The position numbers were made by a program, and so were the translations under genes. Of a stretch of DNA of 64,000 bases, positions 1 to 64,000 are shown one piece after another (the first letter of the stretch is position 1; each line of letters starts with the position of its first letter). This DNA is from a virus. Location of the stretch: IMG/VR virus record IMGVR_UViG_3300027759_000071, positions 1-64,000 of that record. One strand, written 5' to 3'. The notes under the pieces were generated by a model that was given only the letters and a program-made list of their open reading frames with translations, was not told the origin of the DNA and searched no databases.

Positions 1-303
1 AATAAAAAATACACAAATTTAGATGAAAAACAAAAGGGCTTGTTAAAAGAGTATATTAATAACATGTCTAATACATCTAAATTTAAAGATTATTTAGCAG
101 TAGAACTTCCACAAATTGTGAAAGAATTAAAAACAATTAAATCTAAAATATCAGATAAAGTAACTACAATCAAATTGTCAGAAACTATTTCTGTTTTAGA
201 AAAAATGAAAATTGGTAAAACTGTATCTGATAATAATGTTTCATCTATCATGCTTTCTTATGAGTTAATCAAAGAATTAAAATCAAAGGTAAATGTCAAA
301 TAG
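1..303 (+). CDS. Partial gene, C-terminus of unidentified prohead-region protein
   Basis: The reading frame is open from the first base and ends at a TAG at 301-303, so this is the 3' part of a gene that begins outside the window. About 100 residues are visible. They are Lys/Glu-rich and predicted mostly helical, with no Cys, signal peptide or membrane segment. An internal TTG at 40 could be scored as a start, but the frame stays open upstream of it and continues the same composition. The next gene starts 8 bases before its last sense codon. It lies just upstream of a gp21-type protease, where T4 has gp20, gp67 and gp68, so a portal-adjacent or prohead-core role is plausible. I do not recognise the family. 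Confidence 0.6.
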   Translation, partial: NKKYTNLDEKQKGLLKEYINNMSNTSKFKDYLAVELPQIVKELKTIKSKISDKVTTIKLSETISVLEKMKIGKTVSDNNVSSIMLSYELIKELKSKVNVK

Positions 304-880
304 ACTAAAAGAAATAATCAGAGGGATAGTTAAAGAAATCCAAGACGAAAAGGAATTGGAAGAAATGACTGGAACTGGTGCAGTTGCTGGATACGATACT
401 CCAAACGCATTTTCAAAACCTGGCCAAACTGCAAAGAAAAACAAAAGATTAGCTAACGTAACTGGTGGTGAGGTTGTTGATGATTTAGAAGAAGCAAAGG
501 ATTATTTGAAAAACGATGTTCCTGCTAATTCTAAAAAACCATTAGCAATAAAGCCAACGGCAATTAGTTCAGCTGATGCTGGTGGTATTGCTGATAAGAG
601 TGGTATGATATTAGCTAAAGAGGATGAGGAAGCTAGTTTAAATGAAAATCGTTGGTTAGAAATTAAAAACGGAGATGGTTCACCTAAAGCTAAAATGAGC
701 AGAGGTGTAACATCTATCAAACAACAATTGGGTGAAGTAGAGAAATTTGTTAACTGGTATTCTAAAATAAAAAATGAGAATGGGGTTAAAAGAGGAGATT
801 ATTATAAAAGAACAAATAAGAGTTTACATAAGATAAAAGAAAGGTTAATGAATCTTTCAGAAAAAATAAGAACTTTATAA
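293..880 (+). CDS. Putative prohead core-associated protein (unknown family)
   Basis: This protein has 195 aa and its start overlaps the end of the preceding gene, suggesting translational coupling. The N-terminus (RLKEIIRGIVKEI) is an amphipathic helix of a kind that recurs in other genes of this block. It is followed by a Gly/Ala-rich segment, TGTGAVAGYDTP at about residues 26-37, then a Lys-rich charged C-terminus. An SLNE tetrapeptide near residue 116 resembles the LxE-type sites cut by T4-like prohead proteases. The position directly before the protease gene suggests an internal head or core component. That role is inferred from context only. Confidence 0.5.
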   Translation: MSNRLKEIIRGIVKEIQDEKELEEMTGTGAVAGYDTPNAFSKPGQTAKKNKRLANVTGGEVVDDLEEAKDYLKNDVPANSKKPLAIKPTAISSADAGGIADKSGMILAKEDEEASLNENRWLEIKNGDGSPKAKMSRGVTSIKQQLGEVEKFVNWYSKIKNENGVKRGDYYKRTNKSLHKIKERLMNLSEKIRTL

Positions 881-881
881 A

Positions 882-1556
882 ATGCCAGCAGTATCAAAAG
901 CACAACAACGATTTATGGGTATGGTTCATGCAGTACAAAATGGAGACATGGAAGCACCATCTAAAGAAGTTGAAAAAGCAGCTGATTCAATGAGTAAAAA
1001 AGATGCAAAAGATTACGCATCTACATCACATAAAGGTCTACCAAATAAAAAAGAAAATATGAACACATCAATTACAAAATCAAGACTAAAAGAATTAGTT
1101 AAGGAAGTAATGACAGAAGAAACCGAATATCAAGCGTTTTTTGCTAAAGCATTAGAAAAAGCTGGAAAATCTATTCCATCTATGAGTGATGAAGAAAAGA
1201 AAGCTTTTTTTAATAAGATTGATTCTGCTTGGAACGGTAAAGGTGATAAGAATGAAGCATTGGTTGGTGGACAAAAAGAATTAGATGTTGATAAGGATGG
1301 TGATATTGAAGGAGATGATTTAGCAGATTTAAGAGCATCAAAAAACGAAGCTAGAGATTCTAGCGGAAATGAATTTCCTGAACTTGAAGATGTTAAAACA
1401 GCTGTTAAAAAAATAATCCAAAATAATGATGTTGAAAAGCTTTTAAGAAATAAAGTTACTGCTTATCTACAAAAAGAAAAAGGATTTACTGGAGCTGGTA
1501 ATACAAATAGTAGTAGATTATACGATAAAGTAATAAATGATTTACTTAAACACTAA
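882..1556 (+). CDS. DUF3008-like prohead region protein
   Basis: The 224-aa product begins MPAVSKAQQRFMGMVHAVQNG and continues to an ADSMSKKDAKDYAST segment, the pattern of the small DUF3008 family often seen in marine T4-like phages. That domain ends near residue 55. A helical segment (SRLKELVKEVMTEE) similar to the N-terminus of the preceding gene follows, then an acidic DVDKDGDIEGDDLADL stretch resembling an EF-hand-type calcium loop at about residues 129-144. The start lies one base after the previous stop codon, so the genes are co-transcribed. The function of DUF3008 is unknown; the fusion of DUF3008 with extra domains and its place next to the protease suggest an internal head protein. 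Confidence 0.6.
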   Translation: MPAVSKAQQRFMGMVHAVQNGDMEAPSKEVEKAADSMSKKDAKDYASTSHKGLPNKKENMNTSITKSRLKELVKEVMTEETEYQAFFAKALEKAGKSIPSMSDEEKKAFFNKIDSAWNGKGDKNEALVGGQKELDVDKDGDIEGDDLADLRASKNEARDSSGNEFPELEDVKTAVKKIIQNNDVEKLLRNKVTAYLQKEKGFTGAGNTNSSRLYDKVINDLLKH

Positions 1557-1570
1557 GAATTAAATTAAGA

Positions 1571-2167
1571 ATGAAGAATCTTTTAATAGAAACAAAATTA
1601 TTTGAAGGTAAAGTACAAGAAGACGAAGGTGGAAGAACCATTGTTAAAGGTATTCTACAAAGAGCTGGTGCTGAAAATCAAAACGGAAGAATCTATCCTA
1701 GAGAAATCCTAATGAGAGAAGCTAAAAAGTATGAGCAATTCATCAAAGAGCGTAGAGCATTGGGTGAATTAGACCATCCGGATTCTACTGTAATTAACTT
1801 AAAGAATGTTTCTCACAATATTAGAGAGATTCATTGGGACGGTGATGATTTATGTGGAACTGTTGAAGTTCTATCTACTCCATCTGGTAACATCTTAAAA
1901 GAATTATTAAAAGCTGGTATCCTATTAGGTATTTCATCAAGAGGTATGGGTTCTACTCGTAACTTATCTGGAAACAAAGTAGAGGTACAAGAAGATTTTG
2001 AATTGATTGGTTGGGATTTTGTATCTAACCCATCTACACATGGTGCATTTATGGTACCTGTAAACGAATCGGTTAATAGAGGTTTACAACAAATAGGAAC
2101 TGATGTTTGCGGAGACTTCTGTAAAGCACAAGACTTAATGAGAGAAATAATAACTGAAATAGCATAA
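1571..2167 (+). CDS. gp21: Prohead core protease, T4 gp21-like (peptidase S77)
   Basis: This 198-aa protein is the head-maturation serine protease that in T4 digests the scaffold and trims capsid proteins after prohead assembly. Family landmarks are NGRIYP at residues 38-43, GELDHP at 65-70 with the catalytic-type His69, and GISSRGMG at 120-127, which carries the nucleophile Ser (Ser122 or Ser123). A WDFVSNPS segment follows at 148-155. The length is close to T4 gp21 (about 212 aa). The gene sits between core-like genes and upstream of the scaffold and capsid genes, as in T4. Its upstream leader is A/T-rich without a clear Shine-Dalgarno sequence. The identification rests on the combination of motifs and gene order and is firm. 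Confidence 0.92.
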   Translation: MKNLLIETKLFEGKVQEDEGGRTIVKGILQRAGAENQNGRIYPREILMREAKKYEQFIKERRALGELDHPDSTVINLKNVSHNIREIHWDGDDLCGTVEVLSTPSGNILKELLKAGILLGISSRGMGSTRNLSGNKVEVQEDFELIGWDFVSNPSTHGAFMVPVNESVNRGLQQIGTDVCGDFCKAQDLMREIITEIA

Positions 2168-2169
2168 TA

Positions 2170-2715
2170 ATGGCAAAGAACTTTGATATATACGATTTCG
2201 TACACAACAATAAGATAACCTTAAAAGTTGATGGCAATAAAGGAACTACTGTAGCGAAAGCATACAATGATATCCGTAAAACTAACTTGAAAGAAGTAAA
2301 GATAGTTAATGGTAAATTCAGTTTAGCTGAAAACTTAGAAGATAGAAAATTATCAAATGAAGTTAAAAAACACTTCTTAGAGATTATTTCTACTTACAAT
2401 ACTTTCCAAGACCAAATGAGAAGACAATCTGATTTGACTGAAGTTGCAAATACTTTAGGTGCTATCGTTGAGGCTGCAAAAGAAATGACATTAAGAGAAA
2501 GCGGTGATTGGTTTGATGCAGTGACTGTAAAAAGAAATATGACTGAATTAGATAAGTTAGGTAAATCGTTTGATAAGTTTGCTGTTGAAGCAAACTCAAT
2601 GGATGAAAGATTACATTCTTTATATGAAGATATGGGTCACATCTTAAATCGTTACTATGAAATCGCTGATATCTCTGTAGATACAATGAAAGAAAGATTA
2701 GGTAAAAAGAAATAA
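2170..2715 (+). CDS. Hypothetical protein in the prohead operon
   Basis: This 181-aa protein begins two bases after the protease stop codon and is followed by another gene two bases after its own stop, so it belongs to the prohead operon. The N-terminal 55 residues look like a small beta-rich unit (KITLKVDGNKGTTVAKAY). The rest is predicted helical and rich in Glu, Lys and Met, with no Cys or transmembrane segment. I do not recognise a named family. Position and helical charged composition suit a minor core or head-assembly protein, but nothing in the sequence fixes a function. Confidence 0.5.
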   Translation: MAKNFDIYDFVHNNKITLKVDGNKGTTVAKAYNDIRKTNLKEVKIVNGKFSLAENLEDRKLSNEVKKHFLEIISTYNTFQDQMRRQSDLTEVANTLGAIVEAAKEMTLRESGDWFDAVTVKRNMTELDKLGKSFDKFAVEANSMDERLHSLYEDMGHILNRYYEIADISVDTMKERLGKKK

Positions 2716-2717
2716 TT

Positions 2718-3551
2718 ATGATTCGTTTAGGTGGTTTAATATCGCAAAAAGCATTTGGTAAATTTGAAATGGGTAAAGTAATTTCAAATCCATTTGCAAC
2801 GGCATTCATTAAAGAAGGTGAAGGTGAAGACCATGAAGTTTCTATGGCAAACAATTCATTGGATACCATTATTAAAATGGCAACTGAATTGAAAGCTAAA
2901 ATGGGAGAAAACGAAAAGGATATTCCTGCTTGGATTCAAGACCATATTACTAACGCAGCTAATTTTATTTCACAAGCATCAACTAACTATCACGAATACG
3001 GAACAAACGAATCGGTAAATGAAGGAGCTGGTAGAGAAGCAATGGGAATTGCTAAATTTACTGGTACTCGTGCAATTGCAGTACAAAAATTTATAGATGA
3101 TTTTAATTTGAACGCTAAAAAGCTTTTTAACTTTATAGCTAAAGGAAAATTAAAAGATAGAATGGACTTTGCAACAGCAATAAGTGGAACACGTGGTAAC
3201 AAATATCAAGGTAATTTTGTAGGTATGTTCGGAGAAGGTACACTAAACGAAGATTCTGAAACAAAGAGATTGGAAATGCTAATTAAAAACTTGGAAGAAA
3301 CAAATAAACTATTAGTACAACAACTTAAAGATAATAAAAGTTTAGCAAATAATAAAAAAGAAAATATTAAAAAATCAATAGTACTAAACTTAGATTTAAT
3401 TAACTATTATAAAAAATGGTTAAAGGATTATCAATCAGCTGCAAACGAATCATTAGTAAACGAAGACGGCCCTTGTTGGAAAGGATATAAGCAAGTTGGT
3501 ATGAAAGATAAGGGTGGCAAGCAAGTTCCTAATTGTGTTCCAAATAAATAA
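2718..3551 (+). CDS. Putative prohead core/structural protein with C-terminal Cys-Trp motif
   Basis: The 277-aa product has a segment DIPAWIQDHITNAANFISQA near residues 58-77 that I associate with head-region proteins of marine T4-like phages. A helical charged middle follows. The distinctive C-terminal tail has a CWKGYKQVGMKDKGG core ending VPNCVPNK, with two Cys 25 residues apart. Three (L/V)NE tripeptides occur, in SVNEGAG, TLNEDS and LVNEDG, and could be prohead protease sites. It is the last gene before a 199-bp gap containing a promoter-like motif, so it probably ends the first head operon. The functional assignment is contextual. Confidence 0.5.
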   Translation: MIRLGGLISQKAFGKFEMGKVISNPFATAFIKEGEGEDHEVSMANNSLDTIIKMATELKAKMGENEKDIPAWIQDHITNAANFISQASTNYHEYGTNESVNEGAGREAMGIAKFTGTRAIAVQKFIDDFNLNAKKLFNFIAKGKLKDRMDFATAISGTRGNKYQGNFVGMFGEGTLNEDSETKRLEMLIKNLEETNKLLVQQLKDNKSLANNKKENIKKSIVLNLDLINYYKKWLKDYQSAANESLVNEDGPCWKGYKQVGMKDKGGKQVPNCVPNK

Positions 3552-3595
3552 ATTCTAAAGAAAAGTATAGTTTTTTTACGTTTTGTAAAATTTTA

Positions 3596-3605
3596 TATAT
3601 TTATT
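3596..3605 (+). promoter_or_regulatory. Late-promoter-like motif upstream of scaffold gene
   Basis: TATATTTATT matches the recurrent ATATTTATA motif of this window except at the last base. It lies 145 bp before the scaffold start, much further than the other copies, leaving a long leader with two potential hairpins (3615-3632 and 3700-3725). Confidence 0.4.
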
Positions 3606-3614
3606 CTTAATAAT

Positions 3615-3725
3615 AACCTATTAATTTAGGTTTTTCTATTGGTAAATGAATACTCTCGTTCTATGAGAAGTGACCAAAACGCCAATCAAAAACATACATT
3701 GAAGTCCACAAATTTAATGACTTCA
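3615..3725 (+). promoter_or_regulatory. Structured 5' leader of the scaffold-capsid operon
   Basis: Two inverted repeats can be read directly. AACCTA at 3615-3620 pairs with TAGGTT at 3627-3632 and is followed by a short T run. TGAAGTC at 3700-3706 pairs with GACTTCA at 3719-3725 across a 12-nt loop. The second ends 25 bases before the scaffold ATG. The first could act as a weak terminator or attenuator and the second could control translation or mRNA stability. No experimental support is available from sequence alone. Confidence 0.35.
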
Positions 3726-3750
3726 GAAATCCGATAAATAAGGAAAACAA

Positions 3751-4869
3751 ATGGCAAGTTCAAAATTGTTGAAAGAAGCAATTGCTGATGCTAAAGCTGT
3801 ACGTGAAACTGCTATCGCTAATGCTAAAATCGCACTAGAAGAAGCATTTACTCCTCGTTTACAATCTATCTTATCTCAAAAATTACAAGCCGAAATGGAA
3901 GGTGATGAAGAAGATACGGAAGATGCAGTAAATGAAGATAATGATACTTCAAGTGAAATAGCTAAAGGTGATAACAAACAACCTGCAGATAAAGCAAATT
4001 CAGCACAAACTGACCTAAGTGGAATCTCTAAACAATCTGGTGAGCCAGGTAGCGAAGGTGAAGAAACTAAAGTTAAAGACCTTACTGAAGGCGAAGATGA
4101 GTTTGGTGCAGAAGAAGAAATTCCTGCAGAAGAACCAGCAGCTATGGAAGGTGAAGACATGGCTCCAGAAATGGACATGGATGCAGATGACGAAGATGAG
4201 TTAGATTTAGAATCTATCATCAGAGAGTTAGAAGCACAAATCGCAGGTGAAGAAAGTGAGGAAGAAATTCCTGCTGAAGCACCAGCTATGGAAGGTGAAG
4301 AAGCGCCGGTTGAAGAACCAGTAGCAGCTGAACCAACTGAAGCACCAGCAGTAGAGGGTGAAGACCCAGCTATGGCTGATGATGAAATTGACTTAGACGA
4401 GATTCTAAGAGAAATGGGATACGGAGAAGATGAAGCTGAAGAAGAAAAAGCTGACGATGCAACTGAAACTCAGGCTAAAATGGAATCATTACAGTCTGAA
4501 TTAGAAGAAGCATTAGCAGTAATTAAATCTTTAAAAGGAACAATCAACGAAGTAAACCTTTTAAACGCTAAATTACTTTACACAAACAAATTGTTCAGAA
4601 GTTATAACCTAACTAACGAACAAAAAGTTAAAGTTGTAGAAAATTTAGACAGAACTTCTAACGTAAGAGAAGTTAAATTAGTTTACGCAACACTTTCTGA
4701 ATCAATGAAATTCACAGGAACTGAAAGAAAAGTAGCTCAAGTTAAAAAGAACATTACCGAAGGTATTGCTTCTAAGGCTCAAGCTTCAACAGCTCCTAAA
4801 AAAGAAATTATTTCTGAAAGTAATGAATTAGCAAATCGCTTTAAGCAATTAGCTGGTATCATAAAATAA
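3751..4869 (+). CDS. gp22: Prohead scaffolding core protein, T4 gp22-like
   Basis: This 372-aa protein fits the major scaffold that fills the T4-like prohead and is destroyed by the gp21 protease. It has a helical N-terminus (SKLLKEAIADAKAV). A long, strongly acidic low-complexity middle follows at about residues 50-245, with repeated EEEIPAE and AMEGE units. The C-terminal half is a predicted coiled coil: MESLQSELEEALAVIKSLKG, then LNAKLLYTNKLFRSYNLT near residue 272. The sequence ends ELANRFKQLAGIIK. The capsid gene follows 24 bp downstream, the T4 order 21-22-23. The leader AAGGAAAAC before ATG is one of the few with partial Shine-Dalgarno character, fitting a highly expressed gene. Confidence 0.88.
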   Translation: MASSKLLKEAIADAKAVRETAIANAKIALEEAFTPRLQSILSQKLQAEMEGDEEDTEDAVNEDNDTSSEIAKGDNKQPADKANSAQTDLSGISKQSGEPGSEGEETKVKDLTEGEDEFGAEEEIPAEEPAAMEGEDMAPEMDMDADDEDELDLESIIRELEAQIAGEESEEEIPAEAPAMEGEEAPVEEPVAAEPTEAPAVEGEDPAMADDEIDLDEILREMGYGEDEAEEEKADDATETQAKMESLQSELEEALAVIKSLKGTINEVNLLNAKLLYTNKLFRSYNLTNEQKVKVVENLDRTSNVREVKLVYATLSESMKFTGTERKVAQVKKNITEGIASKAQASTAPKKEIISESNELANRFKQLAGIIK

Positions 4870-4893
4870 TAATCCATAAAAAAATAAATAAAA

Positions 4894-6549
4894 ATGGCAA
4901 ATTTTGATTTAAGCAAACTTATGGAAGGCAAGAACCCACAAGCGGTAATGTTGGCTGAAACACGTCAATTGAAAAGCAAATGGGAGAAAACAGGTCTTCT
5001 TGAAGGTATGAAAGATAGAGACCAACACTCTATGGCAGTTCTATTAGAGAACCAAGCTAAACAATTGTTGGATGAGGCAACTCAAACAGGTACATCATCA
5101 GGATCAGAAGAATGGTCTGGTGTTGCTTTACCTTTAGTAAGAAGAATCTTCGGAGAAATCGCATCTAAGGAATTCGTTAGTGTTCAACCAATGAACCTTC
5201 CTTCAGGTCTTATTTTCTTCTTAGACTTCAAATATGGTTCTTCTCAAGGTGCACAAGGACAATTCGCTGGTAAATCACTTTTTGGTGGTACTAACGTAAC
5301 TGGTTCAGCAGCTAACTTCGGTAGAACTGACGCAGCAATAGGTGGTTTATATGGTGAAGGACGTTATGGCTATTCAGTAAATGATGCAGTTTCTGCAGCA
5401 GCAACTGGTAAAGCAAATGCAACAGTAGCTAACACATTCTCATCAGCATCTGCAACATGGTCTGATGTTGGATTTGATGCATCTTTATCTGCATCTGTAG
5501 CAGCTGGTGACATTGTTAAATTAACAATTGCAAAAGCTAGTATTTCTACTACTGCTGACACTGAAGCAGTTCGTTCATTCGCTGTAAACAACGCAGCTGT
5601 TGCTTCTCAAATTGGTCAATTCAACTATGTATCTGGTACAAATGTTGTATTGTTCGTTTCTGCATCTGATATAACTGATTTCTATACGACTGGTGGTGAG
5701 ACTATCACTGTAACTTATTCTGAAGTTCCTGTAGCTTACGATAGAGGTGATTTCGAAGATTCAACTGCAAACTCTGCTGGTAACACAACAACTGCATTGG
5801 ATATTCCTGAAATCGATCTTGAATTAAAATCAGAGGCTATCGTTGCTAAGACTCGTAAGTTGAAAGCAGTATGGACTCCTGAATTAGCACAAGATTTGAA
5901 TGCATATCATTCAATCGATGCTGAAGCTGAATTAACTTCTATGTTATCTGATTATATCTCTTTAGAGATTGATTTAGAAATCTTAGATATGTTAAAATCA
6001 AACGCTTTGACTACTGAATACTGGTCTACAACTGTAGGTGAGGAATATGTACAAGGTGCTTGGTCTAATATCGGTGGTTCTTCAAATGCATACACAAAGA
6101 ATGCATGGTTTCAAACTTTAGGTGTTAAATTGAACAAAGTATCTAACAAGATTCATCAATTAACATTAAGAGGTGGTGCTAACTTTATCGTTGCTTCTCC
6201 TGATGTTTGTACTGTTTTAGAATCAATTCCTGGATTCGTTGTAAATGCAGATAAAGATGCAATGCAGTTCGCTGCTGGTGTTACTGCAGTTGGTTCTATG
6301 AGTAATAGATACACAGTTTACAAAAACCCTTACATGACTTCTAACGAAATCTTGATGGGTTATAGAGGTAACAACTTCTTAGAGACTGGTGCTGTTTACG
6401 CTCCATATGTACCATTGATTATGACTCCATTAGTGTATGACCCTCAAAACTTCACACCAAGACGTGGAGTTATGACTAGATACGCTAAGAAGATGGTCCG
6501 CCCTGAGTACTACGGGAAGATTTATGTTAAAGATTTAGCTTCTATCTAA
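4894..6549 (+). CDS. gp23: Major capsid protein, T4 gp23-like
   Basis: This 551-aa protein forms the hexameric shell of the head and is close in length to T4 gp23 (521 aa). Diagnostic segments include GVALPLVRRIFGEI near residue 76, the SGLIFFLDFKYG strand near 104, and the C-terminal RYAKKMVRPEYYGKIYVKDL. An N-terminal propeptide is suggested by LDE at residues 59-61, followed by ATQTG; this matches the LxE preference of the prohead protease and lies close to the T4 cleavage site at Glu65. Residues about 165-300 are a low-complexity Ala/Ser/Thr-rich insertion, in the region where T4 gp23 also has an inserted domain. A strong terminator follows, so this gene ends the head operon. Confidence 0.95.
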   Translation: MANFDLSKLMEGKNPQAVMLAETRQLKSKWEKTGLLEGMKDRDQHSMAVLLENQAKQLLDEATQTGTSSGSEEWSGVALPLVRRIFGEIASKEFVSVQPMNLPSGLIFFLDFKYGSSQGAQGQFAGKSLFGGTNVTGSAANFGRTDAAIGGLYGEGRYGYSVNDAVSAAATGKANATVANTFSSASATWSDVGFDASLSASVAAGDIVKLTIAKASISTTADTEAVRSFAVNNAAVASQIGQFNYVSGTNVVLFVSASDITDFYTTGGETITVTYSEVPVAYDRGDFEDSTANSAGNTTTALDIPEIDLELKSEAIVAKTRKLKAVWTPELAQDLNAYHSIDAEAELTSMLSDYISLEIDLEILDMLKSNALTTEYWSTTVGEEYVQGAWSNIGGSSNAYTKNAWFQTLGVKLNKVSNKIHQLTLRGGANFIVASPDVCTVLESIPGFVVNADKDAMQFAAGVTAVGSMSNRYTVYKNPYMTSNEILMGYRGNNFLETGAVYAPYVPLIMTPLVYDPQNFTPRRGVMTRYAKKMVRPEYYGKIYVKDLASI

Positions 6550-6613
6550 GGATAAAAGTTAGGTTTATAACTAGATTTTTAAGTAATAATCTTAGATATA
6601 GTCTAATAAAATT

Positions 6614-6639
6614 GGGAAGAAGAAATTCTTCCCTTTTTT
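6614..6639 (+). terminator. Intrinsic terminator after the capsid gene
   Basis: GGGAAGAA (6614-6621) pairs perfectly with TTCTTCCC (6626-6633) around a GAAA tetraloop, followed directly by six T residues. It is the clearest terminator in the window and closes the head operon. Confidence 0.9.
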
Positions 6640-6661
6640 ATGCTCTTTTGGTAGAATTCTG

Positions 6662-6671
6662 TATATTTATA
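6662..6671 (+). promoter_or_regulatory. Late-promoter-like motif upstream of homing endonuclease
   Basis: TATATTTATA lies 17 bp before the ATG at 6689 and just downstream of the capsid terminator, so it would start a new transcript. Confidence 0.55.
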
Positions 6672-6688
6672 TAAAACAATAGAATATT

Positions 6689-7252
6689 ATGGATGTTATT
6701 TACAAAATTAGTTCACCAAAAGGAAAAGTTTACATTGGTAGAACAAACAACTTTGATGGTAGGATGGCCGAACACAAATGTAATGCTCTAACAAAGAAAT
6801 CAAAAAACTCATTACATAAAGCCATTAGAAAGTATGGGTGGGATAATATGACAAAAGAAATTTTAGTTGAGATAGACCCATCACAAGCTCAAAAAATAGA
6901 AGAAGAATTCATACTAGCTTATGATTCAGTAAAGAGAGGATACAACGATACCTATAATGGTGGGGGTGGTAGTAGATGGGAAGGTAGGTATGATACAAAA
7001 GAGTATGCAGAATTTGTTGAAAAAATGAAAGTAATCAATGGTGGTGCTAATAATGGTATGTTCGGCAAATCGCATAAAGATTCTACAATGGATGCTATGA
7101 AAGCTAAAGCCAAAGGCCGTTTCACATTAGATTGGTATAGGGAAAGAAATGGTGATGTAGAAGGTGAGAGATTATATGAGGAGAGGAGAGTATGGTTAAA
7201 GAGTAGAAATTTGAAGAAAGATGAGAATGGTAGATTTTTAAAAGCAAAGTAA
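6689..7252 (+). CDS. GIY-YIG homing endonuclease with NUMOD3 motif
   Basis: This 187-aa protein is a free-standing selfish nuclease of the Seg-like class. The GIY-YIG domain occupies about residues 1-95. It has a variant first motif (VIYKI), then VYIGRT at 14-19 with the catalytic-type Arg18, a KAIRKYGW helix near 44-51, an EEEF segment near 71-74 carrying the metal-binding Glu, and the closing GYN-T-NGGGG. A NUMOD3-like DNA-binding segment, GGANNGMFGKSH, lies near 118-129, followed by a basic C-terminus. It has its own promoter-like motif and sits between two virion genes, where such elements commonly insert. There is no sign that it lies in an intron: both flanking genes look complete. Confidence 0.88.
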   Translation: MDVIYKISSPKGKVYIGRTNNFDGRMAEHKCNALTKKSKNSLHKAIRKYGWDNMTKEILVEIDPSQAQKIEEEFILAYDSVKRGYNDTYNGGGGSRWEGRYDTKEYAEFVEKMKVINGGANNGMFGKSHKDSTMDAMKAKAKGRFTLDWYRERNGDVEGERLYEERRVWLKSRNLKKDENGRFLKAK

Positions 7253-7270
7253 AGGTTTCCTAAACATTCT

Positions 7271-7280
7271 TATATTTATA
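7271..7280 (+). promoter_or_regulatory. Late-promoter-like motif (TATATTTATAGGT)
   Basis: TATATTTATA followed by GGT lies 23 bp before the ATG at 7304. The GGT extension is shared with the copies at 7925, 18220 and 25598. Confidence 0.6.
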
Positions 7281-7303
7281 GGTAGAAAACAAATTAAAAT
7301 AAA

Positions 7304-7852
7304 ATGGGACAAATAAAAGGAAATCCAACACCATCGTATCAAGATCAGGCATACGAAACATTAAGACCAAATGATAGAACTAATAGAAATTTAGGTACAT
7401 CACCTGTAATGATTAATCATAATACAACATTAACTGCAGTAATTGATTCAACCTTTGCAACTGATGCAGATGTAGAAGCATCTGCCCCAATAATGAAAGG
7501 TAAAACGGATTTAAGTTCAGCTACTGGAACTGTAACTTATGATTGTTCAAATGGAAAAAGAGTATTCTCACATTTTGGAGTGAATGCATCGGCAAATTGG
7601 ATAGCAGACTTTACTAATTTACCAATGAGTAATAATGAAGCACATTATATAACTGTAATATCTTCTAATGGAAGTTCAAATGCAAATACATATTTTATAA
7701 ATGGAATAAAAATTGATGGTGTAAATGCAATATGGACTGCAAGTTGGAGTAGTGGTGCAAAAAACACATATTACATCTATAAGTTTGTAATTGTAAATAC
7801 TGTATCTGGTCCTGTGGTTTATGGAGATAGAGTAACAACTATACCACAATAA
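7304..7852 (+). CDS. Hypothetical virion protein, beta-rich fibre-like C-terminus
   Basis: This 182-aa protein has no recognised catalytic motif. Its first 40 residues are polar and rich in Asn, Arg and Pro. The remainder is predicted beta-strand, with a DFTNLPMSNNEAHYITVISS segment and an IKIDGVNAIWTASWSS segment. These resemble the beta-sandwich ends of fibre proteins in cyanophage and pelagiphage T4-like viruses, where such sequences often follow fibre repeats. It stands as a single-gene transcription unit, with a promoter motif in front and a terminator behind. A role as a head decoration, whisker or fibre protein is possible; the sequence does not decide. Confidence 0.5.
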   Translation: MGQIKGNPTPSYQDQAYETLRPNDRTNRNLGTSPVMINHNTTLTAVIDSTFATDADVEASAPIMKGKTDLSSATGTVTYDCSNGKRVFSHFGVNASANWIADFTNLPMSNNEAHYITVISSNGSSNANTYFINGIKIDGVNAIWTASWSSGAKNTYYIYKFVIVNTVSGPVVYGDRVTTIPQ

Positions 7853-7869
7853 AAATCAAATATATACAT

Positions 7870-7900
7870 AAAAGGAGATACTAAAACTATCTCCTTTTTT
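7870..7900 (+). terminator. Intrinsic terminator, copy A of repeated terminator-promoter module
   Basis: AAAAGGAGATA (7870-7880) pairs with TATCTCCTTTT (7888-7898) around a CTAAAAC loop, followed by a T-rich tract. A nearly identical copy stands at 9481-9511. Confidence 0.85.
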
Positions 7901-7924
7901 ATTTTTACTCCTTTTCAACATTTT

Positions 7925-7934
7925 AATATTTATA
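7925..7934 (+). promoter_or_regulatory. Late-promoter-like motif (AATATTTATAGGT)
   Basis: AATATTTATA with a following GGT lies 35 bp before the ATG at 7970 and directly after a terminator. Confidence 0.6.
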
Positions 7935-7969
7935 GGTGTTATATTCTATAATGAATTAATTAAATAAAA

Positions 7970-9007
7970 ATGAGCAAGCAACCAAAGCATCAAATACTTC
8001 AACCAAAAAATGTAGAACAATATTGTAGTTATACAAAAGTTGGAAGCAAAGTATATGGTAACACTATCGAATCTGCTTCATTGGAGATGGAAACTTATGT
8101 AAGTGCTTCTTTTGATTCAGTAAGTGCAAGTTTTATTTCTAACATTAGGGTTCGTAATTCAAATTCATTAAAGCAACAATTAAAAGCAGCAAGTTCATCT
8201 TCATTAGATATAGCAGAAATTATAGGATTGTATGATATAAGATTGAATCCAGATTTATATAAAAAATATCAATTAAATTACGCATTATCAACTGGTTCAA
8301 CTTTTAACGAAGCAGTAATGTGGGCAGATAGAAACTTACATTGTATAGAACCAGCAGCAAGTGGTGACCTTACATTAGTATTTTCAAGCTTTACAACGGT
8401 TGATTTACTTTTAACAAATGGATTTGATAGTCTTAGTGATTGGAATACTGCATTAATACAAACCGGTAATCCTTATACATCAATTAGTGTAGATGAAGAA
8501 ACATATACAATATATTTAAGTGGTGGTTCTAATGTAGTATTAAAAAATTATGCATTTGTTGGTTATATTGAAGCTCCTAATGGGCTTGGACATGACCTTT
8601 TAGAAATTCAAGATAATGGAACAATTTCAGAAGTTGGATATGGTGGATTCCAAGGTTGTGATAATCTTACTACGGTTGAATTATTAGGAGCAACAACAAT
8701 TGCGGATAATTCATTCTCAGCTGATTCTAAATTACAATATGTGTATTTACCAAATGTAACATCGGTTGGGGCTAGTGGATTTTATTCTGCTTTTAACGCA
8801 GCAACTTTACCAATAACATTATATTTACCTCTTTGTACTTCGTTAGGAGTAGCCGCACTTAGTGGACCAATTAATATTGATACACCAAACGGATTGATAG
8901 CAACATTCCCTATTGTAATGCAAACCAATGGTGGAGGTGGAGGTGTTAATGATGAAATCCAACAATTAATCGCATATAGTGATGGGGCAGTAATAAATTA
9001 TGTTTAA
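7970..9007 (+). CDS. BspA-type leucine-rich-repeat protein, probable adhesin
   Basis: The 345-aa product has an N-terminal region with Ser/Ala-rich fibre-like repeats (MSKQPKHQ onward, then SASFDSVSASF). At about residues 180-310 it carries leucine-rich repeats of the BspA/LRR_5 type: GFQGCDNLTTVELLGATTIA, then FSADSKLQYVYLPNVTSVGA. In this family the repeats form a solenoid used for protein or surface binding. A Gly-rich GGGGG linker lies near the C-terminus. The last codons overlap the start of the AlkB-like gene, so the two are translationally coupled. Both are enclosed by two copies of a terminator-promoter repeat, which marks them as a discrete transcription unit and possibly a late acquisition. 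Confidence 0.7.
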   Translation: MSKQPKHQILQPKNVEQYCSYTKVGSKVYGNTIESASLEMETYVSASFDSVSASFISNIRVRNSNSLKQQLKAASSSSLDIAEIIGLYDIRLNPDLYKKYQLNYALSTGSTFNEAVMWADRNLHCIEPAASGDLTLVFSSFTTVDLLLTNGFDSLSDWNTALIQTGNPYTSISVDEETYTIYLSGGSNVVLKNYAFVGYIEAPNGLGHDLLEIQDNGTISEVGYGGFQGCDNLTTVELLGATTIADNSFSADSKLQYVYLPNVTSVGASGFYSAFNAATLPITLYLPLCTSLGVAALSGPINIDTPNGLIATFPIVMQTNGGGGGVNDEIQQLIAYSDGAVINYV

Positions 9008-9470
9008 TTTAGATGATTACTTATATAGAGATGTAATATCGGTAGAAGAAGAAATTGAATTAAATCAAAATATACCAAATCTTACTAGAAAATATAGTAG
9101 GAAGATATTACGATATGGTATTTCAAAATACAATAATAATTTAATATCTTTAGAAGTACCGCAATATCTTTTAGATTTATCAGACAAACTTACTGAATTG
9201 GGCATACTTAAATTCGTACCCAAAGATTATACAATTAACATTTACAAACCAAATGATTTCATAGATTATCATATTGATTTAGGGGATGATGATACATTAA
9301 TACTTAGTATTCTAACTCCAATCAATTTTAATTTAAAAAAAGGAGATGAGATGGTATCCTTTGAATTCCCACAAAGGTCAGCACTTTTATTAACTGGAGA
9401 GTATAGAACCGATTGGGAACATTCAATAGAGCGTGTTACAGATAGGAGAATATCTGTGGTGTTTAGATAA
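9000..9470 (+). CDS. AlkB-like 2-oxoglutarate/Fe(II) dioxygenase
   Basis: This compact 156-aa protein has the full metal and cosubstrate signature of the AlkB branch. INIYKP carries the N80-x-Y82 pair that contacts 2-oxoglutarate in AlkB. HID gives His91-x-Asp93, WEHS supplies the distal His141, and RISVVFR ends the protein with Arg150-x5-Arg156. These enzymes oxidise a substrate, typically an N-alkylated base, using O2, Fe(II) and 2-oxoglutarate. The protein is shorter than AlkB (216 aa) and has little room for a nucleotide-recognition lid, so the substrate may not be nucleic acid. It overlaps the upstream LRR gene by 8 bp and lies among fibre genes, unusual for a repair enzyme. A role in virion protein modification is my inference only. 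Confidence 0.82.
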   Translation: MFNLDDYLYRDVISVEEEIELNQNIPNLTRKYSRKILRYGISKYNNNLISLEVPQYLLDLSDKLTELGILKFVPKDYTINIYKPNDFIDYHIDLGDDDTLILSILTPINFNLKKGDEMVSFEFPQRSALLLTGEYRTDWEHSIERVTDRRISVVFR

Positions 9471-9480
9471 AAATACAACT

Positions 9481-9511
9481 AAAAGGAGATACTAACACTA
9501 TCTCCTTTTTT
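9481..9511 (+). terminator. Intrinsic terminator, copy B of repeated terminator-promoter module
   Basis: AAAAGGAGATA (9481-9491) pairs with TATCTCCTTTT (9499-9509) around a CTAACAC loop, followed by a T-rich tract. It closes the LRR/AlkB-like unit. Confidence 0.85.
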
Positions 9512-9535
9512 ATTTTTACCCCTTTCCAACTATTT

Positions 9536-9545
9536 TATATTTATA
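9536..9545 (+). promoter_or_regulatory. Late-promoter-like motif (TATATTTATAG)
   Basis: TATATTTATA lies 23 bp before the ATG at 9569 and would drive the first collagen-like fibre gene and its partner. Confidence 0.6.
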
Positions 9546-9568
9546 GTAGTATAAAACTAAATTTTCTT

Positions 9569-9952
9569 ATGTCAGCAGCAAAATACTCATTTATAATAGA
9601 GCAAGGCGCAACTTTAAACTTTCAAATAGATTGGGCAGACGCTAGTGGCTCTGCTATTGATTTATCAGGCTATTCCGCAAGAATGCAAATAAGACCTGAA
9701 ATTGAAGCAACTGGTTCTTACTTATCAATCTCATCATCAGCAAATTTTAATTGCTTAAGCTATATAAGTTTAAGTGGTTCTAATTTCGTAACACCTGTAC
9801 AAAGTGGTTCGGTTGGAGTTTATTTAACCGCAGAAGATACAATGAATTTGAATTTTGATAAAGCATTCTATGATTTAGAAATGGTAAAAGGTTGTGAGGT
9901 AACAAGATTAATTGAAGGATTGGTTCATCTATCTAAAAATGTGACACGATAA
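9569..9952 (+). CDS. Small virion protein, BppU-like N-terminal domain fold (putative)
   Basis: The 127-aa product follows the pattern of a beta-sandwich family common in T4-like marine phages: YSFIIEQGATLNFQIDWADA, then LSGYSARMQIRPE, and finally AFYDLEMVKGCEVTRLIEG followed by VHLSKNVTR. In related phages such proteins precede fibre genes and are annotated as virion structural or baseplate upper-protein-like. There is no enzyme motif. The gene ends three bases before the collagen-like gene, so the two products probably act together, for example as an adaptor that seats the fibre. The family resemblance is from memory and not from a search. Confidence 0.6.
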   Translation: MSAAKYSFIIEQGATLNFQIDWADASGSAIDLSGYSARMQIRPEIEATGSYLSISSSANFNCLSYISLSGSNFVTPVQSGSVGVYLTAEDTMNLNFDKAFYDLEMVKGCEVTRLIEGLVHLSKNVTR

Positions 9953-9955
9953 GAA

Positions 9956-11101
9956 ATGAGTGTAAAGGTAACAAAACAAATAACTCATGTAACGGTTTCC
10001 CAAGCTGGTATTCAAGGACCTAAAGGAGACCCGCATGGTACATCCGGTACGGCAGGTTCATCTGGTTCGTCTGGTAGTGATGGATATGATGGAACAAGCG
10101 GTAGTAGTGGTACATCGGGAACATCTGGCTCGGCTGGTACATCTGGAACTTCGGGTAAAACTGGATTAAGAGGACCTTCGGGTTCATCTGGTAGTAGTGG
10201 TTCATCTGGAACGGCAGGCTCTCATGGAACATCTGGTAGTAGTGGTACATCCGGATTAGCTGGTAAAGCTGGTTCATCTGGAACATCTGGAAAAGCTGGT
10301 ACATCTGGTAAAACAGGTTCAACCGGTTCAACTGGTTCGCATGGTACATCGGGAACATCTGGTTCATCTGCAGAATTTGCATCCGTAACAATTTCCGAAA
10401 CTCCTCCTGATACAAATACATCTGGAAAACTTTGGTTCAATAGTAATGAAGGAACTTTATATGTTCAATACGATAATGGTAATGAAATAATTTGGATACC
10501 TACAAACGATTTAATAGGGGCTGATGGTTCATCTGGTTCGGATGGTAGTAGTGGTACAAGCGGTACTAATGGTACGTCAGGAACTTCTGGTACATCTGGT
10601 GTAAGCGGAAGTGGTGGAACTTCTGGCACATCTGGTGTAAGTGGAAGTGGTGGAACGTCTGGCACCTCTGGAGTAAATGGTAGTAGTGGAACATCAGGTA
10701 CATCCGGCTCCAATGGGACTAGTGGCACCTCAGGAACTTCTGGTACGAGTGGCTCAAATGGTACGGATGGAACTTCGGCAGAATATGCAGCAGTTTATAT
10801 TTCAGAAACCGCACCAACAACGGGAACAAACGGAAAGTTTTGGTGGAATAGTAACGAAGGAACTTTATATGTAGAATATTATGATGGTAACGGAACAAAT
10901 TGGATTCCTACAAATGATTTAGTAGGAGCTGATGGTAGTTCGGGTACATCTGGAACATCGGCAAATTTATCAGCAAATGTTATATTAGCACAAGTTTCAC
11001 AAAGTTTAGATTTTGTAGATGATACAGCTGCAGCAAGTGGTGGAGTTGCATTGGGTGGATTATATAGAAATGGAAATATAATTCAGATAAGAATAGTATA
11101 A
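9956..11101 (+). CDS. Collagen-like fibre protein with duplicated beta module
   Basis: This 381-aa protein starts with a short anchor, VTVSQAGIQGPKGDP (about residues 12-26), shared with the 1027-aa fibre gene at 18262. A Gly-X-Y tract rich in GTSG/GSSG fills about residues 27-138 and a second fills about 187-277. After each tract stands a homologous beta module of about 45 residues (ISETPPDTNTSGKLWFNSNE and ISETAPTTGTNGKFWWNSNE, each ending PTNDL-GADG), so the unit has been tandemly duplicated. The C-terminus, FVDDTAAASGGVALGGLYRN, is a typical T4-like fibre end. Collagen-like triplets form trimeric rods, so this is a probable trimeric tail or head fibre. Proline is almost absent from the triplets. 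Confidence 0.8.
   Translation: MSVKVTKQITHVTVSQAGIQGPKGDPHGTSGTAGSSGSSGSDGYDGTSGSSGTSGTSGSAGTSGTSGKTGLRGPSGSSGSSGSSGTAGSHGTSGSSGTSGLAGKAGSSGTSGKAGTSGKTGSTGSTGSHGTSGTSGSSAEFASVTISETPPDTNTSGKLWFNSNEGTLYVQYDNGNEIIWIPTNDLIGADGSSGSDGSSGTSGTNGTSGTSGTSGVSGSGGTSGTSGVSGSGGTSGTSGVNGSSGTSGTSGSNGTSGTSGTSGTSGSNGTDGTSAEYAAVYISETAPTTGTNGKFWWNSNEGTLYVEYYDGNGTNWIPTNDLVGADGSSGTSGTSANLSANVILAQVSQSLDFVDDTAAASGGVALGGLYRNGNIIQIRIV
10033..10371 (+). repeat. Gly-X-Y coding repeat, first block of the 381-aa fibre
   Basis: The DNA is an imperfect 9-bp-period repeat of GGTACATCT/GGTAGTAGT-type units encoding GTS, GSS and GTA triplets. Synonymous codons vary freely, so the protein repeat is better conserved than the DNA repeat. 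A second block lies at about 10516-10785. Confidence 0.85.
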
Positions 11102-11113
11102 TTAAGGTTTTTC

Positions 11114-11123
11114 AATATTTATA
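11114..11123 (+). promoter_or_regulatory. Late-promoter-like motif (AATATTTATA)
   Basis: AATATTTATA lies 15 bp before the ATG at 11139, the shortest spacing among the copies. Confidence 0.55.
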
Positions 11124-11138
11124 AAAAGAAACAAACAA

Positions 11139-12575
11139 ATGGCATTAACTTTTCCAATATCGGCATCAATAGGGCAGACTTACCAAAGTGGGAGTTCCAA
11201 TACTTACGAGTGGACAGGGACCTATTGGAAAATAAAGAATGTAGTATCTTATAATTTTGTAAATACTGCATCATTTAACGAATTTTCGGCATCGGTATCG
11301 GATAGAATAGTTACAGCAACAAATGAAGGACAATTTGCAACAACTGGTTCGAATCAATTTATAGGTGACCAATTATTAAGTGGTTCAATCACTTTTTATG
11401 ATGGACCTAATATTGGTGCTATCGCATTGGCTCCTGTAATATCTGGAAGTGATTCATCTTTATATAATGATTTAAGTGGAGATTTTTTTATAGCATCCCC
11501 AACATCTGATATTACATTTTTCACACTTTTAAATAATGTAATCCCCAGTAGTTCACAAAATATTACTGATGTTGCTTTAGTTAGTTTAACTCGTAGTGGT
11601 TCATTGGATGTTTACGCTAATATGATGGTTAGTGGTTCAATCATACCTAATACGGGAAATGGAACTAATACATCTTCATTTAGTTTAGGTTCGGCAACAA
11701 ATGCTTGGAAAGACCTTTATATATCACATGGTTCAATTATTTTCGTAGATGCTCAAACACAAGCTACTACATCATTCTCAATTGAAAATAATACCGGTGG
11801 ACAAAACACTGTAAAATATACGGCAGCAATAACGGCATCGGCTTATTTAGGAGATGGTAGACAACTAACAAATTTATCAGCAAATACAAATTGGAATAAC
11901 ACATACGACTCTTATACAATAAGAAATACTGAACAATTAACTTTTTCAGGAGATTATATTTTAGAAAACGGATTTTTATTAATTGAAGGTAGTGAACCTA
12001 ATAGTATTGGTGAATGGACAAATGTAAATGTAGATGGAGATGGAACTATAACTAGAACTGGAAACAATACATATAGAATTGATGGTCCAAACGATAATCA
12101 AGATGATGGATGGCTGTTTATAAAGAGACAGTTTGATACCCCAACAACAATGTCAATAGATTATGTATGGAGTAATTCCGATGAAGAATCGGAAGATTGG
12201 CCAATGTACGATGTGTTATCCGAAGAACCGACTGGTGAAATAAGTAATACAAATAGATTAGATGATAATAATGCTTTGTATGAAACTGGAACTTGGGAAA
12301 TAAATGTACCATCTGGTAGTTGGTTAGCAATTGGAGTTTTTAGTAGCGATAGTTGTTGTGGTAGTGGTAGTTTGAATATTACACTCCCATACATACTTAA
12401 CGAAGATGTACAATACGCACCAAACAAATACTTCAAAAAAGAAGGTTCAATATTTATAGGTGGAAATCTATTACTTAAAGATAGTGTTATTGAAAACAAT
12501 GGTAAGATAAGTGTGGGTGGAGAAGTTATACTAATAGGTAATTCACAAATAGAAGGAACAGGAACAATAATATAA
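11139..12575 (+). CDS. Tail fibre-like protein
   Basis: The 478-aa protein begins with FPISASIGQTYQSGSSNTYE followed by WTGTYWK, a short module that in many phage fibres contains an aromatic strand pair. A typical fibre repeat follows (FATTGSNQFIGDQLLSGSI, residues about 67-85), which recurs in the genes at 15488 and 45144. The middle contains SGSIIPN and SFSLGSATNAWKDLYISHGS segments typical of beta-prism fibre shafts. The C-terminal third has no recognised fold and contains an adjacent Cys pair (SDSCCGSGS). It has its own promoter motif and heads a run of adhesin genes. The receptor-binding role is inferred from composition. Confidence 0.65.
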   Translation: MALTFPISASIGQTYQSGSSNTYEWTGTYWKIKNVVSYNFVNTASFNEFSASVSDRIVTATNEGQFATTGSNQFIGDQLLSGSITFYDGPNIGAIALAPVISGSDSSLYNDLSGDFFIASPTSDITFFTLLNNVIPSSSQNITDVALVSLTRSGSLDVYANMMVSGSIIPNTGNGTNTSSFSLGSATNAWKDLYISHGSIIFVDAQTQATTSFSIENNTGGQNTVKYTAAITASAYLGDGRQLTNLSANTNWNNTYDSYTIRNTEQLTFSGDYILENGFLLIEGSEPNSIGEWTNVNVDGDGTITRTGNNTYRIDGPNDNQDDGWLFIKRQFDTPTTMSIDYVWSNSDEESEDWPMYDVLSEEPTGEISNTNRLDDNNALYETGTWEINVPSGSWLAIGVFSSDSCCGSGSLNITLPYILNEDVQYAPNKYFKKEGSIFIGGNLLLKDSVIENNGKISVGGEVILIGNSQIEGTGTII

Positions 12576-12582
12576 AAGATAT

Positions 12583-15147
12583 ATGCAATACATTCAATTA
12601 CAAGGGCAAGTAGCCGCAGATTTAGACTTACCAATAGAAGGTAGTTATAATTTGTTTATAGATACATCAGATAACTCCATCAAAGCAAAAGATTTTGAAG
12701 GTAATTTATCTGGAGGTGGTGGTTTATCATTAACCGAATTAACAAGAGGTGAGATAGATGTTTTAATAGCATCGGCATCTTTAACGCCAGGTGCATTCTA
12801 CAAAATAACTGGAGTAGCATCGGCATCATTCTACGAAGCTAATTCAATTAGTTACACTGGATACGGTAATGAAATTCAAGATGGTGGTACAACTATTATC
12901 TTACAAGCCGCAACTGATTCAACCCTATCTAAAAAAGGTATTGGTTTATTCTATGTTCCTAATTATGAAAATCCACAAGTACCAACTGCACCTCCCGATA
13001 ACAATTATTTAGTTTGGGATAGTACATCTCGTCTTGAGTTTAGTTCATCGTTTGGAGTATTTGACCACGATGAATATGTTAATTTATATGCAAATGGTTC
13101 ATCTTCATATTCTAATTTAAGAGCTAATATTGGTAATAATAGTATTACCTTAGAAGCTCCAGGTGATGAAGAAGTTCCTTCTCCTGATTTCTTTACAAAC
13201 CCCGCTAACTATCCAATGAGTATTGTTGGTGATAATACGGATGCTTGGGCTGGTATTGTTGATTACTACCAGACAGCATCTTATGTAGCTGGTGATTGTG
13301 TAATTTGGGGTGGTAGAGTTTGGCAAAATAGAAGTGGTAGTTTAGGATATACAACAGGCGGATGGCCATATTCTCAATTAACATTAAACGAAGGTGATTG
13401 GACAAAAGTTGCTTTCAATGAAACTAATTATACAATAGTTGCAGATTTAATTGAATACGAATTTGAATGGGATAATATCTCTTATAGAAAAGGTGCAAAT
13501 AATGTAGAAGTAAGATGTGATGGAAGATTGATGTTAAATGAATGGGGATATAATATGATTAAGTATTTTCCTTGGGGACATTATGGAACTCAAAATATTA
13601 GTATTAGTAATTCATATTTAGATGCATTTGTAAACTATCCACATGATGCATGGGCTTCTGAAATTAAGTTTGCAGATTATGGTGGATTTAACGCACATTA
13701 TTGGGGAAGGGAAACTGAAATATACAATATATCTTCCGACTTTGGTGGACATATGGTTAGTTTGAATTTAGGATACCGTACAATAATTAATAAAATCACA
13801 TTAGGTAAAAACGCATGGATATCGGATATTTACACATATGATAATGAGAATGGATACCACACTGCATTATATAAGATTACATTAAGTAATGGTGCATCCA
13901 TTGATGATAATTGGGATAATATCTATATGTATAATGGTTCTTATATGCAAAGGTTAATATTAGAAGATAATGCTAATATTACTGATATTAATTTATACAA
14001 AGAGTCTGGTATAGAAGATTCAAAATTAGGAACTTACTCTTATATCGCTGGAATCGGATTAAATGATTATGCAGCTTTTAGACAAGTTGAGCTTGGTAAT
14101 AGTAGTTATATAGAATATATAAATGCTGATGTTAGTGCTTGTTTTAAGAGAGTTAAATTAGGCATTGATTCTTATATTAATGCCATTGGTATTGGTGTAA
14201 ACGGATATTTCAAACATGTTGAGATGGGTGACCAATCTTCAATATATTGTAATGTAATAGGCGATGGTTCATACTTCCAATATGTTAATTTAGGAATCCA
14301 TTCTTCAATTAACACAATAGACCAAAGTGCTGGTAATTCATATTTTGAATATATTAATACTGGAATTGATTCTGACATATATAATATTGATTTAGGTTCT
14401 AATTCTTACTTTGAAAATATTAATACTGGAGTAGGTTCAAGTATATATAATATATACCAAGAAGAAACATTTCTTGCTGAGACTACTGCAAGTTATACAA
14501 TTCCTAGTACTAGTTCTTACTTCCACAATATTAATACTGGTATAAATTCCGACATAAGTGGTATCTATATGGGTAGTAATACATCATTGGATAATTTTGA
14601 AGTAGCAAATGAAGGAGGATTTGGACCTTTACTTCTATCGGAATCAGTTGATTTGGCATTATTTAAGATTGGGCAGGATTATGGATTTGGTCAAATGGTA
14701 TTTAGTTCATCATTATCCAATATAACAATTGAAAGAGGATTTAGCAATTTGATGAATACGGCAACTCAAAGTTTGGATGCTAGTGTTGGTGGTAATGGTA
14801 ATCCACTTATTGATTTTTATAATAGAAATATTATAACTATTGATATAACTGGAGCAACTACTCCTTATAGTTATGATTTACCTGATGGGGAATATGAAGG
14901 ACAAGAACTTACATTTGTGGTAAAATCCGATGGCTCTCATTCAATATTTCCTTACGATATTAATATATGGACAAACAAATTAGTTGTTAGTGGTCTTGGT
15001 TGGGGATTAGAAAACCATAGTGGAAGTTATTATGGAATACGACCATTTGCAAAATACGATGGAACTAATTGGAATTGGAAAAACGCAACCAAAGTAATTT
15101 GGACAGGTGGAGTATGGGTAACTGATGCAGAAGCATTTAACGATTAA
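12583..15147 (+). CDS. Large beta-helix-like fibre/adhesin with possible carbohydrate-binding module
   Basis: This 854-aa protein starts with a fibre-like N-terminus (LPIEGSYNLFIDTSDNSIKA). Around residues 225-285 it has YVAGDCVIWGGRVWQNRSG followed by LNEGDWTKV. This resembles the aromatic pattern of small chitin-binding-type (CBM5/12) modules; the resemblance is by eye. Residues about 385-680 are a run of imperfect 20-24-residue repeats built on LG-SSYI-YIN and G-SYF-YVN patterns, which suggests a parallel beta-helix. The C-terminus is another fibre-type domain rich in Trp and Gly. The product is a good candidate for host surface-glycan recognition, with the helix as stalk or depolymerase-like scaffold. 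No catalytic residues can be identified. Confidence 0.6.
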   Translation: MQYIQLQGQVAADLDLPIEGSYNLFIDTSDNSIKAKDFEGNLSGGGGLSLTELTRGEIDVLIASASLTPGAFYKITGVASASFYEANSISYTGYGNEIQDGGTTIILQAATDSTLSKKGIGLFYVPNYENPQVPTAPPDNNYLVWDSTSRLEFSSSFGVFDHDEYVNLYANGSSSYSNLRANIGNNSITLEAPGDEEVPSPDFFTNPANYPMSIVGDNTDAWAGIVDYYQTASYVAGDCVIWGGRVWQNRSGSLGYTTGGWPYSQLTLNEGDWTKVAFNETNYTIVADLIEYEFEWDNISYRKGANNVEVRCDGRLMLNEWGYNMIKYFPWGHYGTQNISISNSYLDAFVNYPHDAWASEIKFADYGGFNAHYWGRETEIYNISSDFGGHMVSLNLGYRTIINKITLGKNAWISDIYTYDNENGYHTALYKITLSNGASIDDNWDNIYMYNGSYMQRLILEDNANITDINLYKESGIEDSKLGTYSYIAGIGLNDYAAFRQVELGNSSYIEYINADVSACFKRVKLGIDSYINAIGIGVNGYFKHVEMGDQSSIYCNVIGDGSYFQYVNLGIHSSINTIDQSAGNSYFEYINTGIDSDIYNIDLGSNSYFENINTGVGSSIYNIYQEETFLAETTASYTIPSTSSYFHNINTGINSDISGIYMGSNTSLDNFEVANEGGFGPLLLSESVDLALFKIGQDYGFGQMVFSSSLSNITIERGFSNLMNTATQSLDASVGGNGNPLIDFYNRNIITIDITGATTPYSYDLPDGEYEGQELTFVVKSDGSHSIFPYDINIWTNKLVVSGLGWGLENHSGSYYGIRPFAKYDGTNWNWKNATKVIWTGGVWVTDAEAFND

Positions 15148-15177
15148 TAAACAAACAAAAAATAAAATAACAATAAG

Positions 15178-15474
15178 ATGGCAAAATACACAACAAACCC
15201 AGACCCTAAAAAACCTGAAGGTGGAATTGAAGTACAACTTGAAAACCCAATTGTAACTCGTCAATTTGATGGACAAGAAATCAAAAGAGGTGTTATCACT
15301 ATTAAGAAATTTATGGATAATCCTTCTAGAAAGATTGTAGCAGTAATGACTGATGATAACAAATTGTATGAATTATGGAAAGGTGATACATACGATGCAA
15401 TTGGTGATTGGACAACTGCACAAGCAGTAGCAAGACTTAAACAAATGGCAGAAGCAGGATACGCTGGTGCATAA
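15178..15474 (+). CDS. Small hypothetical protein
   Basis: This 98-aa soluble protein begins MAKYTTNPDPKKPEGGIEV, continues with an RGVITIKKFMDNPSRKIVAV stretch, and ends with an Ala-rich helix. It lies between two fibre genes and is probably translated from the same message. The mixed strand and helix pattern with a conserved-looking YELWKGDTYDAIGDW segment suggests a compact folded domain. I do not recognise it. An accessory or assembly role is only suggested by position. Confidence 0.45.
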   Translation: MAKYTTNPDPKKPEGGIEVQLENPIVTRQFDGQEIKRGVITIKKFMDNPSRKIVAVMTDDNKLYELWKGDTYDAIGDWTTAQAVARLKQMAEAGYAGA

Positions 15475-15487
15475 ACCAAACTAAAGA

Positions 15488-16909
15488 ATGTTTGAAAGTA
15501 AAATAAATAGAGGTAGAGCAAACGGATATGCTCCATTGAACGGCGATGGTAAAGTAGGACTTAACTATTTACCTGATGTTGTTGGAGTAGCTGGTACATC
15601 TGGAACATCTGGTGTAAACGGAGTTAATGGTTCTCAAGGAAGTAGTGGAGCAAATGGAACAAATGGTCTAAATGGCACAAATGGCTCAGATGGCACAAGT
15701 GGCACATCTGGCACATCACCTTTTGAGGGAGTTAATACTGGTTCGTTTGCAACAACTGGTTCAAACATTTTTACAGGAAATCAAAACATTATTGGTAACA
15801 TTAATTTAAGTGGTTCATTGAATATTAGTAGTTCAATGATTATATCTTCAACGGTAGTTAATAACGGAACGATAAATGCACTTAATTCAGATTTAATAAT
15901 TGATGGTGGTGATATTATATTAAGTGGCTCATTAATTTTAAGTAGTAGTAATATACCAACAAATCTTACTGGTTCTTTGGGTGATATTAATGGTACTATA
16001 AAAATTGATAATAATTCAATTTACTATTGTTCTGGTAGCTTTGTTCCCGAAACATATCAGATAATTGTAAATCAAGGCATACCATATCCCACCCACGTAT
16101 TTATTCCAAAAAATCAACTGGGTGTACCAAATTTATATAGTAATGGTTTTAGTATTACAACCTCTGGCAACACAACTTATGTATTGACTGGTGTATATTC
16201 GGATGGAGATAACTGGGATTGTGAAATTGATAATTTGAATAGTAATTACCTTGGTGGAACTCAAACAATGACCCTAACTTGGTTGGATTATGAACCAACT
16301 AATATTTGGACAAAAACTGATTTTGGATTTGAAAGAGGTAAGTTTGCAACAACGGGTTCAAATACTTTTGTTGGTAACCAAACTATAAGTGGTTCATTAA
16401 ATGTAAGTGGTTCTATCTATAAAGATGGTAACAAACAATTCAACTACGGACAATGGGCTTCATTGGAAACTCAAACGGGTTCTGCTAATACGGCATACCC
16501 TATGAAGTTGGAAGTTCCGATTCCTGAATTTGAAGGTATCTATGTGGGCAATAATGCAAGTGGATTCCCAACTAGAATTTATGCAGAACATACTGGATTA
16601 TACAACATACAATTTTCAGCACAATTACACACCACATCAAATGAATCGGCTGATTTTTCTGTATGGTTTGCTATGACAGGTTCTAATATAGCAAATTCAA
16701 ATACGGATTTTTCTATTGAAAAGGTAAGTGGTGGTGGATTCCAAGTGGCAGCATTAAACTTCTTAACTCCAATTACATCTGGAAGTTATGTAGAATTGTA
16801 TTGGTCAAAAACAACGGCAAACGGACAATTGCAATATAAGGGAACGCAAGTATCACCAACTAGACCAGCAACTCCATCGATAATTGTGACAGTAACGCAA
16901 GTAGCATAA
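15488..16909 (+). CDS. Collagen-like fibre with C1q/TNF-like C-terminal head
   Basis: This 473-aa protein has an N-terminal segment (GRANGYAPLNGDGKVGLNYL) common to phage fibres, then a short Gly-X-Y tract at about residues 36-78. Fibre repeats of the FATTGSNIFTGNQNIIGNI type follow, with a second copy (FATTGSNTFVGNQTISGSL) near residue 284. The last 150 residues look like a C1q/TNF-type jelly roll, with AEHTGLYNIQFSAQLHTT, then SVWFAMTGSNIANS and a final SIIVTVTQVA. In bacterial and phage fibres such trimeric heads follow collagen-like rods and bind surfaces. It is therefore a probable trimeric receptor-binding fibre. The head assignment is from pattern recognition. Confidence 0.7.
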   Translation: MFESKINRGRANGYAPLNGDGKVGLNYLPDVVGVAGTSGTSGVNGVNGSQGSSGANGTNGLNGTNGSDGTSGTSGTSPFEGVNTGSFATTGSNIFTGNQNIIGNINLSGSLNISSSMIISSTVVNNGTINALNSDLIIDGGDIILSGSLILSSSNIPTNLTGSLGDINGTIKIDNNSIYYCSGSFVPETYQIIVNQGIPYPTHVFIPKNQLGVPNLYSNGFSITTSGNTTYVLTGVYSDGDNWDCEIDNLNSNYLGGTQTMTLTWLDYEPTNIWTKTDFGFERGKFATTGSNTFVGNQTISGSLNVSGSIYKDGNKQFNYGQWASLETQTGSANTAYPMKLEVPIPEFEGIYVGNNASGFPTRIYAEHTGLYNIQFSAQLHTTSNESADFSVWFAMTGSNIANSNTDFSIEKVSGGGFQVAALNFLTPITSGSYVELYWSKTTANGQLQYKGTQVSPTRPATPSIIVTVTQVA

Positions 16910-16921
16910 TATATAATAATT

Positions 16922-18121
16922 ATGTCAATTACATTTCAAAAAAGTTTAAGATTAACATCAACTCCAATAGCATACAAATACTATAAGTGGCATATAACCG
17001 CAATTAGAGATATTGGGATACAAGCTTATGTTCAACTTTCTGAATTTACATTTTTATTAGATAGTGTTGATACTGATATGAGTTTAGTTACTATATCTTT
17101 ACTAAATGGACATACTAGTCCAAATGGTGAAAACGCAATTAATCTAAAAGATGGTAGTCTTGTTAGTAAATTTTTAGATTACAATTTTGAAGATGGTGGG
17201 ACTGAAGTTCTTTTTGAATTCCCAACTGCAATAATATTTAACGGATATAAATGGGGAACTGGAAACGATTCTGATTGGAGAGACCCTAAAAGTTGGACAT
17301 TGTATGGTAGTAACGATAATACAAATTGGGACGTATTAGATACTGTAACTGATTTTATAGCAACAGTTGATAGAAGTACCTTTAACACACCCTTTTCATA
17401 TACATCTACTAATAATATAGAAAGCAAATTAACATTTACGGCAAACCCACCAATACCTGCAGCACCATCTATTGTATTAGACGGATTGGTATTGTATTAT
17501 GATTTTAGCAATCCCACTTGTTATTCAGGTGGTGTTACTGTAAATGATTTATCAACAGCCAATAATGAAGGCTCTGTGGTAAATGCCTACGGTCATTTAT
17601 CATATGTTGATTCTGGTAGCAATAGTTATTTTAATTGGGATAGTAATTCTGGTGGTAATGGCGGAAGTAATTCATTTGGAAGTTCTATTTGGACAACTTC
17701 AGAAAATATCTATAAAGATTTTACAATGATTATTGAGCCTGATTTTTCTCTTGGTGGGTTTGCTGGTTTATTTTCCATACCAAACGATAAAAGTTTAAGA
17801 ATTTATAATAATAATTGGCAATTTCCTAATAATGGCAATGATGATGATTGGGGTAATCCATCATCAACTTTTTATGTAAATGGACAAGTAACTAATCAAA
17901 TGGTATCCGGTTGGAATATTATTGGAGGAGCAAAAAATAATAATAATCCGGCTTTCCCTGATAATGGTAAGTTATATGTTGGTACATCTGGATATGATAG
18001 TAGACATATGAAGGGTAAAATTGCTGTGGTGTTAATGTATAATAGAACTCTTACAGAACAAGAACAATTACAAAATTATAATTTCTTTAAATTTAGATTT
18101 GGATTAGTACCCATTGGTTGA
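16922..18121 (+). CDS. Discoidin-like (F5/8 type C) plus LamG-like adhesin
   Basis: The 399-aa product combines two binding folds. Residues about 20-155 resemble an F5/8 type C or galactose-binding-like domain: YYKWHITAIRDIGIQAYVQL, then SLVSKFLDYNF and the DPKSWTLYGSNDNTNWDVL signature. Residues about 185-395 resemble a concanavalin/LamG-like domain, opening with LDGLVLYYDFSNPTCYSG and closing with KGKIAVVLMYNRTLTEQEQL. Both folds commonly bind carbohydrates, so this is a likely receptor-binding protein. The frame ends at TGA 18119-18121. A +1 frame continues for 23 codons to a TAA at 18186-18188 with protein-like composition, so the C-terminus may be truncated by a frameshift. Confidence 0.75.
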   Translation: MSITFQKSLRLTSTPIAYKYYKWHITAIRDIGIQAYVQLSEFTFLLDSVDTDMSLVTISLLNGHTSPNGENAINLKDGSLVSKFLDYNFEDGGTEVLFEFPTAIIFNGYKWGTGNDSDWRDPKSWTLYGSNDNTNWDVLDTVTDFIATVDRSTFNTPFSYTSTNNIESKLTFTANPPIPAAPSIVLDGLVLYYDFSNPTCYSGGVTVNDLSTANNEGSVVNAYGHLSYVDSGSNSYFNWDSNSGGNGGSNSFGSSIWTTSENIYKDFTMIIEPDFSLGGFAGLFSIPNDKSLRIYNNNWQFPNNGNDDDWGNPSSTFYVNGQVTNQMVSGWNIIGGAKNNNNPAFPDNGKLYVGTSGYDSRHMKGKIAVVLMYNRTLTEQEQLQNYNFFKFRFGLVPIG

Positions 18122-18219
18122 TATAGGTCCACATTCGCATCCTACAACTGGAAGTGCGGTGGTTGTTATTGATGGGCCGGTGATATAATTTCTTTTTAAA
18201 TACTAAACTTACATATTTT

Positions 18220-18229
18220 TATATTTATA
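18220..18229 (+). promoter_or_regulatory. Late-promoter-like motif (TATATTTATAGGTAAC)
   Basis: TATATTTATA followed by GGTAACATT lies 32 bp before the ATG at 18262. The copy at 25598 has the nearly identical extension GGTAACGTT, so these two share more than the core. Confidence 0.65.
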
Positions 18230-18261
18230 GGTAACATTCAAAAAAGTGCTTAAGCAGAGGT

Positions 18262-21200
18262 ATGTATAATAGCGATTTCAACACAAGTAGATATAATGAC
18301 CCAAACGTAACGGTAACTAAGATTACTGAAAATATAAATCGTGTCACAATATCACAAGCGGGAGTTCCTGGTCCAAAGGGCGATAAGGGTGACCCGTATG
18401 GTTCATCTGGAACGGCAGGGTCATCGGGAACATCTGGGACAAGTGGTACATCGGGCTCTGCTGGAAGTAGTGGTACAAGCGGTACAACTGGTTCACATGG
18501 CACATCTGGTTTTAGAGGCCCTGCCGGAACAAGTGGTACAACGGGTAAAGATGGTACATATTTCGGAAGTAGTGGAACTTCAGGAACAACTGGTTCGCAT
18601 GGTACATCTGGTACAAGCGGCTCATCGGGAACATCTGGCACAAGTGGTACATCGGGAACATCTGGAACAAGTGGTACATCTGCAACGGATGGTAGTGCTG
18701 GCACTGACGGTAGCGCTGGTACTGATGGTAGTGCAGGAACGGATGGAACGGCTGGAACTGATGGTTCAGCTGGTACAACAGGTTCACATGGCACATCTGG
18801 TACTAGTGGAAAAAATGGTACATCTGGCTCATCGGGAACATCTGGCACAAGTGGTTCATCTGGAAGTAGTGGTTCAACGGGAACTGCTGGTACATCTGGT
18901 ACAACCGGCTCACAAGGTACATCTGGTACATCTGGAAGTAGTGGAAGTGATGGTTCGTCTGGTACATCTGGTACTGATGGCTCTGCTGGTACATCGGGAA
19001 GTAGTGGAAGTAGCGGAAGTAGTGGTACTGATGGTAGTGCTGGAACTGATGGTAGTGCGGGAACAGATGGTTCAGCCGGTACATCGGGAAGTTCTGGAAG
19101 TAGTGGAACTGATGGTAGTGCCGGAACATCAGGAACAAGTGGTAGCAGTGGTTTAGCAGGTAAAGCTGGTTCATCGGGAACATCCGGTACGAGAGGTACA
19201 TCTGGTAGTAGTGGAGCAAGAGGACCTAATGGTTCTAATGGTTCATCTGGGTCATCGGGAACTTCAGGAAAAAATGGTACATCTGGTAGTAGTGGTAATG
19301 ATGGTACATCCGGTAGTAGTGGAAGTGATGGTTCATCTGGTACAAGCGGTACTGCTGGTTTAAGTGGAGCTGATGGTCCTATTTGGATTTTTGATTCAAC
19401 TATTGCAGCATTTAATGAACCTACCTCTGGACATTTTATAACAAATGATAATTTCTTTAGTTCTATTCTTAATGTTAGTATTTGTGAAGCAAATGCATCT
19501 AATGGAGATATGTATGGATGGTTTAACGCAATTAGCGTATATGCAGCAAATGGACATGATACATATGTAAGAATTAGTCAAGTTGGAAACACTGGTAATT
19601 TTGGTATTTATAAACTTAATACTTGCAATCGTAACCTATCAGGATTAAATCCATATTGGGATATTACATTCTATCAAGTTATTGCATCATCTGGACTTTT
19701 AGATAATGGAATTTCTTTTTCATTTTCTTGGTTTACAAATGGTATAACTGGTACATCGGGAACATCTGGCACAAGCGGCACATCTGGTGAAAGTGGTAGT
19801 GATGGCTCAGCTGGTACATCTGGAACATCTGGTACATCTGGAAGTGGTGGCTCAACTGGTTCGGCTGGTACATCGGGAACATCTGGCACAAGTGGGAGTA
19901 GTGGAAGTAATGGTTCATCGGGAACATCAGGAACATCTGGTACAAGCGGTACATCTGGAAGTGATGGTAGTACGGGGTCAGCGGGAACATCTGGAACATC
20001 TGGCACAAGAGGAACATCGGGAAGTAGTGGTAGAACTCCTATTCAAGGTATAGATTATATTAGTACATCAGGTACAACCGGTTCGGCTGGTACATCCGGA
20101 TTAGATGGGCAATTTTTAGGAAGTAGTGGTTCGTCTGGTAAAGATGGAACATCAGGAAGTTCTGGTTTTAATGGTACGGCTGGTTCATCGGGAACATCTG
20201 GTTCATCGGGTTCATCTGGTATTTCAATAGCAGGTACATCTGGTTCATCTGGTACAACGGGTTCATATGGCACATCTGGTAGTGGTGGGCAAACTGGTTC
20301 ATCGGGAACATCTGGAAGTGATGGATATGATGGAACATCTGGTACATCTGGACAAGCTGGTTCATCGGGAACATCTGGTTCATCTGGTTCATCTGGAACA
20401 TCTGGATTTGATGGAGGACCTGGTTTAAATGGTACGGCTGGAAGTAGTGGTACATCGGGAACGCAAGGTGCACAAGGAGATCCTGGTACATCGGGAACAT
20501 CTGGTACATCTGGTAGTAGTGGACTTGCTGGATTTTCAGGAACATCTGGAACATCTGGTACTGGTGGTTCGGCTGGTACATCTGGAAGTAGTGGAACATC
20601 TGGTACGACAGGTAAAGATGGACAAAATGGTACATCGGGAACATCTGGAACTGGTGGTACATCATCAACCGCTGGTAGTGCTGGTACGGCAGGTTCATCT
20701 GGCACAGGCGGTTCTGCTGGAACTGATGGAGTAGCTGGTTCATCTGGAACATCCGGTAAAAGTGGTACGGATGGTGCAGCTGGTAAAGATGGTTCGTCTG
20801 GAACATCGGGAAACACAGGATATAATGGTACTGATGGTTCAGCCGGCTCATCTGGAGTTAGTGGTACATCTGGTACAACTGGTTATAGTGGTGTTAATGG
20901 AACATCTGGAAGTAGTGGTGCTAATGGAGCAGCTGGTACATCTGGTAAAGATGGTGCTGGATTTAGTGCTATATCACCTACAACATCTGGAGCAGTATTA
21001 ACGGCAAATGGTACGGCAACAAGTGCAACAGCAAATACGGGTGTAACTATTACTGGTAACACACTTTATGCAGATGCATATTATCAAAATTCATCTCGAA
21101 CTTTAAAAACTAATATTCTTCCATTTAATAAATCGGCATTACAAATTATTGGAAATGTTAATGTTGTAGAATTTAATTATTTAACTGATTTAAAAAATAG

Positions 21201-21345
21201 ACATATTGGATTTATTGCAGAAGATACTCCAGTTGAATTGACAACTAAACATCAAAATACAATGGATGTTCCATCTACTGTGGGAGTATTGGTAAAAGCA
21301 GTTCAAGAATTAGAAAAAAGAGTTAAGGATTTAGAAAATAAGTAA
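18262..21345 (+). CDS. Collagen-like fibre with C-terminal S74 intramolecular chaperone
   Basis: This 1027-aa protein has the same anchor as the 381-aa fibre (RVTISQAGVPGPKGDKGDP). Gly-X-Y triplets fill most of residues 44-375 and about 494-900. A non-collagenous module of about 120 residues interrupts them at 375-493; it begins IWIFDSTIAAFNEPTSG. The C-terminal 110 residues match the peptidase S74 chaperone: YYQNSSRTLKTNI with the Ser nucleophile next to Arg-x-x-Lys, then RHIGFIAEDTP and a terminal coiled coil (VKAVQELEKRVKDLENK). S74 domains trimerise the fibre and then cleave themselves off. This is therefore a long trimeric fibre. Its stop codon overlaps the next start. Confidence 0.85.
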   Translation: MYNSDFNTSRYNDPNVTVTKITENINRVTISQAGVPGPKGDKGDPYGSSGTAGSSGTSGTSGTSGSAGSSGTSGTTGSHGTSGFRGPAGTSGTTGKDGTYFGSSGTSGTTGSHGTSGTSGSSGTSGTSGTSGTSGTSGTSATDGSAGTDGSAGTDGSAGTDGTAGTDGSAGTTGSHGTSGTSGKNGTSGSSGTSGTSGSSGSSGSTGTAGTSGTTGSQGTSGTSGSSGSDGSSGTSGTDGSAGTSGSSGSSGSSGTDGSAGTDGSAGTDGSAGTSGSSGSSGTDGSAGTSGTSGSSGLAGKAGSSGTSGTRGTSGSSGARGPNGSNGSSGSSGTSGKNGTSGSSGNDGTSGSSGSDGSSGTSGTAGLSGADGPIWIFDSTIAAFNEPTSGHFITNDNFFSSILNVSICEANASNGDMYGWFNAISVYAANGHDTYVRISQVGNTGNFGIYKLNTCNRNLSGLNPYWDITFYQVIASSGLLDNGISFSFSWFTNGITGTSGTSGTSGTSGESGSDGSAGTSGTSGTSGSGGSTGSAGTSGTSGTSGSSGSNGSSGTSGTSGTSGTSGSDGSTGSAGTSGTSGTRGTSGSSGRTPIQGIDYISTSGTTGSAGTSGLDGQFLGSSGSSGKDGTSGSSGFNGTAGSSGTSGSSGSSGISIAGTSGSSGTTGSYGTSGSGGQTGSSGTSGSDGYDGTSGTSGQAGSSGTSGSSGSSGTSGFDGGPGLNGTAGSSGTSGTQGAQGDPGTSGTSGTSGSSGLAGFSGTSGTSGTGGSAGTSGSSGTSGTTGKDGQNGTSGTSGTGGTSSTAGSAGTAGSSGTGGSAGTDGVAGSSGTSGKSGTDGAAGKDGSSGTSGNTGYNGTDGSAGSSGVSGTSGTTGYSGVNGTSGSSGANGAAGTSGKDGAGFSAISPTTSGAVLTANGTATSATANTGVTITGNTLYADAYYQNSSRTLKTNILPFNKSALQIIGNVNVVEFNYLTDLKNRHIGFIAEDTPVELTTKHQNTMDVPSTVGVLVKAVQELEKRVKDLENK
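18391..19370 (+). repeat. Gly-X-Y coding repeat, first block of the S74 fibre
   Basis: About 980 bp of 9-bp-period repeats encode GTS, GSS, GTD and GSA triplets. Further blocks in the same gene lie at about 19745-20035 and 20061-20965. A short KDGTYFG interruption occurs near 18548, the same type as the array at 55917-57040. Confidence 0.85.
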
Positions 21346-23303
21346 TGAGTAAAGTTAATAATTATCTAGTAACATTTACGGAAGTTAGTACTATGGGATT
21401 TACCGCCAAAGCAACTTGGCCGGTTGGGTCTGGTAGTTACGCAATGAATAGAGGTGAGGTTGATACCTATTGGTATGTAAGACAAGATGGAGCAACTTAT
21501 TCAGCATATACAAATAAGAGATATCCTCGTTATCAGGATTTAGAAGCAACTACAACTACTTCAACTACTTCAACTACTTCAACTACCACAACACCCGCCC
21601 CAAGTACTATGTTTGGTAAATCAACCAGTACATATGCTACTGTTGGATTGGCCTGTGCCGGAACAATAACTGGAACGGTATATCAAGACCCAGCATACGG
21701 AACAACGCCAACATCTGGACAGCAATTATATACTGATAGTGGTAGAACTACAACTTGGACTCCACCATCAACATCTGGATATTATCTATTTCAATATGGA
21801 AGTACCTCAAAATGGGCAGTTAGTGTAAGTAGTGGAGGTGTTATTACAGGAGTTACATCGTGTTATTACTCAGCAGTTATTGGATATGATGCATCATCTG
21901 TAACTACCGCTTGTTCTCTTACAAATTCAATAGGTGTTACTGGTAATGATACTGATTTTTGTAATTCAACAAGCTTTACATCTGCTGCAGGATTTTCAAT
22001 GGCTACTGGAAATTATTATCTATCGGATGGAACTAATTATATACAATGTAGTCACACAACTAGTACTAATTTATTCACTAGAATTAGTTTTGGGTGTACT
22101 ACATGTCCAGGTACAACCACAACAACTACAACCACAACAGCAGGTCCTTGTCAAGTATCATTGAGTCCTAGTAATGTTGATGGCGCTACGGCATGTGATA
22201 ATTGGAATAATGTAATTGATAGAACAACATATTATGCATTATATGCAGGATGTTCTGCAACCAATGGCCAACAACTTTATACTAATAGTGGATTAACAAC
22301 ATTAATTCCAAATGGTTGGTATTCTGATGGTACTAATTATTGGTTAGTTGCTGGCGGAGCTGGTACTTTAAATAGCCAAACTGCATGTGCTGGAACAACT
22401 ACAACCACTACAACCACTACAACTACAACAACTACAACAACTACAACAGCAGCTCCATTAAATTCAGTAACCTATGGGTATCACTTATCTGACCCAGACC
22501 AAGCATGTACAAATTATGAAACAAATGTACATGTGACGAAATATAATGCAGGGAATGCAGCTTCTGCAAATGGTATTACAATATACAATAACTCTAATGG
22601 TAGTGGTACACCTACGGATGGATATTATGCTAGAGGCAGTAATGTTTGGTATTCTACCAGTGGTGTATTAGGAAGTGAAGCTGCATGTTATGGAGGAACA
22701 ACCACTACAACCACTACAACTACAACAACGGAGCCGCCAACAACAACGACTACAACAACAACGACTACAACAACGGAGCCGCCAACAACAACGACTACAA
22801 CAACGGAGCCGCCAACAACAACGACTACAACAAGTACTTCAACTACAACGGAGCCGCCAACAACTACGACTACAACAACTGCAGCACCATCTGTAGTGAA
22901 TATCACAGTTAATTATGAGAGTGCAAATAATTTAGGAAACATAACATCTTTAGAAATAATAGGAAATGATGGTACGGGATACCCAGTTACCATAACATCG
23001 GGAACATTCCCATTAACTACCGTTGGGCAATCGGTAACAGCAACCACACCGCACTACGATGGTGAATATACATGGGATACTGACTATCCAAACGGTGTAT
23101 ATGCACCTGTTTTATGGGAAGTTAGACTTTACTATAATAATATTGGTGGAGCAATTGATAAAACAGTTGCAACAAGAAATGGAACAGAATCTGTTTGTTT
23201 TGGTTTAAGTTCAGTATCAGGACCGGGAGCAACTCAATTTGGATTTAGTGCACTAAACCTAGGGGACAGTATTGTAATTGAAGCTAAAGCTGGAATTTGT
23301 TAA
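21345..23303 (+). CDS. Poly-Thr-linked Cys-module surface protein
   Basis: The 652-aa product has an N-terminal domain (about 1-65), then alternating linkers and modules. The linkers are poly-Thr or Thr-rich (TTTSTTSTTSTTTTPAP, then runs of 7 to 18 Thr, then repeated TTTEPPTTT). Four modules of 65-85 residues share a plan ending in GYYSDGTNYW-like strands and a closing Cys; examples are GQQLYTDSGRTTTWTPP and GQQLYTNSGLTTLIPNGWYS. The C-terminal domain of about 140 residues is beta-rich and ends in a Cys. Thr-Pro-rich linkers of this kind are typical of extended, often O-glycosylated stalks. It overlaps the preceding fibre gene by one base (TAATG) and probably decorates or accompanies that fibre. 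No catalytic motif is visible. Confidence 0.6.
   Translation: MSKVNNYLVTFTEVSTMGFTAKATWPVGSGSYAMNRGEVDTYWYVRQDGATYSAYTNKRYPRYQDLEATTTTSTTSTTSTTTTPAPSTMFGKSTSTYATVGLACAGTITGTVYQDPAYGTTPTSGQQLYTDSGRTTTWTPPSTSGYYLFQYGSTSKWAVSVSSGGVITGVTSCYYSAVIGYDASSVTTACSLTNSIGVTGNDTDFCNSTSFTSAAGFSMATGNYYLSDGTNYIQCSHTTSTNLFTRISFGCTTCPGTTTTTTTTTAGPCQVSLSPSNVDGATACDNWNNVIDRTTYYALYAGCSATNGQQLYTNSGLTTLIPNGWYSDGTNYWLVAGGAGTLNSQTACAGTTTTTTTTTTTTTTTTTTAAPLNSVTYGYHLSDPDQACTNYETNVHVTKYNAGNAASANGITIYNNSNGSGTPTDGYYARGSNVWYSTSGVLGSEAACYGGTTTTTTTTTTTEPPTTTTTTTTTTTTEPPTTTTTTTEPPTTTTTTSTSTTTEPPTTTTTTTAAPSVVNITVNYESANNLGNITSLEIIGNDGTGYPVTITSGTFPLTTVGQSVTATTPHYDGEYTWDTDYPNGVYAPVLWEVRLYYNNIGGAIDKTVATRNGTESVCFGLSSVSGPGATQFGFSALNLGDSIVIEAKAGIC
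22698..22880 (+). repeat. Thr-rich codon repeat (ACA/ACT/ACG) with EPP spacers
   Basis: This is an array of ACN codons broken by GAGCCGCCA (Glu-Pro-Pro) units at fairly regular spacing. Shorter pure Thr tracts lie at about 22116-22140 and 22395-22448. Such triplet runs are prone to length change by slippage without loss of frame. Confidence 0.8.
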
Positions 23304-23356
23304 TAAGAAAGAATAAAACAAAAAATTGATAATTATATTAAATAAAGGTTACAAAA

Positions 23357-25576
23357 ATGGAAGAACTATTTAAATCTTGGGGAATTCAATATGACCCAAA
23401 TAATAGCATAAATGAATTAGCATCCAAACGAATTGAAGTTTGTAATTCATGCGAAAATAAAATACAAAACCAATTATCTAATAATATTTGTAATTTATGC
23501 GGATGTGGATTAAAATCAAAAGTATTCTCATCTGAAAAGGGTGAATGTCCTGCTGGAAAATGGAATGAGGTTGATAATATTCTGTTAAAAAAGAAAATAC
23601 CACAAAATATAAGATATATATGTTGCCAACCAGCAATCACTTATTATACTTGGCAAGTTGAAGTTTTAATTAATAACTTCAAAAAGATGGGAGTTAATCC
23701 AAATTACATTGATATTGTATGTGCTATTGATAATAATGTAATTCCACCAGAATGGATTAAATTAATGACTCATTATAATAGTGTTAGATTTTTCTTTTAT
23801 AATGATACTAGAAAAGATAAAAATTACCAACCATCCATTTATTTTAATCTGATGAAGCAGCATATTGTTGCAAGACCGGAAATTCAAAAGGATGTTTTAT
23901 TTTTACATGATTCGGATATTGTATTTACTAAACCAGTAAATTTTAATTCAATGATGTTTGGAGATGCTTGGTATGTAAGTAACACAAATTCTTATATAAA
24001 CTACGATTACATACAAGTTAAAGGAAACGATATTTACGAAAAAATGTGTGATATAGTTGGTATAAATAAAAATATACCAAAGTTGATGAATAACAATTCA
24101 GGCGGAGCTCAGTATATTGTTAAAAATACTACTTATAAATTTTGGGATAAAGTAGAAAATGATAGTATTGAATTGTATAAATATTTTTGTGAAGTAGAAC
24201 CGCAATATGTAAAAAAGAATGAATATGATTATCCAATTCAAAAATGGACTGCTGGCATGTGGTCTTTACTTTGGAATGCTTGGTTAGCTGGACATGAAAC
24301 TATTGTTGATACAAGAATGGATTTTGGATGGGTTACAAATTCTTACGATGATGTAAATAAATATGCAATATTACATAATTCTGGAGTTACTCCTGCTTTT
24401 AAAAATTTGTTTTTAAAAAGTAATTATATAAATAAATTACCATATTTTGAAAATATTGAAGTAGATACAAATAGGGCATCTTATTATTATTGGCAAGAAG
24501 TGTGTGAAACTGCAAATAAATCTATATTAATAGAGTCAACGCCTGAGATGAAAATTAAAAAAGATTTTGAAAAATACAAAATAACTCAATTACAATTAGA
24601 CCCTTATGGTGTATGTAACGCAAAATGTTGGTATTGTCCTGTAAAATATAAAGGAAATCCGGTAGAGGGTAGAGAAGTAATGAGTATTGAATTGATGGAA
24701 AAGATAATTAAAAATCTAATAGATGAAAGAGATAAGCCAAACGGATTAGTAGGAAAAACATTTAACGGATTATATACAGCGCATTATAACGAAATTTTAT
24801 TATATCCACATTTTGAAGAATTTTTAAAACTATGTAGAAAATATAAATTAGTTACAATGGTACTTTCAAACGGAGTACCTTTGACTCGTAGTAAAATTGA
24901 TATACTAAAAGAATATCAAGATGTACTAAGTGGAATATGCCTAAATACCCCAGCATTTGATGCAGAAACTTGGAGTAAACGAAGTGGTATTAATATAAAG
25001 CAGTTTGATACTTTAATTGATAATATAACATATGCAGTTGAACAATTACCAAATATGGTTAAAAACAAAGCATTTTCAATTCAAATAAATGGAGTGCATG
25101 ATTTATCATTTGGAGATAAAGGTGGATGGTTAGAAAAGGGAGAGCAATTTCCACATGATATAGATTTGGATGTTGAAACTGGAGAATTGGTACAACAAAA
25201 GAAAAAAGCTGAGGAATTATTTCCTGATGTAAACATATTCACTGTCCCATATCTAATTGATAGAGCAGGATTACTGGATGAAGTAATAACCAACAAACCT
25301 GCAATTGAGAGAAATTTAATGAGAAATAACGAAAGTAAGAAAGTTATTGGATGTGGTAATGGTAGAGAGGTGGGTGGTAGACCTATTGGTTGGTTACATG
25401 TAAATGCCGCTGGGGATGCTTTCCTATGTTGTAACGATTATGATTTTGATTTTAAATTTGGTAATTTTAAAACGCAAGAATTAAGAGATTTTTGGGGAAA
25501 CGAAGAACATATCCAAAAAATTAAAACCTCTTATGAAACTATATGTACGAATTGCGCATCTGCAGTTTTTGAGTAA
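23357..25576 (+). CDS. Zinc-ribbon / glycosyltransferase / radical SAM-SPASM fusion protein
   Basis: This 739-aa protein appears to join three units. Residues 25-75 form a Cys-rich zinc-ribbon-like module (C29-x2-C32, C45-x2-C48, CGC at 48-50, then CPAGKW). Residues about 85-385 resemble a GT-A type glycosyltransferase, with YYTWQVEVLINNFKK at 96-110 and a DxD metal motif in LHDSDIVF (Asp185-x-Asp187). Residues about 408-739 form a radical SAM domain with the canonical CNAKCWYC motif (C420, C424, C427) and a SPASM-like end (C666, C691-C692, C730-x2-C733). Radical SAM/SPASM enzymes commonly modify peptides, and the transferase would add a sugar. Lying among Ser/Thr-rich fibre genes, it may modify fibre proteins. 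The domains are well supported; the substrate is inference. Confidence 0.8.
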   Translation: MEELFKSWGIQYDPNNSINELASKRIEVCNSCENKIQNQLSNNICNLCGCGLKSKVFSSEKGECPAGKWNEVDNILLKKKIPQNIRYICCQPAITYYTWQVEVLINNFKKMGVNPNYIDIVCAIDNNVIPPEWIKLMTHYNSVRFFFYNDTRKDKNYQPSIYFNLMKQHIVARPEIQKDVLFLHDSDIVFTKPVNFNSMMFGDAWYVSNTNSYINYDYIQVKGNDIYEKMCDIVGINKNIPKLMNNNSGGAQYIVKNTTYKFWDKVENDSIELYKYFCEVEPQYVKKNEYDYPIQKWTAGMWSLLWNAWLAGHETIVDTRMDFGWVTNSYDDVNKYAILHNSGVTPAFKNLFLKSNYINKLPYFENIEVDTNRASYYYWQEVCETANKSILIESTPEMKIKKDFEKYKITQLQLDPYGVCNAKCWYCPVKYKGNPVEGREVMSIELMEKIIKNLIDERDKPNGLVGKTFNGLYTAHYNEILLYPHFEEFLKLCRKYKLVTMVLSNGVPLTRSKIDILKEYQDVLSGICLNTPAFDAETWSKRSGINIKQFDTLIDNITYAVEQLPNMVKNKAFSIQINGVHDLSFGDKGGWLEKGEQFPHDIDLDVETGELVQQKKKAEELFPDVNIFTVPYLIDRAGLLDEVITNKPAIERNLMRNNESKKVIGCGNGREVGGRPIGWLHVNAAGDAFLCCNDYDFDFKFGNFKTQELRDFWGNEEHIQKIKTSYETICTNCASAVFE

Positions 25577-25597
25577 AATAGTATTCTTTTGATTTCT

Positions 25598-25607
25598 AAT
25601 ATTTATA
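25598..25607 (+). promoter_or_regulatory. Late-promoter-like motif (AATATTTATAGGTAAC)
   Basis: AATATTTATA with GGTAACGTT lies 26 bp before the ATG at 25634. It would drive the neck operon and perhaps the 5011-aa gene. Confidence 0.65.
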
Positions 25608-25633
25608 GGTAACGTTAAAATAAGTACTTATAA

Positions 25634-26824
25634 ATGGAACAACAATATCAACCGGGCCAAGTAACAGAAATACTAATATATCCGGGTTCATCTTCTTTTT
25701 TTCCTGGTCAAACACCATTTGGAATATATGATGAGGATTACCGATTTAGTGAAGATGCTCCTAAAATGGCACTTTGGTGTGCTAGAAGATTGGGATACCC
25801 TATTCAAAATATCGAATTAATAGATGAAAACTTCTATGCATGTTTTGAAGAAGCAACATCGGAATACTCCGCACAAGTAAATCAATTTAATATCAGAAAT
25901 GACCTTTATTCACTTAAAGGTAGACCATCTGGTACAAACTATTCACAAAAATTAGTAGAAGGTACTATTTTGCCACACTTAGTACAAATTTCAGACGCAT
26001 ATGGTACTTTGGTAGGAGTTGGTGGAAATACTGAAATTAAGAAAACAAAGATAACTTTAACAGCGGGTCAGCAAGTATATGATTTAGATACATTGATATC
26101 AGTTGTGAGTGAAAGTGGTAATCGTATTGATATTAGTAGAGTTTATTTTGAAGCAACGCCAGCAATCAATAGATTCTTTGACCCATATTCAGTAAGTGGA
26201 CAAGGTACATTGAATTTAATTGATGAATTTGGATTTGGTTCATATTCACCAGCAGCACAATTTGTATTGATGCCTGTATTTGAAGATTTACTTAGAATAC
26301 AACATATTGAGTTTAATGACCAGATTAGAAAATCGGCACATACATTTAATATAATAGATAATAAACTTACTATATTTCCAAGACCAACAACTACAACAAT
26401 CTCAACAAAACCAAATCTTTACATAGATTATTTTGTAAGAAACGATTTTATAACAAATTCTACATCTGTTAAAAGCGATGTGGTAGCTGATTATTCTAAT
26501 GTAGGATATGATTTTATTACATATGATTCAATAAACGATGTTGGTAAGCAATGGATTAGAAAATATACATTAGCTTTAGTAAAAGAAATGTTAGGTGCTA
26601 TTAGAGAGAAATATTCTAATATTCCTATTCCTGGCGCAGAGATATCATTAGATGGAGCTGCATTGAGAAGTGAAGCACAAACCGAAAAAGATAACTTGAT
26701 GACTCAATTAAGAGAAACTTTAGAAGAATTAAGTAGAAAGGTTCAGTTTGAAAACAGAGCTAATGAAGCTAAGCAACAGCAAGAAATGTTACAAAAAGTA
26801 CCGTTGGCAATATACATTGGATAA
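25634..26824 (+). CDS. Putative neck protein (T4 gp13-like position)
   Basis: This 396-aa protein has long conserved-looking blocks: PFGIYDEDYRFSEDAPKMAL with WCARRLGYP directly after it, NFYACFEEATSEYSAQVNQF, WIRKYTLALVKEMLGAIREK, and IPIPGAEISLDGAALRSEA. It ends with a coiled-coil segment and VPLAIYIG. These blocks recur in virion proteins of marine T4-like phages. The two following genes look like gp14 and gp15, so this one is placed like gp13, the neck protein that seals the head after DNA packaging. It is larger than T4 gp13 (309 aa). The structural call is firm and the exact number is positional. Confidence 0.6.
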   Translation: MEQQYQPGQVTEILIYPGSSSFFPGQTPFGIYDEDYRFSEDAPKMALWCARRLGYPIQNIELIDENFYACFEEATSEYSAQVNQFNIRNDLYSLKGRPSGTNYSQKLVEGTILPHLVQISDAYGTLVGVGGNTEIKKTKITLTAGQQVYDLDTLISVVSESGNRIDISRVYFEATPAINRFFDPYSVSGQGTLNLIDEFGFGSYSPAAQFVLMPVFEDLLRIQHIEFNDQIRKSAHTFNIIDNKLTIFPRPTTTTISTKPNLYIDYFVRNDFITNSTSVKSDVVADYSNVGYDFITYDSINDVGKQWIRKYTLALVKEMLGAIREKYSNIPIPGAEISLDGAALRSEAQTEKDNLMTQLRETLEELSRKVQFENRANEAKQQQEMLQKVPLAIYIG

Positions 26825-26826
26825 TT

Positions 26827-27282
26827 ATGGCAAGATTTGCATTAAGTAGAGATATAAAATTCTTTGAAGGAATATCAAGAGAATTAGTAGAAGCAGTAGT
26901 TGAAAACATTGTAGTTTTTTACAAGCTTATTATTAATGATTCTAAAGTAAACCTATATGGTGAATCGCTTTCTAAAAGTTATTACGATGGAGTACATTGT
27001 GCAGCTATGCTCGATAGACAAGATACAACTGCTAATTATGAGGGATTTGGCGCAGATGCATCTCAAATTGTTCAATTCCGTTTTAATAGATTTACTTTAG
27101 AAGACAAAAACTTTTATCCTGAAATTGGCGATTTAATTTTTCATAATAACGCATATTACGAAATTGATAATGTAAATGAAGACCAGTTTATAGCTGGACA
27201 AGAATCTCATAAATTTTCAATAATATGTTCTACATTTATGAGTAGAAAATCAACAATTCAAACTGAACCAAGAACTATATAA
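26827..27282 (+). CDS. Putative neck protein, T4 gp14-like
   Basis: The 151-aa product starts two bases after the previous stop. It has a helical start (ISRELVEAVVENIVVFYKL), then NLYGESLSKSYYDG and a beta-rich half with FRFNRFTLEDKNFYPEIGDL and FHNNAYYEIDNV. The NLYGES-K-Y pattern and the PEIGDLI strand recall neck proteins of the gp14 type, which form the head-tail connector ring beneath gp13. It is much shorter than T4 gp14 (256 aa), so the number is tentative. Its stop overlaps the next start in TAATG, fitting coordinated production of connector components. Confidence 0.5.
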   Translation: MARFALSRDIKFFEGISRELVEAVVENIVVFYKLIINDSKVNLYGESLSKSYYDGVHCAAMLDRQDTTANYEGFGADASQIVQFRFNRFTLEDKNFYPEIGDLIFHNNAYYEIDNVNEDQFIAGQESHKFSIICSTFMSRKSTIQTEPRTI

Positions 27283-28361
27283 TGGAAAGAAAAGATACAA
27301 ATAGGGCAAACCAATTATCAATAGATAAACAATTCCAAAAAGGAGTTTCTCTTATTGATGTGGATGGTGCTATTGCAGAGTATATGGTTAATCATATTAT
27401 TCCGGATTTAACGGAAAATGGTAACACAGTAAAAGTTCCAATGATATATGGTAATGCTGAGAGATGGGAAGGTGCACGAAAGAATGGATATCTAAGAGAC
27501 CAAAGAGGTAGAATACAAATACCTTTAGTAATGTTTAAAAGAAATTCAATACAAAGAGATGATTCGCATCCAATATTAAAGGATGTGTATAAAATGCCAG
27601 CATATAAAAAATATTCTACAACAAATAGATATGATAGATTCACTACAATAAATGGAGCAACTCCTACATACGAAACATATGAGGTATCTATTCCATCTTA
27701 TGTAACTGTAACTTACGAAGTAATGATTTGGACATCATTTACAGAACATATGAATAAAATAGTTGAAGCATTTCAATACGCTACTGATAGATATTGGGGA
27801 AATGAGGAAGGATATAAATTTAGAACTAAAATAGATTCATTTGAAAATCAGCAAGAAGTTGGTGAGGGAACTGAAAGAGTTATCCGCACAACGTTTACAA
27901 TGGCTGTAAATGCATATCTTTTACCTGAAGTATTTGATAAGAAGCCAGTTGTTAAAAAAAGATTTACTCCAAAAAGAGTAATATTTGGAATTGAAACGGA
28001 CTTAACTGGAAATTCATTTTCAAATGGTAGTGTTTATAATGAATATTCAAATGTGATTAATTTTATTGCTGTTAGAGGTTCTCAATTAGCAGAGTTTGTA
28101 AATTCAAATACTATAAAATTAACAAATGTATCAATACCTATATTACCTAAAGAATTGATAGGTTCATTTGATACAACTAATTGGTTTAGAGTTTATTTAA
28201 ATGGTAAATTTATATCACCATCTCTTTATACATACAACTATAATTCTTTTACAAACGAAATAGTATTTTCATTTGTTGAACCTTGTGAATGGACAAATGA
28301 TTGTAGCGGATTTGAAGATATTGATGAGATTGCAATAACTGGTAAATTTGAGCAAATATGA
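27282..28361 (+). CDS. gp15: Tail sheath stabiliser/completion protein, T4 gp15-like
   Basis: Residues about 30-240 follow the plan of T4 gp15, the hexameric ring that caps the tail and stabilises the sheath. Matching elements are NTVKVPMIYGNAERWEGARK, then IQIPLVMFKRNSI, then VTYEVMIWTSFTEHMNKIVE leading to FQYATDRYW, and the final RTTFTMAVNAYLLPE strand. At 359 aa it exceeds T4 gp15 (272 aa) because of an extra C-terminal beta domain (about 250-359) containing FRVYLNGKFISPSLYTY and ending DEIAITGKFEQI. Related domains appear to end the next two genes. The gene overlaps both neighbours. The identification is by motif pattern and position after two neck genes. Confidence 0.68.
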   Translation: MERKDTNRANQLSIDKQFQKGVSLIDVDGAIAEYMVNHIIPDLTENGNTVKVPMIYGNAERWEGARKNGYLRDQRGRIQIPLVMFKRNSIQRDDSHPILKDVYKMPAYKKYSTTNRYDRFTTINGATPTYETYEVSIPSYVTVTYEVMIWTSFTEHMNKIVEAFQYATDRYWGNEEGYKFRTKIDSFENQQEVGEGTERVIRTTFTMAVNAYLLPEVFDKKPVVKKRFTPKRVIFGIETDLTGNSFSNGSVYNEYSNVINFIAVRGSQLAEFVNSNTIKLTNVSIPILPKELIGSFDTTNWFRVYLNGKFISPSLYTYNYNSFTNEIVFSFVEPCEWTNDCSGFEDIDEIAITGKFEQI

Positions 28362-28711
28362 ATTTAGTAGGATTAAAAGAAATATTAAAAGAAATAAATG
28401 AGCCAAACGAATTTGTATTGGAGCCGTTAAATTTGGAACACCCTTTATATTGGGTATATTCAGTACCAAATGTAAGATTAAAAAAATTAAATCCAAATCT
28501 TAATGACTTAAGAAAATTTGAAGCTCAGTTTGATGTTTTTATAAATGGTTTATTTATAATACATGATGATTTTTTAATTGATAATAAAGCAAATCAGTTT
28601 GTTATAAATTTCATAAAAAGTAGATTTCCGGTATTAGACCGTTTTGGTAATCCGTATATACTTGATGAAACCGATATTGTAACAATTAAAGGTGATTTAG
28701 AAAATTTTTAA
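28358..28711 (+). CDS. Hypothetical tail-completion region protein
   Basis: This 117-aa protein starts inside the last codons of the gp15-like gene (ATGA overlap). Its N-terminal part, about 45 residues, is predicted helical and strand. Its C-terminal part (FDVFINGLFIIHDDFLID, then DETDIVTIKGDLENF) matches the plan of the extra C-terminal domain of the gp15-like protein. That suggests a duplicated beta domain now carried on a separate protein. It is probably a minor virion or connector protein. I do not recognise a named family. Confidence 0.5.
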   Translation: MNLVGLKEILKEINEPNEFVLEPLNLEHPLYWVYSVPNVRLKKLNPNLNDLRKFEAQFDVFINGLFIIHDDFLIDNKANQFVINFIKSRFPVLDRFGNPYILDETDIVTIKGDLENF

Positions 28712-28712
28712 T

Positions 28713-29099
28713 ATGCCAAGACAAAAACCAAATATCAACATAAATAATTCAAATCTACCTGGAGATAGAAATCAATTAAAGGATTTAATTTTACAAGCAA
28801 TTACTGATACTTTTATATATTCATATTATCCAAATGACATAGCGCTGGATGGAACAGGTAACCTGTTTACTTTATATTTATATAACAAATACCTGGTAAT
28901 AGATGCTTTACAAGTAGACAACTATTCGGATTATGTAGATGTTTATTTATATGGTATTAAACAACCAAATGAAAGATATACTATAACAACAGACGGAACT
29001 GATATAACAATTGAATTTAATGTTAGTATCACTCTAGTACCAAATGAAGTTATAAAAACAGATTTTGAAATTAAAGGAAAAATAGTAGAAATAGTATAA
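28713..29099 (+). CDS. Hypothetical virion protein with beta domain related to its neighbours
   Basis: This 128-aa protein starts one base after the previous stop and its own stop overlaps the next start (TAATG). After a short polar N-terminus (KPNININNSNLPGDRN) it is nearly all beta: VDVYLYGIKQPNERYTI, then DITIEFNVSITL and FEIKGKIVEIV. The order of elements parallels the C-terminal domains of the two preceding genes. Translational coupling to the 5011-aa gene suggests it may act in the assembly or attachment of that protein. The function is not established. Confidence 0.5.
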   Translation: MPRQKPNININNSNLPGDRNQLKDLILQAITDTFIYSYYPNDIALDGTGNLFTLYLYNKYLVIDALQVDNYSDYVDVYLYGIKQPNERYTITTDGTDITIEFNVSITLVPNEVIKTDFEIKGKIVEIV

Positions 29100-32000
29100 T
29101 GGCAAGATTAATACCTCGTAAACAGATTGAAGAACAACAAAATATTAGCGCTTCGCTTAGTATTAGAGAAAACGTATTTGTTGGGCAAGATGCCATTATA
29201 AGTGGTTCTTTATTTGTATCTCAAAGTTTTTTCTTTGGAAACGATACTGGTTCTATAAATGAAATAACTGGTTCTGTATTTTTAACAGGTTCATTGGTAA
29301 TTGATGGATTATTTCAAACAACAAACCCATCTGCAATATTTTCAGTAACAGCATCTAATGCATTGGAATCATTTGATACTACCCGCTATGGTGGAGTTTT
29401 AGCTAGAGATTTTGGTGCTAACGTTCCTACTCTTTATGTATCATCTACTGATGGTGATGATACAAATGATGGTAGAACAATTCAATTCCCACTTCGTACA
29501 GTTAAAAGAGCAGCTCAATTAGCAACTCCGGGATACGATGGTAGATATGGGTTGAGTAGTTCTTCATTATTTTCTGGATATGTAATAAGAGTTCAGGCAG
29601 GAACTTATTTAGAGGATAATCCTGTGATATTACCAAAGAACGCTAGTATATGGGGTTCTGGACTTCGTATTACAAAAATAAATGCATTAAATAAAGGAGA
29701 AGACCTATTCTATGTAAACTCTGGATGTTATGTAGCTGAGGTAACAATGGGTGGTTTGAGATTATTCCCAGACCAAATAAATCCTGTAAAAGGATTTGCT
29801 ATTGCTTTCCAACCTGGTGCATTTATTACAACATCACCATATATTCAGAACTGTTCTCAAATTTCAAACCAAGAGAATTCATTTACCGAACTTTACGAAG
29901 ATATTCCACCAGGAGGTGGTGGTCTTTATGTTAATGGTGATGTGATTGATCCCGATTCTCCATTGGCTTCAATGGTATTGGATGCTTACACTCAAATTTC
30001 TCCAAACGGCGTAGGTTGTTTGGTAAATGGTAGAGGTTTCATTCAGCTGGTATCTTTCTTTAATAACTTTTCATACTACGCAATTAGAGTAAACAATGGT
30101 GGACATGCTACATTAAACAACTCAAACATTTCGTTTGGTTTGTATGGTATGTATGCATCCGGTTCTCGTCTTATTTCTGGAAGTGGTGGTAACATCGCAG
30201 CTAGAGATAGTGTAAGAGGAACTTGGAGTTGTGTTGTTGATGTTTTAAATAAAGGATTAGAAAACGGATTACCTACAATAACAAAATTAAATACGGCTGA
30301 AGGTATTCGTTTAACATCGCCAGCATTATATACACAAAGTAGAGTATCTGCAGGTACTACATTATCAACTACCGCAGCAGATGAAATATCAGCAGATTAT
30401 ACGTTAATAAGTGAAATTGTTGATAAGGGTGTAACTAACTTTCCAACTCTATTAGCAAAAAGTTCTATAAAGGGATATGGATTTGATTCTCCATATAATA
30501 TTTTAGGAGCAGAGCAAATAACATCATCTATATCAGCATCGGTAGGAGATTTAACACAAATAAGTGCATCCTACGCAGCTATTTTAAGTATATTAGCAAA
30601 TGGTACTGGTTCATTTAATTTTAAATCTAATACAAGTGCTAGTAGACAAATTGGTACTGATGTAATTGAACAAATAGGAAATATTGCAACAAACTATACT
30701 GCATCGGTTAGCTCATCATTTGGTACGGTAATTAATATTATTACAAAAGGTGTTTCTGTTAAACCAACTTATATAGCAAACACAAGCGCTAGTATAAAGG
30801 GTGGAAGTGTTGAACAAACAATGTTGGGTGTAACATCATCTTTAGCAACAATAAATTCGGTAAGTGCAAGTTTTAGTATTGTTTATAATATTTTAGCAAA
30901 TGGTACTGGTAGTAATATTTTACAAATACCGGCTAATCATCAAAAATCGTTTGTAATAACTAATAACAATAGTTCTTCATTTAATTTTGAAGGAATTGGT
31001 AGTAATCCTACATTAACTTTATTTAGAGGAGAAACTTACAAATTCAATATAGATGCTATCGAAGATTTTGGTGGTATTGAATATCCATTTTGGATTAGAA
31101 CGGAGCAATTAGAAGGTATTACTGAAAAATATGATTATAATATTGGTATGGTAAATAATGGAGATAGTAGAGGTACAATAACCTTTACAGTACCATATAA
31201 TGCACCAAATAGATTATATTATGTATCTCAAAATAAAAGTTCAATGGGTGGTGTGATTGATATAGTAAACTCATCTACAACTCCATTCGACTTAATTAAA
31301 AATACATTAACATATCCAGCTACAATACAAAGTGGTTCGATAGCGAAAACAAACATTGATGTTGTAACAGCATACGAAATATTAGTAAATAACATAACAT
31401 TTATTCAAGATGAGGTAATACAATATGTATCATCATCTTGGAGTGGATTTTCATATCCAGAAGAAACTTGTAAAAGAGATGTTGCATATATTGTAAGTGG
31501 TTCGGCAAAAGACCTTTTATTTGGTGGAAATGAAGAAAGTATTAGAAATGGTTTATTTTATTACCAATACCCATCTCAGGCAACTACTACACAATTAGGA
31601 CCTACACTAACTGCTATGAAACATGCAGCCGAAGTTTCATTAAATTTAATTAGAGGTAAAGTATATGTAGAACCAATAAATGATGTAGTTGATGTTTGGA
31701 GTACAATCAGAGATAATAAAACATTTGTACAAAATGAAGTTATAACTTATTTATCATCATCTTGGTCTAATTTTTATTATAACGAAGAAAAATGTAGACG
31801 TGATACTGGTTACATATTAGATGCGGTAGCAACTGATATAAAATATGGTGGTAATGAAAGAAGTATAACTGCTGGTGAGTATTATTATCAATATCCATCT
31901 TTAGCAATTGTAAGAGGTGATGGTGATGGTGTTGGGCAATTAGGACAAACATCAGATGGTATTAGATATGCTAGTGGGTTAGTTGATAGTTTATTAAAAC

Positions 32001-35000
32001 GAAAAACATTTACAGCACCATCAGCATCAACTCTATCAGCATATAATAACTTAAAAAATAATAAAGAATTAATTCAAAACGAAACAATTCAATTTATCAA
32101 TGTTGCGTTTCCAAATTTAAAATATAATCAAGCAACTTGTAAAAGAGATGTTGGTTATATTATTGATAATGTAGCAACGGATTTACTATATGGTGGAATT
32201 GAAAGAGGTGTAACTGCTGGTAGATATTATTATGATTATCCATCAATAGCAACAAAAACACAAAAAACATCAACTATTGCTGGTGTTAAGTATGCAAAAA
32301 TAATTGGAGATACGATTGTTCAAAATATTATATTAGATACACCACGTATTGTTTATAATGATGAGAAGAATTTTAGAGCATCATCTTTAACAAACGTAAC
32401 ATCTTCATTTAGTGGTTCGGCAACTCAACAAACTTCTATTGGTAATACATTCTCAATTATAGAAGGAATTGTAGCAAGAGGATTGAGCTCAATTAAATCT
32501 TTGTTAGCACAAAATACTGGATTAACTTGGAATAAATATAATCCAATAAGTGTAAGTAGTGGTTCTCAAATAACTTCATCTTATACAACACCAAACGAAG
32601 TAACTACAATTGGTAGAAATTTTGATGTTGTAAATACTATTATTGGTGGTGGTTTAGTAGCAGAACCTTTATTCACATCATCGCATGCCGGATTAACTAA
32701 AGTAACTACTGGAACACAAACAACTGCATCATTTGCGGTAAGTGGTTCGGCAACTGCATCACTCTCATCATCATTCGCTTTAATTACTGGAATTATAACT
32801 GATGGAGTAAAATCATTTACACCAACTACGGCAACGTATAACCCAGCAGATGGTAATTTTGTAATGACTATTCCAAGTCATACATTAAAAACATCTAATG
32901 GAATTTATTTAAAACCTGAATCATTTGTATTCACTTGTGATATGGATGGTAATAGAACAGAACATAAATTACCATCAGTAGGTCAACCGGCTCATACTAA
33001 TAGATTAAAAATTCAATCGGTAACAAATAATACTGTAACTGTAAATGTTGGTGCTTCTGGTCCTGATGTATATTTCAATCCTACTAACGCAACATATAAT
33101 CCAGCAACTGGAGATTTTGTAATAACGGTAGCAAGTCATAGTTTAAGTGTTGGTGAGGGTATAGTACTTTCTACTGGTTCATTCGCATTTACTTGTGATA
33201 TGGATGGTAATCAATCTACTAAATCTTATCCTAGATTTGGTATTGACCCATATTCAGTTCGTTCAATTCCAATTACTGCTGTAACTGCAACTACAATGAC
33301 AGTTAATGTTGGTGTATCGGCAGCTAATAAATACTTTACACCTACATCGGCTAGTTATAACGCACTTACAGGCGATATGTCTGTAACCGTTGGACAGCAC
33401 GGATTGGGAGTTGGTAGAAGTGTTATTTTAGTAAGTTCATCAATAGCATTTACTTGTGACCAAGACAATAACGCAACAACACATTCTTATCCAAGAAGTG
33501 GTAGTGACCCATATGCTGGTAAATCAATAGAGATAACATCAGTTGGGTTTACTGAACATACCGTAACTAATGCACCATATAATGCTGAAACTGGTGATGT
33601 TACTTTAACAATAGCATCTCACTCATTTAGTAATGGAGATTATATTAAACTTTCAGACAACTCTTTAACTTACACTTGTATATTAGATGGTAATTTAGTT
33701 TCAAAATCGTATCCAAGAGTTGGTTATGATTACCCAAGCGGAAGATGGTTAAGTATATCTGGGGTAACTACATCATCATTTGATATTAATATAGGAGCAT
33801 CTTCATATACAAGCGCACATACATTTGTAACAGCAAGTATTAATGGATTACAAAGACAAAATGGTATCTTTACAATTAATGTAGGAGATGCAGGAAGTGC
33901 TTCTGGCTCTATACACACATTTGTATCGGCATCAGCAAACGCTATACAACACTTACCACAATCAGTTCATACTTTTGTATCAGCATCCTCTGGGGCAGTT
34001 AAACACTTACCACAAGCAGCACATACATTTGTTAGAACAAATCAAAATTCGGTAAGTACTGTACCTGTGTTAGTACAAAATACTTATGGTTTAATTAAAG
34101 TTACTAATACGGTATTTACAGCAAGTTCTGCAGCAACAACTGCGGAAAGTGCAAGTATTAGTTCATCATTCGCTTTAGTTGAAAGAGTATTAAAAAATGG
34201 AACATCTATTATACCAGCATTAACATCTTCGTTAAATGCAAATATAAAAGTAACAAATGCATCACAATATATTTCCGCATCTTATTCGGCAAGTGCAAGT
34301 GATGTAAACTTTATATCATCATCAATATCAATAGTAACAAAGATAATTGAAGGTGGTGAGTTTTCAGCACCGGCTTTCCAAACATATACAAATAGAATAA
34401 CATCATCTAATAGTGTAGCAGCTTATGAAATTCTTAAAAATAATATTGGATTTATTGTTTCGGAATCAATCGCATACTTAAGTTCGTCTTGGTCAACTGC
34501 ATCTTACGATGAAGATAAATGCAGACGTGATTTAGGATTTATACTTAGTGGTTCTGCAGAAGATTTAATATGGAACGCAAATTCAGCATCAATATTTAAC
34601 GGATTATTCTATTGGGAATTCCCATCACAAGCGCAAGGAGCACAGCTTCAACAAACATTAGATGGTATAAACTACGCATCACGTTTAGCACAAAAAGTAA
34701 TATTAAATACTCCATTTGTTACGGCATCTTCGGATATAACAAAAGCAAAAGTATTATTAAGAAACAACACTCAATTTATTAAAGATGAAACAATAGCATA
34801 TTTATCATCTTCTTGGATTGGGCATGATTATAACGAAACAACTTGTAAAAGAGATGTTGGTCATATATTAGATGCAGCAATTACTGATATGGTGTATGGT
34901 GGTAACGAAAGAAGTAGAATAGCATCATATTATTACTTTACATATCCATCGGCAGCAACAGGTTCACAATTAATGCAAACTGTTGATGGTATTAACTATG

Positions 35001-38000
35001 CAAATAGATTAGCACAAAAGACAGTATTAAATTCAACATTTATACAAGCTGAAAGCAATAAAGTAAATGCAAGTAATTTAATAAGATTGAATAGAGATTT
35101 GATTGCAAATGAAGTAGTTGAATATGTTAGTTCTTCTTGGAGTGATGCACCTTACGATGATATCAAATGTAGAAGGGATGTTAAGTATATTTTAGATGCG
35201 GTTAGAACTGACTTAGTATATGGTGGTAATGAACGAAGTAAATTTGCAGGAGAATACTATTATGAATATCCATCTAAAGCAATCGTAGCTGGTGTACCAT
35301 CAGCAACTGCTCAATTAGATAGTACTATAACTGGTATTGATTATGGTAGTGGGTTGGTACAAAATATAATTAAAAATAATATATTAAGTGTACCATCCGT
35401 AGCAATAACAAACGCTGCAGCTTTAGTAAGAAAAAATAGATTATTCTTACAACAAAATACTGTTGATTATGTAAATGATGTATATCCTAATTTAGATTAT
35501 ATTGAAAGTAAGTGTTATAGAGATACTGGATTTATTGTAGATGCAGTAATTACTGATTTAGTATATGGTGGAAATGAAAGAAGTATAACTGCCGGAAGAT
35601 TCTATTATTTGTATCCATCTCAAGCTACTGGAGTTCAATCTGAAGAAACAATTGATTCCCTAAACTTCACAAAAGGTTTAGCAAAATTAGTAGCAATAGG
35701 TGGCAAATCAATAGAGGATGGTTTTGATATTGTAGCAAACGTAATCGAAAGTGGAAGTAATTCAGCACCTTCAGTGGTATTAAATACTGCAGCGGGAATT
35801 AAAGCAACTACTGCTCAACAAATTACATCATCAATATCAGTAGCAACAAATGATAAATCTATTATATCATCTTCATTTGGTAACATACTTAATATCGTAT
35901 CAAACGGAACTGGTTCAATTCCAACAACAATTGTTAAAAATACAAATAAAGGTGTAAATGTTTTAGGTGGTACACAAATAACATCATCAACTGCTCCAAA
36001 TACTTCAGAAAAGGTAAAAGTAACTACTGGATTTGATACTGTAATTGATATTGTAGCAAATGGCACTGGTTCAATTCCAACTATTGTAACAAATGTAAAT
36101 TCTTTAATTAAAAGAACTACTACAAATAGTTATATAACAACAGCATCAATATCATCTACATATCTTACAGCTTCAAATAATAGTTTTGATATTGTTTTGG
36201 ATATTGTTGAAAATGGTACTGGTTCTTTACCTACATTAGTAAAAAATACTGATTCATTAGTAAAGATAACAAATACAAATCAATTTACATCTTCTGTAAT
36301 TATATCATCTTCATTAGCAAGAAATATATCTGGAAGTTTTGATAAAATTATAAACATATTAGAAAATGGTACTGGTTCTTTACCTACTATTGTAACAAAT
36401 GTAAATAATATTAAAGTAACCGATGCTACTCAATATTTCGGAGTAAATGCGGCAACACAAACTGAAGCTAACGCGATATCCGCATCTATTTCTATTGTAA
36501 CAAATATAATAGCAAATGGTACGGGTTCTTTACCAACCGTAACTTTATATACATCATCAATATCATCTTCAAATGTATTAGCAGCTTATGCTATACTAAA
36601 AAGTAACTTAGATTTTATAGTATCGGAAAGTATTGCATATTTAAGTTCATCTTGGTCAACTGCATCTTATGATGAAAGTAAGTGTAGACGTGATTTGAAA
36701 TTCATAATAAGTGGTTCAGCTGAAGATTTAATATTCAATGCAAATTCAGCATCGGTATTCAATGGTGTGTTTTATTATCAGTTCCCATCACAAGCGCAAG
36801 GAGCACAATTAAATCAAACTTTAGATGGTATTAAATACGCATCACGTTTAGCACAAAAATTAGTATTAAATACTTTATTTGTAACTCAATCGGCGCAAAT
36901 TAAAGATGCATATACTCTTTTGGTTAATAACAAAGAGTTTATTAAGGATGAAGTAATACCTTATATAAGTTCATCTTGGAGTACACATCAATACGTTGAA
37001 TCAACTTGTAAGAGAGATATAGTACATATTATAGATGCAGTTTCTACGGATTTATTATATGGTGGAAATGAGAGAAGTATAAATGCTGGAGTATTCTATT
37101 ATAGATATCCATCTGAAGCAACTGGTTCACAAATACAGGAGACTGTAACAGGTATTGAATATGCTAGAAACCTTGCATTCAAAATTCTTAGAGGAAATAC
37201 ATTCGTAAAAGTATCACAAAATAAATTACAAGCAAAAGAATTAATTTATAACAATAGAGCATTTATACAAAATGAAGTTATAAGTTATATTTCGGCAAGT
37301 TGGAGTACAGCATCTTATAACGAAACAACTTGTAAGAGAGATGTAGGACATATCTTAGATGCGGTAACAACTGATATAGTTTATGGTGGTAATGAGAGAA
37401 GTGTAAATGCTGGAAAATTCTATTATGAGTATCCATCACAAGCTACAACATCTCAATTAGGACCAACATTAAGTGGAATCAAATACGCTAAAGATTTAAC
37501 CGATAGTGTGTTAAAGAATTCCACATTTGCATCAGCATCTAATTCTAATGTTACTGCATACGAATTGATATTCAATAATAAGGCATTTATACAAAATGAA
37601 ACTATTGCTTATCTATCTTCTTCTTGGAGTGCATTCTCTTATAACCAAACTACTTGTAAAAGAGATATTGGTTATATATTAGATGCGGTAGCAACTGATA
37701 TTCTTTATGGTGGTAACGAAAGAGTAGCTAAAGCTGGTGAGTATTATTACTTATATCCTTCATCGGCATCAGTTGCTAACGATGGTGATACTGGTGGACA
37801 ATTAAATCAAACTTTAGATGGTATAAAATACGCTAAAGGAATTACTGAAAAAATTGTAGCAAATTTATTATTACAATCACCAACAACATCTGAATTAACT
37901 GGATTTAATTTATTACTTGATAATAAGAAGTTCATACAAAGTGAATCAATTGCTTACCTATCTTCTTCTTGGAGTGGTGGTGATGGATTCTATTATAACG

Positions 38001-41000
38001 AAACAACTTGTAAGAGAGATATTGGGCATATTATAGATGCAGTTAGAACTGATTTAGTATATGGTGGAAATGAAAGAAGTTCAAAAGCTGGAGAATATTA
38101 TTATCTATATCCATCAGCAGCAATCCTAACTGGTTCTGTTTCACCAACTGTAACAACACAAAAAGGACCTACACTTGATGGAATAAAATATGTAGCTGGT
38201 ACTGCAGAAAATATAATAGCAAATACACAATTAATATCACCAAATGGATTTGCAACAGCATCTGTTAATTTATTAAGACAGAATAAATTATTTATACAAA
38301 ACGAAACTGTACAATACATAGATGCTTTCTTCCCTAATTTAGTTTATTTAAGAGAAACATGTAGACGTGATGTTGGATATATTTTAGATGCAGTTATAAC
38401 CGATACTTTCTATGGTGGAAATCAAAGAAGTGTTATAGCTGGACAATATTATTATTTATATCCATCATTAGCAACAAAAAGTACGCAAGTTATAGAAACT
38501 GTTGCTGGTGTTGATTATGCAAAAGCATTAGCTAAAGCAATAGTTCAAAATATAAAATTAAATTCTCCAACACTAACTACAAATACTGATGGAAATATTA
38601 AGGTAACTAATACTACACAATATACATCATCATTATCAGCATCAATAATTGAAGTAAATCAAATTAGTTCATCATTTGGGTTAGTAACTGGAATTATAAC
38701 TGATGGAGTAAAATCATTTACACCAACTACGGCAACATACAATCCAGCGAATGGAGAATTTGTAATTACTATACCAAGTCATACATTGACAAAGTATAAT
38801 AGCATTTACATTAGACCTGAATCATTTGTATTCACTTGTGATATGGATGGTAATAGAACGGAACATAAGTTACCTTCAATTGGACAATACGCATATTCTA
38901 ACAAATTACAAATACAATCAGTAACAACTAATACGATAACTGTAAATGTTGGAGCATCAGGACCTAATGTAGAGTTCACACCTACTAACGCAACTTACAA
39001 TCCAGCTACTGGAGATTTTGTAATGACAGTAGGAACACATAGTTTAAGTATTGGTGAGGGAATTGTAATAACAACGGGTTCAATCGCATTTACTTGTGAT
39101 ATGGATAACAATCAATCGGTTAAATCATATCCTAGATTTGGAATAGACCCATACGCTGGTCGTTCTATGGTGATAACTAACACTACACCAACTACATTGA
39201 CGGTTAGTGTTGGCGCATCTGCGGCTAACAAATACTTTACACCATCTGCAGCTAATTATAACGCACTTACAGGCGATATGTCTGTAACTGTTGGACAGCA
39301 TGGCTTGGGTGTTGGTAGAAGTGTTATTTTAGCAACGGGTTCAATCGCATTTACTTGTGACCAAGATGGTAACACAACAACACATAGTTATCCTAGAGTT
39401 GGTAGTGACCCATATGTTGGAAAATCAATTGAGATAAAATCAGTTGGATTCACTCAACACACAGTAACTAATGCACCATATAACGCTGAAACTGGCGATG
39501 TTACTTTAACAATAGCATCTCACGGATTTAGTAATGGAGATTATATTAAACTTTCCGATAACTCATTAACTTACAATTGTGTATTGGATGATAATGTAGT
39601 TTCAAAATCTTACCCTAGGGCTGGATATGATTATCCAAGCGGAAGATGGTTAAGTATATCTGGTGTAACTACAAATACGTTTAACATCAATATAGGTGCA
39701 TCATCATATACAAACTCACATACATTTGTGACAGCAAGTATTAATGGAGTACAAAGACAGAATGGTATCTTCACAATCAATGTAGGGGATGCTGGGAGTG
39801 CTTCTGGTTCAATACATACATTTGTATCAGCATCATCAAACGCTGTAAAATACCTGCCACAATCAGTTCATACGTTTGTATCAGCATCAGCTGGGGCAAT
39901 TAAACATTTACCTCAAGCAACTCATACATTTGTTAGAACTAATAAAAATTCAATAAGTACATTACCTGTATTAGTTGAAAATGGTAATGGTTTAATTAAA
40001 GTAACAAATACAACTCAATACTCATCATCAATATCAGCAAGTAGAGCTGAATTAGATATTATCACATCATCATTTAAGCATGTAGCTGATATTATTGAAA
40101 ATGGTGTTGCATTTGTACCGGATTCATTGGCAAGAAACTATAATTACGGATTTGAATTATCTACACCAACTTTATTACATATAAGTTCTAAAGAGCAAAC
40201 AATTGGTACGGGTTCATATAACTTATCAACTCAAATTACAAACGTAAGTTCTTCTTATGGTACTGTTGTAAACGTTGTTAAAAACGGATTGAGTGTATTA
40301 CCTACATTAGTAACAAATACATCATCATCGTTAAAAGTAACAAACGCAAATCCTGTAAGACAAGCAACATCAGCATCATCTTTTGATACTAATAAGATTG
40401 CAAGTGGATTTGATTTGATATTAAGTGTAATTGAAAATGGAACATCGGTTCTACCAACAATTATATCAAATACATCAGCAAGTATTAAGGTAACTAACAC
40501 ACCACAATTAATAAGTGGAAGTGCGGCAGGAAGATTGCAGGGTAAATTAATATCATCATCTTTATCTTTGGTAATTGATGTGTTATTAAATAATGGTACA
40601 AGCTCAATTACATATAGACCATCCGCATATCCAATAGCAAATACAAATGCAAAAATAAATTCAGCATATAATCTATTAGTAAGTAACTCTAAATTTATAG
40701 TTGATGAAACTATTGCTTATATGAGTTCATCTTGGAGTGGATTTGCATATACACAAAGTAAATGTGAAAGAGATTTGACAGGAATCCTTAGTGGTTCTGC
40801 ATTTGACCTTTTATATGGTGGTAATTCAGCATCTTTGTTTAATGGTAAGTTCTATTTTGATTTCCCATCTCAAGCAACTGGTTCACAATTAGACCAAACT
40901 ATAACTGCATTAAAGTACGCAAGTGGATTAGCAGAAAAGGTTGTATTGAATACTGTATTTACACATATATCAGCATCACAATTGGTATCATCATCGGCAT

Positions 41001-44000
41001 CTTACAATTCATTGAGAGAAAACAAAGGATTTATACAAAGTGAATCAATTGCATATCTATCAGCAAGTTGGGCTAAGCATGATTATAATGAAACTACTTG
41101 TAAGAGAGATATTGGATACATTATAGATGCAGTAGCAACTGATTTGTTGTATGGTGGTAACGAAAGAAGTGTGATAGCAGGAAGATATTATTATGATTAT
41201 CCATCTCAAGCTACAAACGCACAATTAGAACCAACATTGACTGGTGTAAGATATGCAAAAGGAACGGCTATGAACGTAGTTGTTAATAAGCAGATATTTA
41301 CAGCATCTTTGGAAGTTCAATACGCATACGATTTAATAAAAGCTAACAAACTATTCATACAAAGTGAAAGTGTTGCATATGTAAACGTTAAATACCCTAA
41401 CTTAGATTATAGTGAAAGTAAATGTTATAGAGATTTAGGATATATCATTGATGGTGTAGCAACTGATTTACTTTATGGTGGAAATGAGAGAAGTAGAGAT
41501 AATGCAGATTACTATTATCAGTTCCCATCTCAAGCAAATGGGTTTGGTTCGCAAGTAATTCAAACAACGGATGCAATTAAGTACGCAGCTAGAATAACAA
41601 CGGCATCTATTAGTAGTACATTAATAGCAGCACCTTCTATCGTACTTAATACTTTAGAAAACATTAAAGTAACTAACGCTACACAACTTGTAACATCATC
41701 ATTGTTTGGAACTGTGGCTGAAGCTAACGCAATATCGGCATCAATTTCTATTGTAGCAAATATAGTAAGAAATGGTACGGGTTCATTACCAACTTTAATT
41801 CCATATACAACTCAATCGGTTGATACTAATGTAATATACTCATATAATTTATTAAAAGCAAATATTGGATTTATTGTATCGGAATCAATAGCATATTTAA
41901 GTTCATCTTGGTCAACAGCATCTTATAATGAAGAAAGTTGTTCTCGTGACTTACGATTTATATTGAGTGGTTCGGCTGAGGATTTATTGTACAACGCAAA
42001 TTCGGCATCTATATTTAATGGTGTATTCTATTATCAGTTCCCATCAGCAGCAACAAGTTCACAATTGAATCAAACTCTTGATGGAATAAACTACGCAAGT
42101 AGATTAGCACAAAATATAGTACAAAACGTAACTTATGTAACTGCATCAGCAATCGTATCAGCATCATACGCATTGATTAGAAAAAATAGAGAGTTTATAC
42201 AAAATGAAACTATTGCGTATCTATCTTCTTCTTGGAGTACAGCATCTTATGATGAAGTAACTTGTAAAAGAGATGTTGGTCATATTATAGATGCGGTTTC
42301 TACGGATTTACTTTATGGTGGAAACGAAAGAAGTACAAACGCTGGGGTGTTCTATTACTTATATCCATCACAAGCGCAAGGTTCACAATTACAACCAACA
42401 TTAGCAGGTGTTAATTACGCAGGACAACTTTCTAAGAATGTTGCGGCATCATTAACATTTGTGACAGCATCTCAAATAGTATCAGCATCGGTTAATTTGT
42501 TAAGAAAGAATAGAGAGTTTATACAAAATGAAACCCTAGCTTACTTAACTGCTAGCTGGAGTACATTTGAGTATGATAAAGATAAGTGTAAGAGAGATGT
42601 TGGCTATATATTAGATGGTGTAACAACTGATTTATTATATGGTGGAAATGAAAGAGGTGTATTCAGCGGAGAGTTCTATTACAAATATCCATCTAAGGCA
42701 ATTATTGAAGGAGATGGTGATGGTGTAGGACAATTAGGGCAAACAATTGATGGTATAAACTACGCAAGTAGAATAGCACAAAAGATTGTAAAAAATACAT
42801 TGTTTGTAACAGCATCAGTAGAGGCATCCGCATCGTTTGATTTATTAAGAAAGAATAAATCATTTGTGGCAGCTGAAACTATCGCTTATGTATCTTCATC
42901 TTGGAGTAGTGTATATTATAACGAAGCAACTTGTAAAAGAGATGTAGGATATCTAATAGATGCAGCAGCAACGGATGTATTGTATGGTGGACAAGAAAGA
43001 ACTGTGATAGCAGGGCAGTATTATTACTTATATCCTTCTAACGCAATTAATTCAGGCGTACCATCAACTCTAAATCAATTAGACCCAACTCTTACTGGTA
43101 TCAGATATGCTGGAAAGGTATCCAAAAAGATAATAACCAATCCAACTTATTTAGTACCATCTGCATCATTATTACTAACAGCAAAATTGTTGACAGATAA
43201 TAAACAATTGATACAAAAAGAAACTATAACATTCTTAAGTTCCTCTTGGAGTAATTTAAAATATAATGAAGTAAGTTGTTCTAGAGATTTAGGATTTATT
43301 ATAGATGCAATCAGAACGGATTTAGTTTATGGTGGTAATGAGAGAAGTATTGAAGCAGGTTCATACTACTACAAATTCCCATCAGTAGCAATTGTGGAAA
43401 GTTACGCTGATAATACTGGACAGAAAAAACAAACGGTAGATGGTATTAACTTCGCAAGAGGAATTTCTGAAAAGGTAGTAGCAAATACTTTATTAACTTA
43501 TTTAGCACCGGCAACTAAAAGAAGACAAGCAGCTGAAAGGTTAAAATCTGGTAAGGATGAATTGAAACAAAGAGCAATTGGATATACAAATGGAGCATTT
43601 CCATATTTAGTATATAATGAGGCAAGTTGTTCACGTGATACTGGATTTATTGTAGATGCGTGTGTAACTGATTTATTATATGGTGGAAATGAGAGAGGAA
43701 TTGCAGCAGCATCTTCTTACTACGATGGCCAGTACGGAAGTGCAATAGCTGTGACTAGAGACCAATTATTAGAAACATTGGAAACAAATCGTTATCTAAG
43801 AACTAGAGCAGAGTTTATAGCAGCTGGTGCACCATTGGAATCATTTGGTTCTTTGATTGTGGCAACTGGTATTGACTACTCTTATAATGGTAGTGGTGTA
43901 ACATTTAAAGCACTTCCTCCAAATCAGGGTGGTAGTGGTGTTGCAAATCCATTATTTGAAATTACGGAATTGGGTGGTGGTAGAATCTTCTTCACATCCG

Positions 44001-44134
44001 GTAACGAAACTGGTGACTTTAGAATTGGTACTGGATTGAGTATTAATCAGGCAACTGGTACTTTGGTGGGTAGAACATTTAGTAAATCTCTATTCTCATT
44101 AGTAACTCCGTTCTCATTGGCACTACAAATATAA
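29099..44134 (+). CDS. Giant repeat-rich virion protein (5011 aa)
   Basis: The N-terminus is fibre-like (about 1-110). Residues about 115-380 resemble a right-handed parallel beta-helix, opening LYVSSTDGDDTNDGRTIQFP. Near residues 617-725 lies a cupredoxin-like domain that has lost its metal ligands. The rest contains 22 copies of a repeat of about 90-110 residues with an SSSWS-x-YNE-xx-CKRD core and a DAV-TDL-YGGNERS core, often ending YYY-YPS. They stand in five arrays of 3, 4, 6, 3 and 6. Two long cassettes of TPTTATYNPA-type beta repeats with FTCDMDGN motifs separate some arrays (about 32800-34060 and 38690-39960). Similar building blocks occur in large structural proteins of marine T4-like phages. 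A very long fibre or tail-surface protein is likely. Confidence 0.75.
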   Translation: MARLIPRKQIEEQQNISASLSIRENVFVGQDAIISGSLFVSQSFFFGNDTGSINEITGSVFLTGSLVIDGLFQTTNPSAIFSVTASNALESFDTTRYGGVLARDFGANVPTLYVSSTDGDDTNDGRTIQFPLRTVKRAAQLATPGYDGRYGLSSSSLFSGYVIRVQAGTYLEDNPVILPKNASIWGSGLRITKINALNKGEDLFYVNSGCYVAEVTMGGLRLFPDQINPVKGFAIAFQPGAFITTSPYIQNCSQISNQENSFTELYEDIPPGGGGLYVNGDVIDPDSPLASMVLDAYTQISPNGVGCLVNGRGFIQLVSFFNNFSYYAIRVNNGGHATLNNSNISFGLYGMYASGSRLISGSGGNIAARDSVRGTWSCVVDVLNKGLENGLPTITKLNTAEGIRLTSPALYTQSRVSAGTTLSTTAADEISADYTLISEIVDKGVTNFPTLLAKSSIKGYGFDSPYNILGAEQITSSISASVGDLTQISASYAAILSILANGTGSFNFKSNTSASRQIGTDVIEQIGNIATNYTASVSSSFGTVINIITKGVSVKPTYIANTSASIKGGSVEQTMLGVTSSLATINSVSASFSIVYNILANGTGSNILQIPANHQKSFVITNNNSSSFNFEGIGSNPTLTLFRGETYKFNIDAIEDFGGIEYPFWIRTEQLEGITEKYDYNIGMVNNGDSRGTITFTVPYNAPNRLYYVSQNKSSMGGVIDIVNSSTTPFDLIKNTLTYPATIQSGSIAKTNIDVVTAYEILVNNITFIQDEVIQYVSSSWSGFSYPEETCKRDVAYIVSGSAKDLLFGGNEESIRNGLFYYQYPSQATTTQLGPTLTAMKHAAEVSLNLIRGKVYVEPINDVVDVWSTIRDNKTFVQNEVITYLSSSWSNFYYNEEKCRRDTGYILDAVATDIKYGGNERSITAGEYYYQYPSLAIVRGDGDGVGQLGQTSDGIRYASGLVDSLLKRKTFTAPSASTLSAYNNLKNNKELIQNETIQFINVAFPNLKYNQATCKRDVGYIIDNVATDLLYGGIERGVTAGRYYYDYPSIATKTQKTSTIAGVKYAKIIGDTIVQNIILDTPRIVYNDEKNFRASSLTNVTSSFSGSATQQTSIGNTFSIIEGIVARGLSSIKSLLAQNTGLTWNKYNPISVSSGSQITSSYTTPNEVTTIGRNFDVVNTIIGGGLVAEPLFTSSHAGLTKVTTGTQTTASFAVSGSATASLSSSFALITGIITDGVKSFTPTTATYNPADGNFVMTIPSHTLKTSNGIYLKPESFVFTCDMDGNRTEHKLPSVGQPAHTNRLKIQSVTNNTVTVNVGASGPDVYFNPTNATYNPATGDFVITVASHSLSVGEGIVLSTGSFAFTCDMDGNQSTKSYPRFGIDPYSVRSIPITAVTATTMTVNVGVSAANKYFTPTSASYNALTGDMSVTVGQHGLGVGRSVILVSSSIAFTCDQDNNATTHSYPRSGSDPYAGKSIEITSVGFTEHTVTNAPYNAETGDVTLTIASHSFSNGDYIKLSDNSLTYTCILDGNLVSKSYPRVGYDYPSGRWLSISGVTTSSFDINIGASSYTSAHTFVTASINGLQRQNGIFTINVGDAGSASGSIHTFVSASANAIQHLPQSVHTFVSASSGAVKHLPQAAHTFVRTNQNSVSTVPVLVQNTYGLIKVTNTVFTASSAATTAESASISSSFALVERVLKNGTSIIPALTSSLNANIKVTNASQYISASYSASASDVNFISSSISIVTKIIEGGEFSAPAFQTYTNRITSSNSVAAYEILKNNIGFIVSESIAYLSSSWSTASYDEDKCRRDLGFILSGSAEDLIWNANSASIFNGLFYWEFPSQAQGAQLQQTLDGINYASRLAQKVILNTPFVTASSDITKAKVLLRNNTQFIKDETIAYLSSSWIGHDYNETTCKRDVGHILDAAITDMVYGGNERSRIASYYYFTYPSAATGSQLMQTVDGINYANRLAQKTVLNSTFIQAESNKVNASNLIRLNRDLIANEVVEYVSSSWSDAPYDDIKCRRDVKYILDAVRTDLVYGGNERSKFAGEYYYEYPSKAIVAGVPSATAQLDSTITGIDYGSGLVQNIIKNNILSVPSVAITNAAALVRKNRLFLQQNTVDYVNDVYPNLDYIESKCYRDTGFIVDAVITDLVYGGNERSITAGRFYYLYPSQATGVQSEETIDSLNFTKGLAKLVAIGGKSIEDGFDIVANVIESGSNSAPSVVLNTAAGIKATTAQQITSSISVATNDKSIISSSFGNILNIVSNGTGSIPTTIVKNTNKGVNVLGGTQITSSTAPNTSEKVKVTTGFDTVIDIVANGTGSIPTIVTNVNSLIKRTTTNSYITTASISSTYLTASNNSFDIVLDIVENGTGSLPTLVKNTDSLVKITNTNQFTSSVIISSSLARNISGSFDKIINILENGTGSLPTIVTNVNNIKVTDATQYFGVNAATQTEANAISASISIVTNIIANGTGSLPTVTLYTSSISSSNVLAAYAILKSNLDFIVSESIAYLSSSWSTASYDESKCRRDLKFIISGSAEDLIFNANSASVFNGVFYYQFPSQAQGAQLNQTLDGIKYASRLAQKLVLNTLFVTQSAQIKDAYTLLVNNKEFIKDEVIPYISSSWSTHQYVESTCKRDIVHIIDAVSTDLLYGGNERSINAGVFYYRYPSEATGSQIQETVTGIEYARNLAFKILRGNTFVKVSQNKLQAKELIYNNRAFIQNEVISYISASWSTASYNETTCKRDVGHILDAVTTDIVYGGNERSVNAGKFYYEYPSQATTSQLGPTLSGIKYAKDLTDSVLKNSTFASASNSNVTAYELIFNNKAFIQNETIAYLSSSWSAFSYNQTTCKRDIGYILDAVATDILYGGNERVAKAGEYYYLYPSSASVANDGDTGGQLNQTLDGIKYAKGITEKIVANLLLQSPTTSELTGFNLLLDNKKFIQSESIAYLSSSWSGGDGFYYNETTCKRDIGHIIDAVRTDLVYGGNERSSKAGEYYYLYPSAAILTGSVSPTVTTQKGPTLDGIKYVAGTAENIIANTQLISPNGFATASVNLLRQNKLFIQNETVQYIDAFFPNLVYLRETCRRDVGYILDAVITDTFYGGNQRSVIAGQYYYLYPSLATKSTQVIETVAGVDYAKALAKAIVQNIKLNSPTLTTNTDGNIKVTNTTQYTSSLSASIIEVNQISSSFGLVTGIITDGVKSFTPTTATYNPANGEFVITIPSHTLTKYNSIYIRPESFVFTCDMDGNRTEHKLPSIGQYAYSNKLQIQSVTTNTITVNVGASGPNVEFTPTNATYNPATGDFVMTVGTHSLSIGEGIVITTGSIAFTCDMDNNQSVKSYPRFGIDPYAGRSMVITNTTPTTLTVSVGASAANKYFTPSAANYNALTGDMSVTVGQHGLGVGRSVILATGSIAFTCDQDGNTTTHSYPRVGSDPYVGKSIEIKSVGFTQHTVTNAPYNAETGDVTLTIASHGFSNGDYIKLSDNSLTYNCVLDDNVVSKSYPRAGYDYPSGRWLSISGVTTNTFNINIGASSYTNSHTFVTASINGVQRQNGIFTINVGDAGSASGSIHTFVSASSNAVKYLPQSVHTFVSASAGAIKHLPQATHTFVRTNKNSISTLPVLVENGNGLIKVTNTTQYSSSISASRAELDIITSSFKHVADIIENGVAFVPDSLARNYNYGFELSTPTLLHISSKEQTIGTGSYNLSTQITNVSSSYGTVVNVVKNGLSVLPTLVTNTSSSLKVTNANPVRQATSASSFDTNKIASGFDLILSVIENGTSVLPTIISNTSASIKVTNTPQLISGSAAGRLQGKLISSSLSLVIDVLLNNGTSSITYRPSAYPIANTNAKINSAYNLLVSNSKFIVDETIAYMSSSWSGFAYTQSKCERDLTGILSGSAFDLLYGGNSASLFNGKFYFDFPSQATGSQLDQTITALKYASGLAEKVVLNTVFTHISASQLVSSSASYNSLRENKGFIQSESIAYLSASWAKHDYNETTCKRDIGYIIDAVATDLLYGGNERSVIAGRYYYDYPSQATNAQLEPTLTGVRYAKGTAMNVVVNKQIFTASLEVQYAYDLIKANKLFIQSESVAYVNVKYPNLDYSESKCYRDLGYIIDGVATDLLYGGNERSRDNADYYYQFPSQANGFGSQVIQTTDAIKYAARITTASISSTLIAAPSIVLNTLENIKVTNATQLVTSSLFGTVAEANAISASISIVANIVRNGTGSLPTLIPYTTQSVDTNVIYSYNLLKANIGFIVSESIAYLSSSWSTASYNEESCSRDLRFILSGSAEDLLYNANSASIFNGVFYYQFPSAATSSQLNQTLDGINYASRLAQNIVQNVTYVTASAIVSASYALIRKNREFIQNETIAYLSSSWSTASYDEVTCKRDVGHIIDAVSTDLLYGGNERSTNAGVFYYLYPSQAQGSQLQPTLAGVNYAGQLSKNVAASLTFVTASQIVSASVNLLRKNREFIQNETLAYLTASWSTFEYDKDKCKRDVGYILDGVTTDLLYGGNERGVFSGEFYYKYPSKAIIEGDGDGVGQLGQTIDGINYASRIAQKIVKNTLFVTASVEASASFDLLRKNKSFVAAETIAYVSSSWSSVYYNEATCKRDVGYLIDAAATDVLYGGQERTVIAGQYYYLYPSNAINSGVPSTLNQLDPTLTGIRYAGKVSKKIITNPTYLVPSASLLLTAKLLTDNKQLIQKETITFLSSSWSNLKYNEVSCSRDLGFIIDAIRTDLVYGGNERSIEAGSYYYKFPSVAIVESYADNTGQKKQTVDGINFARGISEKVVANTLLTYLAPATKRRQAAERLKSGKDELKQRAIGYTNGAFPYLVYNEASCSRDTGFIVDACVTDLLYGGNERGIAAASSYYDGQYGSAIAVTRDQLLETLETNRYLRTRAEFIAAGAPLESFGSLIVATGIDYSYNGSGVTFKALPPNQGGSGVANPLFEITELGGGRIFFTSGNETGDFRIGTGLSINQATGTLVGRTFSKSLFSLVTPFSLALQI
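31351..32340 (+). repeat. Cys-Arg-Asp / Gly-Gly-Asn protein repeat, array 1 of 5 (3 units)
   Basis: Three coding repeats of about 330 bp each carry CKRD or CRRD and FGGNEES/YGGNERS-type cores. Further arrays in the same gene lie at about 34398-35680 (4 units), 36556-38560 (6), 40640-41610 (3) and 41815-43740 (6), giving 22 units. The first unit of arrays 2, 3, 4 and 5 is a distinct subtype with an SGSAEDL-like core and NANSASI or GGNSASL in place of the YGGNERS core. Confidence 0.85.
32800..34060 (+). repeat. Long internal repeat (FTCDMDGN cassette), copy 1
   Basis: About 1260 bp encode a series of beta repeats: TPTTATYNPADGNF, FTCDMDGNRTEHKLPS, SYPRFGIDPYSVRS and HTFVSASSGAVKHL. The same order recurs at about 38690-39960 with high protein similarity, so the cassette was duplicated as a whole within the gene. 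Confidence 0.85.
38690..39960 (+). repeat. Long internal repeat (FTCDMDGN cassette), copy 2
   Basis: This is the second copy of the cassette at 32800-34060. Many stretches are identical at protein level, such as the block GDMSVTVGQHGLGVGRSVIL. The DNA has diverged mainly at synonymous sites, so the duplication is not recent or is under protein-level selection. Confidence 0.85.
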
Positions 44135-44158
44135 AAAAGAAAATAAAAAAATAAAAAA

Positions 44159-45076
44159 ATGGCAGAAGTTTTTGTACCCTTAAATCGGTTTCAGTCAGTA
44201 GTAACAGGCCTGACTGGAGAACCTGATGAAATATATGCAACTCCGGCGGGTGTATCATCTATTGTGTTATCATGTCAAATTACAAACAATAGTTTGATAA
44301 CACAACCTGTAACTATATTTGTAATATCAAATAAAGAAATACCCTTACCTGAATTTGGTAATGTATATAGTGGAAGTTCCTTTATAAGTTCTTCCGTATC
44401 TTTATTAGATTTTAGTGGTAGTTTTGCTAGTGCATCTTTATTACTTAATTCAAATAGACAATTTTTAAGAAAAGAAATAGCGGCATATACTGATAATCAA
44501 AATAGTTTATCGGAAACTCCATTTACTTTTATATCATCCTATTTTGAGCAAAATACTTTAGATGATGTGGATGCAATAAAGTATGATATAGTTAATAATA
44601 CAACTATTAGAACAAATAAAGCAGCTAAAGCATATTTTGATAAAAATGGTGTATCTTTAATTGATTCAACTGAATATTCGGCATCTTTGTTCGCTTTAGA
44701 TTATTTAAAAGTATTATCAAATCAAATTATAAAAAATGAATCAACAACAGGTTCGTTGGATTCACCATTATTATTTCAAAGTGGCGTTACACAATCTGTA
44801 TTAAGTGGATTTACAAATGGCACAACTGCTGGTATATCAGCATCTATATATGTAGTAAATTCTTTAGTAGATGTTATAAAAGCTACAATTGAATCTCCTG
44901 TACTTGTTGAACAAGAAGCTGTGAGATTGGTTACTAACGTATCAATTCCGCCAGCAGATTCTTTATCTCCTGTTGTTTCTGGTAAATTAGTATTAGAAGA
45001 AACTTATGGATTTATTGTTTCTGGTTCACCTGAATTAACTGTGGTTCTTTCCTTGTTAGAAAGTGCAAATGAATAA
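44159..45076 (+). CDS. Virion structural protein following the giant fibre gene
   Basis: This 305-aa protein begins FVPLNRFQSVVTGLTGEPDE and continues IYATPAGVSSIVLSCQITNN. This is the pattern of a small beta-sandwich virion protein often found near large fibre genes in T4-like marine phages. The N-terminal beta domain occupies about 110 residues and shares the PAG-SSIVLS-QITN style with the 111-aa protein at 59349. The rest is helical and strand with Ser-rich stretches. No catalytic motif is present. The very A-rich leader (only A, T and one G) lacks a Shine-Dalgarno sequence. A role in baseplate or fibre attachment is likely but unproven. Confidence 0.6.
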   Translation: MAEVFVPLNRFQSVVTGLTGEPDEIYATPAGVSSIVLSCQITNNSLITQPVTIFVISNKEIPLPEFGNVYSGSSFISSSVSLLDFSGSFASASLLLNSNRQFLRKEIAAYTDNQNSLSETPFTFISSYFEQNTLDDVDAIKYDIVNNTTIRTNKAAKAYFDKNGVSLIDSTEYSASLFALDYLKVLSNQIIKNESTTGSLDSPLLFQSGVTQSVLSGFTNGTTAGISASIYVVNSLVDVIKATIESPVLVEQEAVRLVTNVSIPPADSLSPVVSGKLVLEETYGFIVSGSPELTVVLSLLESANE

Positions 45077-45093
45077 CAATAATATCATTGATT

Positions 45094-45123
45094 GATATTT
45101 ATAAGGGATTCTCTATATTTATA
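45094..45123 (+). promoter_or_regulatory. Tandem late-promoter-like motifs
   Basis: GATATTTATA (45094-45103) and TATATTTATA (45114-45123) stand 20 bp apart, one on each side of AGGGATTCTC. The second ends 20 bp before the ATG of the 4164-aa gene. This is the only tandem pair in the window. Confidence 0.6.
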
Positions 45124-45143
45124 ACAAAGCTGGAAAGTAACGC

Positions 45144-48100
45144 ATGGCAATTAGTAATCTATTAACAGGAAGGGTAAGGGTTGTAAGCCCAAAAAATGTA
45201 ACATCTGACAGATATCAGTTTTTGGATTTGTCACAGGCCGAACCAAATTTTGGAGTCCCATCGTTCAGCGCATCTCTTTATGATAATCCAGCGATATTAG
45301 TTTCAGATTCCGATGGAAATAGAGGATTTGTTCAATTACCATCATCCACAAAATTAGTAACTGGTTCAATAACGGCATCTGTAACTCCTGAATATGGATT
45401 TCAGGTAGTTTCTGTAGATAGTGGTTCTCAATTTACTGGTAGTGTATTTGTAAGTGGTAGTGTAACGGCCAATTATTTTATTGGAGATGGTTCACAACTT
45501 ACAAATGTTGCATCGACTGTAGCACCTAGAATTGCTAGTGGTAGTGCAACCGCATCTATTTCTCCTGATTTGGGATTGCAAATAAATGTTGATACTACAA
45601 TATTAGGAAATCTTTATGTATCCCAATCAATAATTGCAGACCAACTTATTGTTAATTTAATCTCATCGTCTGTAATTTTTTCGTCTGGGTCTAATATATT
45701 TGGAAACACCAATACTAATATCCAACAATTTACTGGTTCTGTTCAAATACAAACGGAATTAATAGCGGGATATGTAACAGCATCATCTTTTAGTGGTTCA
45801 TTTACTGGAGATGGTAGTAATTTATTTAATGTACCTGCCGCAACTTCTCCTAGAATTGTTTCTGGTTCTGCAACAGCATCCATATCTCCGAATGAGGGAT
45901 TATTAGTTAATACTGGAGTAACTATTGCGGATTATTTAATAGTTACTGGTTCGGCAACATTTTATTCAGCTGTATCCGCTTCAGTATTTAGTGGTAGTGG
46001 TGAATCATTGTTTAATTTACCTGACTCAAAAAGAATAGCAAGTGGTAGTGTAACCGCATCTGTAAGTCCTGATTCTGGATTTATTGTTGAATCATTAATT
46101 AAAGGTTCTCAATTTACTGGTAGTATAAATGTTAGTGGTAGTGTATTAGTACAAAGTGGTTCATATCTTGTTGGAGATGGTAGATATTTAAGCAATATTT
46201 CTTTTGCAAATTTATCAATAGATTCAACAAGAATATTTAGTGGAAGTGCAACAGCATCTATTTCACCATCAGAAGGATTTAAAGTAAATGTTAATTCAAG
46301 TATTAGTGGTAGTTTAAATGTATCTCAATCAATTATAGCATCACAATTTAGTGGCTCATTCTCTGGTTCTTTTCAAGGGGATGGTAGTAGATTAATAAAT
46401 TTACCAATAGCTACTAAAATAGCAAGTGGTAGTGTAACTGCATCGGTTGACCCAAATAATGGATTTGTAGTAACATCGGTAGCAAATGGTTCTACTTTTA
46501 GTGGTAGTGTATTTTTAAGTAGCGGCTCTTATTTCTCTGGTAGTGGTAAATATATATTTGATATACCATTTGCAAATTTAACAGGAGATACAATTAGAAT
46601 ATCAAATGGTAATGTAACTGCATCAGTAAGTCCTGATTATGGATTTAAAGTAGAATCATTAGTAAGTGGTTCTCAATTTACTGGAAGTATAAGTGTAAGT
46701 GGAAGTATAAGTGTAAGTGGTAGTGTGACAGCATCATTTTTTGTTGGAGATGGTAGTAAATTATTTAACATACCAGCTTTAACCGCTGTATTAATAGCAA
46801 GTGGTAGTGTAACTGCTTCGGTAGCACCTGATAAAGGATTTATTGTAACATCTACGGCAAGTGGTTCTAAATTTACTGGTTCAATAAATGTAAGTGGTAG
46901 TGTAACTGCATTTAATTTTTATGGTTCTGCATCTCAAGCTGAAAATGCAAATTTATTTGATGGTAGAGAATCATCAACATTTGCAACAACTGGTTCAAAC
47001 TTATTTACTGGTTCTCAATTTATTACTGGTAGCTTAACTGCTAATTTCTTTATTGGGGATGGTTCTGGATTAACTGGAGTAAGAGCTGATGTTACACCTC
47101 GTATAGCAAGTGGTAGTGTAACGGCATCTATATCTCCTGATACTGGATTATTAGTAAACACAACTGTATCAGCATCTTCATTTAGTGGTAGTGGTGATGG
47201 ATTATTTAATATTCCATTATCTGCATTTAGTAGTGAAGTATCTAGAATAGCAACTGGTAGTATAACAGCATCTGTTAATCCTGATTATGGATTTAGAGTA
47301 GAATCTATTAGTAGTGGTTCTCAGTTTACGGGTTCATTATTTGTAAGTGGTAATATCCAAGTATCTTCTGGTTCATTTTTTAGTGGTAGTGGTGAGGGAT
47401 TATTTAATATACCATTTGCATCTATATCTGGAGAAATATCAAAAATTTCAAGCGGTTCTGCAACGGCATCAATTTCTCCTGATAAAGGATTTGAAATAAA
47501 TGTAAATACAAGAATAACTGGCTCTCTATTAGTAGTTAGTTCTAGTAATTTTTTATCATCAGTATCTGCATCTATATTTAGTGGTAGTGGTGAATCTTTA
47601 TTTAATATTCCATTAGCAGCATTAGCAACGGAAGCTCTAAGAATAGCAAATGGTGATGTAACCGCATCTGTTTCTAATGATGGATTTGTAGTAAAAACTC
47701 CATTCTCTGGTTCTCAAATTGGTTCTAGATTTACTGGTAGTTTATCAATTAGTGGTAGTGTATTTTTAAGTAGTGGTTCTTTTTATTCTGGATCTGGAGA
47801 AGGGTTATTTAATATTCCGTTTTCAGCATTATCTACTGAAGTGTTTAGAATTGCAAGTGGTAGTGTAACTGCATCAGCAAGTCCTAATTTTGGATTTGTC
47901 GTAACATCTGCTGCAAGTGGTTCTCAGTTTAGTGGTAGTGTTAGTATTAGTGGTTCATTAAGTGCATATGGAAATGGATTTATTAGTGGTACATTACTTG
48001 TAACATCTGCCTCTAATTTCTTTGATAGTACTTTAATTATAACTCGCCAATATTCTCAATTTAGTGGTAGTGTATATGGTTCAATATTTAGTGGTTCTAA

Positions 48101-51100
48101 TTTCTTTGGACAATCATTTAGTGGTTCGCATATTGGAGATGGTTCTCAATTAACTAATGTAAATGCATTATCGGCATATGTATTACAATCTGGCTCATTC
48201 ACAGCATCATTTATACCAAATATCGGATTAAAAGTTAATACAAATTTATTTGTTGAAAATGGTAGTGTAACCGCAAGTAATTTAAATTTAGTAAATAGTG
48301 CATATGTAGGAAATAATCTTTATGTAGAAAATAATATATACGCTAAACAAATATCTGTTCAATTTATATCATCATCGATAATTTATTCAACCGGTTCAAA
48401 TATATTTGGAAACACCAATACCAATATCCAACAATTTACTGGTTCTGTTAAAATACAAACGGAATTAATAGCAGGATTTGTAACAGCATCATCATATACT
48501 GGTTCATTTAGTGGGGCATTTAAAGGTGATGGTAGTGGATTAATAAATATCCCAGCAACAATACCAACATTAATAGCAACAGGCAGTGTATCTGCATCTG
48601 TATCATTACAAAATGGATTTGTAGTAAGAGCTTCTGAAAGTGGTTCTTTGTTTTATGGTAATGTTATTATTACTGGTTCTAAAACTGAATTAACTTCAAG
48701 TTTATTTGTAGAAGGACCTGCATTATTTAAAAGTGGTATATCGGCATCTGTATTTAGTGGTAGTGGTGCGGGATTAACAAATTTACCAGAAACTACTAGA
48801 TTGGGTAGTGGTAATGTAACAGCTTCAGTAAATTCTAATTTTGGATTTATTGTAATATCAACCGATAGTGGGTCTGTATTTACTGGTTCTATTTTAATAA
48901 CCGGTAGTGTAACAATACCATCTGGGTCTGGATATTTTAGTGGTAGTGGTGAAGGATTGAGTAATATTCCATTCTCTGCTTTATCTGGGGATGCATTAAG
49001 ATTAGCAAGTGGAAGTGTAACAGCTTCTATTTCTCCAAATAAAGGATTCGAAGTAAATACTTTTACAAAAATATCTGGAAGTTTAGTTGTATCATCATCG
49101 GGACATGTAGTAGATGTATCTGATATTAATAAAGTATTTGCTGTAACTAATAACTCTTCTATGGAGTATTATTTTACCGGTGCAGTTAGTGGTTCAAATC
49201 CTACAATAACTTTAGTAAAAGGAGTAACTTATACATTTAACGTAAACGCAAGTGGCCACCCATTTTACATAAAAGCTGCACCTGTAACTGGAACAGGTAG
49301 TACATATAATACGGGTGTATCTGGAAATGGAACACAGGTAGGAACAATAACATTTACTGTACCAAATACCGCACCAGCAACTTTATATTATATTTGCCAA
49401 TACCATTCAATGATGGTAGGTACAATTAATATTGTTGATGAATTGGTAATACCAGCTACTATTGAATTAATTGGAGATGTGAATGTTACTGGAAGTGTAA
49501 GTATAACATTTGGTTCAACATTTAGTGGTAGTGGGGCAAACTTATTTGATATTCCATTCTCTGCATTTAGTGGAGATGCAATTCGTATAGCAAGTGGTTC
49601 TGCAACGGCATCAATATCTCCGATTAATGGATTTTTGGTAAATACTAAAGCACAATTTGAAGGTAATGTGTCGGCATCAATGTTTACTGGTAGTGGTGCT
49701 GGATTATTTGATATTCCGTTCTCATCATTTACCGGAGATGCATCTAGAATTTCTAGTGCTAGTGTAACGGCATCTGTTTCACCTACATTTGGATTTAAAG
49801 TGGAATCATTGAAAAGTGGTTCGCAATTTACTGGTAGTATAAATGTAAGTGGAAGTATTTCAATATCATCTGGGTCTTTTTATTCTGGTAGTGGTAGATT
49901 TTTATTTGATATTCCAGAATCTGCATTATCATTTTCTCCAAATAAAATAATAAGTGGTTCAGTAACAGCTTCTGTAAGTCCGGATTATGGATTTAGAATA
50001 GAATCAGTAGATTATGGTTCTGAATTTACTGGAAGTATTAGAGTATCTGGCTCTGTGAATATAGATAATTCATTGACTGTAACTAATTCGGTTATAGCAA
50101 ACGAATTTAGTGGTTCATTTAGTGGTAGTGGTGCAAATTTATTTGATATTCCATTATCTGCGCTAGTACAAAATGTTTACCAAATAGCAACAGGTTCAGT
50201 AACCGCATCAGTAGACCCTAATATTGGATTTATTGTAAATTCAAACGCAACAATTACAGGTAGTTTAATTGTATCATCATCAACCACATTACAACAAGGT
50301 TTAAATGTATTGGGTAATGTAAATGTTGATACTCTTAATAGTGGTAGCTACGGAACTATTAATTTAAGTGGCTCTACAAATATAACTGGAGCATTGGATA
50401 TTATAGGAGATGCTCATTTACATAATGATTTATATGTTGATGGTAAAATTATAGCAAACCAAATAGTTACTAATTTAATTTCATCCTCAATAATTTATTC
50501 GTCTGGTTCTAATATATTTGGAAATGATGTAACAAACTTCCAACAATTCACTGGTTCACTATATGTAAGTGGTGGAGTTGGTGGCGGGGTATTTTTAAAT
50601 ACTGGTTCAACATTTAGTGGTAGTGGTAGGGGGTTATTTGATATTCCTTTATCGGCATTAGCAGAAAATGTTTATCAGATGGCATCTGGTAGTGTAACTG
50701 CATCTGTATCTCCTAATAACGGATTTAAAGTTTATTCATTGGATGCTGGTTCTCAATTTACCGGTTCAGTTTATGTAACAGGTAGTGTATCGGCATCATT
50801 CTTTGTAGGAGATGGTTCACAATTAACAAATGTTCTTGCAATAGTAGCTCCATTTATTGGTAGTGGTTCTGCAACTGGTTCGGTAACAAGCGGGGACCAA
50901 TTTATAGTAACAACAGCAAAAACTGGTTCTCAACTTGGTTCTATATTTACTGGTTCAATAGAAGTTAGTGGAAGCATTAGAGCAACTGATTATCTTATTG
51001 GGGATGGTACATATATTACAAATGTATTTGCACAATCATCTCCAAAAATTGAAAGTGGTAGTGTAACGGCTTCAGTAAGTCCTAATTTTGGATTTAGAGT

Positions 51101-54100
51101 ACAAACTCCATTTACACAATCTCAAATAGGTTCTCAATTTACTGGTTCAATTGAAGTTAGTGGAAGTATTAGAGCAACTCAATATTTATTTGGTGATGGT
51201 ACGTTTATTACTAACGTACAAGCATCAGCAGCCCCTTTAATAGCAAGTGGTTCAGCAACAGCATCGGTATCAAGTGGTAATACATTTGTAGTAACAACTG
51301 GAGCAACTGGTTCAGCTATTGGTTCTAGATTTACCGGTTCTATTGATGTAAGTGGTAGTGTTAAGGCATTTACGTTTATAGGAGATGGTTCTCAATTAAC
51401 CAATGTACAAGCATCATCTGCGCCATTTATCGCTAGTGGTTCGGCAACAGCATCTGTACAAAGTGGTGATACATTTATAGTTATAACTGGTGCAACGTCT
51501 GGTTCGGCAGTAGGTTCTCAATTTACTGGTTCGGTGGCAATTAGTGGTTCACTAAGCGCATCCTTATTTGTAGGAGATGGTGGTGGATTATTTAACATTC
51601 CAGCCGCAGCATTGCAAGATCTTGAATTAAATAAAATTATTTCTGGTTCGGCTATAGCAATAATTTCACCTAATAATGGTTTGAATATTAATACAACAAT
51701 ATCAGCATCTCTTTATTTTGGAGATGGTGGTGGATTGTTTAACATCCCTGCAAATGCATTAACAGACCTTAAGTTAGATAAATTAGTTTCTGGTTCTGCA
51801 ACAGCATCTATTTCACCTATTGATGGATTTAGAACAAATATATTTGCAGCAATTACCGGTGGTATTTATGTAACTGGTGGGAATTTTGTAGCAGCATCCG
51901 GTTCTACATATGTAGGAGATGGAAGTGGATTGACAAATATTAATATTGCAAACTTAGCATTTGAAACATCAATATTAAAATCAGGATCATTTACAGCATC
52001 TGTTTCTCCTAATAATGGATTTGTTACAAACGCATCTGCAAGTATTTACGGTAACTTATATGTTGATAAAGGAATTACTAGTTCATTTATATATTCTCCA
52101 TATTTTACTGGTTCATTCAATGGCACATATACATTTAGAGGAACTGGGCCAACCGCATCTGCTGAATATGATATTTTAAGATATGATGAAGCTAGGGGAT
52201 ATTATATTCCTCAACCTGAATATTCAAATGTGGAAACTGTTGGATTTAGTAATGTAAACATTTTAACAATTGTTCACAACTTAGGAGTTTTATATCCGGT
52301 TGTTCAGGTTTATCAAACTGGTTCACAACAACAAATTCTACCAGCAACTATTGAATCAATTGACTTAAACACTATAAAAATTACATTTAGTGGAACTGAA
52401 AGTGGACAAGTAGTAATTGGTAGTGGGGGTAGTGTAATTAGTGGTACAATACAAGGTAATAGAGTAGTAGGAACTGTTAATTCCGCATCTTACGCAGTAT
52501 ATGCTGAAAATGCAGGAACGGCATCTACTTTACTTGGTTTAACAAATGAAAATGTACAACAATTATTGTCAGCATCATTACAGCCTGGCAATTACGTTTT
52601 ATCATCTCAAACTGCATCGATGAGAGTATTAAGCTCATCTTACGCAGCAACTGCATCTTACGCATTAAATGCAAATATTGATACAACATTATTTGTATTA
52701 AATTCACAAACAGCTTCAATGTTTGTAGGTACAGCATCTTTAGCATACCAAGCGATATCAGCATCATTCTCTGCCAATGGCGGTGGCGGTGGTGGTTTTG
52801 TTGATACGGCTAGTTTTGTATTAAATTCACAAACAGCTTCAATGCGTGTATTAAGTGCATCATATGCTATAACAGCATCTTACGCAGCTTACGCAGCAAA
52901 TGCTTCAAACGTAGACACAACAGCATTTATTAATAAGTACTTAGATAGTACTATGTTCGCAAACTTTGTTGTAACAGGAAGTTTTGGTGCTAGTGGTAGT
53001 GTTTATGTAAATAATTTATATACATCCTCTTTATCATCTTATGTATTAACTTGGAATACAACAACTCATCAATTAGAAGCTAGAGACGTAGCTGGAGCAA
53101 GTGGTACATCCGGAACATCTGGCACATCGGGAACATCTGGGTCATCTGGTACATCTGGTTCATCTGGAAGTAGTGGTACTGATGGTTCTGGTGGTACATC
53201 TGGTACTAGTGGTACATCTGGTAGTGATGGTACATCTGGAAGTAGTGGTACGGATGGCTCAGCTGGTACATCGGGAACATCTGGTACATCTGGAACATCG
53301 GGTTCGTCTGGTTCAAGCGGTTCATCTGGTAGTGATGGTTCATCTGGTTCAAGCGGAAGTAGTGGAACATCAGGAACATCTGGTACATCTGGGTCATCTG
53401 GTACATCTGGTTCATCTGGAAGTAGTGGTAGTAGTGGAACAAGTGGTTCATCTGGAAGTAGTGGTTCTGCTGGTACATCGGGAACATCTGGTTCTACGGG
53501 TTCGGCTGGAAGTAGTGGTACATCAGGAACATCTGGTACATCTGGAAGTAGCGGTTCATCTGGAACATCTGGAACATCTGGCACAAGCGGCTCATCGGGA
53601 ACATCTGGTACAAGTGGTACATCGGGAACATCTGGTACAAGCGGAAGTAGTGGTTCATCGGGATATGATGGTTCATCCGGTAGTAGTGGTTCATCTGGTT
53701 CATCTGGAAGTAGTGGAACATCCGGTACATCTGGTACATCGGGAACATCTGGTACATCTGGAAGTAGTGGTGAATCTGGAACGGATGGTTCGGCTGGTTC
53801 ATCTGGTACAAGTGGTGAATCAGGAACATCTGGTACATCTGGAAGTAGTGGTACATCTGGAAGTAGTGGTACATCTGGAAGTAGTGGTTCATCGGGAACA
53901 ACTGGTTCAGCTGGTACATCTGGCTCATCTGGAACATCTGGAACAAGCGGTTCATCTGGAAGTAGTGGTTCATCGGGAACATCTGGAACATCTGGAACAT
54001 CTGGTTCAACAGGTTCGGCTGGTTCATCTGGGTCATCTGGAACATCTGGAAGTAGTGGAACGCGTGGTACATCTGGAAGTAGTGGTACATCAGGTTCAAC

Positions 54101-57100
54101 TGGTTCGGCTGGTACATCTGGTACAAGTGGTTCATCTGGTTCGGCTGGCTCATCGGGAACATCTGGAAGTAGTGGTACATCAGGAACATCTGGTAGTAGT
54201 GGTTCGTCTGGTTCTACTGGTAGTGATGGTACATCTGGAAGTAGTGGTTCATCTGGTTTAGACGGAACATCTGGTACAAGCGGAAGTAGTGGTAGTAGTG
54301 GAACATCAGGTACATCAGGTAAAAGTGGTACGGATGGCACATCTGGTTCGTCTGGGTCATCTGGTTCGTCTGGTTCGTCTGGATTAAGTGGAACATCTGG
54401 TACATCAGGTAAAAGTGGTACGGATGGTACAAGCGGCTCATCTGGAACATCTGGTAAAGCTGGTTCATCGGGAACATCTGGTAGTAGTGGTTCATCTGGT
54501 ACATCAGGTAAAAGTGGTTCATCGGGAACATCTGGTTCGTCTGGATTAAGTGGTACTGATGGTACATCTGGAAGTAGTGGTTCATCTGGAAGTAGTGGCA
54601 GTAGTGGTACTGACGGTTCGGCTGGAACATCTGGCTCAAGTGGTACTGATGGTTCAGCTGGTACAAGTGGTTCATCTGGTACAAGCGGTTCATCTGGTTC
54701 AGCTGGAAGTAGTGGTAGCAGTGGTACTGATGGTTCTGCAGGAACAAGCGCTACAAGCGGTTCATCTGGTTCATCTGGAAGTAGTGGTAGTGATGGTACA
54801 TCTGGCACAAGTGGTTCATCTGGAAGTAGTGGTACTGATGGTTCAGCTGGAACATCTGGAAGTAGTGGAGAAAATGGAACATCAGGAACATCTGGCACAA
54901 GCGGTACATCTGGTACATCAGGAACATCTGGAGAAAGTGGTACTGATGGTTCATCTGGAAGTAGTGGTATTTCTTGTTTAACATATCTTTTATCTAATGA
55001 GGATCCTGATAATCCTGCAGTGTTCGATTGGACACGATGTGATTTTACATCAGGAGACCAAATAACAATAAACCCTGGTGACCCGAATGTAGAAATTTGT
55101 GCAATTGGAGAATCTGTTGTATTAGCAAATCCACCATACGGAACAATAAATTTAGTAGGTGCATGTCATGGTACATCTGGTGTTGATGGTTTACCTGGAT
55201 ATACTCCTGAATTTGGAGTAGATTACTTTAATGGTACGGATGGTTCATCTGGTTCATCTGGTTTAAATGGATTAGCTGGTACATCTGGTACATCTGGTAC
55301 ATCGGGCAGTAGTGGAAGTAGTGGTTCATCGGGAACATCTGGTACAAGAGGTACAAGCGGCTCATCTGGTACGAGTGGTTCATCAGGATTAAGTGGAACA
55401 TCTGGAAGTAGTGGTACATCTGGCACATCAGGTATATCTGGTTCAGCTGGTACATCTGGAACATCTGGAAGTAGTGGTGAAAATGGTTCATCGGGAACAT
55501 CTGGTAGTAGTGGTTCATCTGGTACATCAGGAATAAGTGGTACAGCTGGAAGTAGTGGTACATCTGGTAGTGGTGGTAAAGATGGTACATCTGGAAGTAG
55601 TGGAGCAGACGGTACATCTGGAACATCTGGTACATCTGGTTCTTCTGGATATTCTGGAACGGATGGTTCAGCTGGTACATCTGGTACATCTGGAAGTAGT
55701 GGAATAAGTGGTTCATCAGGAACATCAGGAACATCCGGAACAAGTGGAAGTAGTGGTTCATCGGGAACATCTGGTATTAGTGGAGCTGGTTCAACATCTG
55801 GAACTTCGGGAACATCTGGAACATCGGGACAAAGTGGTTCGTCTGGAACAAGCGGTACATCTGGAGAAAGTGGTTCGGCTGGTACAAGCGGAACATCTGG
55901 TGTAAGTGGTAAAGACGGTAAAGATGGTACATTTGTTGGAAGTAGTGGTTCGTCTGGAACATCAGGAACATCTGGTTCGTCTGGTACAAGCGGAACATCT
56001 GGGTCATCTGGTTCATCGGGAACATCTGGTATTAGTGGAGCAAGTACAACATCAGGAACATCTGGTTCATCTGGTACATCCGGGCAAAGTGGTACATCTG
56101 GTTCATCAGGAACATCTGGCACAAGCGGCATTAGCGGTACGGATGGTACTTACTTTGGTACAAGCGGAACATCAGGAACATCTGGTACATCTGGTTCATC
56201 TGGTGAAAGTGGCTCTGCTGGTACATCTGGAACTTCGGGAACATCTGGAGCAAGTGGTAAAGATGGTACTTATTTTGGTTCAGCTGGTACAAGCGGTACA
56301 AGCGGTACAAGCGGTACATCTGGAGAAAGTGGTACATCTGGCATATCCGGCTCATCAGGAACATCTGGTGTAAGTGGTACGGATGGTACATTCTTTGGTA
56401 CATCCGGAACTTCGGGAGTAAGCGGTTCATCTGGAACATCTGGTATTAGTGGAGTAGCATCAACATCTGGTTCATCAGGAACATCTGGTACATCTGGAGC
56501 AAGTGGTAAAGATGGAACATTCTTTGGCTCATCAGGAACGTCTGGAGTTAGTGGTTCGGCTGGTACATCTGGTACATCTGGTATTAGTGGAGCTGGTGCA
56601 ACGTCTGGTTCATCTGGTACATCTGGAAGTAGTGGTAAAGACGGAACTTACTTTGGAAGTAGTGGTACATCTGGAGTTAGCGGTTCATCTGGTACATCGG
56701 GTCTTAGTGGAGCTGGTGCAACATCTGGGACATCGGGAACATCCGGTGTAAGTGGTAAAGACGGTACTTATTTTGGAAGTAGTGGAACATCTGGAGTTAG
56801 CGGAACATCTGGTACATCAGGTCTTAGTGGTGTAACCGCAACCGCCGGTACATCTGGAACATCTGGGTCATCTGGTACATCTGGTATTAGTGGTTTAAAT
56901 GGTACATATTTTGGAAGTAGTGGAACATCGGGCACATCGGGTCTTAGTGGTGCAACGGCAACAGCAGGTTCATCCGGCACATCTGGGTCATCTGGTACAA
57001 GCGGTATTAGTGGAACTGATGGTACTTATTTTGGTACAAGCGGAACATCAGGAGTAAGTGGAACATCTGGTACATCATTCTATGGTGTAACATCTGGAAC

Positions 57101-57638
57101 GTCTGGAGTATCTGGAACATCTGGTACATCCTTTTACGGAGTAACATCTGGTACGCGTGGTTCTGCTGGTACATCTGGAACTTCTGGGTTTTTAACTTTA
57201 ACCGGTACAACTGATAATGGTATATTAACATTAAATGGTGCACAACCAAATGCAAGTGTTGAAGCTAATTTAACATTTGATGGTAGCTTGTTGACAGTAG
57301 CTGGAGCAGTATCACCAACAACATATAGAGAAACATATTCTGATTTAGGAACTGGTGGAGCAACATTCTCAATCGATTTAAGTACAGCAAACAATTTTAA
57401 GAAAACTGTAAACGCAAATGGAACGGTTACAATAACAAATCCACCAGCTGGAAAAGCATTTGGATTTACACTAGCATTAACAAATGGTGGTGGATATACA
57501 ATAGCTTGGACTAGTGTTAAATGGGCTGGTGGAGCACAACCAACTCTAACAACATCTGGTACGGATATTATTGTAATATATACTTATGATGGAGGCAGTA
57601 CCTATTATGGTTTCTTAGCCGGAAAAAATATGATATAA
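45144..57638 (+). CDS. Giant modular fibre protein (4164 aa) with cupredoxin and collagen-like regions
   Basis: The N-terminus (NLLTGRVRVVSPKNVTSDRY followed by QFLDLSQAEPNFG) resembles fibre attachment domains of marine T4-like phages. Residues about 70-2300 hold some 29 modules of about 77 residues with an SGSVTASVSPDYGF core, usually with SGSQFTGSI and FSGSGEGLFNIPFSALS. A cupredoxin-like domain interrupts them at about 1323-1434 and keeps all type 1 copper ligands (His1372, Cys1418, His1421, Met1424). A beta module (TIVHNLGVLYPVVQVYQTGS) lies near 2373. Gly-X-Y triplets fill about 2650-3275 and 3343-4015, separated by a Cys-containing insert. The C-terminus is a fibre-type beta domain. 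This is probably a long trimeric tail fibre. A tandem promoter motif precedes it. Confidence 0.78.
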   Translation: MAISNLLTGRVRVVSPKNVTSDRYQFLDLSQAEPNFGVPSFSASLYDNPAILVSDSDGNRGFVQLPSSTKLVTGSITASVTPEYGFQVVSVDSGSQFTGSVFVSGSVTANYFIGDGSQLTNVASTVAPRIASGSATASISPDLGLQINVDTTILGNLYVSQSIIADQLIVNLISSSVIFSSGSNIFGNTNTNIQQFTGSVQIQTELIAGYVTASSFSGSFTGDGSNLFNVPAATSPRIVSGSATASISPNEGLLVNTGVTIADYLIVTGSATFYSAVSASVFSGSGESLFNLPDSKRIASGSVTASVSPDSGFIVESLIKGSQFTGSINVSGSVLVQSGSYLVGDGRYLSNISFANLSIDSTRIFSGSATASISPSEGFKVNVNSSISGSLNVSQSIIASQFSGSFSGSFQGDGSRLINLPIATKIASGSVTASVDPNNGFVVTSVANGSTFSGSVFLSSGSYFSGSGKYIFDIPFANLTGDTIRISNGNVTASVSPDYGFKVESLVSGSQFTGSISVSGSISVSGSVTASFFVGDGSKLFNIPALTAVLIASGSVTASVAPDKGFIVTSTASGSKFTGSINVSGSVTAFNFYGSASQAENANLFDGRESSTFATTGSNLFTGSQFITGSLTANFFIGDGSGLTGVRADVTPRIASGSVTASISPDTGLLVNTTVSASSFSGSGDGLFNIPLSAFSSEVSRIATGSITASVNPDYGFRVESISSGSQFTGSLFVSGNIQVSSGSFFSGSGEGLFNIPFASISGEISKISSGSATASISPDKGFEINVNTRITGSLLVVSSSNFLSSVSASIFSGSGESLFNIPLAALATEALRIANGDVTASVSNDGFVVKTPFSGSQIGSRFTGSLSISGSVFLSSGSFYSGSGEGLFNIPFSALSTEVFRIASGSVTASASPNFGFVVTSAASGSQFSGSVSISGSLSAYGNGFISGTLLVTSASNFFDSTLIITRQYSQFSGSVYGSIFSGSNFFGQSFSGSHIGDGSQLTNVNALSAYVLQSGSFTASFIPNIGLKVNTNLFVENGSVTASNLNLVNSAYVGNNLYVENNIYAKQISVQFISSSIIYSTGSNIFGNTNTNIQQFTGSVKIQTELIAGFVTASSYTGSFSGAFKGDGSGLINIPATIPTLIATGSVSASVSLQNGFVVRASESGSLFYGNVIITGSKTELTSSLFVEGPALFKSGISASVFSGSGAGLTNLPETTRLGSGNVTASVNSNFGFIVISTDSGSVFTGSILITGSVTIPSGSGYFSGSGEGLSNIPFSALSGDALRLASGSVTASISPNKGFEVNTFTKISGSLVVSSSGHVVDVSDINKVFAVTNNSSMEYYFTGAVSGSNPTITLVKGVTYTFNVNASGHPFYIKAAPVTGTGSTYNTGVSGNGTQVGTITFTVPNTAPATLYYICQYHSMMVGTINIVDELVIPATIELIGDVNVTGSVSITFGSTFSGSGANLFDIPFSAFSGDAIRIASGSATASISPINGFLVNTKAQFEGNVSASMFTGSGAGLFDIPFSSFTGDASRISSASVTASVSPTFGFKVESLKSGSQFTGSINVSGSISISSGSFYSGSGRFLFDIPESALSFSPNKIISGSVTASVSPDYGFRIESVDYGSEFTGSIRVSGSVNIDNSLTVTNSVIANEFSGSFSGSGANLFDIPLSALVQNVYQIATGSVTASVDPNIGFIVNSNATITGSLIVSSSTTLQQGLNVLGNVNVDTLNSGSYGTINLSGSTNITGALDIIGDAHLHNDLYVDGKIIANQIVTNLISSSIIYSSGSNIFGNDVTNFQQFTGSLYVSGGVGGGVFLNTGSTFSGSGRGLFDIPLSALAENVYQMASGSVTASVSPNNGFKVYSLDAGSQFTGSVYVTGSVSASFFVGDGSQLTNVLAIVAPFIGSGSATGSVTSGDQFIVTTAKTGSQLGSIFTGSIEVSGSIRATDYLIGDGTYITNVFAQSSPKIESGSVTASVSPNFGFRVQTPFTQSQIGSQFTGSIEVSGSIRATQYLFGDGTFITNVQASAAPLIASGSATASVSSGNTFVVTTGATGSAIGSRFTGSIDVSGSVKAFTFIGDGSQLTNVQASSAPFIASGSATASVQSGDTFIVITGATSGSAVGSQFTGSVAISGSLSASLFVGDGGGLFNIPAAALQDLELNKIISGSAIAIISPNNGLNINTTISASLYFGDGGGLFNIPANALTDLKLDKLVSGSATASISPIDGFRTNIFAAITGGIYVTGGNFVAASGSTYVGDGSGLTNINIANLAFETSILKSGSFTASVSPNNGFVTNASASIYGNLYVDKGITSSFIYSPYFTGSFNGTYTFRGTGPTASAEYDILRYDEARGYYIPQPEYSNVETVGFSNVNILTIVHNLGVLYPVVQVYQTGSQQQILPATIESIDLNTIKITFSGTESGQVVIGSGGSVISGTIQGNRVVGTVNSASYAVYAENAGTASTLLGLTNENVQQLLSASLQPGNYVLSSQTASMRVLSSSYAATASYALNANIDTTLFVLNSQTASMFVGTASLAYQAISASFSANGGGGGGFVDTASFVLNSQTASMRVLSASYAITASYAAYAANASNVDTTAFINKYLDSTMFANFVVTGSFGASGSVYVNNLYTSSLSSYVLTWNTTTHQLEARDVAGASGTSGTSGTSGTSGSSGTSGSSGSSGTDGSGGTSGTSGTSGSDGTSGSSGTDGSAGTSGTSGTSGTSGSSGSSGSSGSDGSSGSSGSSGTSGTSGTSGSSGTSGSSGSSGSSGTSGSSGSSGSAGTSGTSGSTGSAGSSGTSGTSGTSGSSGSSGTSGTSGTSGSSGTSGTSGTSGTSGTSGSSGSSGYDGSSGSSGSSGSSGSSGTSGTSGTSGTSGTSGSSGESGTDGSAGSSGTSGESGTSGTSGSSGTSGSSGTSGSSGSSGTTGSAGTSGSSGTSGTSGSSGSSGSSGTSGTSGTSGSTGSAGSSGSSGTSGSSGTRGTSGSSGTSGSTGSAGTSGTSGSSGSAGSSGTSGSSGTSGTSGSSGSSGSTGSDGTSGSSGSSGLDGTSGTSGSSGSSGTSGTSGKSGTDGTSGSSGSSGSSGSSGLSGTSGTSGKSGTDGTSGSSGTSGKAGSSGTSGSSGSSGTSGKSGSSGTSGSSGLSGTDGTSGSSGSSGSSGSSGTDGSAGTSGSSGTDGSAGTSGSSGTSGSSGSAGSSGSSGTDGSAGTSATSGSSGSSGSSGSDGTSGTSGSSGSSGTDGSAGTSGSSGENGTSGTSGTSGTSGTSGTSGESGTDGSSGSSGISCLTYLLSNEDPDNPAVFDWTRCDFTSGDQITINPGDPNVEICAIGESVVLANPPYGTINLVGACHGTSGVDGLPGYTPEFGVDYFNGTDGSSGSSGLNGLAGTSGTSGTSGSSGSSGSSGTSGTRGTSGSSGTSGSSGLSGTSGSSGTSGTSGISGSAGTSGTSGSSGENGSSGTSGSSGSSGTSGISGTAGSSGTSGSGGKDGTSGSSGADGTSGTSGTSGSSGYSGTDGSAGTSGTSGSSGISGSSGTSGTSGTSGSSGSSGTSGISGAGSTSGTSGTSGTSGQSGSSGTSGTSGESGSAGTSGTSGVSGKDGKDGTFVGSSGSSGTSGTSGSSGTSGTSGSSGSSGTSGISGASTTSGTSGSSGTSGQSGTSGSSGTSGTSGISGTDGTYFGTSGTSGTSGTSGSSGESGSAGTSGTSGTSGASGKDGTYFGSAGTSGTSGTSGTSGESGTSGISGSSGTSGVSGTDGTFFGTSGTSGVSGSSGTSGISGVASTSGSSGTSGTSGASGKDGTFFGSSGTSGVSGSAGTSGTSGISGAGATSGSSGTSGSSGKDGTYFGSSGTSGVSGSSGTSGLSGAGATSGTSGTSGVSGKDGTYFGSSGTSGVSGTSGTSGLSGVTATAGTSGTSGSSGTSGISGLNGTYFGSSGTSGTSGLSGATATAGSSGTSGSSGTSGISGTDGTYFGTSGTSGVSGTSGTSFYGVTSGTSGVSGTSGTSFYGVTSGTRGSAGTSGTSGFLTLTGTTDNGILTLNGAQPNASVEANLTFDGSLLTVAGAVSPTTYRETYSDLGTGGATFSIDLSTANNFKKTVNANGTVTITNPPAGKAFGFTLALTNGGGYTIAWTSVKWAGGAQPTLTTSGTDIIVIYTYDGGSTYYGFLAGKNMI
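49110..49445 (+). other. Cupredoxin-like domain with intact copper ligands (within the 4164-aa gene)
   Basis: The segment encodes NPTITLVKGVTYTFNVNASG, followed by His-Pro-Phe-Tyr-Ile (His1372). It then encodes VGTITFTVPNTAPATLYYI, followed by Cys-Gln-Tyr-His-Ser-Met-Met (Cys1418, His1421, Met1424). This is the His...Cys-x2-His-x2-Met arrangement of a plastocyanin-like type 1 site. Copper binding is predicted only. Confidence 0.7.
53094..54968 (+). repeat. Gly-X-Y coding repeat, long block 1 of the 4164-aa fibre
   Basis: About 1.9 kb of 9-bp-period repeats encode GTS, GSS, GSA and GTD triplets with strict Gly every third residue and no proline. The opposite strand carries a long open frame rich in Pro, Val, Asp and Glu, which is only the mirror of the repeat. 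Confidence 0.9.
55170..57190 (+). repeat. Gly-X-Y coding repeat, long block 2 with regular KDGTYFG interruptions
   Basis: The block continues the GTS/GSS triplets, but from 55917 onward it contains nine G-(K/T/L)-(D/N)-G-T-(Y/F)-(F/V)-G interruptions. They begin at 55917, 56136, 56256, 56376, 56505, 56634, 56754, 56892 and 57012. Spacings are 219, 120, 120, 129, 129, 120, 138 and 120 bp. Confidence 0.85.
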
Positions 57639-57644
57639 TAAGTT

Positions 57645-58508
57645 ATGGGAATAGCAAGAAGATTAATACCTAGCGGAATGGCAGAACCTTTCAAATTTAC
57701 AATAGCAGTTGGTGCTGGTGGTTTATTTACTTTACCATTGAATGATTATAATGGATTAACTCCAAACTTTAGTGTAAGTTGGGGCGATGCTACGTCAAAT
57801 AGTATAACAGCATATAATGATACTAATAGAGCACACACATATACATCAGCTGGTACATATCAAATAGAAATAACTGGATTCATGCCATCATTTGCAGTTG
57901 ATAATAAAGCAGCAATAAAAAGTTTGATTACATCTGTTGATGCATGGGGGACTGTTGGTTTAAGAGTTATCAATTTTTATGGTTGTAATAATATTAGTAC
58001 TCTACCAACTGATTATATTGGATTAGCTGATGTTGAGATATTTTCAAATTTTATGCGTTCAACTGCTATAACAACAATTCCTTCAACAATATTTTCAAAT
58101 TCAACACAAGCATTATCTTTTACGGATATTTTTTCATTTACAGCCATAACAAGTATACCATCTGGGTTGTTTACTAATAATGTTAATGCTACTGATTTTG
58201 GTGCTGCATTTAGTACATGTCTTTCTTTAGCAACATACCCATCTAATTTATTTGATACTAATATAAATGTATCTGGTTTTGCTGGTACATTTAAATTATG
58301 CAAATTATTAACATCACCATTACAATTTACATATAATACTGCTGTAACTGATTTTTCTAATTTATATTTTCAAAACACAACAACAAATAGTATGTCTGGT
58401 ACGGCACCATCACTTTGGACTAGAGTTCCTCAACCATATGGAGTGGGTGCATTTAAAAATTGTACTGGTTTATCAAATTTCGCATCAATACCTTCAAATT
58501 TTAAATAA
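57645..58508 (+). CDS. PKD-like plus leucine-rich-repeat surface protein
   Basis: In this 287-aa protein, residues about 18-80 resemble a PKD-type beta-sandwich (NFSVSWGDATSNSITAY and HTYTSAGTYQIEITGF). Residues about 95-285 hold BspA/DUF285-like repeats, with INFYGCNNISTLPTDYIGL, then AITTIPSTIFSNSTQALSF, then AITSIPSGLFTNNVNATDF and a final GAFKNCTGLSNFASIPSNF. The WGD and HTYTSAGTY motifs are the usual PKD hallmarks. DUF285-type repeats are common in surface proteins of Bacteroidota and mycoplasmas. The gene starts seven bases after the giant fibre gene and probably supplies a receptor-binding or fibre-tip protein. It differs from the LRR gene at 7970 in domain order and repeat type. Confidence 0.7.
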   Translation: MGIARRLIPSGMAEPFKFTIAVGAGGLFTLPLNDYNGLTPNFSVSWGDATSNSITAYNDTNRAHTYTSAGTYQIEITGFMPSFAVDNKAAIKSLITSVDAWGTVGLRVINFYGCNNISTLPTDYIGLADVEIFSNFMRSTAITTIPSTIFSNSTQALSFTDIFSFTAITSIPSGLFTNNVNATDFGAAFSTCLSLATYPSNLFDTNINVSGFAGTFKLCKLLTSPLQFTYNTAVTDFSNLYFQNTTTNSMSGTAPSLWTRVPQPYGVGAFKNCTGLSNFASIPSNFK

Positions 58509-58510
58509 TT

Positions 58511-58954
58511 ATGTATTTAAGAATTATAAACGATACTATAATATATCCATATACAATTCAACAATTAAAGTTAGATAATTCAAATGTAACTTTTCCTGAA
58601 AATTTAACTAATGCTGTTTTACTTCAATGGGATATGATTAGTGTTCAACCAACAGTAAAACCAAACGATTATACAAAAAATATTTCCGAAGGAACTCCTG
58701 AATTAATAGATGGTACATATAATCAAGTTTGGAATCAATCAAACGCATCTGAAACGGAAATTAATATTCGTATAGAAAATAAATGGATAGAAATCAGAAA
58801 TTTGAGAGACCAATTACTTTTAGAATCTGATTGGACACAATTAGCAGATTCTCCGCAAATTACAAATAATGACTGGAAAACATACAGACAATATCTTAGA
58901 GATATTACCAGTCAAAGTAACCCTTTTGGTATAAGCTGGCCTACAAAACCTTAA
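58511..58954 (+). CDS. Phage tail fibre assembly chaperone-like protein
   Basis: The 147-aa product has the C-terminal signature of the phage tail assembly chaperone family: IEIRNLRDQLLLESDWTQLA, then NDWKTYRQYLRDITSQ and a final ISWPTKP. The Arg-Asp-x-Leu-Leu-x-x-Ser-Asp-Trp core and the Trp-x-x-Tyr-Arg-x-x-Leu-Arg-Asp core are both present. The first 80 residues are a variable beta domain. Members act as chaperones in the folding or trimerisation of fibres and usually lie next to fibre genes, as here between an adhesin gene and more fibre genes. The start lies two bases after the previous stop codon. Confidence 0.8.
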   Translation: MYLRIINDTIIYPYTIQQLKLDNSNVTFPENLTNAVLLQWDMISVQPTVKPNDYTKNISEGTPELIDGTYNQVWNQSNASETEINIRIENKWIEIRNLRDQLLLESDWTQLADSPQITNNDWKTYRQYLRDITSQSNPFGISWPTKP

Positions 58955-58966
58955 AAGGAAATTTAT

Positions 58967-58976
58967 TATATTTATA
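58967..58976 (+). promoter_or_regulatory. Late-promoter-like motif (TATATTTATA)
   Basis: TATATTTATA lies 24 bp before the ATG at 59001 and would start the last transcription unit of the window. Confidence 0.6.
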
Positions 58977-59000
58977 CCTATAACAAAATTACGGATATAA

Positions 59001-59336
59001 ATGAAAATAAATAGTCCCATTTTTTCAGGCTCAATAACGCAAGCAGTTAATGCGTATGCTACATTGAGTGGTTCGTTTACGGGCTCATTTACAGGTTCAT
59101 TCAAAGGTTCTATTGATGTTCAGCAAGCATCTTTTGATTATTTAACAATTGGTCAAAGATTAATAGTTAGCGGAAGCTTAATTGTTACTGGTTCTGGAAA
59201 TATAATTGGCCCATTAAATGTAACCGGTTCTACTAATATATTATCTGGCTCGGTGAATGTATTATCTGGCTCGGTAACAATAGAAGGTGTAAGTGTGTTA
59301 GATACAGCTTTAGCATATGCTATCGCATTAGGATAA
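59001..59336 (+). CDS. Small fibre-repeat protein
   Basis: This 111-aa protein consists almost entirely of the shaft-type repeats seen in the larger fibres: GSFTGSFTGSFKGSIDVQQA, then RLIVSGSLIVTGSGNI and two consecutive NVLSGSV-like units. It lacks a head domain or collagen tract. It may be a short fibre, a fibre extension, or the remains of a duplicated fibre gene. The ends look intact, with a proper start downstream of a promoter motif and a Leu-Gly C-terminus. Function is not established. Confidence 0.55.
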   Translation: MKINSPIFSGSITQAVNAYATLSGSFTGSFTGSFKGSIDVQQASFDYLTIGQRLIVSGSLIVTGSGNIIGPLNVTGSTNILSGSVNVLSGSVTIEGVSVLDTALAYAIALG

Positions 59337-59348
59337 AAATAAAAATAA

Positions 59349-59684
59349 ATGGCAAATACATTTAAAAATAGTATAAGTGGTTCGATTGGTACGGCAAATA
59401 CAATTGTATATCAAGCACCAGCTGCTACATCAACAACTGTAATTGGGATGAGTGTTGCAAATACTAACCTTAATAATAATATTAATGTTAGTGCAACTTT
59501 AACAAGTGCTGGACAAGCTAAGACGGTATATGTAGTTAGAAATACTACTATACCTGTTGGAGGAAGTGTAGTGTTTGTTGGTGGTGACCAAAAAATAGCA
59601 ATGAGTGCAGGAGATTTTATTTCGGTACAATCTTCAGTAGCTGCATCGGCAGATGTAATTGTTTCGGTTTTAGAAATTAGTTAA
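59349..59684 (+). CDS. Small virion structural protein
   Basis: This 111-aa beta-sandwich-like protein follows a pattern common in marine T4-like phages: IVYQAPAATSTTVIGMSVAN, then VYVVRNTTIPVGGSVVFVGG with QKIAMSAGDFISVQS after it and a final DVIVSVLEIS. Homologues usually neighbour fibre or baseplate genes. It resembles the N-terminal domain of the 305-aa protein at 44159. It probably forms a small oligomeric attachment piece. The family resemblance is from memory. Confidence 0.6.
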   Translation: MANTFKNSISGSIGTANTIVYQAPAATSTTVIGMSVANTNLNNNINVSATLTSAGQAKTVYVVRNTTIPVGGSVVFVGGDQKIAMSAGDFISVQSSVAASADVIVSVLEIS

Positions 59685-59698
59685 AAGTAATAAAATAG

Positions 59699-62600
59699 AT
59701 GAATGTTTTAGGCAAAAATCCTAACGGGTTTAATCAGATTAGTCAAAGTGTATTAGCGGTAACGGTAAATGGTATTGACCAAGTAAATGTATCAACATCA
59801 TCGGTATCAGTTAATACATCGTTAAATGTAATAAACTCAATAACCGCATCTATATTTAGTGGTTCACAATTTAGTGGTTCGTTTAGTGGTTCGTTTACTG
59901 GAGATGCTAGTAAGTTATATAATGTAACTCAAATAGCTAGTGGTTCTATCTATGTAAAAGTAAATGAAAATAATGTACTAATAAGTGGTAGTACTCAAAT
60001 TACTGGTAGTGTAAGAGTAACTGGTAGTGTATATGTAGAAACTGGTTCTTATTTTGTTGGAGATGGTTCTCAATTAAGAAATATTAATGCTGATTCAATT
60101 GGCGATATAAATAGAATTAAGTCAGGTTCAGCAATTGCTGTAATATCTCCTGATAAAGGATTGGAGATAAATATAAAAACAACTATAACAGGTTCTTTAA
60201 TAGTTAGTGGAAGTGAAATAATTACTGGTAGTGTAAACATTTTAGGTAATGAAACTATCAATGGTAATGTAATTGTAAACGGAACGGAAAATATAAATGG
60301 TAACTTAAATGTTACTGGAGCTTTACAGGTAACAGCTGGTGAAAATATAACTGGTAGTTTGAATGTAAGTGGTAGTGAAAATTTAATTGGTAACTTAACA
60401 ATAACTGGTAACGAAAATATAAATGGAAATTTAGTTGTTACTGGTTCTCAAATAATAACACAAAATTTAACTGTAGCTGGTACTATTGTTTCAAATCAAA
60501 TTGTAACAAACATAGTATCATCATCAGTAGTATATTCATCTGGCTCAAACATATTTGGTAATTCTGTAACAAATATACAACAATTAACTGGTAGTGTAAA
60601 AATAACAGGTAGTTTAATTGTTAGTGGTAGTGTTTATGTGGATAGTATCCCATCATCATTATCAAACCAAGTATTAGTAGTTGATACATCAACTGGTCAA
60701 ATTGGTTCTAGATTTGCAGCAGCAACATCCGGTACATCTGGCACATCGGGAACATCTGGTACTTCAGGAGTAAGTGGTACATCTGGTAGTAGTGGTTCAT
60801 CGGGAACATCTGGAAGTAGTGGTTCATCTGGTAGTACTGGTACAGCTGGTACAACGGGTTCGGCTGGAACATCTGGAAGTAGTGGAACATCAGGAACATC
60901 TGGTACAAGCGGTTCATCCGGAACATCTGGCACATCGGGAACATCTGGTTCATCCGGAACATCTGGTACACGTGGTACATCAGGAACATCTGGAGTAAGT
61001 GGTAGTAGTGGTTCGTCTGGAAGTACTGGTTCTGCTGGTACATCTGGTTTGACTGGTACAAGTGGTTCATCTGGTACATCCGGAAGTAGTGGTTCATCTG
61101 GTAAAGATGGTTCATCTGGTACATCCGGAAGTAGTGGAAGTAGTGGAACAAGAGGTTCAGCTGGTTCATCGGGATTGACAGGAACAAGTGGTTCATCTGG
61201 TGTATCTGGTAGTAGTGGAACATCTGGTAAAGATGGAAGTAGTGGTAAAGATGGTTCATCTGGTACATCTGGTACATCTGGAAGTAGTGGAATAAGTGGT
61301 TCAGCCGGAACATCTGGCACAAGTGGAATAAGTGGGTCATCAGGAACATCTGGAACATCTGGTTCATCTGGAAGTAGTGGTTTAACTGGTGGTGGTGGTA
61401 CATCTGGAATAAGCGGTACAAGCGGTACAAGTGGCACAAGTGGCACAAGTGGAAGTAGTGGTTCGTCTGGTTCATCCGGCTCTACTGGTACGGCTGGTAC
61501 ATCTGGAAGTAGCGGTACATCTGGTACATCAGGAATAAGTGGTTCATCTGGAACAAGTGGGGTTAGTGGTTCATCAGGATTATCTGGAACTGCTGGTTCA
61601 TCTGGAAGTAGTGGTTCATCGGGAACAACTGGTTCAGCTGGTACATCAGGAACATCTGGGACAAGTGGGTCATCAGGAACAAGTGGATTATCTGGTGCTA
61701 CTGGTACATCAGGATTATCTGGAACTGCTGGTTCATCTGGTACAAGTGGTACATCGGGAATATCTGGCACAGCTGGAACATCTGGTAAAGATGGAGTAAT
61801 AGGTTCATCTGGTTCGGCTGGCACATCGGGAACATCTGGCACATCGGGAACATCTGGAAGTAGTGGTTCATCTGGTTCAGCTGGTACATCGGGAACATCT
61901 GGTTCATCGGGTTCATCTGGAGCACAAGGTTCATCTGGCTCAGCTGGTACATCGGGTACATCTGGAAGTAGTGGTTCAAGTGGTAGTAGTGGGACTAGTG
62001 GAACAAGCGGAAGTAGTGGTTCATCTGGAAGTAGTGGTTCATCTGGAGCACAAGGTTCATCTGGTTCAGCTGGAACATCGGGAACATCTGGCACAAGCGG
62101 TTCATCGGGAACGTCTGGTACAAGTGGCTCATCGGGAACATCTGGTATAAGCGGTTCATCAGGAACATCTGGCACAAGCGGTTCATCAGGAACATCTGGA
62201 GTAAGTGGAAGTAGTGGTTCATCGGGAACATCGGGAACATCGGGCACATCTGGAAGTAGTGGAACATCTGGTTCATCTGGTACGTCAGGAACAAGAGGTA
62301 CATCTGGAAGTAGTGGTAGTAGTGGTTCATCTGGTTCATCCGGAAGTAGTGGTGCTACGGGAGCCAGTGGTTCATCTGGAAGTAGTGGTAGTAGTGGCAC
62401 AAGCGGTACATCAGGAACATCTGGCACAAGCGGTACTTCAGGAACATCTGGAAGTAGTGGTTCATCCGGTTCATCTGGTTCATCGGGAACATCTGGCACA
62501 AGCGGTACATCTGGAAGTAGTGGTACATCAGGATCAAGAGGTACATCCGGTTCATCTGGATTGTTATCTTTAAGTGGTGGTACTGATAATGGTGTAATAA

Positions 62601-64000
62601 CACTAAATGGTACTGCACCAAATGCAACCGTTGAAAGTAATTTATTATTTGATGGTACTACATTGACGGTAACTGGAAATAATACTGTTTCTGGAAATAG
62701 TGTTATGGGTGGTTTAACGGCAATTGGTAATACAACAATATATAAAGCTGGTGTAAGCGCACCAACAACTGCGGATAATACAAATAATGCACATTTAGTA
62801 TTAGCTGGAACTAACGCATTAGTAAGATTACAATTAGGTACTCAAAACGTTTCACCATTCGCAGGATGGATTCAAGCATCATATGATAATACAGGTGGAG
62901 CAAATGGTGTAGAACCCATAACATTAAATCCTTTAGGTGGTAATATTAATATCAATGGTAGTACATATTATCTTAGTAATGCTACATCAAACTTAAACGC
63001 ATTAACATTAGCTGGTACTTTAAATGGTACAAACGCTGTGTTTTCATCAAATGTATCAGCAACAAATTTTTATGATGGTACTGGTACATTTAACGTAAAT
63101 TTAGGTAATGGCGGTTCTGAAGGTAGAGGTATTGTAGCTGGTTATAGTGGTGGTTCTTATGGAGGATTAGGATACAACGTTAGACATACAACAACAGGTG
63201 GTAGCTGGAGAGCACCATTAGCAGACACATCAACTTATTTATTATTTAATAGTGGATTTACTTTCTATAATGATGCAGGTACAACATTAAATAGATTTGC
63301 ATCATATACTCAAATAGGTAGATTGGATGGTAGTGGTAACTTTACTATTCCTGGTAACTCACAAGTAGGAACTTCATATGTAGGTAACGCAACAACTTAT
63401 TATGTTAATTCAGGTACATCCTATTTAAACAATTTAAGTTTAGCTGGAAACTTAGTAGCAGCTGGTGGTATGTATTCATCTGGTGTTTACAACTACGCAT
63501 TCTTACAAGTAACTGATACTAATAATTTCTGGATTACACCGGGAGCTAATAACTGGGGTTTATATTTTGAAACTACGGCTGGTGGATTATTGGGTGGTAG
63601 TGGTGATTCTAATAGATTAGGTTTTGTTGGTAGTGGTGTTGCTAGATTCTATGTAGATTTAAATAATGGAACTGGTTGGTTTGGAGGAAATTTAACAGCA
63701 GGTACGATTTATACTGGTGGTGGTTCTACATATTATATTAATGCAGGTACATCTTATTTAAACTCATTAACATTAGCTGGTAACTTAACTGCTAATACTG
63801 GAACTGTAATTGGAAATGTACTTTCATTTGGTAATAATAATTCACCTTTAGTTTATTGTGGCTTTAGTGGAGGTTATTTATATAATGGATTTGCATATTC
63901 ATCGGTTTGGTCTAATTTAAGACATGGTGATTTAATAACGTATGAAACATCGGCAAATAATTCATCTTGGACATCACAAACTATTACCGATACAATTAGA
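59699..64000 (+). CDS. Partial large collagen-like tail fibre protein
   Basis: The frame opens with ATG at 59699 (MNVLGKNPNGFNQISQSVLA) and stays open for 1434 codons to the window edge, so the C-terminus is missing. The N-terminal 340 residues carry shaft modules like those of the 4164-aa protein, including the shared SSGSNIFGNSVTNIQQLTGS segment. Gly-X-Y triplets fill about residues 345-950. A region of fibre beta domains follows, beginning SLSGGTDNGVITLNGTAPNA, which parallels the start of the C-terminal domain of the 4164-aa protein. It ends at SSWTSQTITDTIR, a segment that in related fibres lies in the distal region. It is therefore a paralogue of the upstream giant fibre. Confidence 0.78.
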   Translation, partial: MNVLGKNPNGFNQISQSVLAVTVNGIDQVNVSTSSVSVNTSLNVINSITASIFSGSQFSGSFSGSFTGDASKLYNVTQIASGSIYVKVNENNVLISGSTQITGSVRVTGSVYVETGSYFVGDGSQLRNINADSIGDINRIKSGSAIAVISPDKGLEINIKTTITGSLIVSGSEIITGSVNILGNETINGNVIVNGTENINGNLNVTGALQVTAGENITGSLNVSGSENLIGNLTITGNENINGNLVVTGSQIITQNLTVAGTIVSNQIVTNIVSSSVVYSSGSNIFGNSVTNIQQLTGSVKITGSLIVSGSVYVDSIPSSLSNQVLVVDTSTGQIGSRFAAATSGTSGTSGTSGTSGVSGTSGSSGSSGTSGSSGSSGSTGTAGTTGSAGTSGSSGTSGTSGTSGSSGTSGTSGTSGSSGTSGTRGTSGTSGVSGSSGSSGSTGSAGTSGLTGTSGSSGTSGSSGSSGKDGSSGTSGSSGSSGTRGSAGSSGLTGTSGSSGVSGSSGTSGKDGSSGKDGSSGTSGTSGSSGISGSAGTSGTSGISGSSGTSGTSGSSGSSGLTGGGGTSGISGTSGTSGTSGTSGSSGSSGSSGSTGTAGTSGSSGTSGTSGISGSSGTSGVSGSSGLSGTAGSSGSSGSSGTTGSAGTSGTSGTSGSSGTSGLSGATGTSGLSGTAGSSGTSGTSGISGTAGTSGKDGVIGSSGSAGTSGTSGTSGTSGSSGSSGSAGTSGTSGSSGSSGAQGSSGSAGTSGTSGSSGSSGSSGTSGTSGSSGSSGSSGSSGAQGSSGSAGTSGTSGTSGSSGTSGTSGSSGTSGISGSSGTSGTSGSSGTSGVSGSSGSSGTSGTSGTSGSSGTSGSSGTSGTRGTSGSSGSSGSSGSSGSSGATGASGSSGSSGSSGTSGTSGTSGTSGTSGTSGSSGSSGSSGSSGTSGTSGTSGSSGTSGSRGTSGSSGLLSLSGGTDNGVITLNGTAPNATVESNLLFDGTTLTVTGNNTVSGNSVMGGLTAIGNTTIYKAGVSAPTTADNTNNAHLVLAGTNALVRLQLGTQNVSPFAGWIQASYDNTGGANGVEPITLNPLGGNININGSTYYLSNATSNLNALTLAGTLNGTNAVFSSNVSATNFYDGTGTFNVNLGNGGSEGRGIVAGYSGGSYGGLGYNVRHTTTGGSWRAPLADTSTYLLFNSGFTFYNDAGTTLNRFASYTQIGRLDGSGNFTIPGNSQVGTSYVGNATTYYVNSGTSYLNNLSLAGNLVAAGGMYSSGVYNYAFLQVTDTNNFWITPGANNWGLYFETTAGGLLGGSGDSNRLGFVGSGVARFYVDLNNGTGWFGGNLTAGTIYTGGGSTYYINAGTSYLNSLTLAGNLTANTGTVIGNVLSFGNNNSPLVYCGFSGGYLYNGFAYSSVWSNLRHGDLITYETSANNSSWTSQTITDTIR
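60730..62550 (+). repeat. Gly-X-Y coding repeat of the partial fibre gene
   Basis: About 1.8 kb of 9-bp-period repeats encode GTS and GSS triplets with a few GAQ, GAT and GIS variants and no KDGTYFG interruptions. It is closely similar in style to 53094-54968, which makes recombination between the two genes plausible. Confidence 0.9.

Follow-up and report, generated by a model that had tools for sequence, protein, structure and literature searches.

In the mycobacteriophages Che8, Corndog and Myrna, phage-encoded glycosyltransferases (GTs) are reported to attach glycans to the C-termini of capsid and tail-tube subunits (Freeman 2023, as described in PMC12619734 and PMC12363180). In pelagimyophages, GTs of the host-recognition clusters have been guessed to alter host glycans, and radical SAM cassettes are also gained there (PMC7029224). 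Radical SAM enzymes that act on sugars are known from other settings: BtrN, a twitch enzyme, is a 2-deoxy-scyllo-inosamine dehydrogenase, and DesII, a free-standing enzyme in the synthesis of antibiotic sugars, acts on a nucleotide amino-sugar. Here we describe a phage gene in which a GT is fused to a radical SAM enzyme resembling these, and which probably serves to glycosylate long threonine tracts of virion proteins.

The gene lies in a 64,000-nucleotide stretch of viral DNA (the window), part of an 82,226-base record whose Pfam matches include a T4-type capsid gene (Gp23); judging from the translations, putative tail-sheath, tube and baseplate-like genes stand further along. The ORF occupies positions 23357-25576 of the + strand and encodes 739 residues from an ATG start in one uninterrupted frame. 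Pfam places Radical_SAM at residues 417-566 (6.5e-9, above the cut-off) and SPASM at 678-733 (5.9e-8), and PHROGs adds phrog_13558 at residues 12-69 (1.1e-8) and phrog_4417 at 86-384 (6.7e-64), both labelled "unknown function". The strength of the phrog_4417 match, together with viral-contig relatives of the GT domain and of the radical SAM domain, each encoded at over 200 sites, puts the three modules far beyond chance. Third-position GC is 0.17 in all three modules, as in the flanking genes, which, with the frame open throughout, speaks against an assembly or frame artefact. Modelled in full by AlphaFold2 on an alignment of 62 sequences, the protein reached a mean pLDDT of 90.4, with zinc-ribbon residues 41-74 below 50. 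The three-module fusion within a structural gene cluster, as an earlier note on this DNA had described it, is thus borne out by the ORF, the Pfam and PHROG matches and the neighbouring virion genes. On the same strand, at 29099-44134 and 45144-57638, the window also holds repetitive, tail fibre-like ORFs of 5011 and 4164 residues.

The zinc ribbon comprises residues 1-84 (23357..23608, + strand). Its Cys residues C29, C32, C45 and C48, and the CPAGKW motif (64-69), were recognized in the earlier note, and across five aligned modules the four Cys are invariant, as are C64, P65, K68 and W69. This is the CxxC..CxxC..CPxxKW pattern of the small phrog_13558/DUF6171 domain: the zinc-ribbon homologue of locus L007 matches Pfam DUF6171 (1.1e-9) and aligns with fusion residues 13-69 at 3.9e-7. 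As a stand-alone gene, the zinc ribbon adjoins a radical SAM gene in L004, L006-L008, L011 and many more loci.

The GT domain (residues 85-390; 23609..24526, + strand) gave a pLDDT of 95.9 when modelled alone. Foldseek matched this model to GT6 alpha-1,3-galactosyltransferase, GT24 UGGT, GT8 LARGE1, glycogenin, the Skp1 galactosyltransferase and GT34, nearly all of them retaining GT-A enzymes, at E-values of about 1e-6 and TM-scores of about 0.5. The GT-A fold predicted for residues 85-385 in the earlier note is therefore supported, and so is the DxD motif it had seen in LHDSDIVF (D185-S186-D187; 23909..23917, + strand): both Asp residues are present in 51/51 relatives. H340-x2-G343 and K354 (24374..24418, + strand), which by analogy with GT8 enzymes are candidate metal or phosphate ligands of a retaining GT-A site, are equally conserved, in Bacteroidota and Bacillota phages alike. 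The whole set would fit a metal-dependent, retaining GT-A active site. The domain shares fold, DxD, His and Lys pattern with the retaining GT-A families, yet it is not a member of GT6, GT8, GT24 or GT34, as the TM-scores are modest and searches of Pfam and NCBIfam GT models and of PDB sequences gave no match. As to the suggested likeness to peptidyl Ser/hydroxyproline GTs (HPAT/SGT), Pfam gave no match, and no such enzyme is among the best 50 fold matches in the PDB. In sequence the domain belongs to phrog_4417, annotated in VPE25 and PMBT8 as "prophage pi2 protein 34"; elsewhere this family is a hypothetical protein only, whereas here it is joined to a zinc ribbon and a radical SAM enzyme. 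In the phiFL2A record (NC_013643.1), the GT frame at 23415-24232 bears no gene annotation.

The remainder of the protein (residues 401-739; 24557..25573, + strand) is a radical SAM enzyme with a twitch, or truncated SPASM, extension. Superfamily membership follows from the Pfam match, fold matches to the partial TIM barrel and the conserved Cys residues: C420, C424 and C427 of the CxxxCxxC motif in CNAKCWYC (420-427; 24614..24637, + strand) and the auxiliary-cluster residues C666, C691/C692, C730 and C733 (25352..25555, + strand), eight in all, are kept in 43/43 relatives. The motif had been correctly noted before; the SPASM-like C-terminus assigned with it is better described as a BtrN-like twitch. 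PF13186 does match, but a full SPASM domain has seven Cys and two auxiliary clusters (CX9-15GX4C - CX2CX5CX3C - C), whereas this C-terminus has C666...G-x4-C691 and C730-x2-C733 and stops six residues on with no further Cys, leaving the single four-Cys auxiliary cluster (C..C..CxxC) of twitch enzymes. Against solved structures, the sequence profile has BtrN as its sole match, in the core half as well as the C-terminal one (9.4e-10). By Foldseek, the radical SAM part resembles DesII, SuiB, BtrN, SkfB and BlsE, and DesII is the top match of the whole-protein model, through this part. Unlike BtrN, with which it shares both Cys motifs, and unlike DesII, the enzyme is fused to a GT, and it sits in virion-protein operons.

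Among the viral-contig relatives found, the complete triple fusion occurs in the window only. GT-radical SAM fusions that lack the zinc ribbon are found in L002, L003, L025-L029, L039 and L040; the two are adjacent separate genes in L030-L037, L041, L043-L046 and L048; zinc-ribbon and radical SAM genes are neighbours in L004, L006, L007 and most of L070-L101; and in many loci the phrog_4417 GT stands without either. We regard this alternation between fused and split modules as good evidence for one pathway. Other phrog_4417 GTs are joined to one or two methyltransferases or to a GT2-like second GT (L128, L126, L111, L131, L156), as would be expected if a first sugar were further decorated. A GT4/methyltransferase fusion lies downstream in L002, and L003 has a weakly GT9-like gene, a PfkB sugar kinase and what reads as a nucleotidyltransferase-like gene. 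Virion glyco-modification by a self-contained enzyme, as the earlier note suggested it, is partly supported: the Thr-tract data below point to Thr-rich virion proteins as the likely substrate, and "self-contained" is too strong, the relatives being separate genes accompanied by extra GTs, methyltransferases and nucleotide-sugar enzymes. A parallel cassette is seen in L006, L008, L011 and L070-L101, where a Thr-tract fibre is followed by a DUF6171-type zinc ribbon, a member of the same radical SAM family and a Skp1-type GlcNAc transferase (PF11397), an unrelated GT that replaces phrog_4417; several of these cassettes add 2OG oxygenases, which calls to mind the glycosylation of Skp1 hydroxyproline in eukaryotes.

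The gene whose end lies some 50 nt upstream of the fusion (21345..23303, + strand) encodes a fibre of 652 residues, 163 of them Thr, the proposed substrate. Its Thr tracts (21543-21608, 22113-22142, 22395-22457 and 22698-22892, + strand) separate small domains and reach 18 Thr. They mix the codons ACA, ACT, ACC and ACG, so that slippage on a single codon is unlikely as their sole origin. We counted as a Thr run any stretch of 15 residues that holds 9 or more Thr, a cut chosen after seeing this fibre and applied in the same way to the background; one ORF in the 82-kb record has such a run, the one directly upstream of the fusion. A collagen-like fibre of Gly-Ser/Thr repeats before it (18262..21345, + strand; Collagen Pfam matches) might conceivably be a further substrate.

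The same arrangement recurs among the relatives. In 75/97 loci the GT is directly preceded by a gene with a Thr run, against 87/1542 other genes of those loci with such a run; after thinning to below 88% identity the counts are 32/45 loci against 13/311 genes (p=8e-25), and a Thr run lies within four genes of the GT in 35/43 thinned loci. We also compared 20 sequenced phage records, leaving out one second, near-identical record. In 16 of them a Thr run, in many cases the C-terminus of the major tail or capsid protein, ends no more than 120 nt upstream of the GT start; R9.1, LP65 and 521B are exceptions with shorter or displaced Thr-rich stretches, and in one record it is the major tail protein, encoded a few genes downstream of the GT, that has the Thr tail. 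The hosts of phages with GT-linked Thr runs (Enterococcus, Lactobacillus, Staphylococcus, Lactococcus, Arcanobacterium and Chryseobacterium) span three phyla, and the carriers of the runs are unrelated: the major tail protein (MTP) in phiFL2A and 1_EfsPF36, the major capsid protein (MCP) in 4995_1 and large fibres in viral contigs. Lactococcus phage 1706 orf13, annotated as "major structural protein", ends in VTTTTTTTTTTHHD and adjoins the GT gene orf14. The homologues therefore lie beside tail, capsid and fibre genes with Thr runs, as the virion reading had anticipated, rather than far from structural genes. A search of a collection of open papers for a link between poly-Thr and phage glycosylation returned nothing relevant.

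In SA2, RQ1, TPWB06 and VPE25, the Thr runs are on small ORFs that overlap or abut the tail or capsid gene at its 3' end. The poly-Thr stretch there is in another frame (VPE25, L320 2725-2880; SA2, L189 3658-3927; RQ1, L183 3638-3949; TPWB06, L188 3720-3926), and these out-of-frame ORFs suggest a programmed frameshift that would yield a minor, Thr-tailed form of the MCP or MTP.

Joint presence and absence was followed with tail-protein cores, stripped of their tails, as queries, the relatives being fetched blind to both tail and GT. In the first family, counted with the one relative that the Staphylococcus SA2 protein retrieved, a tail of the type TTTTTTTTT comes with the GT in 11/11 cases, and the 35 members without a tail are all without the GT; one short contig of this set (L341) has a borderline tail and no GT. 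In the phiFL2A family, 3 members have both and 11 have neither. Pooled, the 61 relatives comprise 14 with both, 46 with neither, 1 borderline and none with a GT but no Thr tail; 11 of the 14 double positives are near-identical, so the independent events are few (we count at least three). Well-supported branches in the tree of phiFL-type cores force at least two changes, with L379, which has both, as the sister of L380, which has neither.

These data bear on what the GT acts upon. A place in the fibre cluster could reflect a shared role in host recognition, with the GT and radical SAM enzyme modifying host surface glycans for seroconversion or superinfection exclusion. This is what has been guessed in print for the GTs of pelagimyophages (PMC7029224), but it leaves unexplained the adjacency to Thr runs, the joint presence and absence with the Thr tail and the adjacency to MCP and MTP genes in siphophages, and we consider it very improbable. 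We attach just as little credence to mere linkage, in which Thr runs would be plain flexible linkers and the GT a hitch-hiking neighbour that does not act on them. Many Thr-run ORFs do occur without a phrog_4417 GT directly downstream: in an independent sample of poly-Thr DNA, in which 25 of the 80 loci listed are without a Thr-run ORF, the GT directly follows the Thr run in 4 of 34 readable cases among the matches listed, and Thr runs are commoner than the GT. Against this, a GT without a Thr tail occurs in 0/61 tail-protein relatives, the pair changes more than once, and the association holds across tail and capsid proteins that are unrelated to one another, in phages of three host phyla. 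Glycosylation of the Thr tracts by the GT accommodates these observations, and an action on Thr-rich peptides may reach beyond phages. A scan of genome contigs gave 7 loci; in Pedobacter frigoris and Mucilaginibacter lappiensis (L316 1138-5704; L318 3995-6792) the domain is joined to a GT7C-like domain within a RiPP-like cluster that has LanC-like genes and what reads as a C39-peptidase exporter. A leader-like protein next to it in Pedobacter has a Thr-rich C-terminus of TTTE repeats. These clusters hint that Thr-rich peptides could be GT substrates there as well; the homologues from bacterial assemblies (L316-L318) have a lower Thr density and no true Thr run.

The target of the radical SAM domain is a separate matter. 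The GT might glycosylate the tracts while the radical SAM domain acts on the peptide by Thr oxidation, epimerisation or crosslinking, and the peptide-acting SPASM/twitch enzymes SuiB, SkfB, anSME and EpeE are indeed among its fold matches. We examined what surrounds 37 stand-alone radical SAM genes, a non-redundant set. In 16/37 there is a Thr tract within four genes upstream, as a peptide-acting enzyme would have it, but every one of these also has a sugar gene, a further 15 have a sugar gene but lack a Thr tract, and 6 have neither. A GT or nucleotide-sugar gene lies within three genes in 31/37, against 0/65 anchors elsewhere in the same loci, a background that is small because the loci are centred on the radical SAM gene. 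The sugar partners vary, from three GT families (phrog_4417, GlcNAc-type PF11397 and GT2) to a GDP-mannose dehydratase. The common factor of the radical SAM enzyme is therefore sugar, not threonine. Moreover, the sequence profile picks a sugar-alcohol dehydrogenase, BtrN, in both halves. An action on the peptide thus seems unlikely to us, and a RiPP-type maturase with a full SPASM domain is likewise less likely, since the Cys pattern is truncated and sugar genes are the more strictly linked neighbours. Sugar linkage and the resemblance to BtrN and DesII make editing of a glycan or sugar donor the likelier reaction, and the radical SAM domain probably edits the glycan. In L052, L056 and their relatives, a member of the same radical SAM family follows a protein of 760-762 residues whose end reads ..LACAGGSC.., and sugar genes are absent from the vicinity; this protein is possibly a different substrate.

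Taken together, we interpret the fusion as a virion O-glycosylation enzyme for Thr tracts with radical SAM sugar editing, a reading that we consider probable on the strength of sequence comparisons. We envision that the retaining GT-A domain would add a sugar, probably alpha-linked, to Thr residues of the long tracts, here those of the fibre encoded directly upstream; a tract peptide such as TTTTTTTTTTTTAAP is a candidate acceptor. The BtrN-like domain would then oxidise or otherwise edit the attached sugar, or its donor, and the zinc ribbon would probably dock the enzyme onto its substrate or a partner. The product could be a stiff, protease-resistant, mucin-like stalk between the fibre domains and, in relatives, a glycan coat over the tail tube or capsid. 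We infer the attachment to Thr, which sugar is used and how it is linked, the order of the steps, the radical SAM reaction, the zinc-ribbon role and the physical function. In the concern with capsid and tail-tube proteins this system would resemble that of the mycobacteriophages. No homology links the two, however: Che8 gp108-110 gave no significant score with the GT profile and no match with the radical SAM profile, and the Che8 MCP and MTP have no Thr run, so that glycosylation of Thr tracts would differ from the mycobacteriophage system.

More tentatively, poly-Thr, phrog_4417 and exchangeable editors (radical SAM/twitch enzymes, methyltransferases, second GTs) could together constitute a widespread, so far undescribed "mucin-like" glycosylation system on the tail tubes, capsids and fibres of Bacillota, Actinomycetota and Bacteroidota phages, including a radical SAM enzyme that would edit a glycan attached to protein. 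Virion glycans bear on the recognition of phages by antibodies, as one account describes for the mycobacteriophage case (PMC12363180). The proposal offers a testable function for a large phage family of "unknown" proteins and a reason for the long Thr runs in phage proteins, and some of the phages concerned are laboratory phages (Lactococcus 1706, Enterococcus VPE25 and phiFL2A). If it is true, many tail-cluster GTs now guessed to alter host LPS would instead have the virion as their target, and radical SAM chemistry would extend to protein glycans.
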